DNA from: a virus
DNA: 38,536 nt
Strand: one strand, 5' to 3'
IMG/VR virus record: IMGVR_UViG_3300033153_015607
Coordinates: 1-38,536 of that record
Shown here piece after piece: positions 1 to 38,536 of this stretch. How positions within the stretch are numbered: position 1 is the first letter of the stretch; the number at the start of each line of letters is the position of its first letter. Position numbers and translations under genes: made by a program. Under the pieces are notes generated by a model. That model saw only the letters and a list, made by a program, of their open reading frames with translations, was not told the origin of the DNA and did not search any database.

Positions 1-88
1 TTATTACATTACAATATTTACATTATTTTTACTTATACTGTAATATATACTATTTTTTATGCTATACTTTTTTACATTATTTTACACT
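1..88. repeat. Terminal direct repeat (left copy)
   Basis: These 88 bases are identical to 38449-38536 and to 34540-34627. The segment is T-rich, non-coding and contains several TTAC motifs (4-7, 9-12, 18-21, 29-32, 72-75, 82-85). Matching window ends suggest circularity. Because an internal copy exists, the ends could also mark where an assembly or excision stopped in a repeat. Confidence 0.85.
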
Positions 89-300
89 ATAGCACTAGGA
101 GCCTGTTTTAGACGCTTTATTTGCTTTTAATGTTATAGCATTAAAAATTTGTTTTAGAGCCTAATTACACTACTAGCGTTCGTACCATTATTGTATTATT
201 TTTACAATACTAACATCATCTTTACAGTACTGGTAATGTTTTACTTATTATAAATATCCCATACATATTTTTACATATATGTATGGGATTCTAATACAAT
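89..300. other. Intergenic region beyond the lysis genes
   Basis: No gene is supported here. Bases 88-133 and 134-179 are two diverged units of 46 nt sharing TATAGCA at the start and TGTTTTAGA in the middle. The internal copy of this region near 34628 lacks bases 90-172; the extra piece is flanked by TTACACTA (82-89, 165-172). Bases 173-240 resemble 34628-34695. A near-palindrome TTACAGTACTGGTAA and the 258-287 hairpin follow. Confidence 0.5.
258..287. promoter_or_regulatory. Perfect 11-bp hairpin, function unknown
   Basis: CCCATACATAT and ATATGTATGGG form a perfect stem with a six-base loop. No T-tract follows on either strand, so it is not a standard terminator. It lies just beyond the late terminator and could be an operator, an mRNA 3' stabilising structure or a protein site. 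Confidence 0.4.
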
Positions 301-333
301 AAAAAAAGGAGATGTTTTTTTAAACATCTTCTT
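301..333 (-). terminator. Late-operon terminator
   Basis: On the minus strand a stem built from GATGTTT/AAACATC with flanking pairs is followed by seven T residues. It sits about 45 bases past the endolysin stop, where the late transcript should end. Confidence 0.75.
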
Positions 334-376
334 AATTATAACATACTTTCATTATTTTTTATATTATTTTTAATTA

Positions 377-970
377 TTATTTTATTTTTTCATTTACATA
401 ATTTAACATTTGGTAAATTAATGCAAAACTCTCAGCACGTGTAATTTTGTCATCAAATCGTTCCTCATGTATTATGATTCCATTTTTTACTAACTCATCC
501 TTTATCTTCTTTCCCCAATGTTCTTTTTCTACTTCTTCAAGTATTTTTAATATAGGGAAATTATTACCAGGACATACTGTTTCTGCTAAATATTTGTGCT
601 GTACAATTTTAACATTTTTTATTTTTTTAATATGCATTCTTAATCTTTCTATTAATGCAACATACTGTTTATTAGGTATATCTTTTTCTTTTTCATAATT
701 ACCTTCACAACAAATTCCATAACTGTCAAAATTATGATGTAAACAATGTGCTCCTACATGGTAACCTCTGCCAATATATACAGTTCCATCCTTTCGTATA
801 TATTCATTATATCCAAAACCTAGCCAACCTTTATTCAAGTGCCATTTGTGTATTTCTTCAGGCGTTGCTGAAATACAACCTGTATGATGCAACACTATGT
901 ATCTTATATTGTCTATATTTAACTGGGTAAGTTTTCCATTATATTTAAAATTTGTGTTTATTATTTCCAT
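377..970 (-). CDS. N-acetylmuramoyl-L-alanine amidase (endolysin)
   Basis: This 197-residue protein is an amidase_2/PGRP-fold enzyme that would cut the amide bond between MurNAc and the stem peptide at the end of infection. The zinc ligands are visible: LHHTG at about residues 27-31, VQHKY (His125) and VCPG (Cys133). The catalytic domain spans about residues 20-145. The last 45 residues (WGKKIKDELVKNGI, then RFDDKITRAE) match the tail segment often seen on clostridial phage and spore amidases and may help in wall binding. It is the last gene before a terminator and directly follows a holin. An AGGAGA site precedes the ATG. Confidence 0.93.
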   Translation of the reverse strand: MEIINTNFKYNGKLTQLNIDNIRYIVLHHTGCISATPEEIHKWHLNKGWLGFGYNEYIRKDGTVYIGRGYHVGAHCLHHNFDSYGICCEGNYEKEKDIPNKQYVALIERLRMHIKKIKNVKIVQHKYLAETVCPGNNFPILKILEEVEKEHWGKKIKDELVKNGIIIHEERFDDKITRAESFALIYQMLNYVNEKIK

Positions 971-978
971 TTTTTATA

Positions 979-1230
979 TTATTCTCCTTTTTTAATTTGC
1001 TTTTTGACTTGATGTAAACCTATTGAAGCACCTGCTACTAATACACCTTGTACAAACGCCATAGGTTTTATACCAAAATAGGAAAAACTTAGTAAAATAC
1101 CCAACAACATTAACATCATTGGTATATATTTATTAGCTATAATATTCATATGCTTGAAAATATATCCAACTATCCACAAAACTGGTATGAAAATAATACA
1201 TTCTTTGTAAATAAAATTTAAAAAATCCAT
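979..1230 (-). CDS. Holin
   Basis: An 83-residue membrane protein with two to three hydrophobic stretches: about residues 10-25, then 36-52 with MMLMLLGILLSF, and a third weak one near 57-70. It ends in a lysine-rich tail (KKQIKKGE). Size, layout and the GLHQVKK ending fit Phage_holin_5_2-type holins, which open the membrane to release endolysin. It lies 8 bases upstream of the amidase gene and has an AGGTAATTT ribosome site. The family assignment is by pattern only. Confidence 0.75.
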   Translation of the reverse strand: MDFLNFIYKECIIFIPVLWIVGYIFKHMNIIANKYIPMMLMLLGILLSFSYFGIKPMAFVQGVLVAGASIGLHQVKKQIKKGE

Positions 1231-1241
1231 AAATTACCTCC

Positions 1242-1520
1242 TTATATTTTTAGTTTCGCTTCTATTTGTGACATTCTAACTTCTAATCTTATGTATTTTT
1301 CGTTTAGCTCATCAAAATTGTTTATTATTTTTTCTATTTTTTTGTTAATTTTCTCTATTCCGGCATTTATGGATTTTAATTCCTGTTCGATTATGCCTGT
1401 TTTTTGTGCGTCGTTCTTTAAATTCCTAATCCATCCATTTATTCCAATGAATGCACCAAAAATTAAACATATAAAGGCTATAAATGTGTAAAAAGTACTA
1501 AAATTAAGAGAGTTTCCCAA
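1242..1520 (-). CDS. XhlA-like membrane-anchored coiled-coil lysis protein
   Basis: A 92-residue protein with one N-terminal membrane segment (about residues 9-28, FYTFIAFICLIFGAFIG). A long heptad-rich coiled coil (about 35-92) follows. This layout is that of XhlA-type proteins, which act with holins in Bacillus PBSX-like phages. The start is a TTG: an in-frame TGA lies just upstream and no ATG precedes the membrane segment. Translation is probably coupled to the micro-ORF whose stop lies two bases upstream. Confidence 0.65.
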   Translation of the reverse strand: MGNSLNFSTFYTFIAFICLIFGAFIGINGWIRNLKNDAQKTGIIEQELKSINAGIEKINKKIEKIINNFDELNEKYIRLEVRMSQIEAKLKI

Positions 1521-1522
1521 TT

Positions 1523-1591
1523 TTATACATCATCCTTTCGTGGCTTGCGTGGCTTGCGTGGCTTGCGTGGTTTGCGAGAAGTGCGTGGCAT
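1523..1591 (-). CDS. Very basic 22-residue peptide with RKP repeats
   Basis: The peptide reads MPRTS, four RKP units and RKDDV, then stops at TAA. The DNA is a 9-bp tandem repeat (GTGGCTTGC on the plus strand), strikingly GC-rich for this genome. A strong AGGAGGT lies 8 bases before the ATG, and the stop is two bases before the TTG of the next gene. That arrangement supports real translation, either for a small nucleic-acid- or membrane-binding peptide or as a leader coupling the lysis protein. I do not know its function. Confidence 0.6.
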   Translation of the reverse strand: MPRTSRKPRKPRKPRKPRKDDV

Positions 1592-1622
1592 AAATTATTA
1601 CCTCCTAATTATACTATATTTA

Positions 1623-1904
1623 CTATTTAATTCCATTATTTACTGTACTATTATTCCCAGAACTGGAACCATTGTAAGAATTTTCCACAGATGATCCGCC
1701 TTCATAATTATAAGCTTGGTAATCTTTGTAAATTATAACAGTGCTAAACAAAACTGTAATTGCAATAATACAAATAGCAAAAGCAACAACTATTTTGTAA
1801 TGCATTTTATCTCGTTTTTCTTGTTCTAAAAAAATTTTTTCTATTATATTAGTAATCATTTTGTCGCTTTCACTTTTTAATGCAATTAATATATCTTTTT
1901 CCAT
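1623..1904 (-). CDS. Small single-pass membrane protein, lysis/tail junction
   Basis: A 93-residue protein with a charged amphipathic N-terminus (MEKDILIALKSESDKM). One clear membrane span follows at about residues 38-60 (VVAFAICIIAITVLFSTVI), then a Ser/Asn/Gly-rich tail. Similar short proteins with an EKD(I/L)L-x-LK-x-ESDK start are common beside lysis genes in Firmicutes prophages. Their role is undefined; an accessory lysis or spanin-like part is possible. An AGGTAATTA ribosome site precedes the start. Confidence 0.55.
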   Translation of the reverse strand: MEKDILIALKSESDKMITNIIEKIFLEQEKRDKMHYKIVVAFAICIIAITVLFSTVIIYKDYQAYNYEGGSSVENSYNGSSSGNNSTVNNGIK

Positions 1905-1934
1905 TAATTACCTCCATAATTACCTCCATTTCAA

Positions 1935-2324
1935 TTATGTAACAGACCATTCTTCTATTAGAACGTTGTATTTCATCGTATTTGCCGTCTCAGATACAAT
2001 TTGTATTGTTGCACCTGCTTCAGCAATAAATTCATTGTTATATGTGTAAGTCTGAGCACCTTCTGTCGCGTCAGTACCATTTAGCTTAAACATTTTGTTG
2101 CCTAAAATGTATTGGTCTGCCGGGGTAGATACTCCACTTGGAAATAAATACAAGGTTGCATATTTTACTGCATTATTTACATTACTTATTACAATACTCT
2201 TTATCTTTGCTTTTTTTCCAGTTCCTACCGTATAAATTAAACTTTGGGTTGTTGTTGCTAATCCAGTTTCGGTTATTTCTTCCTCAATTTCATTATTTGT
2301 TATATATTCACCTAAAATTGTCAT
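1935..2324 (-). CDS. Small tail-tip protein, paralogue of the next gene
   Basis: A 129-residue protein rich in beta-strand-forming residues, with no recognised family. It shares an obvious layout with the product of 2329-2694: a SLIYTVGTGKKAKIKSIVISN block against EVLYTVPVLKKARVVSIIISN, then KYATLYLFPSG against KYATIYHFQSG, and SETANTMKYNVLIEE against SETASSMRYEVIFLE. Its GGAGGT ribosome site is formed by the last codons of the upstream paralogue. Position at the distal end of the tail module suggests a tail-tip or receptor-binding part (inference). Confidence 0.6.
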   Translation of the reverse strand: MTILGEYITNNEIEEEITETGLATTTQSLIYTVGTGKKAKIKSIVISNVNNAVKYATLYLFPSGVSTPADQYILGNKMFKLNGTDATEGAQTYTYNNEFIAEAGATIQIVSETANTMKYNVLIEEWSVT

Positions 2325-2328
2325 TTTT

Positions 2329-2694
2329 TTAAGAAACCTCCTCTTCTAGAAAAATTACCTCGTAACGCATGCTACTAGCTGTTTCAGAAACTAATTGTAG
2401 ACTTTCACCAGCAAACATCAAAAATGGTAATTTATAGATATATTCCCCTGATCCTCTTTTTGAACCAATTCCTGGAAGCCTAAACTTTTTTTTCCCTTTT
2501 ATGAAAGCATCGCCTGGTGTACTTTCACCACTCTGAAAATGGTAAATAGTAGCATATTTAGTATTTGTTGATATATTACTAATAATTATAGAAACTACCC
2601 TAGCCTTTTTCAAAACTGGAACTGTATATAGTACCTCTTGTAGGTCGTCTGCCAATCCTGCCTCTATTTTGTCAACAGATGTCTCTATCCCCAT
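2329..2694 (-). CDS. Small tail-tip protein, paralogue of the previous gene
   Basis: A 121-residue predicted beta-rich protein, homologous along its length to the neighbouring 129-residue protein (shared ISN, KYAT-x-Y, STP, VSETA motifs). It is probably a duplicated virion component of the distal tail. The family is not recognised. It starts at ATG after a GGGGTGG ribosome site that overlaps the end of the preceding gene. Confidence 0.6.
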   Translation of the reverse strand: MGIETSVDKIEAGLADDLQEVLYTVPVLKKARVVSIIISNISTNTKYATIYHFQSGESTPGDAFIKGKKKFRLPGIGSKRGSGEYIYKLPFLMFAGESLQLVSETASSMRYEVIFLEEEVS

Positions 2695-2697
2695 TTA

Positions 2698-2910
2698 TTA
2701 CCACCCCAATCCGTATAATCTTCTTAACATATAGTTGCTTACATATACTAGCTCATCTTCAATTTTATTGAAATTACTAGCATTAGCATCTGTTCCAAAA
2801 ACTGTTATTCCTGATGTATTTTTTACAATATTTTTAGGCACACCGTCGACATTATATAAACTAGGTGTTGCGTCAACTTCATCTTGCCAGTTTGTTTTTG
2901 TGTAAGACAT
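2698..2910 (-). CDS. Short tail-fibre-linker-like protein
   Basis: From the ATG at 2910 the protein has about 70 residues (MSYTKTNWQDEV..., ending LRRLYGLGW). The start is chosen because GAGGTGAT lies just upstream; an extra GTG three codons earlier would sit inside that site. The pattern 'YTKTNWQDEVDATPS...NASNFNKIEDEL' is common in short phage fibre or collar proteins of Firmicutes, in which the NxIE segment trimerises. Likely a tail-tip component. Confidence 0.6.
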   Translation of the reverse strand: MSYTKTNWQDEVDATPSLYNVDGVPKNIVKNTSGITVFGTDANASNFNKIEDELVYVSNYMLRRLYGLGW

Positions 2911-2948
2911 TATCATCACCTCATAATTTTTACTAATTTAACATTTTT

Positions 2949-3242
2949 TTACTCACTAACATTTAAAAATTTGAAAGGAATTACAATTCTTAATCCTTCT
3001 TCTGTTTTTGTAAATGTTATGTTTCTTTCAGTTAATATAATTCCAGTTATTCCCTTTATTTTAAAATCTGTGAAATTTCCATTTTCTGTAGTTTCTATAA
3101 ATAAAATTACATCTAATGTATTATCTACCACGTCTTTGCTACTAGGCGTTACCTCTTTTTCTACTGTGTCTACTTTATACAAAACGCTGCTAATATCGTT
3201 CGCAAATAAATTTGCAAGCCTATTTAATCCATCATTTGTCAT
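2949..3242 (-). CDS. Small hypothetical tail-module protein
   Basis: A 97-residue protein starting MTNDGLNRLANLF. The opening resembles the N-terminus of small distal-tail proteins where a short helix precedes a beta domain with alternating charged strands. No family is recognised. It lies between the baseplate wedge and the fibre-like genes, three bases after the wedge gene, with a GGAGAT ribosome site, so it is very likely part of the baseplate or fibre set. Confidence 0.5.
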   Translation of the reverse strand: MTNDGLNRLANLFANDISSVLYKVDTVEKEVTPSSKDVVDNTLDVILFIETTENGNFTDFKIKGITGIILTERNITFTKTEEGLRIVIPFKFLNVSE

Positions 3243-3244
3243 TT

Positions 3245-3865
3245 TTACAATCTCCTTCCAAGTGTTCGAGAAATCCGAAAAGTTCCCGCATGTAAAAATA
3301 TTACTTTTTGTACAGTTACTTCCTCATCATTTTCAACAATACCTGTTGTTTCAAAATTTGCAATTATTTCATAATATATTTTTACTCCCCCTGCAGCAAT
3401 ACGTTCAAAGGTAATTTCTGGTATATTTATGGGATTTTCTGCTAAATTGGATAATTTTACAATTAAAGAAGCGGGTTCATAATTGTAAAAAGATTGTTGC
3501 CATCCCTCTAAAAACCCATTTAGGGAATTTTCTCCAAAAATTAATTTTACTATTTCTTCAATTTCTGCTATTCTTCCCCTGCTTCGATTTGCTTTTATTT
3601 CTATTTTTATTCTTCGCCTTAGCTCCTCATCGTTGCTAGCACCGCGTATTATATTTACATTTTCTGCAAAAATATCAAGATTTTTACCTGTTGCAACATC
3701 TATATTTAGTATATCTATAGCTTTATTGTCAGTTTCTTCTATTTCTACCATTTCTATGTCAATGGGTTTCAATAATTTACCAAAATTAGAATTTTTACTA
3801 TATTTCCCAAAATAGTAAATAAGTAGATTCAACATAGCTTTGTGAAAATCTGTTGCAGTTGCCAT
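3245..3865 (-). CDS. Baseplate wedge / tail protein, DUF2612-like
   Basis: A 206-residue protein. Residues about 60-120 (GKNLDIFAENVNIIRGASNDEELRRRIKIEIK split around a turn, then RSRGRIAEIEEIVKLIFG) match the core of DUF2612/gpI-type tail proteins, where 'LD-x-lGe-x-v-x-x-xRg-x-x-D-x-xyr-x-ri' is typical. It directly follows baseplate J, as these genes do in contractile-tail phages. It would link the baseplate to fibres. Confidence 0.7.
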   Translation of the reverse strand: MATATDFHKAMLNLLIYYFGKYSKNSNFGKLLKPIDIEMVEIEETDNKAIDILNIDVATGKNLDIFAENVNIIRGASNDEELRRRIKIEIKANRSRGRIAEIEEIVKLIFGENSLNGFLEGWQQSFYNYEPASLIVKLSNLAENPINIPEITFERIAAGGVKIYYEIIANFETTGIVENDEEVTVQKVIFLHAGTFRISRTLGRRL

Positions 3866-3869
3866 TTTT

Positions 3870-5015
3870 TTATATCACCGTCACTTTTGCGTTATCAGTT
3901 ACAGCTTTTTCTATTTCTGCTATAATTATGTCATTTGTTGTATACGTTATACCATCTAAGCTGGATTCTATTAACAAATTATCTATACCTGTTACATTAT
4001 TTACAATTTCAATAGAAATTTTGAATAAAATTACATCTACACCTATTTTTAGATTATTTATATAATCTACAACAATATCTCTAATTTGTGTATCTCCGTC
4101 AGGAGGGTATTCGCTACCTTTCGTTACCGTTACTCTAATCCAAATGGAAATTTCTGTCGGTCTTGTAAATCCTATAGTAATTATATTACCATTTTCATCC
4201 TCAACGTCGTCTGTAATCGTTCCGTAGCTTTGTATTCCTGCTGCCTTTGTTTCCAATATTTTACTTATTATATCTACATCTGTACCGTTTAAAACGACAG
4301 GTGCAATCGATTTTGGAGGAATTCCATTTACGGTATACATTGTATCATTTTCTCTACAAATAGCATCTTTTACATTATCTACCTGTAATAGTGCAGATCT
4401 TACAGCGTTGGAAGTAGAACCCCCTCCTAGGGCTAAACTTGCAAAATATCTTGTTCTTAGGTCTACATCCGTTTCCTGGTTACTTCCTCCAGATGTTTCC
4501 AATACATTTGTTACACTATCTACACCAGATAATGGGTTTACAATTTTTGTAATTGTGTCTGCAGCAACATTTCCATTAGTTCCAGTTTCTTCTGCAATTA
4601 TATTTAGATTTACACTTCCTCCAGAAATTGTTCCTGATTCCAAAGTTTTGAAAATTATATTGTCCTGAGTAGATATTAAAAATTCGGCAGGGATAATAGT
4701 ACCATCTGTTCCAGATATTGTTATTTCACCTGTAGCGGCGGTTGCTTGATTTCTTCTTAAACCTGCAAATTTTACTGCGTAATTTAAAGCAACACCTGTT
4801 GCTAAATTAACATAGCGTTGACTATATAGATTTTGGTTATTTTCCCATAATTCTCCAAGTTGAGCAGCAACAGCAGCAACAATTTGATACTGAGGTGTAC
4901 CTTCTCTTGTGTCAAAATCGTCTCCGAATTGCTGTTTTAATTCTGTAAGCATTTCGTTTATTATTTCTGTAACTGTTTTTATAACAAATCCATTTTCTGT
5001 TATCCCGTATGACAT
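3870..5015 (-). CDS. Baseplate J family protein
   Basis: A 381-residue baseplate wedge component of the P2 gpJ / PBSX XkdT family. The N-terminus (EIINEMLTELKQQFGDDFDT) and the section LATGVALNYAVKFAGLRRNQATAATG (about 70-97) are diagnostic. The middle holds the usual SGTDGTIIPAEF segment and the 'TDVDLRTRYFASL' motif. The ATG at 5015 overlaps the TGA of the upstream gp25-like gene (TGATG) and follows a GGAGGT site, so the two are translationally coupled. It assembles around the hub and spike. Confidence 0.9.
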   Translation of the reverse strand: MSYGITENGFVIKTVTEIINEMLTELKQQFGDDFDTREGTPQYQIVAAVAAQLGELWENNQNLYSQRYVNLATGVALNYAVKFAGLRRNQATAATGEITISGTDGTIIPAEFLISTQDNIIFKTLESGTISGGSVNLNIIAEETGTNGNVAADTITKIVNPLSGVDSVTNVLETSGGSNQETDVDLRTRYFASLALGGGSTSNAVRSALLQVDNVKDAICRENDTMYTVNGIPPKSIAPVVLNGTDVDIISKILETKAAGIQSYGTITDDVEDENGNIITIGFTRPTEISIWIRVTVTKGSEYPPDGDTQIRDIVVDYINNLKIGVDVILFKISIEIVNNVTGIDNLLIESSLDGITYTTNDIIIAEIEKAVTDNAKVTVI

Positions 5016-5383
5016 CAAATCGTTACCTCCAGTTCGATTTCTTCTTCTGTTTTTGTTGTTGCTGTAAAATTAATTATAATTATCCTATTTATTGTATCTG
5101 TTGTTATATTAACGCTATTAACTGTTGCCATTCTTGTATCCTTTAAAATTGCTTCTGTTATGTCAATTTTTGCTTGTTCAATATTATAATTTTTACCAAT
5201 TATGTAATTATGAGACAATCCAAAGCTTGTATCTAAAAAAAATTCTTCTTTTTTTGTACTTAAAATTGTTCTTATATATTGCTTCAATTCGTTTTCATCG
5301 TTATTAATAATATTAAGCGAATTGTTTACTATGCTTAAATCTCCTGTATCCTCTATTTTTAACGTTTTGTAATAATTTGACAT
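5015..5383 (-). CDS. gp25/XkdS-like baseplate protein (DUF2634 type)
   Basis: A 122-residue protein with the classic gp25-like layout: an N-terminal strand pair with 'TGDLSIVNNSLNIINNDENE', a helix (LKQYIRTILSTKKEEFFLDTSF) and a C-terminal 'RMATVNSVNITTDTINRIIIINF' strand region. In contractile tails it nucleates the sheath on the baseplate. It is coupled to the baseplate J gene. Confidence 0.85.
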   Translation of the reverse strand: MSNYYKTLKIEDTGDLSIVNNSLNIINNDENELKQYIRTILSTKKEEFFLDTSFGLSHNYIIGKNYNIEQAKIDITEAILKDTRMATVNSVNITTDTINRIIIINFTATTKTEEEIELEVTI

Positions 5384-5410
5384 ATTAACCTCTATTTATA
5401 TTTATTAACA

Positions 5411-6049
5411 TTATTCAACTTTACTTTTCGACGATGGGCTAGGACTTCCAGTATTTGGAGTTCCTGTATTACCTATTCCAGCAACAGGATGAGTATGATT
5501 ATCTAGCCAGTTTTTTAAACTTGTTCCCAAAGGTATACCTTCTGTTGCACTTTCTCCTAGTAAAATATTACCAGTTGTATCTATTATAACATTATTTGTA
5601 TTATCTATCTTAATTTTTACACTATTATCCTTTTTACCTATTACTAAGTAGTTATTGTCATTTATATCCAAATCATGGTTGAAAATGTTAAAATTAAACG
5701 GTAACGCAACAGCATTATTTAAGCTGTGTATTTCTTTTGTATTTGTATCTTTTAATTCTCCTGTTAATACCAAATTCTGGATATCATAATCAACAAAAAG
5801 TAACAGTACAATATCATTTACATTTATTGGAATTTTTATAATAAAATTACTTGACATATTTTGCAACAATGGAACATTTACAAGTATGGGAAATTCTAAC
5901 AAGTTATCGTTAACGAAATGTTTATGCAACGGTAAGACGTCAACAGTAGATTTTAACTTGTTTATTTTTGTTACTTTTGCAAACATACAGCAATTTAATT
6001 CGTTTATTTTATTATAAAATTCTTTCTGTAAATATTTGTTAAAATACAT
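5411..6049 (-). CDS. Central spike / Gp138-like puncturing protein
   Basis: A 212-residue protein with an OB-fold-like N-terminal half (about 20-125, CCMFAKVTKINKLKSTVDVLP...) and a beta-helix-like stretch (NNYLVIGKKDNSVKIKIDNTNNVIID). The end is glycine- and proline-rich and contains NHTHP and a TGTPNTGSPSPS tail. This is the pattern of Gp138/gpV-type spikes, in which histidines at the tip may bind a metal. It lies between hub and gp25, the usual order. Confidence 0.8.
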   Translation of the reverse strand: MYFNKYLQKEFYNKINELNCCMFAKVTKINKLKSTVDVLPLHKHFVNDNLLEFPILVNVPLLQNMSSNFIIKIPINVNDIVLLLFVDYDIQNLVLTGELKDTNTKEIHSLNNAVALPFNFNIFNHDLDINDNNYLVIGKKDNSVKIKIDNTNNVIIDTTGNILLGESATEGIPLGTSLKNWLDNHTHPVAGIGNTGTPNTGSPSPSSKSKVE

Positions 6050-6051
6050 TA

Positions 6052-6852
6052 TTATTCAATCCTTTTTATTTCTGCAGAAATTGTAAAATCTGTATTATAT
6101 TGTCCCCTCAGAACAAAAAACAATCCGTTTACAACGCTGCTATTTACGTTTATAACAGAGTAAGGCCTAATGTGCCAGTTCATCAACATTTGTATACTAT
6201 ATTCTGCATCGTTGTCTATTTCATTTACTTTTTTTGGAGTTTCTATTAAACCAGTTCCAGAATTTAATAAAAATCCCATTCCAGAATTTTCATTATTTTT
6301 ACTTATAATGTCAATCTTTCCATTATTTATGATAAGTTTTGAACCAGAATTTTCCACTACGCTCTTAATTGCCTCTTTTAGCCTTCCAAATACCGTATAC
6401 CCATTTTGATATACAGTGTCATTTTTGAGGCTAAATTTGCCTATTTCCATGCCTACCAAAGATGTAATATTTTTCAATATTTCACTTGCTTTTACCGTTT
6501 CTGTAAAAGTTTTACTTATAACTGCATTCATCCAGTTATTGGAAGACCCTTGGATTTCTATTTCTGTTATAATATTTACATTACTCTTGTTCGTTTCAAC
6601 TTTTTTAATTATACCTGTTAATATATTACCAATATTGTTATTATATCCAGCATTTACAGAAATTAGTAATCCTTTGTTTATTTTAGATATGGTATCATTT
6701 GACAAATTATACATATTAAGTGTAAATTTATTTGACTCCTCATCACTGTCAAATATTCCAGAAAATTCAATTTTTAGATCTGGATACACAAACTGTTTAT
6801 TTATTCCTTCAATATTTACTTCTATTCTGCGTTTAAATAGAGCGTTTTCTAT
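6052..6852 (-). CDS. Tail hub protein (gpD/XkdQ-like), apparent ATA start
   Basis: The hub joins tube, spike and baseplate. The reading frame continues 21 codons upstream of the first GTG (6789). Those codons encode ENALFKRRIEV..., a natural N-terminus for this family before the strand 'YPDLKIEFSG'. No ATG, GTG or TTG exists between an in-frame stop and that GTG. The best start is ATA at 6852, which overlaps the TAG of the plug gene (ATAG) and has AGGTGAT five to six bases upstream. The predicted length is then 266 residues. The alternative is a start at GTG 6789 with loss of a conserved strand. Confidence 0.75.
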   Translation of the reverse strand: MENALFKRRIEVNIEGINKQFVYPDLKIEFSGIFDSDEESNKFTLNMYNLSNDTISKINKGLLISVNAGYNNNIGNILTGIIKKVETNKSNVNIITEIEIQGSSNNWMNAVISKTFTETVKASEILKNITSLVGMEIGKFSLKNDTVYQNGYTVFGRLKEAIKSVVENSGSKLIINNGKIDIISKNNENSGMGFLLNSGTGLIETPKKVNEIDNDAEYSIQMLMNWHIRPYSVINVNSSVVNGLFFVLRGQYNTDFTISAEIKRIE

Positions 6853-7184
6853 GTTCTATCACCTACCCATATAAAACAAGATTTTCCAAGATTGTTAATA
6901 TTTACATCTTCTTCCTTTCCTGAAAAATCGAACGGGACTAATATTTCATTAAAAAAATTATTGTTACGGTTAGAAAACGTATCGTGACTTATTGCTTCAA
7001 ACAGTACGTTTCCTAATACTAATTTTTCGCCATCAACCAATTTTATGTCATTTTTTTCCAAACTTACGGTAAGTATATTATGTTTAGTGTTGTATTTTAT
7101 TCCAAATTTGTAAGTATTTCCTGATAGTAATATATCAAAATCGTATGGTATCAATTCGTTTACAATAGGTAGTATATAAGCCAT
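6849..7184 (-). CDS. Baseplate plug protein (Pam3 gp18-like)
   Basis: A 111-residue protein with the familiar order of motifs: PIVNELIPYDFDILLSG, then KYNTKHNILTVSLEK, 'DGEKLVLGN-x-LF' and the end 'NNLGKSCFIWVGDRT'. In short contractile tails of the Pam3 type this protein plugs the hub. Its stop overlaps the next start (ATAG). Confidence 0.8.
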   Translation of the reverse strand: MAYILPIVNELIPYDFDILLSGNTYKFGIKYNTKHNILTVSLEKNDIKLVDGEKLVLGNVLFEAISHDTFSNRNNNFFNEILVPFDFSGKEEDVNINNLGKSCFIWVGDRT

Positions 7185-7203
7185 TTTTTTTATACTCCTT
7201 TTT

Positions 7204-7704
7204 CTAACTTACTAAGCTACTGTTTAAATCTTCCATTAATGTATTAAACTGTGTAGGTGTTTCTTTGTCTTCTAACTGTTTCTTTCCCTCGCTTGTTTCT
7301 TCTTTTATCTTTGGTCTGGGAATTTTTGTATAATCTATATATATAACTTGCAGTTCTGCAACAATTATTTGCTTAAGTGTTAGACTAAATTTAAATCCAT
7401 TTTTGATTGTATTATCATGCGTACTGTCAAACATTTCTATAATTGTATTATTTAGTATATTTCTACCAATATAAGTTAATAATGTTTTATTTTTCATATA
7501 TTCTCTTATTTTTTTAAGCTTATCAGCAGCGTCTTCTCCTACCATAATTCCATTCAAACTTACAGAATATGGAGTAATTTCAACATTATCCACAATACTG
7601 GTACCATCTTCCACAGGAAAATCTGTAGCAGCTGCTGTATTTGTAATCGTTTCGCTTTCGACCACAGAAAAAAATATGTCTCCAAGCTTAGTTAATCTTG
7701 CCAT
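7204..7704 (-). CDS. Dit-like distal tail protein
   Basis: A 166-residue protein. The region 'SVVESETITNTAAATDFPVEDGTSIVDNVEITPYSVSLNG' split over residues 13-52 is typical of the Dit-like N-terminal domain in contractile tails, followed by 'KLKKIREYMKNKTLLTYIGRN' and a strand pair. Residues after about 130 are charged and disordered. It sits after the tape-measure gene, as expected of a tail-tube/baseplate adaptor. Confidence 0.75.
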   Translation of the reverse strand: MARLTKLGDIFFSVVESETITNTAAATDFPVEDGTSIVDNVEITPYSVSLNGIMVGEDAADKLKKIREYMKNKTLLTYIGRNILNNTIIEMFDSTHDNTIKNGFKFSLTLKQIIVAELQVIYIDYTKIPRPKIKEETSEGKKQLEDKETPTQFNTLMEDLNSSLVS

Positions 7705-7712
7705 ATTTTACC

Positions 7713-8165
7713 TCAATATACTTTTATTAGTCTGCAATTCTCAAAAACTGGTTTATAAAACAATAACATATCAAACCTTCCATATATTAGTATTTTATCT
7801 CCCTTGTTTAGTTTTTTAATTTTTTCTGCTGCAGTTTTATCAAAACAAAATTTAAGTTCGTCAAGCACACTATAATCAGTTGGTTTACATTCTACAACAA
7901 TATCTCCTAGCAACCCATTTCTTACTTTTTTTACAATTCCTTCAACATAAAAGAATTTGTCAACATAACGTTCATCTGCTGCAATTTCATTATTGTCATA
8001 TTCTTCCATTATTTCAGCATATGTTAATATTTCGTGTCCTACAAATTTTTTTGTTTCACTGCTGCTGTTAAAAAAAATGCTAGCTACAAAAATTACAATA
8101 CATATAAATATAATCCAAAAAAATATTTGGATTATATATTTATACTTTTTTGCTAAATTTTTCAA
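7713..8165 (-). CDS. Membrane-anchored OB-fold (tRNA_anti-like) protein
   Basis: An N-terminal membrane anchor (about residues 12-32, IIQIFFWIIFICIVIFVASIF split) is followed by a domain that reads like the tRNA_anti-like OB-fold: 'KFFYVEGIVKKVRNG', 'VECKP', 'LKFCFDKTAAEKIKKLNKGDKILIYGRFD'. TTG at 8165 is preferred as the start because GGAG lies nine bases upstream; the ATG at 8174 is immediately adjacent to it. It interrupts the tail module between tape measure and Dit, so it may be a moron acting in the cell envelope, for example in superinfection exclusion (inference). About 150 residues. Confidence 0.6.
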   Translation of the reverse strand: MKNLAKKYKYIIQIFFWIIFICIVIFVASIFFNSSSETKKFVGHEILTYAEIMEEYDNNEIAADERYVDKFFYVEGIVKKVRNGLLGDIVVECKPTDYSVLDELKFCFDKTAAEKIKKLNKGDKILIYGRFDMLLFYKPVFENCRLIKVY

Positions 8166-8228
8166 TAAAATCATCTCCTTTTTTTTTTAATTATATCAGA
8201 TATGACTTTATTTTGCAACATTTTATAA

Positions 8229-10058
8229 CTAAGCGTAAACAACTTCTTTCATTACTTTACCCATTATTTTCCTAACTTTATTTTCAAAGTCATTTATTCC
8301 ATTATTTGTATGTACATTATCAATATAAATGTTAACAATTGGATTCATATTATTTTGATTAGTATTTATATTAGTTGTATTAGTTGTATTAGTTGTTTGT
8401 GCAGGATTTTGCTTTAGCAAACGTAACGTTTCTGCTGCATTATAAACTTTTTCTCCTCCACTAAAATTTACCAACTCTGGACCTTTTTCTCCAACTAAGC
8501 CTAGGCCACTTTTTGTTGATGTAGAACCTTGGTAGTATTGTGGTATATTTACACCAAATCCAGAATATGTAATATTTTTTAGTCTACCAATTTTTGCTGT
8601 AAGTTTTTCCCAATCAGCAATTTCTTTTTCTTTTTTCCTGCGAATTTCTTCATTTTTAATTTTTAATGCTTCAACAAAAAAACTTTTTTTCGATAAAACA
8701 GGTGAAGATTTTACAAGATTTTCCAGTGATACAGTGAGTAATCCTTCTGCTATTCCCTTTATTATTCCTTTTCCTAATTTTATTCCAATTTCTGTAAATT
8801 TTGGTAATGCTTTTTCAAGAGAATCTATTAGTGTAGTTGTAACAAAACTACTAATTTTTTCTATTTCTTGTTCTTTACTCTTTATCCATATATCTACTTT
8901 ATCTAGTACTTTTTCTAAAATATAAACAATTTTTCCACTAAAATCCAATTTCTTAAAATTTTCATCACTTCCAATTTTTTGAATAAATTTTGTTATACTG
9001 CTTACAATATTTACAAAATAAGTACCTATATTTTTTCCAATATTGTAAATAGTATCTTCAAATTTTTTGGAAGAATCTTCCGTTTTTGTAAATTTATCTA
9101 TTAATTTTGACAGAGGACCTTGAATTACGTCTTTTATGCCTCTGCCTAAAACGGAAAAAATTTCAATGTTTAGTATATCTTTCAAAGATGAAAATAAACC
9201 TAGCAACGTTTTGCTTTGTTTTATCATCATTCCTGCATATTCTTTTCTCATCTGGGTCCTTATGGATTTTAATGCAGTTTCTACCGGAATTAATCCGCCC
9301 TCGATCATTTTTGTTGTTTCCTGCTTCGTTTTGTTTATTTCCTTTGCTAACATATCTACCGCAGGAACACCAATTTCTGTAAGCTGATTAAATTCTTGTA
9401 AAGAAAGGCGAGCTTTTCCTTTCATTTGCCCTAGGGCGCGAATTATAGAATTCATCGCGTCGCCGCCCTTGCCTAATGCCGCTGCGGCATCTCCAGCTTC
9501 TGTAAGAATTGGAATTAAATCGTTTTTAAAACCCATCGCAAGTGCGAATTGTGCGGTAGATAATGTTTCTTGCATCTCAAAAGGTGTCATTATTGTAAAT
9601 TTTTTCAAGTCTCTAAGAACTTTATTACCTTTTTCTGCATCCTTATACAATCCCTGGAAAGAAATTTGTGCCTGTTCCATATTACCCGCAATTTTCAAGG
9701 ATTTGGTAACAATGGCACCTAATCCAAATCCTCCTATTAATCCACTAAACATCAATTTTTTGGCAAGACCTGCGGCTGCTCTTGTTACAGAGCCTATAGG
9801 TTTTAGCACATTTTTGTTTAAACCATTACCAAATGTTTTCATTCTTCCAAATCCTGCTAAAAAACCGGCTCCAATCCTACTTATGGATAATGCACCAGTT
9901 TTTCCCATAGTACTAAACGAGCGTTTTAATTTATTTGTAGACATTCCCATTTTAAGCATATTTTTCTTTAAACGGTCTGTTTCTAAATTAGCCCGCACGA
10001 GAGGATTTTTCTTAATATTAAAATCTACGCTAAAATCTAATTTCCTTAAGTCAGCCAT
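8229..10058 (-). CDS. Tape measure protein
   Basis: A 609-residue protein carrying the tape_meas domain in its first half: KSLKIAGNMEQAQISFQGLYKDAEKG and 'TIMTPFEMQETLSTAQFALAMGF', then 'GLIPVETALKSIRTQMRKEYAGMM' at about 230-280. A long helical section follows, and the end holds 'GLVGEKGPELVNFSGGEKVYNA', common in Firmicutes tape measures. By the usual 0.15 nm per residue it would set a tail of roughly 90 nm. It starts right after the frameshifted chaperone region, the standard order. Confidence 0.92.
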   Translation of the reverse strand: MADLRKLDFSVDFNIKKNPLVRANLETDRLKKNMLKMGMSTNKLKRSFSTMGKTGALSISRIGAGFLAGFGRMKTFGNGLNKNVLKPIGSVTRAAAGLAKKLMFSGLIGGFGLGAIVTKSLKIAGNMEQAQISFQGLYKDAEKGNKVLRDLKKFTIMTPFEMQETLSTAQFALAMGFKNDLIPILTEAGDAAAALGKGGDAMNSIIRALGQMKGKARLSLQEFNQLTEIGVPAVDMLAKEINKTKQETTKMIEGGLIPVETALKSIRTQMRKEYAGMMIKQSKTLLGLFSSLKDILNIEIFSVLGRGIKDVIQGPLSKLIDKFTKTEDSSKKFEDTIYNIGKNIGTYFVNIVSSITKFIQKIGSDENFKKLDFSGKIVYILEKVLDKVDIWIKSKEQEIEKISSFVTTTLIDSLEKALPKFTEIGIKLGKGIIKGIAEGLLTVSLENLVKSSPVLSKKSFFVEALKIKNEEIRRKKEKEIADWEKLTAKIGRLKNITYSGFGVNIPQYYQGSTSTKSGLGLVGEKGPELVNFSGGEKVYNAAETLRLLKQNPAQTTNTTNTTNINTNQNNMNPIVNIYIDNVHTNNGINDFENKVRKIMGKVMKEVVYA

Positions 10059-10060
10059 TT

Positions 10061-10255
10061 TTATACATTTTTCCTTTCTAGTTCATTTAAGGCTATTATT
10101 GCTTGTTCTAACTCATCTGGTAGCATTTTCCAAACATCTTTTTTTGACATGCCGGCAAACATTAACTTGTACATTATCAATAAATTACTATTTAATACTT
10201 TATCTTTATTTACTGTAAAAGAATTCTTATTCTGTAAGAAATCGTGTGCACTCTT
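10061..10255 (-). CDS. Tail assembly chaperone second frame (frameshift product)
   Basis: This 64-codon open frame overlaps the last eight codons of the 10227-10496 gene in another frame and stops three bases before the tape measure. It has no start codon with a ribosome site. Its product contains 'MYKLMFAGMSKKDVWKMLPDELEQA' split over its second half, which looks like a conserved folded peptide. Position and architecture match the gpG-gpGT or XkdN-type programmed frameshift. A +1 slip of tRNA-Phe on TTT-C at 10238-10241, or a -2 slip, would fuse the two frames. Confidence 0.65.
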   Translation of the reverse strand, partial: KSAHDFLQNKNSFTVNKDKVLNSNLLIMYKLMFAGMSKKDVWKMLPDELEQAIIALNELERKNV

Positions 10256-10496
10256 CTATTAACTCCTGTAAAATCTTAAATCCATTGTCAATTTTTTCAA
10301 AATCTTCCAGTGCCATTTTTGGATTTACAACAACAAATTCAAGATATTTTTTATATAGTTTACTAGATTTTACAATTTCTACACCATTTTCATTTGTTAC
10401 TTTACATTCGTCTACTAAATCCATTACAAAACCAATTCCTGGGTGTTGTAAAGTATACTCTTTATTTCCTATTTTTACAGTTTTTTGCTTAGCCAT
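10227..10496 (-). CDS. Tail assembly chaperone, first frame
   Basis: An 89-residue acidic protein (MAKQKTVKIGNKEYTLQHPGIGFVMDLVDECK...). The leading 'kiG-x-keYtlq-hPG' and the following helices match small tail assembly chaperones lying between tube and tape measure. Chaperones of this kind coat the tape measure while the tube assembles. The gene has an AGGAGGTATATA site. A longer version is probably made by frameshift into the 10061-10255 frame. Confidence 0.75.
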   Translation of the reverse strand: MAKQKTVKIGNKEYTLQHPGIGFVMDLVDECKVTNENGVEIVKSSKLYKKYLEFVVVNPKMALEDFEKIDNGFKILQELIEECTRFLTE

Positions 10497-10528
10497 TATA
10501 TACCTCCTTTTTTACATATATAACTATA

Positions 10529-10945
10529 TTAAGAAGAAGTTTCCAAAAATTTGTGGTTTGGAAAGGAGAATACCCATTCTCTCTCGCTAACTTCCTTCGC
10601 TCTGTTGCTATCCGGTCTCTTTATTATTATTCCATTTTCTCCAGAAATTGTTTGCTTACCTATATTATTACCATCAATTACAGTTAATGAGATATGTGTC
10701 TCAGATTGTAACAAACCCTCTAGGTAAGAATTGGAAGGAGATGTATGCTTTAGACCTATTGTTACATTACACATGTTTGCGGGGTCTTTGCTGTAATCTA
10801 TCTCGCCCAAACTGCCCTTGTAAACTGTAAACGCATCGTCTACACGCTCATAATTGTAAATATTTCCATCTCTAAATCCTGTAAGATACACCCCGTTTAC
10901 AATAATTTGCACTTTTTTGGGATCATACACGTTTGTATAAGCCAT
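10529..10945 (-). CDS. Tail tube protein (DUF3277-like)
   Basis: A 138-residue protein beginning 'MAYTNVYDPKKVQIIVNGVYLTGF' (positions 1-24), the typical opening of contractile-tail tube proteins of the DUF3277 class. The next diagnostic parts are 'VDDAFTVYKGSLGEIDYSKDPANMCNVTIGL' split over 35-66 and the end 'REWVFSFPNHKFLE'. It is encoded directly after the sheath. A GGGAGGGATA ribosome site precedes it. Confidence 0.85.
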   Translation of the reverse strand: MAYTNVYDPKKVQIIVNGVYLTGFRDGNIYNYERVDDAFTVYKGSLGEIDYSKDPANMCNVTIGLKHTSPSNSYLEGLLQSETHISLTVIDGNNIGKQTISGENGIIIKRPDSNRAKEVSEREWVFSFPNHKFLETSS

Positions 10946-10966
10946 TTTTTAATATCCCTCCCTAAT

Positions 10967-12196
10967 TTATGGTAATTCTATAACAACAGTTCCATTTATG
11001 GTAGCTCCTTCAATTGCACCTGCTTCCACGTAACTAAATGTTACCGTTGTTAACGTTCTGTTTATTATGTCTTGCGGATATTGTGTTGCTATTTCTGCTC
11101 TGCTCAAAAAGTCAACAGAAAATTTCGCCTGGTTGTTTGCCGTGCTAGCTATTACCCCATTTTGGAAAGCCTGGTTTAAGCTGGAAGTAACTTGGCTTAC
11201 AACTTGTGCTATTCCTGTGTCATCATAAGGTATCTTATCGTTGTCAATTAACAATCTTGCAATATTTTCCTCCATTGTAAACTTTATATAATCTCTATCT
11301 CTTATTTGGTCAATATAATAATTTTCTGCAAGAAATCCATTATTTGTAACTATACTTCCGTATTCCCTTATTATTGTATTATATCTATTATTTGTAAGTT
11401 CTGTAATTGTTGCTCCTGTTAATACATTTGCTGTAATACCGCTCAAAATTTGTCTAGAAAACGTAACGCTTCCAGCATTTTTTGGGAAACATGCACCTAC
11501 TATGGCAGCATCTGGGAATTCATCTGCTGTTTCATGGTAATATATGGCAGTACGTTCTCCAAAAGTTATTGGCATTACAGAAGGTAGAACATCTGTACGT
11601 ATAAAATACAACTTATATTGTGTTAATATCCAGGTATTTACTTCTTGTTGTAATCTGTAACCGTTACCTTCTGTTAACACTACATAGAAATTTTTACCAT
11701 CTTGAACGAGTGTGTTCAACAAGGTTGTAAATCCAGTTGCTTCCAAATATGTTACATAACTATCAACTGTTACAGGTTCTGTCTTTGCTGTTAGAAATGT
11801 AATCTCTCCGTTTAAATAGTCAATATTGTCAATGTCGCTATCAGGTATTGGAACTCCATTATCTTCCAAACCTGTTATACTTCCTACTTTGATGTAAGTA
11901 TTTGCAAAAGAATAAGTATTTCCAGAAACGTTAGTTAATGTCTCTGTTGTTATTGTATTCTCTTCTGTGTAATTAATTCCAGCTATTGCTATTTTTGTAG
12001 GTTTAATCTCCTGTCCGAAAATGGCATTAGCCATCTTATAAATGGTAGTACTTGACAAAAAATCCACCTCAACCTCAGAAATAGAAGAATATTCCTTATA
12101 TGTGTGTGTTGTATTTGCTAAAATTAATGCAATCCCGAATCCGTCTTGGCTCAAGCCAGGTGTTTGCGACGTTATGTTTACTACAATATCACCCAA
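10967..12196 (-). CDS. Contractile tail sheath protein (DUF3383-like)
   Basis: About 409 residues. The pattern 'VVNITSQTPGLSQDGFGIALIL', then 'YSSISEVEVDF', 'IYKMANAIFGQEIKPTKIAIAG', and later 'YYHETADEFPDAAIVGACFPKN' is that of DUF3383 sheath proteins. The sheath contracts to drive the tube through the envelope. TTG at 12196 is chosen because GGAG lies eight bases upstream; the GTG at 12205 overlaps that site. A C-terminal beta segment ('TLTTVTFSYVEAGAIEGATING') precedes the stop. Confidence 0.9.
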   Translation of the reverse strand: MGDIVVNITSQTPGLSQDGFGIALILANTTHTYKEYSSISEVEVDFLSSTTIYKMANAIFGQEIKPTKIAIAGINYTEENTITTETLTNVSGNTYSFANTYIKVGSITGLEDNGVPIPDSDIDNIDYLNGEITFLTAKTEPVTVDSYVTYLEATGFTTLLNTLVQDGKNFYVVLTEGNGYRLQQEVNTWILTQYKLYFIRTDVLPSVMPITFGERTAIYYHETADEFPDAAIVGACFPKNAGSVTFSRQILSGITANVLTGATITELTNNRYNTIIREYGSIVTNNGFLAENYYIDQIRDRDYIKFTMEENIARLLIDNDKIPYDDTGIAQVVSQVTSSLNQAFQNGVIASTANNQAKFSVDFLSRAEIATQYPQDIINRTLTTVTFSYVEAGAIEGATINGTVVIELP

Positions 12197-12220
12197 TTGT
12201 GTCACTCCTTTCCATTTTTT

Positions 12221-12724
12221 TTAAATTTGAATAGTTTCAATTGTTTCTACTACGTACTTAATTTCCCTTGGATACCTTATTTTTACATCAAAGGTATACC
12301 TTCTCTCATAATTGTCAATAATTAGAAAATCAATTTTTGTAATGTTTTCAACACTTATTACAGAAATTCCATTATTTTTAAAAAACTCATCTCCTAAAAA
12401 ATTGAAAAAATTACTTAATTTGTGTATTAATTCAGACGCCTCATCATCCTGTAAGCTGTATGCTGCTATAGTCATTACTAAGGAAGCATCTTCCATTTTT
12501 GCATTTTCTATGTCCCAATCCCAATTAGGATCTTCAGATGTTATTTTTTTACTTGTCTTTCTATCAAATCCAATTTCTCCAATGTAAGCCGTTTGAATAC
12601 TAAATGTTGCATAAGGGTAAGCAGGTTTTTTATAAACTTGTGCTGCTTCAATAAATTTTTCTGTAGTTAGCACATTGTCATTTATTTCCTTTGCAATTAA
12701 ATTTTTTACATAATTGCTATTCAT
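12221..12724 (-). CDS. Tail/neck terminator protein
   Basis: A 167-residue protein with 'KPAYPYATFSIQTAYIGEIGF' near residue 35 and 'MTIAAYSLQDDEASELIHKLSNFFNFLG' in the middle. It ends with strands around 'RRYTFDVKIRYP'. This order fits the LIC_12616 / Pam3 gp12-like neck terminators, which cap the tube and sheath. Its ATG overlaps the end of the upstream gene, and it precedes the sheath gene. Confidence 0.75.
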   Translation of the reverse strand: MNSNYVKNLIAKEINDNVLTTEKFIEAAQVYKKPAYPYATFSIQTAYIGEIGFDRKTSKKITSEDPNWDWDIENAKMEDASLVMTIAAYSLQDDEASELIHKLSNFFNFLGDEFFKNNGISVISVENITKIDFLIIDNYERRYTFDVKIRYPREIKYVVETIETIQI

Positions 12725-13064
12725 TTACATCACCTACACGCCTTATAATGTATCTCCTAAAATCTGTATTATTTAGATAATTTATCTTACTCTGTATTTC
12801 ATAAGTAATCGAATTGTGTACAATATTTTGAGATAAAGATAAACTAGTTTTTGTATACAATTTATAATCATGTTTAGTATACGTTCCGTTTACATCAAGT
12901 TTTAAATCTTCTTCATTAAGGGGTAAAATTACTCCTTTGAAATTTGTTTCCGTATCTGTATTTTTTATCCATTGTCCATATTCATCGTAATATCCGTTAA
13001 TATTTTCCTTATATGTTATATCTTGTAATAAAAATTCTGGAAAAGCTGGAACTTCAAAACTCAT
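12717..13064 (-). CDS. Head closure / neck protein
   Basis: About 115 residues from the ATG at 13064. That ATG is one base after the upstream stop and ten bases after GGAGG; the TTG at 13073 is too close to it. It is predicted to be beta-rich, with 'YKENINGYYDEYGQWIKNTDTETNFKGVILPL' split over 20-52. Small neck proteins with a similar 'g-x-yde-x-G-x-w' segment lie at this place in contractile-tail phages. The exact family is uncertain; the role is inferred from order. Confidence 0.6.
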   Translation of the reverse strand: MSFEVPAFPEFLLQDITYKENINGYYDEYGQWIKNTDTETNFKGVILPLNEEDLKLDVNGTYTKHDYKLYTKTSLSLSQNIVHNSITYEIQSKINYLNNTDFRRYIIRRVGDVNE

Positions 13065-13065
13065 T

Positions 13066-13563
13066 TTACTCAATCCTCCAAATAATGGATTTTCTTAAAT
13101 TTCCTGTATTTATTAACGGGTTACTGGATTTTTTAACAGATATTGTAAAAGGATGATTAGGAGGAGTACGCAAATTTGTTAAAAATTCCTTTATTTTACT
13201 TACACAAAAAGAACCAATACGTTGATAAAATTGCTCGATTGAAATTTTAAAATTGAACAATAACAGTATTTGTTTGTTTATATAATTTACAAATTTTTGC
13301 AAATTAACATCATATCCCTTTCGAATAAACGATCTTTCAGGAACTGTTATATTTGTCGTATTTTTCCTTAAATGTAATCCTGCTTGATGTAAATATGCAC
13401 GCATTTTTTTCGTTACTTTTATTTTTGCCCCGTATTCGTTTACAGCAGCAATTAGAAGCATTTCACCTTTAAATATTCCTACCAAAATTTTCTTGTTTCT
13501 AATTGTTTCTATAATATTTAACAGTTTTGGAATATTATTCTCATCTTTTACTTTTACGTTCAT
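13066..13563 (-). CDS. HK97 gp10-like / virion morphogenesis protein
   Basis: A 165-residue protein with 'KKILVGIFKGEMLLIAAVNEYGAKI', the motif 'PERSFIRKGYD' and the end 'NPLINTGNLRKSIIWRI'. These three landmarks (NEYG, PeRsFiR, L-x-dTG-x-L-x-x-si) are hallmarks of the gp10/virion-morphogenesis family that builds the head-tail neck. Its start overlaps the upstream stop as ATGA. Confidence 0.85.
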   Translation of the reverse strand: MNVKVKDENNIPKLLNIIETIRNKKILVGIFKGEMLLIAAVNEYGAKIKVTKKMRAYLHQAGLHLRKNTTNITVPERSFIRKGYDVNLQKFVNYINKQILLLFNFKISIEQFYQRIGSFCVSKIKEFLTNLRTPPNHPFTISVKKSSNPLINTGNLRKSIIWRIE

Positions 13564-14225
13564 AAATCCATCCTTTTATATCCTAACATTACAAGTTCTT
13601 CCATATAATTTTTGAAGACAGTGCTTAACTGCTGTACCTTTACTCCTCCTCCAAAATTCCAGGTAATGTCAGATATGCTAAAACTTTGTAAACCATTACT
13701 TGTTTGAACAGCTGCAAAATTAAGATTATTGTAGTAATCCCTTATTATTCTTAATACAATATCTTCCAAATCATACGGTAAATTCCTGGGATTATCTGGG
13801 GGGGAATCATCTTTTGGAAGTATATATCCAGCATTGTAAGAAATTTCAATATTTCTTAATTTTTCACTTGGGTCACAAATAATTCCAATACATTTTGTAA
13901 GAATATCCCATCCAGTTTCCCTGTAAATTATTCCCTTTTCTGCATCATTTTGTGTCATAGAATAATCTGTAATTTCTTCATCATCTATTTTAATATACAA
14001 AATTTGGTTAACAGGGTATTGTTTTACAGTCAACATTGTTTCTATACTGCCGCATATTGTTTCTGTAAAATCCTGTTTAGCAAATTTTCTGTCACAAAAA
14101 GTTTCTATTAAGCCGCTAGCGTTATTAATTAACTGTTCTAGCCTAATATCCCATTCAGTTCCAGTTATTCCAATATATGTTTTTACGTTATTTAGCGTAG
14201 TAAGTGCATTTGCAGCTAAAGCCAT
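13560..14225 (-). CDS. Head-tail connector / adaptor (gp6-like)
   Basis: A 221-residue protein that opens with 'LTTLNNVKTYIGITGTEWDIRLEQLINNASGLIETFCDRKF' (split over 9-49). That is the standard helical start of gp6/DUF4054-like adaptor proteins that sit under the portal. The middle carries 'GYILPKDDSPPDNPRNLPYDLEDIVLRIIRDYYN'. Order capsid, connector, neck is conserved. Confidence 0.85.
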   Translation of the reverse strand: MALAANALTTLNNVKTYIGITGTEWDIRLEQLINNASGLIETFCDRKFAKQDFTETICGSIETMLTVKQYPVNQILYIKIDDEEITDYSMTQNDAEKGIIYRETGWDILTKCIGIICDPSEKLRNIEISYNAGYILPKDDSPPDNPRNLPYDLEDIVLRIIRDYYNNLNFAAVQTSNGLQSFSISDITWNFGGGVKVQQLSTVFKNYMEELVMLGYKRMDL

Positions 14226-14243
14226 ATTTAAAATCCTTTTTTT

Positions 14244-14393
14244 TTATTTTGTTTCTACTTTTTTGTTCTTACTTGTAATCATTTTATTACTTATTTTTTT
14301 AAAATCCTTTTTTACAATATCTTTTTGTTTTTCAAATTTATTACAACAATTATTATTTGTTACTTTTTTACCGCATACAATACACCATTTCAT
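14244..14393 (-). CDS. 49-residue Cys-rich basic peptide (zinc-ribbon-like)
   Basis: The short gene has an AGGAGGT five bases before its ATG. It encodes 'MKWCIVCGKKVTNNNCC' followed by a lysine-rich tail. The CxxC plus CC arrangement could bind one zinc ion. Similar tiny 'WCxxCGK' peptides are found between capsid and connector genes of some Firmicutes phages. Its function is unknown. Confidence 0.6.
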   Translation of the reverse strand: MKWCIVCGKKVTNNNCCNKFEKQKDIVKKDFKKISNKMITSKNKKVETK

Positions 14394-14404
14394 TTTTATA
14401 CCTC

Positions 14405-14839
14405 CTAAATTGTTACATCTTTGCTATATTTTGCATCTCCAAGAGCAACGCTGGAATTAACTGGAATAGCTGGTGTTGTTCCTCCAGTAAAATCAACTGT
14501 GACAACAATTCGTATATATCTTTTTGCTCCTTCTATGTCTGCATCAACAAATGTGTACTCTGCGTCATTCAAAAGTTCATCTGATTGTATAACATTTCCA
14601 TCTTTGTCATTAAAATCTTCCATGTCCGAGCCGTCAGACTCATCGCCATGTTGCAGTTTAATTTTTACAGATTGTGCAGAAGGTGTTCCGCTTGCATTTC
14701 CAACCGCCAAAAAAATTACACTTGATAAAAACCCCAGTCTATCCAAAACTAAACCATTTGTTACACCTTCTTCCAGGGCTGTAATTGTAGGTGTCAAAGC
14801 AGGTATTATTTTTGTATTATTTAGTAATTCACGTTTCAT
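14405..14839 (-). CDS. Capsid decoration / head fibre-like protein
   Basis: A 144-residue protein rich in predicted strands, located directly after the major capsid gene. 'GVTNGLVLDRLGFLSSVIFLAVGNASGTP' and the end 'RIVVTVDFTGGTTPAIPVNSSVALGDAKYS' are typical of small structural proteins next to capsid genes in contractile-tail phages and of Ig-like decoration proteins. Family naming is uncertain. Confidence 0.65.
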   Translation of the reverse strand: MKRELLNNTKIIPALTPTITALEEGVTNGLVLDRLGFLSSVIFLAVGNASGTPSAQSVKIKLQHGDESDGSDMEDFNDKDGNVIQSDELLNDAEYTFVDADIEGAKRYIRIVVTVDFTGGTTPAIPVNSSVALGDAKYSKDVTI

Positions 14840-14867
14840 TTTTTATATCCTCCATTTTTTGTAATTT

Positions 14868-16085
14868 TTACTTAGATCTTACTTCTCTGTAAACAGTAAA
14901 CGCTTCTGCATGTCTCAACGCAAAGTCATACCAGCTTGTTACTTTTATAGCAGAATATCCCTGTTGCCATAGGTTTAATGTCTGCGTATCGTTTATTTTT
15001 ATAGATGCGTCTTTGCTAACATCTATTGTAAACATATCTTGCTCTCCTATTACAAATTCTGCCCAATCTCCATAGAAAATATCAGTTTTTCCATATATAT
15101 CCGTACCAATTGGTATTTGGTTATATAAATAGAAATTATCTCCAACTAGCTTATTTTTATCCATTTCGGCACGATGTATAAAATTACCATTTGCATCTGT
15201 TAAATTATAGAAAGAAGCCCATAATGCACCATTCATTACAAACCCTAGGTTTGTTTTTGCAACGTTTGTTTTCATTATTGTACCTTTTATTTCAGGTGCC
15301 AGTGTGTTGCTGGGAGCAGCTCCCACATTTCTGGTATTAATTCCAGGAGTGTTAAGAATTCCCTGAGGTGTAAACTCTGTGCCGCTTCCGTACAGGGCAA
15401 CATAGTTAAGTGTTACAGCCATTTCCCGCAATATGTCGTTTCTAATTGCCATATCTGCACTATAACTGTTATTTTTTAACAATTCATCTGTTAGCAACGC
15501 CATGCTTACCTGCTTTTTAGCGTTTAATTTTATGTTGGAAAATTTATGTTTTGTTGGTATAGCATTTCCACCTTCTCCCACAAAATATGACAGAGAACCC
15601 TCAGAATAGACGGGGAGGTTTAAATTTCCAGTTGGCATTGGTTGTCTTTTTGCTCCAGCACTGTAAAGAAATACCATAGGTCTTAACAACTCTATGATTT
15701 CGTTGCTGTATTTTTCTGGTACTAAAAATCCGCCCTCGGACGGGATTGTTGAGTTATTCTTTTGTGTTAGTTCTTTTACAAAACCTGGACAATCTTCTTC
15801 ATATTGCTTTTTTGCTTCACTTGCCATATATTCTGGATCATTTTTACATTTATAAGCAAGTTTTACAATTCTTGAAAATGCAATACCTTTTTCCATTTCT
15901 TGCTTATTATTATCTTTAGCACTTTTTGCTAAAAATATGCTTGCATACTTTCTTTCTGTGTTTTCCACATTTTGTTTAATTTCATTGTTATTTTTTTCAA
16001 GATTAGTTAATTTTTCCTCTAAAGGATTAACAACTTGTTTTACTACTTCTTTTACGTCCTCAAGTAGTTGCTTTTTTTCGTTCAT
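14868..16085 (-). CDS. Major capsid protein, HK97 fold
   Basis: A 405-residue protein. Residues 1-100 form a charged coiled coil that acts as a scaffold (delta) domain and is normally removed by the protease. From about 115 the HK97 family motifs appear: 'STIPSEGGFLVPEKYSNEII', 'PMPTGNLNLPVYSEG' and 'WYDFALRHAEAFTVYREVR' at the end. It is encoded right after the protease with an AGGAGGT-type site. Confidence 0.95.
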   Translation of the reverse strand: MNEKKQLLEDVKEVVKQVVNPLEEKLTNLEKNNNEIKQNVENTERKYASIFLAKSAKDNNKQEMEKGIAFSRIVKLAYKCKNDPEYMASEAKKQYEEDCPGFVKELTQKNNSTIPSEGGFLVPEKYSNEIIELLRPMVFLYSAGAKRQPMPTGNLNLPVYSEGSLSYFVGEGGNAIPTKHKFSNIKLNAKKQVSMALLTDELLKNNSYSADMAIRNDILREMAVTLNYVALYGSGTEFTPQGILNTPGINTRNVGAAPSNTLAPEIKGTIMKTNVAKTNLGFVMNGALWASFYNLTDANGNFIHRAEMDKNKLVGDNFYLYNQIPIGTDIYGKTDIFYGDWAEFVIGEQDMFTIDVSKDASIKINDTQTLNLWQQGYSAIKVTSWYDFALRHAEAFTVYREVRSK

Positions 16086-16129
16086 TTTTTATTACCTCCG
16101 TTTTTTTTTAATAATTTTATTTTAAATTT

Positions 16130-17137
16130 TTAAACAAACAATAACTTTTTTAATTCTTCTTTAAAATTTTTATGCAATTCTTGTTTTTCTTCTTCATCTT
16201 CTTCATGCTCTTCTTTATATCCTTCTTGTAAATCTTTACCAGTAACGAGAGCATTTGGATTACATGGTACAGAAACGAGACTAAATTCAAGCAATTCCTT
16301 TTCTGTTATAATCTGTTTACGCTCTCCATCTTCATTAACTGTTTCCCAATCATTTACAGAAAATCCAACAGATACCGCATTCATATACCCATTTTTGTAT
16401 AAATTGTAAATTGTATCTATCAACGTCGCGTGACTTGAAAAATTTACTCCATCACTGGATAATTCTTCAAGCTTTGGAAATTTTACTTCTGCTATATATC
16501 GCTTATTCTCTTCATCCTGGTAAATTTTAGCAGTTCCAATTGCTGGAATTTTATAATCGTGCATGAATAACACAATTGGGTTTTTATTGTAATTTTCGAA
16601 ATTCCATCCAGAAAATGTTAACAAATCATTGTCGCGGTCTAATGTTTCGTCTGTTATAACAAATTTTATAATTCTGTCATTTACTGTAATACTTACAGGT
16701 TCTACCTGTTTTAGTTGTTTGCTGGACTTATTTTTTAAGAGAACATTCTTTATATCTTCAGGTTTTAAGGGTTCATAATCTAGTTTTTTAAGGTAAACAT
16801 TTACTTTTTTAGAAACAGCAACCTTATCTTCCATGGGAATATTTACCCCTCCTCGAGCCCCTCTTAAAACTGCTTTTATTGCAATTATCGCCCTTGGAAC
16901 AGCTGTTAATTTACCCTCTATAATGTCAGCAAATCCCAATTTGTAAGATGTAATGTTTTCCATCTTATCCTCATCATACCAAAAAAAAGCTTTCTGGTAT
17001 TTTTTCCAGTCAATCTCTTCTTTTCCTTCTTTTGCCCAGCTACGTACTCTTCTTTCTGCTTGTACTGCGTTCCATATGTAATTTTTTTGTGCAAGTGGTA
17101 AATTTGTACTTCCACTTACAGTTTTTTCTATATACAT
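16130..17137 (-). CDS. Prohead protease with N-terminal extension
   Basis: A 335-residue protein. The C-terminal half is an S78-type prohead protease: 'ETLDRDNDLLTFSGWNFENYNKNPIVLFMHDY' holds the catalytic His, 'MNAVSVGFSV' the Ser, and 'EKELLEFSLVSVPCNPNA' the last motif. The N-terminal 130 residues ('YIWNAVQAERRVRSWAKEG', 'SYKLGFADIIEGKLTAVPRAI', 'GARGGVNIP') form a separate domain also found fused to or beside phage proteases; its role is not known. Cleaves scaffold and capsid N-termini. Confidence 0.88.
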   Translation of the reverse strand: MYIEKTVSGSTNLPLAQKNYIWNAVQAERRVRSWAKEGKEEIDWKKYQKAFFWYDEDKMENITSYKLGFADIIEGKLTAVPRAIIAIKAVLRGARGGVNIPMEDKVAVSKKVNVYLKKLDYEPLKPEDIKNVLLKNKSSKQLKQVEPVSITVNDRIIKFVITDETLDRDNDLLTFSGWNFENYNKNPIVLFMHDYKIPAIGTAKIYQDEENKRYIAEVKFPKLEELSSDGVNFSSHATLIDTIYNLYKNGYMNAVSVGFSVNDWETVNEDGERKQIITEKELLEFSLVSVPCNPNALVTGKDLQEGYKEEHEEDEEEKQELHKNFKEELKKLLFV

Positions 17138-17147
17138 ATTTTACCTC

Positions 17148-17402
17148 CTAAATTTCTATATTTTTAATCCACCCATCGTTTACTGCTTCTTCTTGGGTTA
17201 ATTCAACTATATTGTTAATTTCTTCCTGCGTCAATCTGTTTTCTTGATTATTAAAAACTATAAGTGCCCATTTGTTTACTAAAATGTTATATATAATTTC
17301 TGTAAAATATTTTGTTATATTACCTGTACATCCAATTCTGTCAGCTATTTCCTTATTTTTATTTTTAGCTTCACTTTCACTGTCAAATATTAGCAACTTC
17401 AT
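17148..17402 (-). CDS. Small hypothetical protein after adhesin genes
   Basis: An 84-residue protein, start 'MKLLIFDSESEAKNKNKEIADRIGC', end 'TQEEAVNDGWIKN'. The pattern of a leading 'MKLLIFdseseA' helix-strand recalls short proteins encoded after tail fibre genes, which may act as fibre chaperones. There is an apparent GGTGG ribosome site. The function is inferred from place only. Confidence 0.5.
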   Translation of the reverse strand: MKLLIFDSESEAKNKNKEIADRIGCTGNITKYFTEIIYNILVNKWALIVFNNQENRLTQEEINNIVELTQEEAVNDGWIKNIEI

Positions 17403-17413
17403 GTTTACACCAC

Positions 17414-18307
17414 CTATACAATTCCAAAATAATTTACAATATTTTGCTTTATTGCTAAAATTTCATTACTTGCTAACTCTTCTCCATAAATTACAAATTC
17501 TGATATATAACCATCAAAATATCCATTTCCGGCAGCAGGTTTCCCTCCAATGGTAATTTTTGGATTGTTTGAATATTCTATCGGTCCCGAATTGCCGTCT
17601 TCGTCTATATATTCATTATTCAAATTTTTGGAAACTACGGTTTTATACAAGCCTTTTTTGTAACCTGTTACCAGCGTTAGTTCTCCAATTGTTGCTGTTT
17701 CTCCTGCAACAGAATTTGTAAACCAACTGCCACCTTGTTTATACCTAAAAGCGGTTTTAAAGGGAGAAATTGTAAAATTGATATTCCACCCATTTATTCC
17801 ATTTTCTAGGCCAGAATGAGTTCCAATTATTGGAACATTACTCCCAATATTTTCTATGGAAGAAACTGCAAAAACTGTAACAGAATCTGTTCCATTTATT
17901 GTATTAGAAACCAAAATATTGTTATTTTCTTTTATAAACCTCATGGATATTTTACCATTTTTTCTTATAACTGCATTATTTTCAAAAATTTTAGGTTGTT
18001 GGGATAATGTATCTTGATATACATCTGTTGTACTATCACCAGTTTGATTATAAAATTTAGAAATATATCCCTCATTATCTGCACCCATGAAATTTTTAAT
18101 CGCATCTTCGTTAATCTCGCCATATCCATTTATTGTAAAATTACATTCATCCGTATTTATTACTCTCCTTATTCTTACACAATTTCCACTGTAATTATTT
18201 ACCATCCTTCTAAATCCATAAATTCCCAAAGGTGTTTTTGAAGGTACAATTTCTGTTATATTTTCCCTTATCCAATTTTTAGGTTCTTTATATGTAAAAC
18301 TTATCAT
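17414..18307 (-). CDS. Lectin-like (ConA/LamG) virion adhesin
   Basis: A 297-residue protein with a segment 'LGIYGFRRMVNNYSGNCVRIRRV', 'YISKFYNQTGD' and 'QQPKIFENNAVI' in the first 110 residues. It strongly recalls the concanavalin-like domain found in phage adhesins and arabinofuranosidase-B-like proteins ('a-GlRrl-x-x-aYsG-x-aiRvRRs'). A second jelly-roll portion ends with 'YFDGYISEFVIYGEELASNEI'. Carbohydrate binding on the virion surface is the likely role. No catalytic residues can be assigned. Confidence 0.7.
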   Translation of the reverse strand: MISFTYKEPKNWIRENITEIVPSKTPLGIYGFRRMVNNYSGNCVRIRRVINTDECNFTINGYGEINEDAIKNFMGADNEGYISKFYNQTGDSTTDVYQDTLSQQPKIFENNAVIRKNGKISMRFIKENNNILVSNTINGTDSVTVFAVSSIENIGSNVPIIGTHSGLENGINGWNINFTISPFKTAFRYKQGGSWFTNSVAGETATIGELTLVTGYKKGLYKTVVSKNLNNEYIDEDGNSGPIEYSNNPKITIGGKPAAGNGYFDGYISEFVIYGEELASNEILAIKQNIVNYFGIV

Positions 18308-18310
18308 TTT

Positions 18311-19597
18311 CTATATTGTCCTTAATTTGTATAATTTTTCTATATCATTTTCTGACACAATATCGGAGAATAAATTAATTTTCCTTAATTTACCATCTCC
18401 GTATGTTGTTTCTAATTTATTTAAATACAAATCTTCACCTGTAACAAAATTCCATGTTACAGATGGTTGCGTTAGAACTAAAATATTGTCTATATATATT
18501 TTAACACTATTTGCTGTTGCATTACATACAATTATTATGTGTACATAATTATTAAGTTCAAATACATTATTTACAATAACTGTAGGAGATGTTGAATTAA
18601 GGTATATATATAAGTTAGTTCCATTTTGTGCTATAAGCCATCCATTTCCATAATTTGCCTGTCCATACGCTACGATTGGTTTCGTTGCTGCATTTATTGC
18701 TTTTGCTTTACAATAAAGTTCTATTGTAAAACTTCCATTTCCAAATTCGAAATCCGTGTTATTACTTATTTGTAAATATTTGTCATCAAAAAAATCTATT
18801 GAATTATCTGTAGTATCTAGCAAAATTTGATTAGATAGTATATTTTGTACAGCATTGTTATTATTAACTTGGTCATAAATCTTTGTTATGTTAAATTGTT
18901 CCAATGCAGCTATATCTTTAACAAATTTGGAATTTTTAAACCATCCGCTTCCTATTGTTCCCACAGAATTGTTAGAAATTCCCACAATAAATCTTGCTGT
19001 TGTTGTTGTTGCAGGTGCAACTAAGTAATTATTTACAAGTGTTCTAAAATAATCTTTTGTATACGTCGCTACAGCAGAAGTTGTAATTTTTGTAGAATTA
19101 TTGTACCAATCTATATATACTTTTGCTGTAATATCTCCCAATATTTTACAATCTACTGCTAATGATATAATGTCTCCTTCTGTTGCTGCAATATCTTGAT
19201 ATAGGAATGAAATGGCAATACTACCACTATTTGTAATTTCAATCTTTTGTGTATTATCTATTGAAAAAATAGTTGTATGCCCTGTTCCCTGTACGTCTAT
19301 GTAACCATCTGTTACTCCATCCAAATTACTATCTTCTACCATTTCTGGATTTGTTATTATATTTGTATAAGTTTTTTCAAAATTACTTAAATAACTATTA
19401 TTCAAATAATTACCAGAAAATGAAATATTTGTTTCTTCTAAATCGCTTCTTAAAATTCTAATAGGATAATTATTGTAAAATTGGTTTTGTTTGTTAATAG
19501 CTAAAGAAACAACACATGAAGAAACAATTTGTTTCACTAAATCTATATACCAATTATTTGTATTTTTCCAATTGTTTGGACTAATAAAGCTACTCAT
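18311..19597 (-). CDS. LamG-domain virion adhesin
   Basis: A 428-residue protein. An N-terminal domain repeats the layout of the downstream adhesin ('YNNYPIRILRSDLEETNISFSG', 'ITKIYDQVNNNNAV'). The C-terminal 150 residues are a LamG/ConA-like jelly roll ('FEFGNGSFTIELYCKAKA', 'YVHIIIVCNATANSVKIYID'). Between them lies a carbohydrate-binding-module-like section ('VEDSNLDGVTDGY', 'IAISFLYQDIAATEGD'). Its ATG overlaps the upstream TGA (ATGA). A receptor- or glycan-binding role is inferred. Confidence 0.7.
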   Translation of the reverse strand: MSSFISPNNWKNTNNWYIDLVKQIVSSCVVSLAINKQNQFYNNYPIRILRSDLEETNISFSGNYLNNSYLSNFEKTYTNIITNPEMVEDSNLDGVTDGYIDVQGTGHTTIFSIDNTQKIEITNSGSIAISFLYQDIAATEGDIISLAVDCKILGDITAKVYIDWYNNSTKITTSAVATYTKDYFRTLVNNYLVAPATTTTARFIVGISNNSVGTIGSGWFKNSKFVKDIAALEQFNITKIYDQVNNNNAVQNILSNQILLDTTDNSIDFFDDKYLQISNNTDFEFGNGSFTIELYCKAKAINAATKPIVAYGQANYGNGWLIAQNGTNLYIYLNSTSPTVIVNNVFELNNYVHIIIVCNATANSVKIYIDNILVLTQPSVTWNFVTGEDLYLNKLETTYGDGKLRKINLFSDIVSENDIEKLYKLRTI

Positions 19598-20640
19598 GTT
19601 CCTACTCGTCCTCTCAAATCTGTATAATATATTCCAAGTATTTCATTTAATGGTACAACTTTGGCTTTTACAGAATTTGCATATGTATCTCTGCTATTAA
19701 ATGTAACCGTTCCGAGACCTTTAAATTGGTCTAGTTTAAATTTGGATTTAATCTCATTTAATTCCAAATCTGCAAAATCTATAGCTTCAGATGCTTGCTG
19801 ATATTGGCGTATGCCCACAATGCAAGAACACTGTCTCCTAAAATCTGGGCCTTTAAAATAATGATAGTTAATATGGTAATTATTGGTTATTTCTGTTAAT
19901 TGCCAAACTCCTCCAATATTTTCATTAAATGCCAATCTTCCTGAACCTGTTGTAAGCACTTTGTGACCACTCGGCGGAGTTCCTTTCCTTAAAACGGGTG
20001 TACTACCATTCATATATATAATTTGGAAATCTAATACATCAGTTGCATATTTTTGTACAACATGTTGTATTCTTCCAATATAGTAATTTCCTTCTTCTAT
20101 AGCAAATCTTGCATGTTCTTCTAAGCTTCCATCACCTATTACAAATTCTGTTAATTCTCCTCCATTTTTCCATCTTATGGTATCGCTTAACATTCTAAAA
20201 AAGCTCTGGTAATCAATTCCAATTGGTTGCCTAAGTTCCACAACTGTTAATTCTTTCAAATTCACAGAATCCCAATAAATGGCAGAAACAACAGTATCAT
20301 TTCCAACTTCTGTTATTATATCAAATTCCTGGTTTGGCAAAATTGACTGATATATTGATCTTAACCCAGTTCCTGTAAAAACTATCCAGTGCAGGCCTTC
20401 ATATGTTTCGGCCGATGGAACTATAATACTTAATTGTGAACTAATAACATGTTTTATACCATATCTCCATATTATGAAATTACTTCCAGTTGGTGTAAGG
20501 GTAAAAGTTCTTGTGCTGTTATTATAAGCCATTTCACTCGCTTCAATGTCAACTTTTCCAGTTGTTGGATTAATTGGAAATCCTCTCAAAATATGTTGTG
20601 CTGCTAGGCTACTAAATCCTAATATATCATTTATAGGCAT
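19594..20640 (-). CDS. Putative virion fibre protein 1
   Basis: A 348-residue protein starting 'MPINDILGFSSLAAQHILRG', without a recognised family. It is rich in strands and aromatic residues, with 'RQPIGIDYQSFFRMLSDTIRW' near the middle. Three cysteines, two in CSC, lie in 'QCSCIVGIRQY'. It is the middle member of a run of five surface-protein genes, overlapped by the LamG gene. A structural appendage is likely. Confidence 0.5.
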   Translation of the reverse strand: MPINDILGFSSLAAQHILRGFPINPTTGKVDIEASEMAYNNSTRTFTLTPTGSNFIIWRYGIKHVISSQLSIIVPSAETYEGLHWIVFTGTGLRSIYQSILPNQEFDIITEVGNDTVVSAIYWDSVNLKELTVVELRQPIGIDYQSFFRMLSDTIRWKNGGELTEFVIGDGSLEEHARFAIEEGNYYIGRIQHVVQKYATDVLDFQIIYMNGSTPVLRKGTPPSGHKVLTTGSGRLAFNENIGGVWQLTEITNNYHINYHYFKGPDFRRQCSCIVGIRQYQQASEAIDFADLELNEIKSKFKLDQFKGLGTVTFNSRDTYANSVKAKVVPLNEILGIYYTDLRGRVGT

Positions 20641-20660
20641 ATTTTACCACCTTTGTATTT

Positions 20661-21629
20661 TTATAACTGTCCATATTTATTGCAATTTACAATTTTTGCC
20701 TCTCCTGCTAAAATTGCTGCAGCTAAATCTGTTACATCTTCTCGAAATGTAATTGTGCATAGATTTATAGCTCCTTCTATCCCCTCAGGTTCGTAAAGCT
20801 TATTGGTAACATATCGTGACAAATCATCTATAGCATCAGTTAGTGTCGAATACAATTTTTGCCCATATCCCACAAAAATGGTAGCAGTGGAATTATATGG
20901 ATAAAATTTCATAATTTGTGTTGTATATTTGTTAGGAGGTACTGTTTGCAACGTTCCGCTTAAGTCATCCCACTGTGTCGGGTTCAAATCTGATGTTACT
21001 GCTTGGGGAATTATTCCACCTGTGGCAGAAATATACACAGGCACAAAGTAAACAGGGCTAAAAATAGGCGTTGTAGGCGTGTGTGGTGACAACGGTTCGT
21101 TTATAGCATTTGCACCGTGTCTGACAGATACACCCAGTGTTTTGTCAAGTTTTAGGTTATTACCATTTTCTGTTACAATATTTCCAGAAATTTTTAAAAC
21201 TTGCCCTATAGAATTTCCTAATATTACCTCCAATGGGTTTTCCCAACAAAATATTGGTAAATATAGGGCAGAAGCTATATTTATTCCATCTAAAGTAAAC
21301 ACTCGTCCGATTCTAAAAGTAGTAGTAAGCTGTAGCGGGCTAAAATCTGCATTTTGTATAACAACATTTCCAGAGCTGTCAATTCCTATAAAAATACTTG
21401 GTAAACTATTCCATACAGGTGTTACAGCTGTTTTACTTGTCCAATTTACCAATGTTTGTGTTACATTACCAGGATTTGTGTATTTATCAACTATATACCC
21501 ATATCCTGCAGAAATATCAAACTTTGTTGGGTCACCTCCATTTACGGTAATAAGTCCACCTTCGACTATTCCTGTACTTAATATGTAATTTTTTTCAACT
21601 ATAGATACTAATGTATCTTGAATTGGCAT
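20661..21629 (-). CDS. Putative virion fibre protein 2
   Basis: A 322-residue protein starting 'MPIQDTLVSIVEKNYILSTG'. The early part 'GGLITVNGGDPTKFDISAGYGYIVD' is a pattern often seen in fibre-shaft or baseplate-fibre proteins, where 'G-x-i-x-v-n-g-x-d-p-t-k-f-d-i-x-aG' begins a beta-rich shaft. It ends with helical 'DLAAAILAGEAKIVNC'. Probably part of the same appendage as the next gene. Confidence 0.55.
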   Translation of the reverse strand: MPIQDTLVSIVEKNYILSTGIVEGGLITVNGGDPTKFDISAGYGYIVDKYTNPGNVTQTLVNWTSKTAVTPVWNSLPSIFIGIDSSGNVVIQNADFSPLQLTTTFRIGRVFTLDGINIASALYLPIFCWENPLEVILGNSIGQVLKISGNIVTENGNNLKLDKTLGVSVRHGANAINEPLSPHTPTTPIFSPVYFVPVYISATGGIIPQAVTSDLNPTQWDDLSGTLQTVPPNKYTTQIMKFYPYNSTATIFVGYGQKLYSTLTDAIDDLSRYVTNKLYEPEGIEGAINLCTITFREDVTDLAAAILAGEAKIVNCNKYGQL

Positions 21630-21641
21630 TATATGTCACTC

Positions 21642-22781
21642 CTAAATCCAAAATATGAAACTAAATGTTTCTTCGACTTCGGTTGCAATATAAAAGGAAA
21701 AGTTTCTAAATCTTCCAGAATCTGGACTAGAAAAACGCTGGCTACGCAACAGCGGTATAGAATCGCTTTGTGGCGGATCTCCAACTACACCTGTAACATT
21801 ATAATAATATTTGCTCTCAGTTGTGGGATTATTTGGAATAATTTCAAATAATTTGGTATTGTATGGAACATCTATTTTAAACATCTTGTTTACATCACCT
21901 GATGTAATTATTTGTTGCCCTATTTGCATGTCTGTAACAATATCTTTGTTTACATAATTTATACTATCTTCTCCAGAATTGTAAGCAAAAGGTGCTGCAT
22001 CCACAATACGTTGCACAGGCACAAGATTAGGGTCTATAGTGCTACTCATTGCTTCTGTTATGCTGCTATCTGTGTCCTTTATGCTTGTTAAAAATCTCTT
22101 AAAATCGTAAATTATTGTATATTCTGTTCCTGCAATTACAGAAGTTCCAATATCTGTAAATGTTATGGTGTCTGCTGAGTTAGATAATATTTTAGTTATG
22201 TAAGTTTTACCAGAAATTACAAAAGTTATATATGCTAAAGAAAGAGCATTTACATCTACTGCCAAATTTGTATCTGTAAGGGTTGTATTGCTTCCTCCTG
22301 TTGCAGTTCCAGTTATGTTTCCAGTTTTTGTTATATTCTTAAAGTAATTAGTCCAATCTGCCGCTGTTTGTGCAACTCCACCAACTTTTGTCAAATTTAC
22401 GTTTGAGATAGGAGTTTTTATTTGGTAAAGATTTCCTGAAACTACAGTTGCTCCACCTGCTAAGGAAGAAAATGTAATTGTATCCGAAGTATTGGATATT
22501 ACCTTAGCAATGTAACTTATTCCAGAAATTTCTATACTTATAGTTGCATTAGCCCAAATATCCGTTTCCCAGGATTTTGCAGTATCTACAAGAGTTGTAT
22601 TGCTTCCTCCTGTTGCAGTTCCAGTATCTGCATTAAATTCCAGGGAATTTTGGAGAGCCATGTAAATATCTGTAAGTAAATCCGCTTCGTTTTTGATTTC
22701 CTCGTTCGAGTTTATTATGTCTCCAGTTCGTGGCGTTATTAAGTTTTTATCGAATATTTTATAATTACTATTAAGTGCCAT
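21642..22781 (-). CDS. Modular virion surface protein with duplicated TGGSNTTL unit
   Basis: About 379 residues from the ATG at 22781, which follows AAGGAGGAA in the portal 3' end; the ORF extends further upstream but that part overlaps the portal. Two related modules are seen: 'TGTATGGSNTTLVDTAKSW' near residue 60 and 'TGTATGGSNTTLTDTNLAV' near residue 150, each followed by an I-x-Y-I-x-K-I-x-S-N-(T/S)-x-D-T-I-T-F stretch. This 'g-t-a-t-g-g-s-x-t-t-l-x-D' unit is widespread in phage surface proteins. Confidence 0.6.
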   Translation of the reverse strand: MALNSNYKIFDKNLITPRTGDIINSNEEIKNEADLLTDIYMALQNSLEFNADTGTATGGSNTTLVDTAKSWETDIWANATISIEISGISYIAKVISNTSDTITFSSLAGGATVVSGNLYQIKTPISNVNLTKVGGVAQTAADWTNYFKNITKTGNITGTATGGSNTTLTDTNLAVDVNALSLAYITFVISGKTYITKILSNSADTITFTDIGTSVIAGTEYTIIYDFKRFLTSIKDTDSSITEAMSSTIDPNLVPVQRIVDAAPFAYNSGEDSINYVNKDIVTDMQIGQQIITSGDVNKMFKIDVPYNTKLFEIIPNNPTTESKYYYNVTGVVGDPPQSDSIPLLRSQRFSSPDSGRFRNFSFYIATEVEETFSFIFWI

Positions 22782-22791
22782 ATTATTTAAT

Positions 22792-24753
22792 TTATTCCTC
22801 CTTAACAAGTAAAACACATCTGCAGTTTACAAATTCTTCCACTGATCCGAATGTGTCTCCGGGATATTTTAGTCCATTTGAGAAAAGTTTACCATTTTGT
22901 ATAATTTGCCCATCTAGTGCTGCGTGACTATCTCTTACTCTTTCGTCACGACTTGTTAACCACTGTACATATTCTATTTCTGCTGCTTTATAAGTTTCGA
23001 ATACGCCTCCTTGCGTTGCATTATGCGTTTCCGTTCTTGCAATTGTTTTTGCTCTTCCTTTTCCAATATCTGTTATTTTATTACTTATATTATCAGCTAA
23101 GGTTCTTATTGACAATCCTTCATCTAAATATTTTTGTACTTCTTTCCCTATCATTTTTTGCGTCTCTTCGTTTATGTTTTTTGCTTGTATATATGCATAT
23201 TTTTCCCAATACTCATTTATGGTATTTTCTACAAAATCTGGTTGTATATTAAAATTATAAATGTTAATGCTTTCATCAATACCATTTTTTGAAGAATTTA
23301 CAATAAAAGGTAATAATATCTTTTGTAATTCTTCATCTTCAACTGTTTGTAAAAATATTGAATCTAATATAATTTGTGGTAAATTATCTTTTCTGCTTTT
23401 TTTAGCTTTAGTTGCATATAATTCTAACAAGTTTTTACTTGTTCTAGCTGCTTGTTCCTCAAAAAACTTATTCATGGAAATTTCTAGTCCTTTTTCGAGT
23501 TTTCTGGCAGCATTATCGAAATTTTTCCATATTACATATTTTTCATTTTCATTCATTTTTTTTTTAATTATACTTTTATTTCCATCAGATGCAGATACTT
23601 CATATACATTTATTGGAATATGATATACATCTCCGTCTTTTATTTGTGTATATCCGTTTGCTATTCTCCATTCATTTTTTGTTAACGCTCCGTTTGCAAA
23701 TCCATCATTGGAAATTTTTAGGTTAAATTCCTTATCTTCGGGAATTATGTTTTTATGTTCTATGTATATATCTTTGTCAGCGATTAGTTGATTATTGAAT
23801 ACATCTTGTGTCATGCTTAAACGGTAATTTAATACATTTCTTGCATATAATGTATATGCTGCGTCTATTGTTGCTCTGTTAGAATTTTCCACAATACCCA
23901 TAATTTCGGGAGGAATGTTAAAATTTTGAATAGCAACATCTCGTATAAATTTTCTAGAAGCTATAAAATCCATTTCTTTGCTGGTTTCTTTTACCATTTG
24001 TACCTTTGCATCCCAAGGTAAAATTCTTGCTTTATATGCATTTAATAGTCCCTTTGACTTTTTATTCCATTCAAGTTCTAATCTCTTTATGTCGCCGCTT
24101 TGTGCACCAGGGGCCTGGATAATTATAGGAGGTACTGCATCGTTATAAAAAAACTTTTTTGAATATTTTGCCATGTACTCATCTGTTTCAATCTCATCAC
24201 CTATTTGTTGCACCTGCCCGACTCCTCTGTTGTAAGGGCTGGAAATATTTGGGTCAACAAAATATACCATATCTTGGTAATCAACCCTAAATTCTTCTCC
24301 ACCATTTTCGGGGCAAATAATATAGTAATTTCTTCCATTACTGGGAGTATCATAAACCCAGCTTGGAGGAACTACCCATATTTCCTCAATTTTTCCTTTT
24401 TCGTCTCTTTCTAAAACCCAAAATGCTTCTCCATTTATTAGGAGGTGTACCTCTTTTATGTAATTTATGTTAGTCCATGTCATCCAAGGTAAAGGATTAG
24501 GATTTTTTAGTAATTTGTTAAAAATTGTATCTTCTAGAATATTATTGTCTTTATCTTTTACAATCCATTCCACAGCTGCAATATCCTGGGCTATTCTCCT
24601 AACAGGATTCATTCTTGGATTTTTATGGTATAGTATCTCCCAACTTTTAGGATTATTTTCTGGTGGATTGTTCCAAATGTTTAATAGTTTGCTATGTATG
24701 TAATTATCTACTTTATTATTAAATTTTTTTTTAATATTAGAAAACAATCCCAT
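22792..24753 (-). CDS. Portal protein fused to SPP1 gp7-like morphogenesis domain
   Basis: A 653-residue fusion. Residues about 1-380 form the portal: 'NPRMNPVRRIAQDIAAVEW', 'NGEAFWVLERDEKG', 'SPYNRGVGQVQQIGDEIETDEY' and 'NSNRATIDAAYTLYARNVLNYRL'. Residues about 480-653 form the Mu gpF/SPP1 gp7 domain: 'GKGRAKTIARTETHNATQGG', 'YVQWLTSRDERVRDSHAALDG' and 'FVNCRCVLLV'. The portal ring is the DNA gate; gp7-like parts enter the capsid or aid ejection. Such fusions are known. Confidence 0.93.
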   Translation of the reverse strand: MGLFSNIKKKFNNKVDNYIHSKLLNIWNNPPENNPKSWEILYHKNPRMNPVRRIAQDIAAVEWIVKDKDNNILEDTIFNKLLKNPNPLPWMTWTNINYIKEVHLLINGEAFWVLERDEKGKIEEIWVVPPSWVYDTPSNGRNYYIICPENGGEEFRVDYQDMVYFVDPNISSPYNRGVGQVQQIGDEIETDEYMAKYSKKFFYNDAVPPIIIQAPGAQSGDIKRLELEWNKKSKGLLNAYKARILPWDAKVQMVKETSKEMDFIASRKFIRDVAIQNFNIPPEIMGIVENSNRATIDAAYTLYARNVLNYRLSMTQDVFNNQLIADKDIYIEHKNIIPEDKEFNLKISNDGFANGALTKNEWRIANGYTQIKDGDVYHIPINVYEVSASDGNKSIIKKKMNENEKYVIWKNFDNAARKLEKGLEISMNKFFEEQAARTSKNLLELYATKAKKSRKDNLPQIILDSIFLQTVEDEELQKILLPFIVNSSKNGIDESINIYNFNIQPDFVENTINEYWEKYAYIQAKNINEETQKMIGKEVQKYLDEGLSIRTLADNISNKITDIGKGRAKTIARTETHNATQGGVFETYKAAEIEYVQWLTSRDERVRDSHAALDGQIIQNGKLFSNGLKYPGDTFGSVEEFVNCRCVLLVKEE

Positions 24754-24782
24754 ATATTTTTACATCCTTAAATTTTTATATT

Positions 24783-24908
24783 ATAAACTAATCGTGTCAA
24801 TAAACAAAAAGAATAATATATAAAAAATAATAATATATAAATTTGAAGTTTTGCCACGATTAGTTTATGTATATATTATATACCTTATATGTCATAAACT
24901 TCAAATTT
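24783..24908. promoter_or_regulatory. Two overlapping inverted repeats between TerL and portal
   Basis: TAAACTAATCGTG (24784-24796) pairs with 24855-24867. AAATTTGAAGTTT (24839-24851) pairs with 24896-24908, the last codons of the terminase gene. The two stems interleave, so only one can form at a time. In the minus-strand RNA this could be a switch, an attenuator or a terminase/pac recognition site. A TATAAT lies at the downstream edge, but no convincing -35 box was found. Confidence 0.5.
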
Positions 24909-26135
24909 TCTTCTAATCATGTCGCAACCAAGTGCATACCTCACCGCGTCAATTCCATGATTATTCTTATCTTCCAATTTATTCTTAAGATTCCCGAATC
25001 TGTCAACTTCATAATCTATATCTTCAAATTCTTTAGCAACAAAAGGTGTTCTTTTAGGGTCTATTATAATTTCGTCCAAATCGTCCAACCATTTTTCTCC
25101 AAATTCTACAGATCCTGGTCCTTTCTTTGCAGCAACTATATTTATGCCGTATTGTTTAATTTCGTCAATACTTTTAGGTTCTGCCGAATCTGCCAATATT
25201 TGTATATCATTATATTTTCTTGAAATTATCTTTTGTGCTGCTAATCTGTTGCTCAATTTTGTTTCATAAATTTCATCAAATATGTATATTTTCCTTTTTT
25301 TTACATCATAGTGTAATCTTACAAAAGCAAAAGGGTCTACTCCATACCCCCAGTCAATTCCTTGCCTTACATTATCAAACATTTCTATTTCTTTTTTACT
25401 TATTTCCCTAAATTTAACATTAGTAAAAGGCGTTATTCCAGAACCAATAGGTTCTCCCATATAAATCCAATTATACTTATTAATGTTTGTTTTTTTAATT
25501 TCTTCAGCTCTTTCTATAAATTCCCTAGAAACGTAAGGATTGTCTAAGTACGTACTGTGATGTACATAACAATTTTTGGGTTTTAATACAGAATTATATA
25601 TTCTGTTAACTCTGTGTGACTTTTTTCTAGGAGGATTATATGTACAAAAAATTGAATATAATACATTTTTGTCAAGGTTACCCCTCAAAATTGAGTCAAC
25701 AATAATTTGCTCATCTTCTTCTGTAAATTCTGTTAACTCTTCTAACCATAAAATCCCAATTTTTTTATTCGATGTTTTTATCGATTTTATCTTCTCTGGC
25801 TCATCCGCACCACGAAACAGAATGCGGCACTTTGTAGGTAAATAAGTTATCTCTAATGGATTTTTTTTACATTTCCAATAAAGATTTACACCTAAGTAAT
25901 CTATTGCCCATTTAAGCTGCTCGAAACAAGATGTTTCTAGTGTATTAGCAACCTTTCGCATAGCAACAGCATTTACATTATATTGCATTATATCAAAAAT
26001 TATACGAATACTCACATGAGTAGACTTGCTTGAATTTCTTCCACCTTTTAGGATTTTATACAAATATTTATCAGAATTAATCCAGAAGTTGGTAAATGCT
26101 GGTAAAACTTTTTCTGACATTTTTACTTGTATCAT
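24885..26135 (-). CDS. terL: Terminase large subunit
   Basis: A 416-residue packaging motor of the PBSX/Terminase_3 type. The Walker A-like P-loop is GGRNSSKS at 31-38, and the Walker B with catalytic Glu is ILWLEEL at about 128-134. The nuclease domain shows 'GIDWGYGVDPFAF' near 265, 'ILADSAEPKSI' near 315 and 'NNHGIDAVRYALG' near 392, the three acidic clusters of the RNase H-like fold. The first ATG at 26135 is kept, although ATG 26120 is possible. Confidence 0.95.
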   Translation of the reverse strand: MIQVKMSEKVLPAFTNFWINSDKYLYKILKGGRNSSKSTHVSIRIIFDIMQYNVNAVAMRKVANTLETSCFEQLKWAIDYLGVNLYWKCKKNPLEITYLPTKCRILFRGADEPEKIKSIKTSNKKIGILWLEELTEFTEEDEQIIVDSILRGNLDKNVLYSIFCTYNPPRKKSHRVNRIYNSVLKPKNCYVHHSTYLDNPYVSREFIERAEEIKKTNINKYNWIYMGEPIGSGITPFTNVKFREISKKEIEMFDNVRQGIDWGYGVDPFAFVRLHYDVKKRKIYIFDEIYETKLSNRLAAQKIISRKYNDIQILADSAEPKSIDEIKQYGINIVAAKKGPGSVEFGEKWLDDLDEIIIDPKRTPFVAKEFEDIDYEVDRFGNLKNKLEDKNNHGIDAVRYALGCDMIRRKFEVYDI

Positions 26136-26137
26136 AA

Positions 26138-26542
26138 CTAATTACTATAATCTTCCTTTTTTTTATTATTAATATATTTTTTGTTATTATCTGTAATATC
26201 ATCTACAATTTTTACAGGTATAAAATTATCTGCAAATTCAATCTTATTTCTCCATCTTTGTGTAGTTCTTTCCAGGTACCAAGCCGCTGCTTGCCAGCTA
26301 CTATTTGCTGCTTTTTGCAAAAGCGCAACATTGCGTATTTCCGCTTCTGCCCTAGCTTTTTTTATAGACTTACAGAACTTACCGTATATACTATCTTCAT
26401 CTTTTTCACCCTTTTTCAACCAATAATAGTAAGTCTTTTCTGCTATTCCTAAAGCTTTACATGCAACAACTGCAAAGTTACCTGCAGCTATGTATTTATA
26501 TGCTTCTGCTATAAGTTCATCTGTCAATTTTGTTATTCTCAA
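26138..26542 (-). CDS. terS: Terminase small subunit
   Basis: A 134-residue protein with an N-terminal helix-turn-helix ('FAVVACKALGIAEKTYYYWLKKGEKD') that recognises phage DNA. The central part 'KARAEAEIRNVALLQKAA' and 'WQAAAWYLERTTQRWRNK' is typical of Firmicutes TerS proteins. It lies 2 bases upstream of TerL. The start appears to be TTG with GGA five bases upstream, as no ATG is available at the N-terminus. Confidence 0.9.
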   Translation of the reverse strand: MRITKLTDELIAEAYKYIAAGNFAVVACKALGIAEKTYYYWLKKGEKDEDSIYGKFCKSIKKARAEAEIRNVALLQKAANSSWQAAAWYLERTTQRWRNKIEFADNFIPVKIVDDITDNNKKYINNKKKEDYSN

Positions 26543-26673
26543 TTAATTCCAACACCACCATTATTTTACTTTTATTTATTATTATATATTATGCTCATTA
26601 TGAAATTAGTTTTTTCCTTATTATAAGATAACACAATCATTTTTTTTTTACAAGAGAAAAAAAGGGAAAACTT
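26543..26673 (-). promoter_or_regulatory. Probable late-promoter region
   Basis: This 131-base gap separates the putative late activator gene from the packaging genes. On the minus strand it holds a TATAAT box (in TTATCTTATAATAAGG) without a matching -35 box, as expected for a promoter that needs an activator. No gene or strong terminator is seen. Confidence 0.4.
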
Positions 26674-27156
26674 TTAATTAATAATTTCTTTACAATATTT
26701 GTAAAATTTAACAACCATTTTTTCTTTTATGTATGTACAATTTCGTATAGTCATGTCCATTTCTTTTGCTATATTTTTCCATTCAATGTTTTTAGTATAT
26801 CTTAAATGTAAAATTTTAGTTTCATATTTATTTAACTTGTTTATTACAGAATTATACATCTCGTCCAAAAAAAGTATTTCTTTGATTTCATTTTCTATAT
26901 TTTCCAATCTTTTCTCGTATGCATTTATTATACTTATAACCCTATTTAATACAACGTCACCTTTTATATGTTTTTGTGTTATATTTTGGAAATCTACAGA
27001 CTTGTATGTATCATATTTAATATTATCTTCTATTTTATTTTTCCCTTCAAGTATTTCAACCATGTCGTTTTGCAACTTTTTGAATCTTTCTTTCATTTCT
27101 GGATATGCATACATAAACTGTTCTATATTATAAAAGCTGTAAAATTTTAGTACCAT
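26674..27156 (-). CDS. Sigma-like HTH protein, probable late transcription activator
   Basis: A 160-residue, mostly helical protein. The last 45 residues ('YETKILHLRYTKNIEWKNIAKEMDMTIRNCTYIKEKM') read as a sigma-70 region 4-like helix-turn-helix of the RinA/ArpU/DUF1492 type. Such proteins lie just before terminase genes and switch on late transcription in Gram-positive phages. Placement directly ahead of the late block agrees. The sub-family is not certain. Confidence 0.7.
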   Translation of the reverse strand: MVLKFYSFYNIEQFMYAYPEMKERFKKLQNDMVEILEGKNKIEDNIKYDTYKSVDFQNITQKHIKGDVVLNRVISIINAYEKRLENIENEIKEILFLDEMYNSVINKLNKYETKILHLRYTKNIEWKNIAKEMDMTIRNCTYIKEKMVVKFYKYCKEIIN

Positions 27157-27179
27157 GTTTACATCTCCTTTTTTTTTTA

Positions 27180-27482
27180 TTAATTAAATTTATTTTTTAC
27201 AAGAAAATCTGTTAAATCGTTAATGCTTCTACATACTAAATATATTCCTTGCTGTTTTTCTATATCTTCCTTAAATTTACATTGGTACTGTGATAATTTA
27301 CCTTTTTTGGTTTTTACTTCTATCCACAAAGATATACCTTTTTTTATAGCATATAAATCTGCAATCCCTTTATAGCTTCCCAAGCTCTGATGTATTTTTA
27401 TTACAAACCATCCATGCCATTGTAAATATTCCTTTATTTGTCTTTGTAAGTCTGCTTCTTTCAAAACAATATTTGTATTCAT
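27180..27482 (-). CDS. VRR-NUC domain nuclease
   Basis: About 100 residues from the ATG at 27482 (MNTNIVLKEADL...), chosen because AAAGG lies upstream; an upstream TTG has no site. The core shows 'LKEADLQRQIKEYLQWHGWFVIKIHQS', 'YKGIADLYAIKKGISLWIEVKTKKGKLSQYQ', the E-x-n-D-x-n-E-x-K nuclease pattern of VRR-NUC proteins. Small VRR-NUC proteins in phage replication modules are thought to cut branched DNA. Confidence 0.88.
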   Translation of the reverse strand: MNTNIVLKEADLQRQIKEYLQWHGWFVIKIHQSLGSYKGIADLYAIKKGISLWIEVKTKKGKLSQYQCKFKEDIEKQQGIYLVCRSINDLTDFLVKNKFN

Positions 27483-27492
27483 TTTGTTTATA

Positions 27493-28275
27493 TTAACCTT
27501 TATCAATTCTGTAATTTAATTCCATATTTTTCTTTATTTCTATAATATTTCCTTTACACATTTCTACTATTCTGCTACCTATTCCCTCGTCTATTTCAAC
27601 TAACCTGTCAACAAAAAGTTCACAAGAAATTATTATTGGTAATTTGTGTAAGTATCGGTAATTTATTATTTCAAACATAATGTTCAAATCTGCTTCAGTC
27701 AGTTTACCTTTGTACAAATCATCTATATACAAAATGTTGCAGGTTTTGTAAGGTGTAATTATTTTGTTGTAATTTATATCGTCTAAAACTGTTCGCTTAA
27801 TTTTTGTAATATCTTCCCTGTATTGCATATATCTTACACATATGTCTTTTTTAAACAATTCGTTACATATCGCAAAACATAAATGTGTTTTCCCGCTTCC
27901 AACTTGTCCCAGAAATGCTATTCCTTTACTTTTACTGTTGTTAAAGTTTTCAATGTACTTTGTAGCTTTATCCTTCATTTTTTTTAAAATTGTACTTTTA
28001 TTTGTACAAAAATTTTTAAAAGTTTTGTCCTTGGAAATTTCTGTAAATCCTGACACTTCCCAAATTTGTTTAAATTCTCTAGCAACTTTACATTTACACT
28101 TAGCGTACCTAGCAACATCAAAAACATGGTCTTTTATACAAATATAACCAGTGTCATTACAATGCCTGCATTTGATTTTCAAGTTTTTACCAGACTGACA
28201 ATCCTTCGTAGTTTTTTCTATATTTGTCAAAAACTGACTTTTCATTCTCGCTATTATCTCTTCTATCCGCGTCAT
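27493..28275 (-). CDS. DnaC-like helicase loader ATPase
   Basis: About 260 residues from ATG 28275, with AAGGGGAT eight bases upstream. An N-terminal cysteine cluster (CRHC near residue 36 and CKC near 60) may bind zinc. The AAA+ core has Walker A GQVGSGKTH at about 123-131 and Walker B 'CNILYIDDLYKG' near 185. It loads host replicative helicase at the origin. The 5' end overlaps the initiator gene by 89 bases in another frame. Confidence 0.9.
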   Translation of the reverse strand: MTRIEEIIARMKSQFLTNIEKTTKDCQSGKNLKIKCRHCNDTGYICIKDHVFDVARYAKCKCKVAREFKQIWEVSGFTEISKDKTFKNFCTNKSTILKKMKDKATKYIENFNNSKSKGIAFLGQVGSGKTHLCFAICNELFKKDICVRYMQYREDITKIKRTVLDDINYNKIITPYKTCNILYIDDLYKGKLTEADLNIMFEIINYRYLHKLPIIISCELFVDRLVEIDEGIGSRIVEMCKGNIIEIKKNMELNYRIDKG

Positions 28276-29350
28276 TTTCAAAATATCCCCTTTGCTGTAT
28301 TTTATTTACAAGATTGCTATTATACTTACTTTGCTCCTTACTCTTTCTAAATTTTGCATCAAGTTCCTTTACATCTGCAACGCTGCGTACATTGTTGTTA
28401 TCCCAATTACGTAAAATTGCTGCTATATAATTCCATGTCCTTACATTATTTTCCATAGCCTTTTTTAGGGCTTCAACAACAACATCATCTCCTAGCTTGT
28501 CAACAAAATGTAGCATCTGTTTACCTACGTAGCTCCCTAGTTTCGCTATGTTGCTTTCAAAAAATTGAAAAGATTTGTAAAATTTATATTTCTTGTCTAA
28601 TTTATCAACAACAACATCAACATTACGATTACTGGTAAATTTTTCCTCGGTATCTATATAGCAAACATTACTTTGATGTTGTTGTTTTTTATTATTATTA
28701 TTATTAATATTTATATTATTATTATTTTTATTATTATATTTATTATTTATTATATTATTATTTATATTATTTATATTATATTCTAATACTTTACTAAGTA
28801 AGTTATTATTAGAATTACTAGTAACATCATGCTTACTTGTTAATATATTACTATCATTCCTAACCCTTTCCAGTACTGGTTCCGGAATGGGTTCGGACTC
28901 ATTCCCGGAATCATTACCGTACTCGTTCCGGTAGTCACTCCCGTACTCACTCCCGTAGTCGTTCCGTTCCTTGTCACGTAACGGTTCCTGGACATCATTA
29001 ACTTTATTTACATTTTCATCCAATGGCTCAGGAATTTTACTTTTTTGCTTCTTGTTTATACTTTGCCATTTTTTCCAATTCAAAATTTTGTAATATTTAA
29101 CAGAATTAACTTCATAGAATATTATATTCATATACTTACATATCTTGTTAATTCCATTAATAATTTCCTTCAATGAAATGTCATCATATGGAAAAATTGT
29201 AGATCTTAGGTAAGCAGGATCTGCTTCTCCTTTCCCTTCATCGTCAGCATTGGAAAATATACCCATGAAAAGTAAACGTTCTAACATATTTAACTTAGCA
29301 ACATTATTATTTTTCCAAAAACTGGGGTCTATTGTTCTTTTACGTGCCAT
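28187..29350 (-). CDS. DnaD-like replication initiator (replisome organiser)
   Basis: 387 residues from ATG 29350 ('MARKRTIDPSFWKNN'), with AGGAGGT eight bases upstream; the open frame extends further, but that part overlaps the preceding gene. The N-terminal 120 residues are a winged-helix domain seen in phage initiators ('LERLLFMGIFSNADDEGKGEADPAYLRSTIFPYDD'). A linker holds 12-bp-periodic 'YGSEYGSDYRNEYGND' and an Asn-rich tract of about 45 residues. The C-terminal part ('YVGKQMLHFVDKLGDDVVVEALKKAMEN', 'WNYIAAILRNWDNNNVRS') is a DnaD/DnaB_2 domain. Confidence 0.88.
   Translation of the reverse strand: MARKRTIDPSFWKNNNVAKLNMLERLLFMGIFSNADDEGKGEADPAYLRSTIFPYDDISLKEIINGINKICKYMNIIFYEVNSVKYYKILNWKKWQSINKKQKSKIPEPLDENVNKVNDVQEPLRDKERNDYGSEYGSDYRNEYGNDSGNESEPIPEPVLERVRNDSNILTSKHDVTSNSNNNLLSKVLEYNINNINNNIINNKYNNKNNNNININNNNNKKQQHQSNVCYIDTEEKFTSNRNVDVVVDKLDKKYKFYKSFQFFESNIAKLGSYVGKQMLHFVDKLGDDVVVEALKKAMENNVRTWNYIAAILRNWDNNNVRSVADVKELDAKFRKSKEQSKYNSNLVNKIQQRGYFENDADRRDNSENEKSVFDKYRKNYEGLSVW
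28687..28966. other. Candidate replication origin in the initiator gene
   Basis: Six tandem 12-bp units of the form GNANTCNNTNCS occupy 28895-28966 (GGACTCATTCCC, GGAATCATTACC, GTACTCGTTCCG, GTAGTCACTCCC, GTACTCACTCCC, GTAGTCGTTCCG). They are GC-rich islands in an AT-rich genome. About 110 bases away, 28687-28785 is an almost pure A/T triplet tract, a natural unwinding element. Iterons plus an AT-rich tract inside the initiator gene match origins such as the lambda one in gene O. Confidence 0.65.
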
Positions 29351-29372
29351 TTTTTTTACCTCCTTATTTTTT

Positions 29373-30077
29373 TTAATTTTGTTGAATTTGTGCACATATG
29401 TTATTATACTCCTTTTTTGTAACATCTGTGCTTTTTTCAAACCCGAATTTTTTAAGTACATCTTTTATCAACTTTGTGTTACCATTTGCTAATGCAAACA
29501 TACGTTTAGCTTGTGCATCACTAATTGTATCACTTGTTATATTATTACTTTGTTTACTTTCTTCAACATTAATGTCAATATCTTCTAAATCCTGCGTAAA
29601 TACTTCGGACAGGCTTGCTAATGTTAATGTAGCATCTATTTGTGCCCTTTTCCTAGCCATCTTTAAGCAAGTATTTGCAACAGAATAAGAACATTTGTCT
29701 ACATATTTTTTTTCTTTTGTATTGCATTGCCCTATACCTTCTGTTATTTTTTTTCCATTTTTTACAACTATACATTTTACAATAAAGGAAAAAAACCCTT
29801 TATTGTAATCTTCTGTATTTTTTATTATGTTAAATTCTGTCTCTACTCCTAATAACATCAATATTTTTTCAGACCCAGGTTTTAACAGTGTTGCTTTTTT
29901 TTCCCATGTTCCTTTTTTTTCATTTTTTATTAATATTATCATGTAATCTTTATCAATAATAAGTTTTCTTTTTACAATATTATGGAAATCCTGGATTCTT
30001 TTTAGAAGAATTTCTATATCTTGGATATCAATATTTTCTAGAATAGATTTTTCTGCCTGGATGTTAATATTTTCCAT
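29373..30077 (-). CDS. Putative single-strand annealing / recombination protein
   Basis: About 234 residues from ATG 30077, which lies nine bases after AAGGAG; the ATG nine bases earlier touches that site. Landmarks are 'KKATLLKPGSEKILMLLGVETEFNI', 'GIGQCNTKEKKY', 'NTCLKMARKRAQIDATLTLASLSEVFTQDLED' and a C-terminal 'SDAQAKRMFALANGN' helical tail. This is a widespread phage and plasmid family, related by layout to Rad52/Sak-type annealing proteins. The annealing role is inferred from family and context. Confidence 0.65.
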   Translation of the reverse strand: MENINIQAEKSILENIDIQDIEILLKRIQDFHNIVKRKLIIDKDYMIILIKNEKKGTWEKKATLLKPGSEKILMLLGVETEFNIIKNTEDYNKGFFSFIVKCIVVKNGKKITEGIGQCNTKEKKYVDKCSYSVANTCLKMARKRAQIDATLTLASLSEVFTQDLEDIDINVEESKQSNNITSDTISDAQAKRMFALANGNTKLIKDVLKKFGFEKSTDVTKKEYNNICAQIQQN

Positions 30078-30136
30078 ATTTTTCATCTCCTTTTTTTTTA
30101 ATTATATTTCTTTTTATTATATTTTTCAAGTGTTTT

Positions 30137-30664
30137 TCAAGAAAATTTTATAATAAATTTATCCTCCTGTTCTATTGCTGTTACTCCATTTACAATTTCT
30201 CCCATATCATTAATAACTTTTCCATCTTTTACAGTTATTGTCTTTTTTAATTTTTCCCAATTTGGTGTTTTTTTAATTTTTATAAGTTCATTATAACCAT
30301 TTTCTAGCCATTCTAACAGTTTATTATCATCTCTTACAAATTTTGGATTTTGCTTTTTGAGTACTAAATCTGCTGCTGGCAATTTAAGTATTTCTTGTGT
30401 TTTTGTTTTTCTCGTTTTTGTGTTTTTAAAATATTCAAGCAAAAGAGATTTCAAATAAGAGGTATTATTCTCAAGTTTTTCCATAATGCTTTGTTTTTTT
30501 GCTTCATACTCATTTATTACTTCATTACATATATTTACATATCTTTCAGTTTCTTCTTTTTTTTCTTTAATTTTATTTAATGCCCACTCTGCTTTTTTAT
30601 CACTATCAATTGTAAACGTTTCGTTTATATCATCATCTAGTTTATTTACATTTTCTTCTATCAT
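30137..30664 (-). CDS. Gp157/Gam-like nuclease-inhibitor family protein
   Basis: A 175-residue protein. A coiled-coil N-terminal half ('KKAEWALNKIKEKKEETERYVNICNEVINEYEAKKQS' split over 22-60) precedes the segment 'KTRKTKTQEILKLPAADLVLKKQNPKF' and the end 'TPNWEKLKKTITVKDG'. This matches Siphovirus Gp157 and, more distantly, Mu Gam, which protect DNA ends from host nucleases. Its start overlaps the upstream stop (ATGA). The neighbouring annealing protein supports a role in recombination. Confidence 0.75.
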   Translation of the reverse strand: MIEENVNKLDDDINETFTIDSDKKAEWALNKIKEKKEETERYVNICNEVINEYEAKKQSIMEKLENNTSYLKSLLLEYFKNTKTRKTKTQEILKLPAADLVLKKQNPKFVRDDNKLLEWLENGYNELIKIKKTPNWEKLKKTITVKDGKVINDMGEIVNGVTAIEQEDKFIIKFS

Positions 30665-30888
30665 TTCAAAAAATCACCTCCTTTATTTTCTTCAATATGA
30701 TATAAAAGCAATATAAAGTTGCTAATACTTTTGTTTAATTTAGCAAATCCTTCCTTTTGTATATTTGCTATATTATTGTTATATTCATGCATACTTGCCA
30801 TAAAATCCCTTCTCAAATTTAGGAAATCATTGTCAACAGTTCGCATAAATATTTCAACCAATTTTGAAATATCTACATATTTTACCAT
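30661..30888 (-). CDS. Small hypothetical protein coupled to the GGDEF gene
   Basis: A 75-residue, mainly helical protein ('MVKYVDISKLVEIFMRTVDNDFL...'), family not recognised. Its ATG overlaps the TAA of the diguanylate cyclase gene (TAATG) and its TGA overlaps the next start (ATGA). Thus it is translated together with both. The link with the cyclase could be functional, for example as a partner or c-di-GMP target, but this is only position-based. Confidence 0.5.
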   Translation of the reverse strand: MVKYVDISKLVEIFMRTVDNDFLNLRRDFMASMHEYNNNIANIQKEGFAKLNKSISNFILLLYHIEENKGGDFLK

Positions 30889-31415
30889 TATTTACCTCCT
30901 CGTATAACTGTTTTATTTCGACCGGTTCTTTTTGCCTCATATAGTGCCGCATCTGCTTGTTGCACTAATGTATATGCTGCTCCTATACTAACCGTTGCTT
31001 TTATTACCTTTTTATCAATATAAAATGTAACTTTTTCTATTTTATTTCTTATTCTCTCACAAATTATATTTGCTTCCTTTAAATTACAATCATCACAAAT
31101 TATTACAAACTCTTCTCCTCCAAATCTGAAGGCAACGTCATGTTTGCGTATACTGCTTTTTATTATTTTTGCTACTTTTTTCAAAACTTTATCACCAATT
31201 ATATGTCCAAATGTATCATTAATTTTTTTGAAATAATCTATATCTATTACAGCAATTAACGTATATGGATTATTTTCCCTTCTATTGAGTTGTTTGAGAG
31301 CATATACTTTATTATACAAGCCAGTAAACATATCAATCTTCAATTTGTTTCTAAGTCTTTCATTTTGTTTTTTTAATTTTATTACTTTGTTTCTAAGTTC
31401 TTCTAAATTTTCCAT
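30888..31415 (-). CDS. Stand-alone GGDEF diguanylate cyclase
   Basis: A 175-residue protein that is almost only a GGDEF domain after a short coiled coil (residues 1-25). The active site is GGEEF at 99-103, with the metal site 'VIDIDYFKKIND' near 56-67 and 'DMFTGLYN' at 28-35. The inhibitory I-site RKHD at 90-93 lies exactly five residues upstream of GGEEF. 'SIGAA' and 'ADAALYEAKRTGRN' complete the fold. It should make c-di-GMP from two GTP in the cytoplasm. No sensor or membrane segment is present. Rare as phage cargo. Confidence 0.93.
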   Translation of the reverse strand: MENLEELRNKVIKLKKQNERLRNKLKIDMFTGLYNKVYALKQLNRRENNPYTLIAVIDIDYFKKINDTFGHIIGDKVLKKVAKIIKSSIRKHDVAFRFGGEEFVIICDDCNLKEANIICERIRNKIEKVTFYIDKKVIKATVSIGAAYTLVQQADAALYEAKRTGRNKTVIRGGK

Positions 31416-31524
31416 TACTTTTCATCTCCTTTTTTTGTTTTTTTAAGTTGAAAATAAATAAAAAACATGTTATTATATAAATAATGTTGATACTCCAAAT
31501 TATATTATTTTTGTCAAAGAAAGT

Positions 31525-31547
31525 AAGAAGGCTTTTAAAGCCTTCTT
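31525..31547 (-). terminator. Hairpin at the end of the 31535-31933 gene
   Basis: AAGAAGGCTTT and AAAGCCTTCTT form an 11-bp perfect palindrome with a one-base centre. It contains the stop codon of the upstream coiled-coil gene. The minus-strand tail is only ACTTTCTTTG, so termination would be partial; the plus-strand tail is T-rich. It separates the regulatory genes from the GGDEF gene. A TATAAT at 31472-31477 lies downstream, but its -35 box is poor. Confidence 0.5.
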
Positions 31548-31933
31548 TTTTCAAATCCTATTATTTCCAAGTTTTCATTTATTTTACTTTTTATTACTGC
31601 ATTTTCTTTTTCTAATTTAAGATATAAGTTGAGTATATCTCCCTCAATTTCAAATATTTTCAAAAACATGCTGCTTATGTCATTAATAAACTTTTTTTCT
31701 ATATCTTCATTTTTTTCTCTCATTTTCTTGAATTCATTTTCGAGAACAAAAAATTTACATATAATAGCATTAATGACATCCTTATCTATTTTTTCCATTT
31801 TTGTTTTTTTTAACATAAGATTAGATACTTCTGCATCTATTTCATTAATTCTATTCTGGATTTTTTTTCCGTTTTTTTGAATTGTATCCAAAATAGAAAA
31901 ATGAATAATATAATTTGTGCTAGATGTTTCCAT
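31535..31933 (-). CDS. Coiled-coil hypothetical protein
   Basis: A 132-residue protein, nearly all charged heptads ('GKKIQNRINEIDAEVSNLMLKKTKMEKIDKD', 'KMREKNEDIEKKFINDISSMFLKIFEIEGDIL'). No catalytic motif is visible. It is preceded by an AGGAGGT site and lies between the next small coiled-coil gene and the GGDEF gene. Function is unknown; a structural or regulatory helper in the early region is possible. Confidence 0.5.
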   Translation of the reverse strand: METSSTNYIIHFSILDTIQKNGKKIQNRINEIDAEVSNLMLKKTKMEKIDKDVINAIICKFFVLENEFKKMREKNEDIEKKFINDISSMFLKIFEIEGDILNLYLKLEKENAVIKSKINENLEIIGFEKRRL

Positions 31934-31961
31934 TTTTTTTACCTCCTTTTTTTTATTATTT

Positions 31962-32168
31962 TTACTTATCCTTTAACAAAGCTTCTCTTGTTTTTAGGTA
32001 AATTTCTCTTTTTGTGTAATATTTATCCAGAAACTTAGATACTATACTTAAATTTTCTTTAAGCTTATCTTTTATTTCTATTAAACTTACAATTTCTAGT
32101 TCTAATTCAAAAATAACTTTGTTAATACTATTTATTTCATTTTTACCTGCAATGTCAATATTATCCAT
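31962..32168 (-). CDS. Small coiled-coil hypothetical protein
   Basis: A 68-residue helical protein ('INKVIFELELEIVSLIEIKDKLKENLSIVSKFLDKYY'). It has a strong GGAGGTG site before its ATG and shares the charged-heptad style of the next gene downstream, which suggests the two products might interact. No family recognised. Confidence 0.5.
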   Translation of the reverse strand: MDNIDIAGKNEINSINKVIFELELEIVSLIEIKDKLKENLSIVSKFLDKYYTKREIYLKTREALLKDK

Positions 32169-32197
32169 TTTTAAACACCTCCTTTTTTTTATTATTT

Positions 32198-32395
32198 TTA
32201 CAAAAATATGTTTTTAATTTCTTCAGGGTTTAAATTGAATATACTTGCAATTATTGAAATTTCTTCCATTTTGAACTGATATAGCCCGTTCTCCTTATTT
32301 CTATAAGATTTTTCAGAAATTCCTAACAATTCAGCCATTTCCTTTATACTCCTGTTCTGGTAAATTCTCCAACCTTTCAATTTGTAATTCACCAA
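32198..32395 (-). CDS. XRE-family (Cro/CI-type) regulator
   Basis: A 65-residue protein with one helix-turn-helix of the HTH_3 type: 'GWRIYQNRSIKEMAELLGISEKSYRNKENG' covers about residues 8-37, with recognition helix SEKSYRNKE. No multimerisation domain follows, so it is Cro- or SinR-like in size. TTG at 32395 fits GGAGGTGG at the right distance; a GTG follows directly. A consensus promoter with an inverted repeat across it lies just upstream, typical of self-repression. Confidence 0.8.
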   Translation of the reverse strand: MVNYKLKGWRIYQNRSIKEMAELLGISEKSYRNKENGLYQFKMEEISIIASIFNLNPEEIKNIFL

Positions 32396-32422
32396 TATTT
32401 TCCACCTCCTTTTTTGTTGTTT

Positions 32423-32469
32423 AGGTAAATTATAATATAAAATTGTAAAAATGTCAATACAATTTACCT
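32423..32469. promoter_or_regulatory. Operator-like inverted repeat over the XRE promoter
   Basis: AGGTAAATT at 32423-32431 and its exact complement AATTTACCT at 32461-32469 flank the -10 and -35 boxes. AATTGTA and TACAATT form an inner pair. A dimeric repressor bound at both would block RNA polymerase. The outer right half overlaps the stop codon of the upstream small gene. Confidence 0.6.
32429..32457 (-). promoter_or_regulatory. Consensus promoter of the XRE/early operon
   Basis: On the minus strand TTGACA (32457-32452), a 17-base spacer and TATAAT (32434-32429) form a perfect sigma-70-type promoter about 35 bases before the XRE start. Confidence 0.8.
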
Positions 32470-32628
32470 GTTTTTTTCTTTTTGCATCTTTTTGTATACT
32501 TCACATATACAGAAACGAATTGTTTCAGTCATAGAAGTATACATATAATATCTTCTAATTTCTTCCAGCATTTTGGCTTGTTCTTCAGTCAATCCTACAA
32601 AATACTTTTTGTAAAAAATTCCTTTCAT
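32464..32628 (-). CDS. Ribbon-helix-helix-like small regulator A
   Basis: A 54-residue gene starting directly after the stop of the next gene (TAAATG) with GGAGGTGAT upstream. The protein 'MKGIFYKKYFVGLTEEQAKML...' continues with 'MTETIRFCICEVYKKMQ'. The layout of a short strand, then two helices with 'TETIRFCI', fits a CopG/Arc-type fold and parallels regulator B. Role: probably a DNA-binding repressor. Confidence 0.6.
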   Translation of the reverse strand: MKGIFYKKYFVGLTEEQAKMLEEIRRYYMYTSMTETIRFCICEVYKKMQKEKNR

Positions 32629-32805
32629 TTACATCACCTCCTTATTATTGTTATTATTTATATTTCTGTATACTTTTTCTATGCAGAAACGTATAACGCT
32701 TGCTGCACTATTTCTTACATAAAACTCTTTAATTTCAAGAATTTTACTTATTTGGTCATTCGTAAACCTAAATATCTTAAAATTATTAAATCTCCTTTTA
32801 TTCAT
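32629..32805 (-). CDS. Ribbon-helix-helix-like small regulator B
   Basis: 58 residues from ATG 32805, chosen because GGAGGTGG lies eight bases upstream; the GTG at 32817 lies within that site. 'FKIFRFTNDQISKILEIKEFYVRNSAASVIRFCIEKVY' shows a strand, a helix and the 'SAASVIRFCIEKVY' helix, matching regulator A ('TSMTETIRFCICEVY'). The two are tandem paralogues. A large inverted repeat lies just upstream and may be their operator. Confidence 0.6.
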   Translation of the reverse strand: MNKRRFNNFKIFRFTNDQISKILEIKEFYVRNSAASVIRFCIEKVYRNINNNNNKEVM

Positions 32806-32821
32806 ATTTTTAACCACCTCC

Positions 32822-32891
32822 TTTTTTTTACTTATATACCATTATTCTACAAAAGGGGAAATGCATAATAATGGTATATAAGTAAAAAAAA
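32822..32891. promoter_or_regulatory. Perfect 25-bp inverted repeat with 20-base loop
   Basis: Bases 32822-32846 and 32867-32891 are exact reverse complements (core ACTTATATACCATTATT). The left arm holds the ribosome-site-proximal leader of regulator B and the right arm the T-tract of the ankyrin terminator. TGGTATATA in the left arm could be an extended -10 box. Likely an operator for regulator A/B or a long terminator stem. Confidence 0.6.
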
Positions 32892-32913
32892 GACGCACCG
32901 TTAAGGTGCATCT
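32884..32913 (-). terminator. Terminator of the 32917-33607 ankyrin gene
   Basis: On the minus strand AGATGCACC, a TTAAC loop and GGTGCGTCT are followed by eight T residues, immediately past the gene's stop. Confidence 0.85.
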
Positions 32914-32916
32914 AAT

Positions 32917-33607
32917 TCATTTTCGAAGTAGCAATTCTACTACTTCTTTATGTTTGCACATTGTAGCAAGCATAAGAGCAGATTTACCATCATTATTTTT
33001 CAAATCTATTTCTGCTCCTTTTTGAAGTAATAATTTTACTACTTCTTTTTGTCCGTCCCATGCAGCAAGCATAAGAGCAGAGTTACAATCATTATTTTTC
33101 AAATCTATTTCTGCTCCTTTTTGAAGTAGCAATTCTACTACTTCTTTATGTCCTTTCTCTGCAGCGAACATAAGAGCAGATTTACAATTTTTATTTTGCA
33201 AGTCTACTTCTGCTCCTTTTTGCTTTTTGAAGTAGCAATTCTACTACTTCTTTATGTCCACTTTTTGCAGCAAGCATAAGAGCAGAGTTACCTTTATTAT
33301 TTTGCAAATCTGCTGTTGCTCCTTTTTGAAGTAGCAATTCTACTACTTCTTTGTGTCCCCAAGTTGCAGCGATCACAAGAGCAGAGTAACCATAATTATT
33401 TTGCAAGTCTACTTCTGCTCCATATTGAAGTAGCAATTCTACTACTTCTTTGTGTCCATACATTGCAGCAACTCTAAGAGCAGAGTAGCTGTCTTCACCT
33501 TGCAACTCTATTGCTGCTCCTTCTTGAAGAAGCATTTTTACTTCTTCTTTTTGCCCTCTTCTTACTGCTCTTATTAGAGCAGCATTTAATTCAAATAAAT
33601 TTTTCAT
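32917..33607 (-). pseudogene. Ankyrin-repeat gene split by a 7-bp duplication
   Basis: The first part (33607-33191, 138 residues) and second part (33201-32917) are two frames of one ankyrin gene. CTTTTTG is duplicated in tandem at 33216-33229; removing one copy gives one 227-residue frame with about six 33-residue repeats. As it stands, the first frame ends in 'LLLQKAKRSRSRLAK' instead of the usual 'LLLQKGAEVDLQN'. It keeps a perfect promoter and terminator. It may be a recent break or a reversible switch. Ankyrin repeats bind proteins; the target is unknown. Confidence 0.85.
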
Positions 33608-33639
33608 TTCTAATTTCCCCCTTTTTTTATTATATATAT

Positions 33640-33668
33640 ATTATATCATGTATAATTATAAATGTCAA
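33640..33668 (-). promoter_or_regulatory. Consensus promoter of ankyrin cassette 1
   Basis: TTGACA (33668-33663), 17-base spacer, TATAAT (33645-33640), then a leader with AAAGGGGGA before the ATG at 33607. It is nearly identical to the promoters at 34189-34217 and 38111-38139. Confidence 0.88.
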
Positions 33669-33711
33669 TACTTTTTATCTTTTTTTTTATATTTTTTTTA
33701 TATTTTTAAAC

Positions 33712-33737
33712 AAAAAAAGACTAGCGTTTAGCTAGTC
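33712..33737 (-). terminator. Terminator of ankyrin cassette 2
   Basis: GACTAGC, a five-base loop and GCTAGTC followed by seven T residues on the minus strand. The gene's TGA stop overlaps the stem. The same hairpin ends three other cassettes. Confidence 0.88.
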
Positions 33738-34152
33738 AATTAATTGCTGCTTTATGTTGCATAAGTAATTCTTCTATATCTTTGTGCCCTTCCTCTGCAG
33801 CAAGCATAAGTGCAGTATCGCCGTATTTATTTTTAAAATCTACTGCTGCTCCATGTTGAAGAAGTAATTTTACTATTTCTCTATGTCCACTCTCTGCAGC
33901 AAGCATAAGGGCAGTATCACCGTTATTATCTCGTGAATCTATTGCTGCTCCATGTTGAAGTAACAATTCTACTACTTCTCTATGTCCATTAACTGCTGCA
34001 CATGTAAGTGCAGTTTCACCATATTTATATTTCCAATCAATTTCTGCTCCTTTTAGAAGTAGTAATTCTACTACTTCTTTTTTTCCTAAAGTTGCTGCTC
34101 TAATTAGTAGCAACTCTACTTTTATACCCATTATTTCCTTAATTTTCTTCAT
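33736..34152 (-). CDS. Ankyrin-repeat protein (cassette 2)
   Basis: A 138-residue protein with four 33-residue ankyrin repeats. The consensus here is 'G(D/E)TALmlAAesGHrEiVkLLLQHGAaiD'. A capping N-terminus ('MKKIKEIMGIKVELLLIRAATLGKKEVVELLLLKG') replaces the first half-repeat. It is a self-contained unit with its own promoter and terminator, so expression does not depend on neighbours. No signal peptide; a cytoplasmic or delivered protein-binding factor is expected. Confidence 0.9.
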   Translation of the reverse strand: MKKIKEIMGIKVELLLIRAATLGKKEVVELLLLKGAEIDWKYKYGETALTCAAVNGHREVVELLLQHGAAIDSRDNNGDTALMLAAESGHREIVKLLLQHGAAVDFKNKYGDTALMLAAEEGHKDIEELLMQHKAAIN

Positions 34153-34188
34153 TTCTAATTTCCCCCTTTTATTTTATCTTATATATAT

Positions 34189-34217
34189 ATTATATCATAA
34201 TAATATATATATGTCAA
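34189..34217 (-). promoter_or_regulatory. Consensus promoter of ankyrin cassette 2
   Basis: TTGACA (34217-34212), 17-base spacer, TATAAT (34194-34189), with the leader ending in AAAAGGGGGA. Confidence 0.88.
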
Positions 34218-34250
34218 TACTTTTTTATATATTTTTTATCTTTTTGCACA

Positions 34251-34277
34251 AAAAAAAAGACTAGCGTTTTGCTAGCC
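34251..34277 (-). terminator. Terminator hairpin without a gene directly upstream
   Basis: On the minus strand GGCTAGC, AAAAC loop and GCTAGTC precede eight or more T residues. It is the same hairpin as in the ankyrin cassettes, but the nearest upstream gene stops 430 bases earlier. Confidence 0.75.
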
Positions 34278-34317
34278 TTAAATTAATAAATTATAAGAAG
34301 TTATTTTGCAAGAAATT
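34251..34317 (-). ncRNA. Candidate short RNA or cassette remnant 1
   Basis: A perfect promoter (34324-34352) and a terminator (34251-34277) enclose about 40 bases without a start codon or ribosome site. A transcript of about 65-70 nt is predicted. It could be a small RNA or the scar of an ankyrin cassette that lost its gene. Confidence 0.35.
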
Positions 34318-34323
34318 AGTTTA

Positions 34324-34352
34324 ATTATACTTTATTTTTATTTTATTGTCAA
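34324..34352 (-). promoter_or_regulatory. Consensus promoter without a gene
   Basis: TTGACA (34352-34347), 17-base spacer and TATAAT (34329-34324) on the minus strand. The preceding AAAGTA is shared with the ankyrin promoters. Confidence 0.7.
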
Positions 34353-34410
34353 TACTTTTTTTATATTTTTTATACTTTTTTATATAACATTTTTTACCAT
34401 ATAAAATTTA

Positions 34411-34695
34411 TAAAATGATATATTGCTTTATATTGTTTTTATATATACTTTATAACATTTATATAATAAAGTAGATACAATAATACTTATTTATTTACTT
34501 TTTTTAGTAGTATATTAAATAACTTACATATATTAATTATTATTACATTACAATATTTACATTATTTTTACTTATACTGTAATATATACTATTTTTTATG
34601 CTATACTTTTTTACATTATTTTACACTTTAGCGTTCATCCCATTATTGTAATATTTTTTTATATTATATTTGTTTTTTACTTTACTGGAAATATC
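34411..34695. repeat. Internal copy of the end repeat
   Basis: Bases 34411-34627 match 38322-38536 with a few substitutions; the last 88 bases are exact and equal bases 1-88. Bases 34628-34695 then resemble 173-240 (GCGTTC..CCATTATTGTA). Thus the region across the window ends is duplicated here, but without the 83-base piece at 90-172. It borders the 3' end of a truncated ankyrin gene. Confidence 0.8.
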
Positions 34696-34707
34696 TTCTT
34701 ATTATTG

Positions 34708-34932
34708 TTACAATTTTTTTAATATTTTATTTTGTAAATTATTTATTGTTCCATGTTTAAATAAAAATTCTACTACTTCCTTATGTCCTCTAGCTGCAGC
34801 ACGCATAAGAGCCGTTTTACCGATATTATCTTGTAAATTAATTGTTGCTCCTTTTTGAAGTAAAACTTTTATTTTTTCTTTATTCCCTTCTTCTGCTGCT
34901 CTTATTATAGCAGCATTTACCAATTCTTTCAT
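34708..34932 (-). CDS. Short ankyrin-repeat protein, 3' end eroded
   Basis: A 74-residue protein with the cap 'MKELVNAAIIRAAEEGNKEKIKVLLQKGATINLQDN' and one further repeat ('ALMRAAARGHKEVVEFLFKHG'), after which the pattern stops in 'NNLQNKILKKL'. The end runs into the internal end-repeat, so the gene was probably cut by recombination there. It uses AAAGGATGTG as ribosome site and lies three bases downstream of the long ankyrin gene, as the end of its operon. Confidence 0.75.
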   Translation of the reverse strand: MKELVNAAIIRAAEEGNKEKIKVLLQKGATINLQDNIGKTALMRAAARGHKEVVEFLFKHGTINNLQNKILKKL

Positions 34933-34935
34933 TTT

Positions 34936-36192
34936 TTAACACATCCTTTTTTTTAAAAAGTTTAATAATTTTTTTAAAAATTTATTAATTATATCATTTT
35001 TCAAATCAATTGTTGCTCCTTGTTGAAGAAGTAATTTTATTATATCTTTGTGTCTATTAGTTGTAGCAAGCATAAGAGCAGTTTCACCGTCATTATTTTT
35101 CAAATTAACTTTTGCTCCTTGTTGAAGAAGTAATTTTACCACTTCTTTTTGTCCATAAAATGCAGCAATTATAAGAGCAGTGTCACCGTCATTATTTTTC
35201 AAATTAACTTTTGCTCCTTGTTGAAGAAGTAATTTTACCACTTCTTTTTGTCCATAAAGTGCAGCAATTATAAGAGCAGTATAACCGTAATTATTTTGTA
35301 AATTAATATCTGCTCCATGTTGAAGAATCAATTTTATTATATCTTTATGTCCAAAATCTGCAGCATACATAAGAGCAGTGTCACCATAATTATTTTGTAA
35401 ATTAATTTTTGCTCTATGTTGAAGTAATAATTCTTCTACTTCTTTATGACCATAAATTGCAGCATACATAAGAGCAGTGTCACCATCATTATTTTTTAAA
35501 TCTATTTTTGCTCTATGTTGAAGTAATAATTCTACTACTTCTCTGTGCCCTTTAGCTGCAGCAAGAATAAGAGCAGTATTACCTTCTTTATTTTGCAAAT
35601 CTATTTCTGCTCCATGTTGAAGCAGTAATTTTACCACTTCTTTTTGTCCCCAAGTTGCAGCAAGAATAAGAGCAGTTTTACCTTTATTATTTTTCAAATT
35701 AACTTTTGCTCCTTGTTGAAGCAGTAATTTTACTACTTCTCTGTACCCTCTAGCTGCAGCATGCATAAGAGCCATTCTACCGATATTATCTTGTAAATTA
35801 ATTGTTGCTCCTTTTTGCAGAAGTAATTCTGCTACTTCTATGTGCCCATTAGATGCAGCACACATAAGAGCAGTCTCACAGACATTATTTTTCAAATTAA
35901 TGTCTGCTCCTTTTTGCAGAAGTAATTCTACTACTTCTATGTGCCCATTAGATGCAGCCCACATAAGAGCAGTATTACCAAATTTATTTTGCAAATCAAT
36001 TTCTGCTCCATATTGAAGCAGTAATTTTACTACTTCTTTATGTCCTCTAGCTGCAGCAAACATAAGAGCAGTGATACCATCTCTATTTTTTAAATTAATA
36101 TCTACTCCATGTTGAAGAAGTAATTTTACTTCTTCTTTGTACCCTTTTTCTGCAGCAGCAATAAGAGTAGTATTTATATACTTATTTGCCAT
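34936..36192 (-). CDS. Long ankyrin-repeat protein
   Basis: A 418-residue protein made of about twelve 33-residue ankyrin repeats after the cap 'MANKYINTTLIAAAEKGYKEEVKLLLQ'. Repeats follow 'G(N/D)TALmyAAxxGHkEVVkLLLQhGAxiNLqNN'. The end is a lysine-rich helix (FLKKLLNFLKKRMC). Two repeats at 35102-35300 are nearly identical at DNA level (99-bp period). AAAGGAGATG precedes the ATG, and the gene overlaps the end of the broken upstream ankyrin gene. No secretion signal is seen. Confidence 0.9.
   Translation of the reverse strand: MANKYINTTLIAAAEKGYKEEVKLLLQHGVDINLKNRDGITALMFAAARGHKEVVKLLLQYGAEIDLQNKFGNTALMWAASNGHIEVVELLLQKGADINLKNNVCETALMCAASNGHIEVAELLLQKGATINLQDNIGRMALMHAAARGYREVVKLLLQQGAKVNLKNNKGKTALILAATWGQKEVVKLLLQHGAEIDLQNKEGNTALILAAAKGHREVVELLLQHRAKIDLKNNDGDTALMYAAIYGHKEVEELLLQHRAKINLQNNYGDTALMYAADFGHKDIIKLILQHGADINLQNNYGYTALIIAALYGQKEVVKLLLQQGAKVNLKNNDGDTALIIAAFYGQKEVVKLLLQQGAKVNLKNNDGETALMLATTNRHKDIIKLLLQQGATIDLKNDIINKFLKKLLNFLKKRMC
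35102..35299. repeat. 99-bp tandem duplication in an ankyrin gene
   Basis: Bases 35102-35200 and the next 99 bases are near-identical: each begins AAATTAACTTTTGCTCC and carries the same TTTTTGTCCATAAA context. One unit equals one 33-residue repeat. A similar pair with the same period lies at 36934 and 37033. Confidence 0.8.
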
Positions 36193-36687
36193 TTTTTAAC
36201 ATCTCCTTTTTTATTAATTTTACCACTTCTTTTTGTCCATAAAGTGTAGCAAGCATAAGAGCAGTATTACCGTAATTATTTTGTAAATTAATATCTGCTC
36301 CATATTGAAGCAGTAATTTTACTACTTCTTTGTGTCCAAAATCTGCAGCATACATAAGAGCCGTTTTACCTTCTTTATTTTGTAAATTAACATCTGCTTC
36401 ATGTTGAAGTAGTAATTTTACCACTTCTTTTTGCCCACTAATTGCAGCATAAATAAGAGCAGTATAACCATAATTATTTTGTAAATTAATATCTGCTCCA
36501 TGTTGAAGAATCAATTTTATTATATCTTTATGTCCTCTAGCTACAGCAACATAAGAGCAGTTTCACTGTATTCATCCTTCAAATTAATATCTGCTCCTTC
36601 TTGAAGAAATGATTTTACTACTTCTTTGTGCCCATTAAATGCAGCATACATAAGAGCAGTTTTACCATCTTTTTTATTATTATACAT
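36182..36687 (-). pseudogene. Ankyrin-repeat gene broken by a 1-base deletion
   Basis: The first frame starts at ATG 36687 ('MYNNKKDGKTALMYAAFNGHKEVVKSF') and stops at TAG 36541-36543 after 48 codons. The rest (36182-36540) continues in another frame with normal ankyrin repeats. Between 36549 and 36550 the usual AGCAAGCAT reads AGCAACAT, so one G is missing; restoring it gives a 168-residue frame. The normal capping N-terminus is also missing, and the promoter upstream has collapsed to a TATAAT box. The last repeat is cut short ('VVKLIKKEMLKNGK'). Confidence 0.85.
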
Positions 36688-36748
36688 TTTTTAACATCTC
36701 CTTTATTTATTTTATATATATATTATATACTTTTTTATGTTTTTTTGC

Positions 36749-36775
36749 AAAAAAAAGACTAGCTAAATGCTAGTC
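36749..36775 (-). terminator. Terminator of ankyrin cassette 36774-37472
   Basis: GACTAGC, five-base loop, GCTAGTC and at least eight T residues on the minus strand, overlapping the gene's TGA stop. Confidence 0.88.
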
Positions 36776-37472
36776 AATTAATTGCTGCTCCTTTTTGAAG
36801 TAATAATTCTACTACTTCTTCATGTCTCCAAGCTGCAGCAAATATAAGAGCAGTTTCACCGTCATTATTTTTCAAATTAATGTCTGCTCCTTTTTGAAGT
36901 AATAATTCTACTACTTCTCTGTGCCCATTAAATGCAGCCCACATAAGGGCAGAATAACCTTTATTATTTTTTAAATCAATTTCTGCTCCTTTTTGAAGAA
37001 GTAATTTTACTACTTCTTTCTTTCCCCAAGTTGCAGCCCACATAAGGGCAGAATAACCTTTATTATTTTTTAAATCAATTTCTGCTCCTTTTTGAATAAG
37101 TAATTCTACTACTTCTCTGTGCCCTTTAGTTGCAGCAGCCATAAGAGCAGAGTAACCGTAATTGTTTTGCAAATTAATTGTTGCTCCTTTTTGTTGAAGA
37201 AGTAATTTTACTACTTCCTTATGTCCTTTCTCTGCAGCAAGCATAAGAGCAGTGTCACCAAAGTCATCTTTCAAATCAATTTCTGCTCCTTCTTGAAGAA
37301 GTAATTCTACTACTTCTCTGTGCCCTTTTTCTGCAGCATACATGAGAGCAGTGTTGCCATCATAATATTGGCAATCTATTGCTGCTCCTTGTTGAAGTAG
37401 CAATTTTACTTCTTCTTTATTTCCTTCTTCTGCAGCACTTATTAGTGCTGTATTTTTTTCTAAATTTTCCAT
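36774..37472 (-). CDS. Ankyrin-repeat protein (232 residues)
   Basis: Seven ankyrin repeats follow the cap 'MENLEKNTALISAAEEGNKEEVKLLLQQGAAID'. One repeat has an extra residue ('LLLQQKGATIN'). Two adjacent repeats are near-identical in DNA ('IDLKNNKGYSALMWAA' at about 140 and 173), showing recent duplication. It has the cassette terminator and the GGGGGA ribosome site, but its -35 box has decayed from TTGACA to an AT run, so expression may be weaker than that of other cassettes. Confidence 0.9.
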   Translation of the reverse strand: MENLEKNTALISAAEEGNKEEVKLLLQQGAAIDCQYYDGNTALMYAAEKGHREVVELLLQEGAEIDLKDDFGDTALMLAAEKGHKEVVKLLLQQKGATINLQNNYGYSALMAAATKGHREVVELLIQKGAEIDLKNNKGYSALMWAATWGKKEVVKLLLQKGAEIDLKNNKGYSALMWAAFNGHREVVELLLQKGADINLKNNDGETALIFAAAWRHEEVVELLLQKGAAIN

Positions 37473-37506
37473 TTTTAAATCCCCCTTTATTTTATCTTAT
37501 ATATAT

Positions 37507-37535
37507 ATTATATCATATTAATATATATATTATAT
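37507..37535 (-). promoter_or_regulatory. Degenerate ankyrin cassette promoter
   Basis: TATAAT (37512-37507) and flanks match the other cassette promoters, but the -35 position reads ATATAA instead of TTGACA. Confidence 0.55.
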
Positions 37536-37555
37536 ACTTTTTTATGTTTTTTTGC

Positions 37556-37583
37556 AAAAAAAAAGACTAGCATTTAGCTAGTC
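37556..37583 (-). terminator. Terminator of ankyrin cassette 37582-38079
   Basis: GACTAGC, loop AAAT-like, GCTAGTC and nine T residues on the minus strand, overlapping the TGA stop of the gene. Confidence 0.88.
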
Positions 37584-38079
37584 AATTAATTGCTGCTCCA
37601 TGTTGAAGCAGTAATTCTTCTATATCTTTGTGCCCATTAAATGCAGCAAGCATAAGAGCAGTGTCACCAATATCATTTTGCCAATTAATTTCTGCTCCAT
37701 GTTGAAGAAGTAATTTTACTACTTCTTTGTGCCCATGCATTGCAGCAAGCATAAGAGCAGTACAACCGTATTTACTTTTTAAATCAATTGCTGCTCCTTC
37801 TTGAAGTAGCAATTCTGCTGTATCTTTATGTCCACAATCTGCAGCAAGAATAAGAGCAGAGTAACCGTATCTATTTTTCAAATCTATTTCTGCTCCTTGT
37901 TGAAGTAGCAATTCTACTACTTCTCTATGTCCCCAATATGCAGCCCCCATAAGAGCAGTGACACCATCATTATTTTGTATATCAATATCTGCTCCTTCTT
38001 GAAGTAGCAATTCTACTATTTCTTTCTTTCCTTGCTTTGCAGCACTTATTAGTGCTGCATTTAATTCAAAATTTTTCAT
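37582..38079 (-). CDS. Ankyrin-repeat protein (165 residues)
   Basis: Five ankyrin repeats with the cap 'MKNFELNAALISAAKQGKKEIVELLLQEGADIDIQNN'. Repeats such as 'YGYSALILAADCGHKDTAELLLQEGAAIDLKSK' hold all consensus positions (TALxxAAxxGHxxxxxLLLxxGAxxn). It has a perfect promoter and the standard terminator, and is the first gene transcribed in this window. The cap is closest to that of the 33607 cassette ('MKNLFELNAALIRAVRRGQKEEV'). Confidence 0.9.
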   Translation of the reverse strand: MKNFELNAALISAAKQGKKEIVELLLQEGADIDIQNNDGVTALMGAAYWGHREVVELLLQQGAEIDLKNRYGYSALILAADCGHKDTAELLLQEGAAIDLKSKYGCTALMLAAMHGHKEVVKLLLQHGAEINWQNDIGDTALMLAAFNGHKDIEELLLQHGAAIN

Positions 38080-38110
38080 TTTTAAATCCCCCTTTTTTTA
38101 TTATATATAT

Positions 38111-38139
38111 ATTATATCATAATAAATTATAAATGTCAA
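38111..38139 (-). promoter_or_regulatory. Consensus promoter of the first ankyrin cassette
   Basis: TTGACA (38139-38134), 17-base spacer, TATAAT (38116-38111), then a leader with AAAAGGGGGA before ATG 38079. Confidence 0.88.
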
Positions 38140-38171
38140 TACTTTTTTATATATTTTATATCTTTTTGCAC

Positions 38172-38203
38172 AAAAAAAACCTGCTTACTTTTTTGTAAGC
38201 AGG
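38172..38203 (-). terminator. Terminator without an upstream gene
   Basis: CCTGCTTAC and GTAAGCAGG form a perfect nine-base-pair stem with a six-base loop, followed on the minus strand by eight T residues. No gene lies upstream on this strand before the window end. Confidence 0.85.
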
Positions 38204-38273
38204 CATAAAATAAAAGGGTATACGCAAAATTTACAAAATTTTACATAAGAAGGCTTAACAAGAAAAATTTTAT
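38172..38273 (-). ncRNA. Candidate small RNA of about 100 nt
   Basis: A promoter at 38280-38308 and a strong terminator at 38172-38203 enclose about 70 bases that hold no ribosome site and only a start codon followed at once by a stop (ATGTAA). The predicted product is a 100-nt RNA with a stable 3' hairpin, shortly before the first ankyrin promoter. A cassette remnant is the alternative. Confidence 0.4.
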
Positions 38274-38279
38274 GAATTT

Positions 38280-38308
38280 ATTATAGCATTTTTTTAAAAA
38301 AATAACAA
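38280..38308 (-). promoter_or_regulatory. Extended -10 promoter at the right end
   Basis: TTGTTA (38308-38303), 17-base spacer ending in TGC, and TATAAT (38285-38280) on the minus strand. The TGn element strengthens the weaker -35 box. Confidence 0.65.
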
Positions 38309-38321
38309 TATAAATTTTTAA

Positions 38322-38536
38322 AAATGATATATTGCTTTATATTGTTTTTATATATACTTTATAACATTTATATTGTAAAGTATATACAATAATACTTATT
38401 TATTTACTTTTTTTAGTAGTACATTAAATAACTTACATATATTAATTATTATTACATTACAATATTTACATTATTTTTACTTATACTGTAATATATACTA
38501 TTTTTTATGCTATACTTTTTTACATTATTTTACACT
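38322..38536. repeat. Right-end direct repeat
   Basis: Matches 34411-34627 with a handful of changes (for example ACATTAAAT against ATATTAAAT), and its last 88 bases equal 1-88. If the molecule is circular, it continues into 89-240 and forms a direct repeat of several hundred bases with 34411-34695. Confidence 0.85.

Follow-up and report, generated by a model that had tools for sequence, protein, structure and literature searches.

Cyclic di-GMP (c-di-GMP) commonly moves bacteria from a motile to a sessile state and alters their surface polysaccharides. Among the GGDEF diguanylate cyclases, an inhibitory RxxD site (I-site) five residues before the GG[DE]EF motif is typical, albeit not universal. 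Phage-borne diguanylate cyclases are already known, and the gene described here adds one whose site appears, judging by its residues, more intact than that of the YuA type. Among the open papers surveyed, published support for the steering of host c-di-GMP by phages consists of annotation and one correlative lysogen study. Bordetella phage LK3 carries a cyclase, and its lysogens form more biofilm, a correlative observation (PMC8471281); their motility is raised too (PMC8471281), which a simple rise in c-di-GMP would not predict.

One of the described systems that our gene resembles is gp44 of Pseudomonas phage YuA (156 aa), likewise a short phage protein with GGDEF as its only domain; its gene, too, is an early-region gene and adjoins one for host takeover (anti-restriction). 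The gp44 gene is also present in other yuaviruses and in Bordetella vojvodinaviruses, in tens of phage records. The gp44 protein has SGDEF, lacks RxxD at the place of the I-site and has a degraded C-terminus, whereas GGEEF and I-site are intact in the cyclase that we analysed. Host group and gene neighbours differ as well, and the two proteins share 31% identity over 96 residues; this distance, together with the presence of GGEEF and RKHD, rules out membership of the gp44 family.

Other tailed-phage cyclases resemble the gene in part. SP15_150 of Bacillus phage SP-15 (183 aa, 36% identical) is also a stand-alone cyclase with intact GGEEF and RxxD, but it has a hydrophobic, probably membrane N-terminus in place of a soluble helix, and its gene belongs to a cluster of carbohydrate genes in a phage of 222 kb. 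A phage REC-GGDEF protein from IMG/VR contig 3300013126_000015 (L154) equally retains GGEEF and RxxD; it differs in its N-terminal receiver domain and in its setting, a large phage contig of 102 kb. Its gene, a response-regulator-like cyclase at 5611-6561, adjoins genes for a primase and a DnaB-like replicative helicase. Further tailed-phage diguanylate cyclases are gp350 of Bacillus phage G, the protein of a second phage contig (L150) and that of a Cariaco Basin virus, the last described as Mu-like with a transposase (PMC7785012); our protein is shorter than gp350 and that of L150, which also have other N-terminal regions and other genomic places. The L150 gene (4921-6474) encodes a membrane-type cyclase of 517 aa in a 52.8-kb contig and lies between portal/head-morphogenesis and major head genes, resembling inserted cargo. 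GGDEF ORFs inside the head-tail block also occur in related metagenomic phages (L171, L165-L168, L176, L177), that of L171 following the major tail protein gene. The diguanylate cyclases of SXT/R391 integrative elements (PMC2791158) are mobile-element-borne too, but belong to conjugative elements rather than phages. None of the other phage cyclases inspected occupies the recombination-operon position that we describe below.

We use "the window" for the whole stretch analysed here, a linear and incomplete virus record from IMG/VR that spans 38,536 bases. Its cyclase gene (30888..31415, minus strand) encodes 175 aa, comprising a helix (residues 2-26) and a GGDEF domain (27-168) with RKHD at 90-93 and GGEEF at 99-103. 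The Pfam profile PF00990 matches residues 27-168 over profile positions 3-161 of 161 (E 5.5e-39), its 134 bits passing the curated cut-off of 23.8 across the domain, and the NCBIfam profile TIGR00254 matches with E 6.3e-42 (143 bits; cut-off 37.4). A chance origin of these matches is out of the question. GGDEF is the sole domain recognised in the protein. The start of the gene is fixed by a TGA in the same frame, two codons ahead of the ATG (TGA AAA GTA ATG), and by a strong ribosome-binding site, AGGAG, so that a longer protein with a sensor domain is excluded. A preliminary description had called the product a bare GGDEF domain with GGEEF and RxxD at canonical spacing; the sole domain and both motifs agree with this, but the zipper-like helix at the N-terminus makes "bare" too strong a word.

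The inhibitory RKHD, the spacer VAFRF and the active-site GGEEF (codons 90-103; 31107..31148, minus strand) were delimited by alignment with PleD and with 32 relatives. RKHD-VAFRF-GGEEF aligns with RAID-LPCRY-GGEEF of PleD, the spacer being five residues in length; FKKINDTFGHIIGDKVL aligns with FKKINDTFGHDIGDEVL and, in a further block, ADAALYEAKRTGRN aligns with ADEGVYQAKASGRN. Across the 32 relatives R90 and D93 are nearly invariant and GGEEF is invariant. All catalytic and ligand residues that are invariant in the approximately 31-32 aligned domains are kept, namely D58, D60, F62, K63, N66, D67, G70, H71, G74 and D75, as well as G99, G100, E101, E102, F103, D155, Y159, K162 and R166. The earlier claim of an intact catalytic site and I-site is thus borne out by the alignment with PleD.

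These residues also bear on the expected product. In Hypr GGDEF enzymes, which make cGAMP, Ser or Thr replaces the guanine-binding Asp (Ser348 in GacA; PMC6456294), and Asp75 at the guanine-reading position rules out this identity here. With Asp75 kept where Hypr enzymes carry Ser, knowledge of the family points to c-di-GMP as the product to be expected. The mCpol enzyme of Panoptes, OptS, is without a GGDEF motif and is linked to the effector OptE (PMC12657218); identity with such a defence enzyme is ruled out by the intact GGEEF and by the lack of any PADLOC match for the cyclase and its three small neighbours. By its residues, then, the protein classes as a canonical GTP-type GGDEF cyclase, neither a Hypr nor an mCpol enzyme, and our confidence that it would be enzymatically active is fairly high.

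An unusual feature is the short beta-to-alpha loop that leads into the last helix. Measured from SIG to the AD of that helix, it comprises 9 residues, as against 15-27 in 122 relatives. Folding or activity of the cyclase may therefore differ, though the shortening deletes no known catalytic residue. A loop so uniquely short among relatives could mean that catalysis has been lost and that a GGDEF-fold protein now acts as a c-di-GMP-binding regulator or as a partner of the recombination module. The short GGDEF family of YuA, with SGDEF and without an I-site, shows that phages do keep altered GGDEF forms. We nevertheless consider a loss of catalysis distinctly unlikely, given that the GGEEF motif and every residue for metal, phosphate and guanine are intact and that the GGDEF residues are usually the first to go in degenerate sensors.

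The fold itself is present in the AlphaFold model (mean pLDDT 95.8, pTM 0.87), in which DSSP assigns residues 2-26 to a single helix. The nearest structures found by Foldseek are c-di-GMP-bound GGDEF domains and GGDEF constructs with a coiled coil or a GCN4 zipper, among them 3ign (E 1.9e-18), 6ttr (the coiled-coil GGDEF of DgcB, TM 0.91) and 3i5c (GCN4-WspR). The helix (codons 1-26; 31338..31415, minus strand) is zipper-like, with L4, L7, V11, L14, N18, L21 and L25 at a/d spacing; the heptad pattern gives a permutation p of 0.03, by itself a modest sequence signal. Its register is common to 108 relatives, in which, counting back from the first Asp of the GGDEF domain, position -7 is hydrophobic in 85% and position -14 in 61%. 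Heptads, shared register and fold matches together indicate that the helix is probably a dimerisation stalk. The likeness to 3i5c and 6ttr lies in a coiled-coil stalk joined straight to one GGDEF domain; the former is a laboratory fusion and the latter an excised domain of a cellular protein, whereas the phage cyclase is a whole natural protein. From stalk and I-site we infer a constitutive dimer limited by product binding at the I-site.

Turning to the genomic setting, a Cro/CI-type HTH regulator (32198..32395) lies upstream of the cyclase on the same minus strand, behind a promoter-like site at 32457-32429 that matches 12/12 positions, and is followed by two small coiled-coil-rich ORFs (31962-32168 and 31535-31933). 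These two ORFs encode lysine/glutamate-rich, probably coiled-coil proteins without homologues, each after a near-identical AAAAAAAAGGAGGT leader. Further tandem short ORFs at 32464-32817 (54 and 62 aa) are mutually similar, have no family match and look like ribbon-helix-helix regulators. Downstream, the final A of the cyclase TAA also serves as the A of the ATG (TAATG, at 30888) that opens a 75-aa ORF (30661..30888) whose Shine-Dalgarno sequence lies inside the last cyclase codons. A gene for a Mu Gam-like DNA end-protection protein (30137..30664; PF07352 1.8e-25, phrog_2205 2.3e-34) overlaps this ORF by 4 nt (ATGA). There follow, all on the minus strand, genes for a phrog_10048 protein (29373..30086), assigned by position to the place that an annealing protein holds in other phages, for a DnaD-like replication initiation protein with profile matches (28187..29461) and for a DnaC-like helicase loader with a PHROGs match (27493..28281). 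The order then runs through nuclease, regulator, terminase, portal, head, sheath, baseplate and amidase; the large and small terminase subunits (24885..26542) and the portal, major head, contractile tail sheath, baseplate and amidase genes (377..24753) establish the phage identity. This order places the cyclase among the early genes of a phage with a contractile tail, and its reported location between regulators and recombination genes stands, with the HTH gene on one side and Gam and the phrog_10048 protein on the other.

The same arrangement answers the suspicion that a piece of host chromosome had entered a viral contig or that the assembly is chimaeric. Suspicion could be aroused by the sequence relatives of the cyclase, the best of which are bacterial, and by the best "phage" protein match, MT836848.1 (L144), which was deposited as a bacteriophage and turned out to be bacterial DNA by its gene content (nitrogenase-like reductases, an ABC transporter, D-Tyr deacylase). 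Yet the gene continues on one strand through overlaps of 1 nt and 4 nt to gam and on into approximately 30 kb of continuous phage genes; an HTH phage regulator precedes it, and its GC content of 27.5% is similar to that of neighbouring genes. The cyclase gene is phage-borne, enclosed in an unbroken series of phage genes. A host origin, raised in the preliminary description, is accordingly rejected on the strength of the overlapping and surrounding phage genes, and we hold a chimaera or host fragment to be extremely improbable.

Searches yielded no close homologue of the cyclase; among bacterial proteins, the best are approximately 44% identical. For the terminase, relatives from Bacillota genomes and phages reach 57-61% identity, none of them close, and GGDEF is absent from all 14 phage records with related terminases, many of which are fragments; with that reservation, the cyclase looks like an isolated acquisition. 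The phage rows fall at scattered places in a quick, poorly resolved tree of 135 GGDEF domains: its well-supported branches force a minimum of 3 changes, and parsimony forces 29, a pattern in keeping with repeated acquisition of cyclases by phages. The nearest protein in this tree is the REC-GGDEF protein of L154 (SH-aLRT 92), a join that is not firm. Small stand-alone GGDEF genes of Gastranaerophilales sit among chromosomal genes. Scans of viral contigs recovered no relatives of Gam or of the phrog_10048 protein.

At the edge of the phage genome, seven or more ORFs with ankyrin repeats of approximately 33 aa form an array of duplicated cassettes (32917-38079, all on the minus strand). Several are each equipped with a promoter-like site of consensus sequence, TTGACA-17-TATAAT (at 38139, 34352, 34217 and 33668), and several share a similar terminator, GACTAGC...GCTAGTC followed by a T run. 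One ORF (33736-34152) matches the PADLOC candidate-defence model PDC-M72A (6.7e-30), maybe through its ankyrin repeats only. A direct repeat of 232 nt, 97% identical, occupies 34396-34627 and 38305-38536; since the second copy stops exactly at the contig end, the assembly probably broke within the array, which would continue beyond it. The ankyrin genes and GC content had suggested a spirochaete as host, Brachyspira or another, but this is unsupported, the best match in 393 genomes reaching 45%.

The transcriptional context refines the early placement given in the preliminary description. Regulators do lie upstream, but a terminator-like hairpin (31525..31547, minus strand; 10 pairs, a 3-nt loop and a weak T tract) parts the cyclase from them, in a region where 25 such hairpin sites occur against 2.7 expected; the gene is therefore more likely to head its own unit than to be internal to theirs. 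A promoter scan found no good promoter in the gap before the cyclase (31525-31415), and a site TTGAAA-17-TATAAT matching 11/12 positions lies between gam and the phrog_10048 gene (30101..30129, minus strand); promoter scans in this AT-rich region perform near chance level. As the latter site precedes the phrog_10048 gene, cyclase, 75-aa ORF and gam may form a three-gene unit, an assignment that we make tentatively. The TAATG coupling to a small protein holds as described, and this protein has no match in Pfam, PHROGs, NCBIfam, PADLOC or the phage records. A role as dedicated partner of the cyclase is unsupported: it has no homologue, and in other Firmicutes phages unrelated small ORFs directly precede gam and overlap it likewise, so that gam, and not the cyclase, may account for the coupling. 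No c-di-GMP riboswitch was found in the window.

A place in the early region beside Gam, an anti-nuclease function, and the similar adjacency of YuA gp44 to an anti-restriction gene could suggest counter-defence, in which phage c-di-GMP feeds, competes with or decoys the cyclic-nucleotide immunity of the host. We rate this as highly improbable: the absence of a PADLOC match for the cyclase and its three small neighbours and the canonical GTP-type GGDEF, of neither Hypr nor mCpol kind, leave the earlier proposal of a link to cyclic-dinucleotide defence unsupported, no cyclic-nucleotide sponge or nuclease was recognised, and the known signals of CBASS or Panoptes are mostly other nucleotides (PMC12657218). 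It is likewise improbable, if somewhat less so, that some phages include an unregulated, feedback-capped pulse of c-di-GMP in their early programme of host takeover and DNA protection, where it would aid genome protection or replication or blunt nucleotide-based defence instead of only altering the biofilm of lysogens.

A stronger contender, which we still consider unlikely, is that the gene is lysogeny cargo, by which a prophage raises c-di-GMP in the lysogen for biofilm and sessility and not for lytic growth. The hyperbiofilm lysogens of the cyclase-bearing phage LK3, correlative as they are (PMC8471281), point in this direction, as does the place of the cyclase in its own unit behind a terminator. 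Set against this are its chaining to gam, an early lytic function, and the annotated proteins of the window, a linear and incomplete record, among which no integrase or lysogeny module was recognised.

On balance we favour, with moderate confidence, a working sensorless cyclase that is zipper-dimerised, capped by its I-site and made early, and that most likely raises host c-di-GMP. The zipper-like helix would pair two GGDEF domains, which would then condense two GTP to c-di-GMP without an input signal, while the I-site would cap the output through product inhibition. Encoded at the head of a unit shared with the 75-aa protein and Gam, the cyclase would be made early in infection; host c-di-GMP would most likely rise, and the infected cell or lysogen would be pushed towards a sessile, surface-altered state. 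A change in motility or biofilm through phage-made c-di-GMP, as proposed earlier, is plausible, but our confidence in any single host effect is low. Infection of E. coli by phage N4 requires c-di-GMP (PMC8669472), and phage-made c-di-GMP could therefore affect the susceptibility of neighbours or superinfection.

Altogether, a soluble protein of 175 aa that possesses all catalytic residues and no sensor offers an easy test case. If it is active, phages would carry ready-made, signal-independent c-di-GMP synthases among their early genes.
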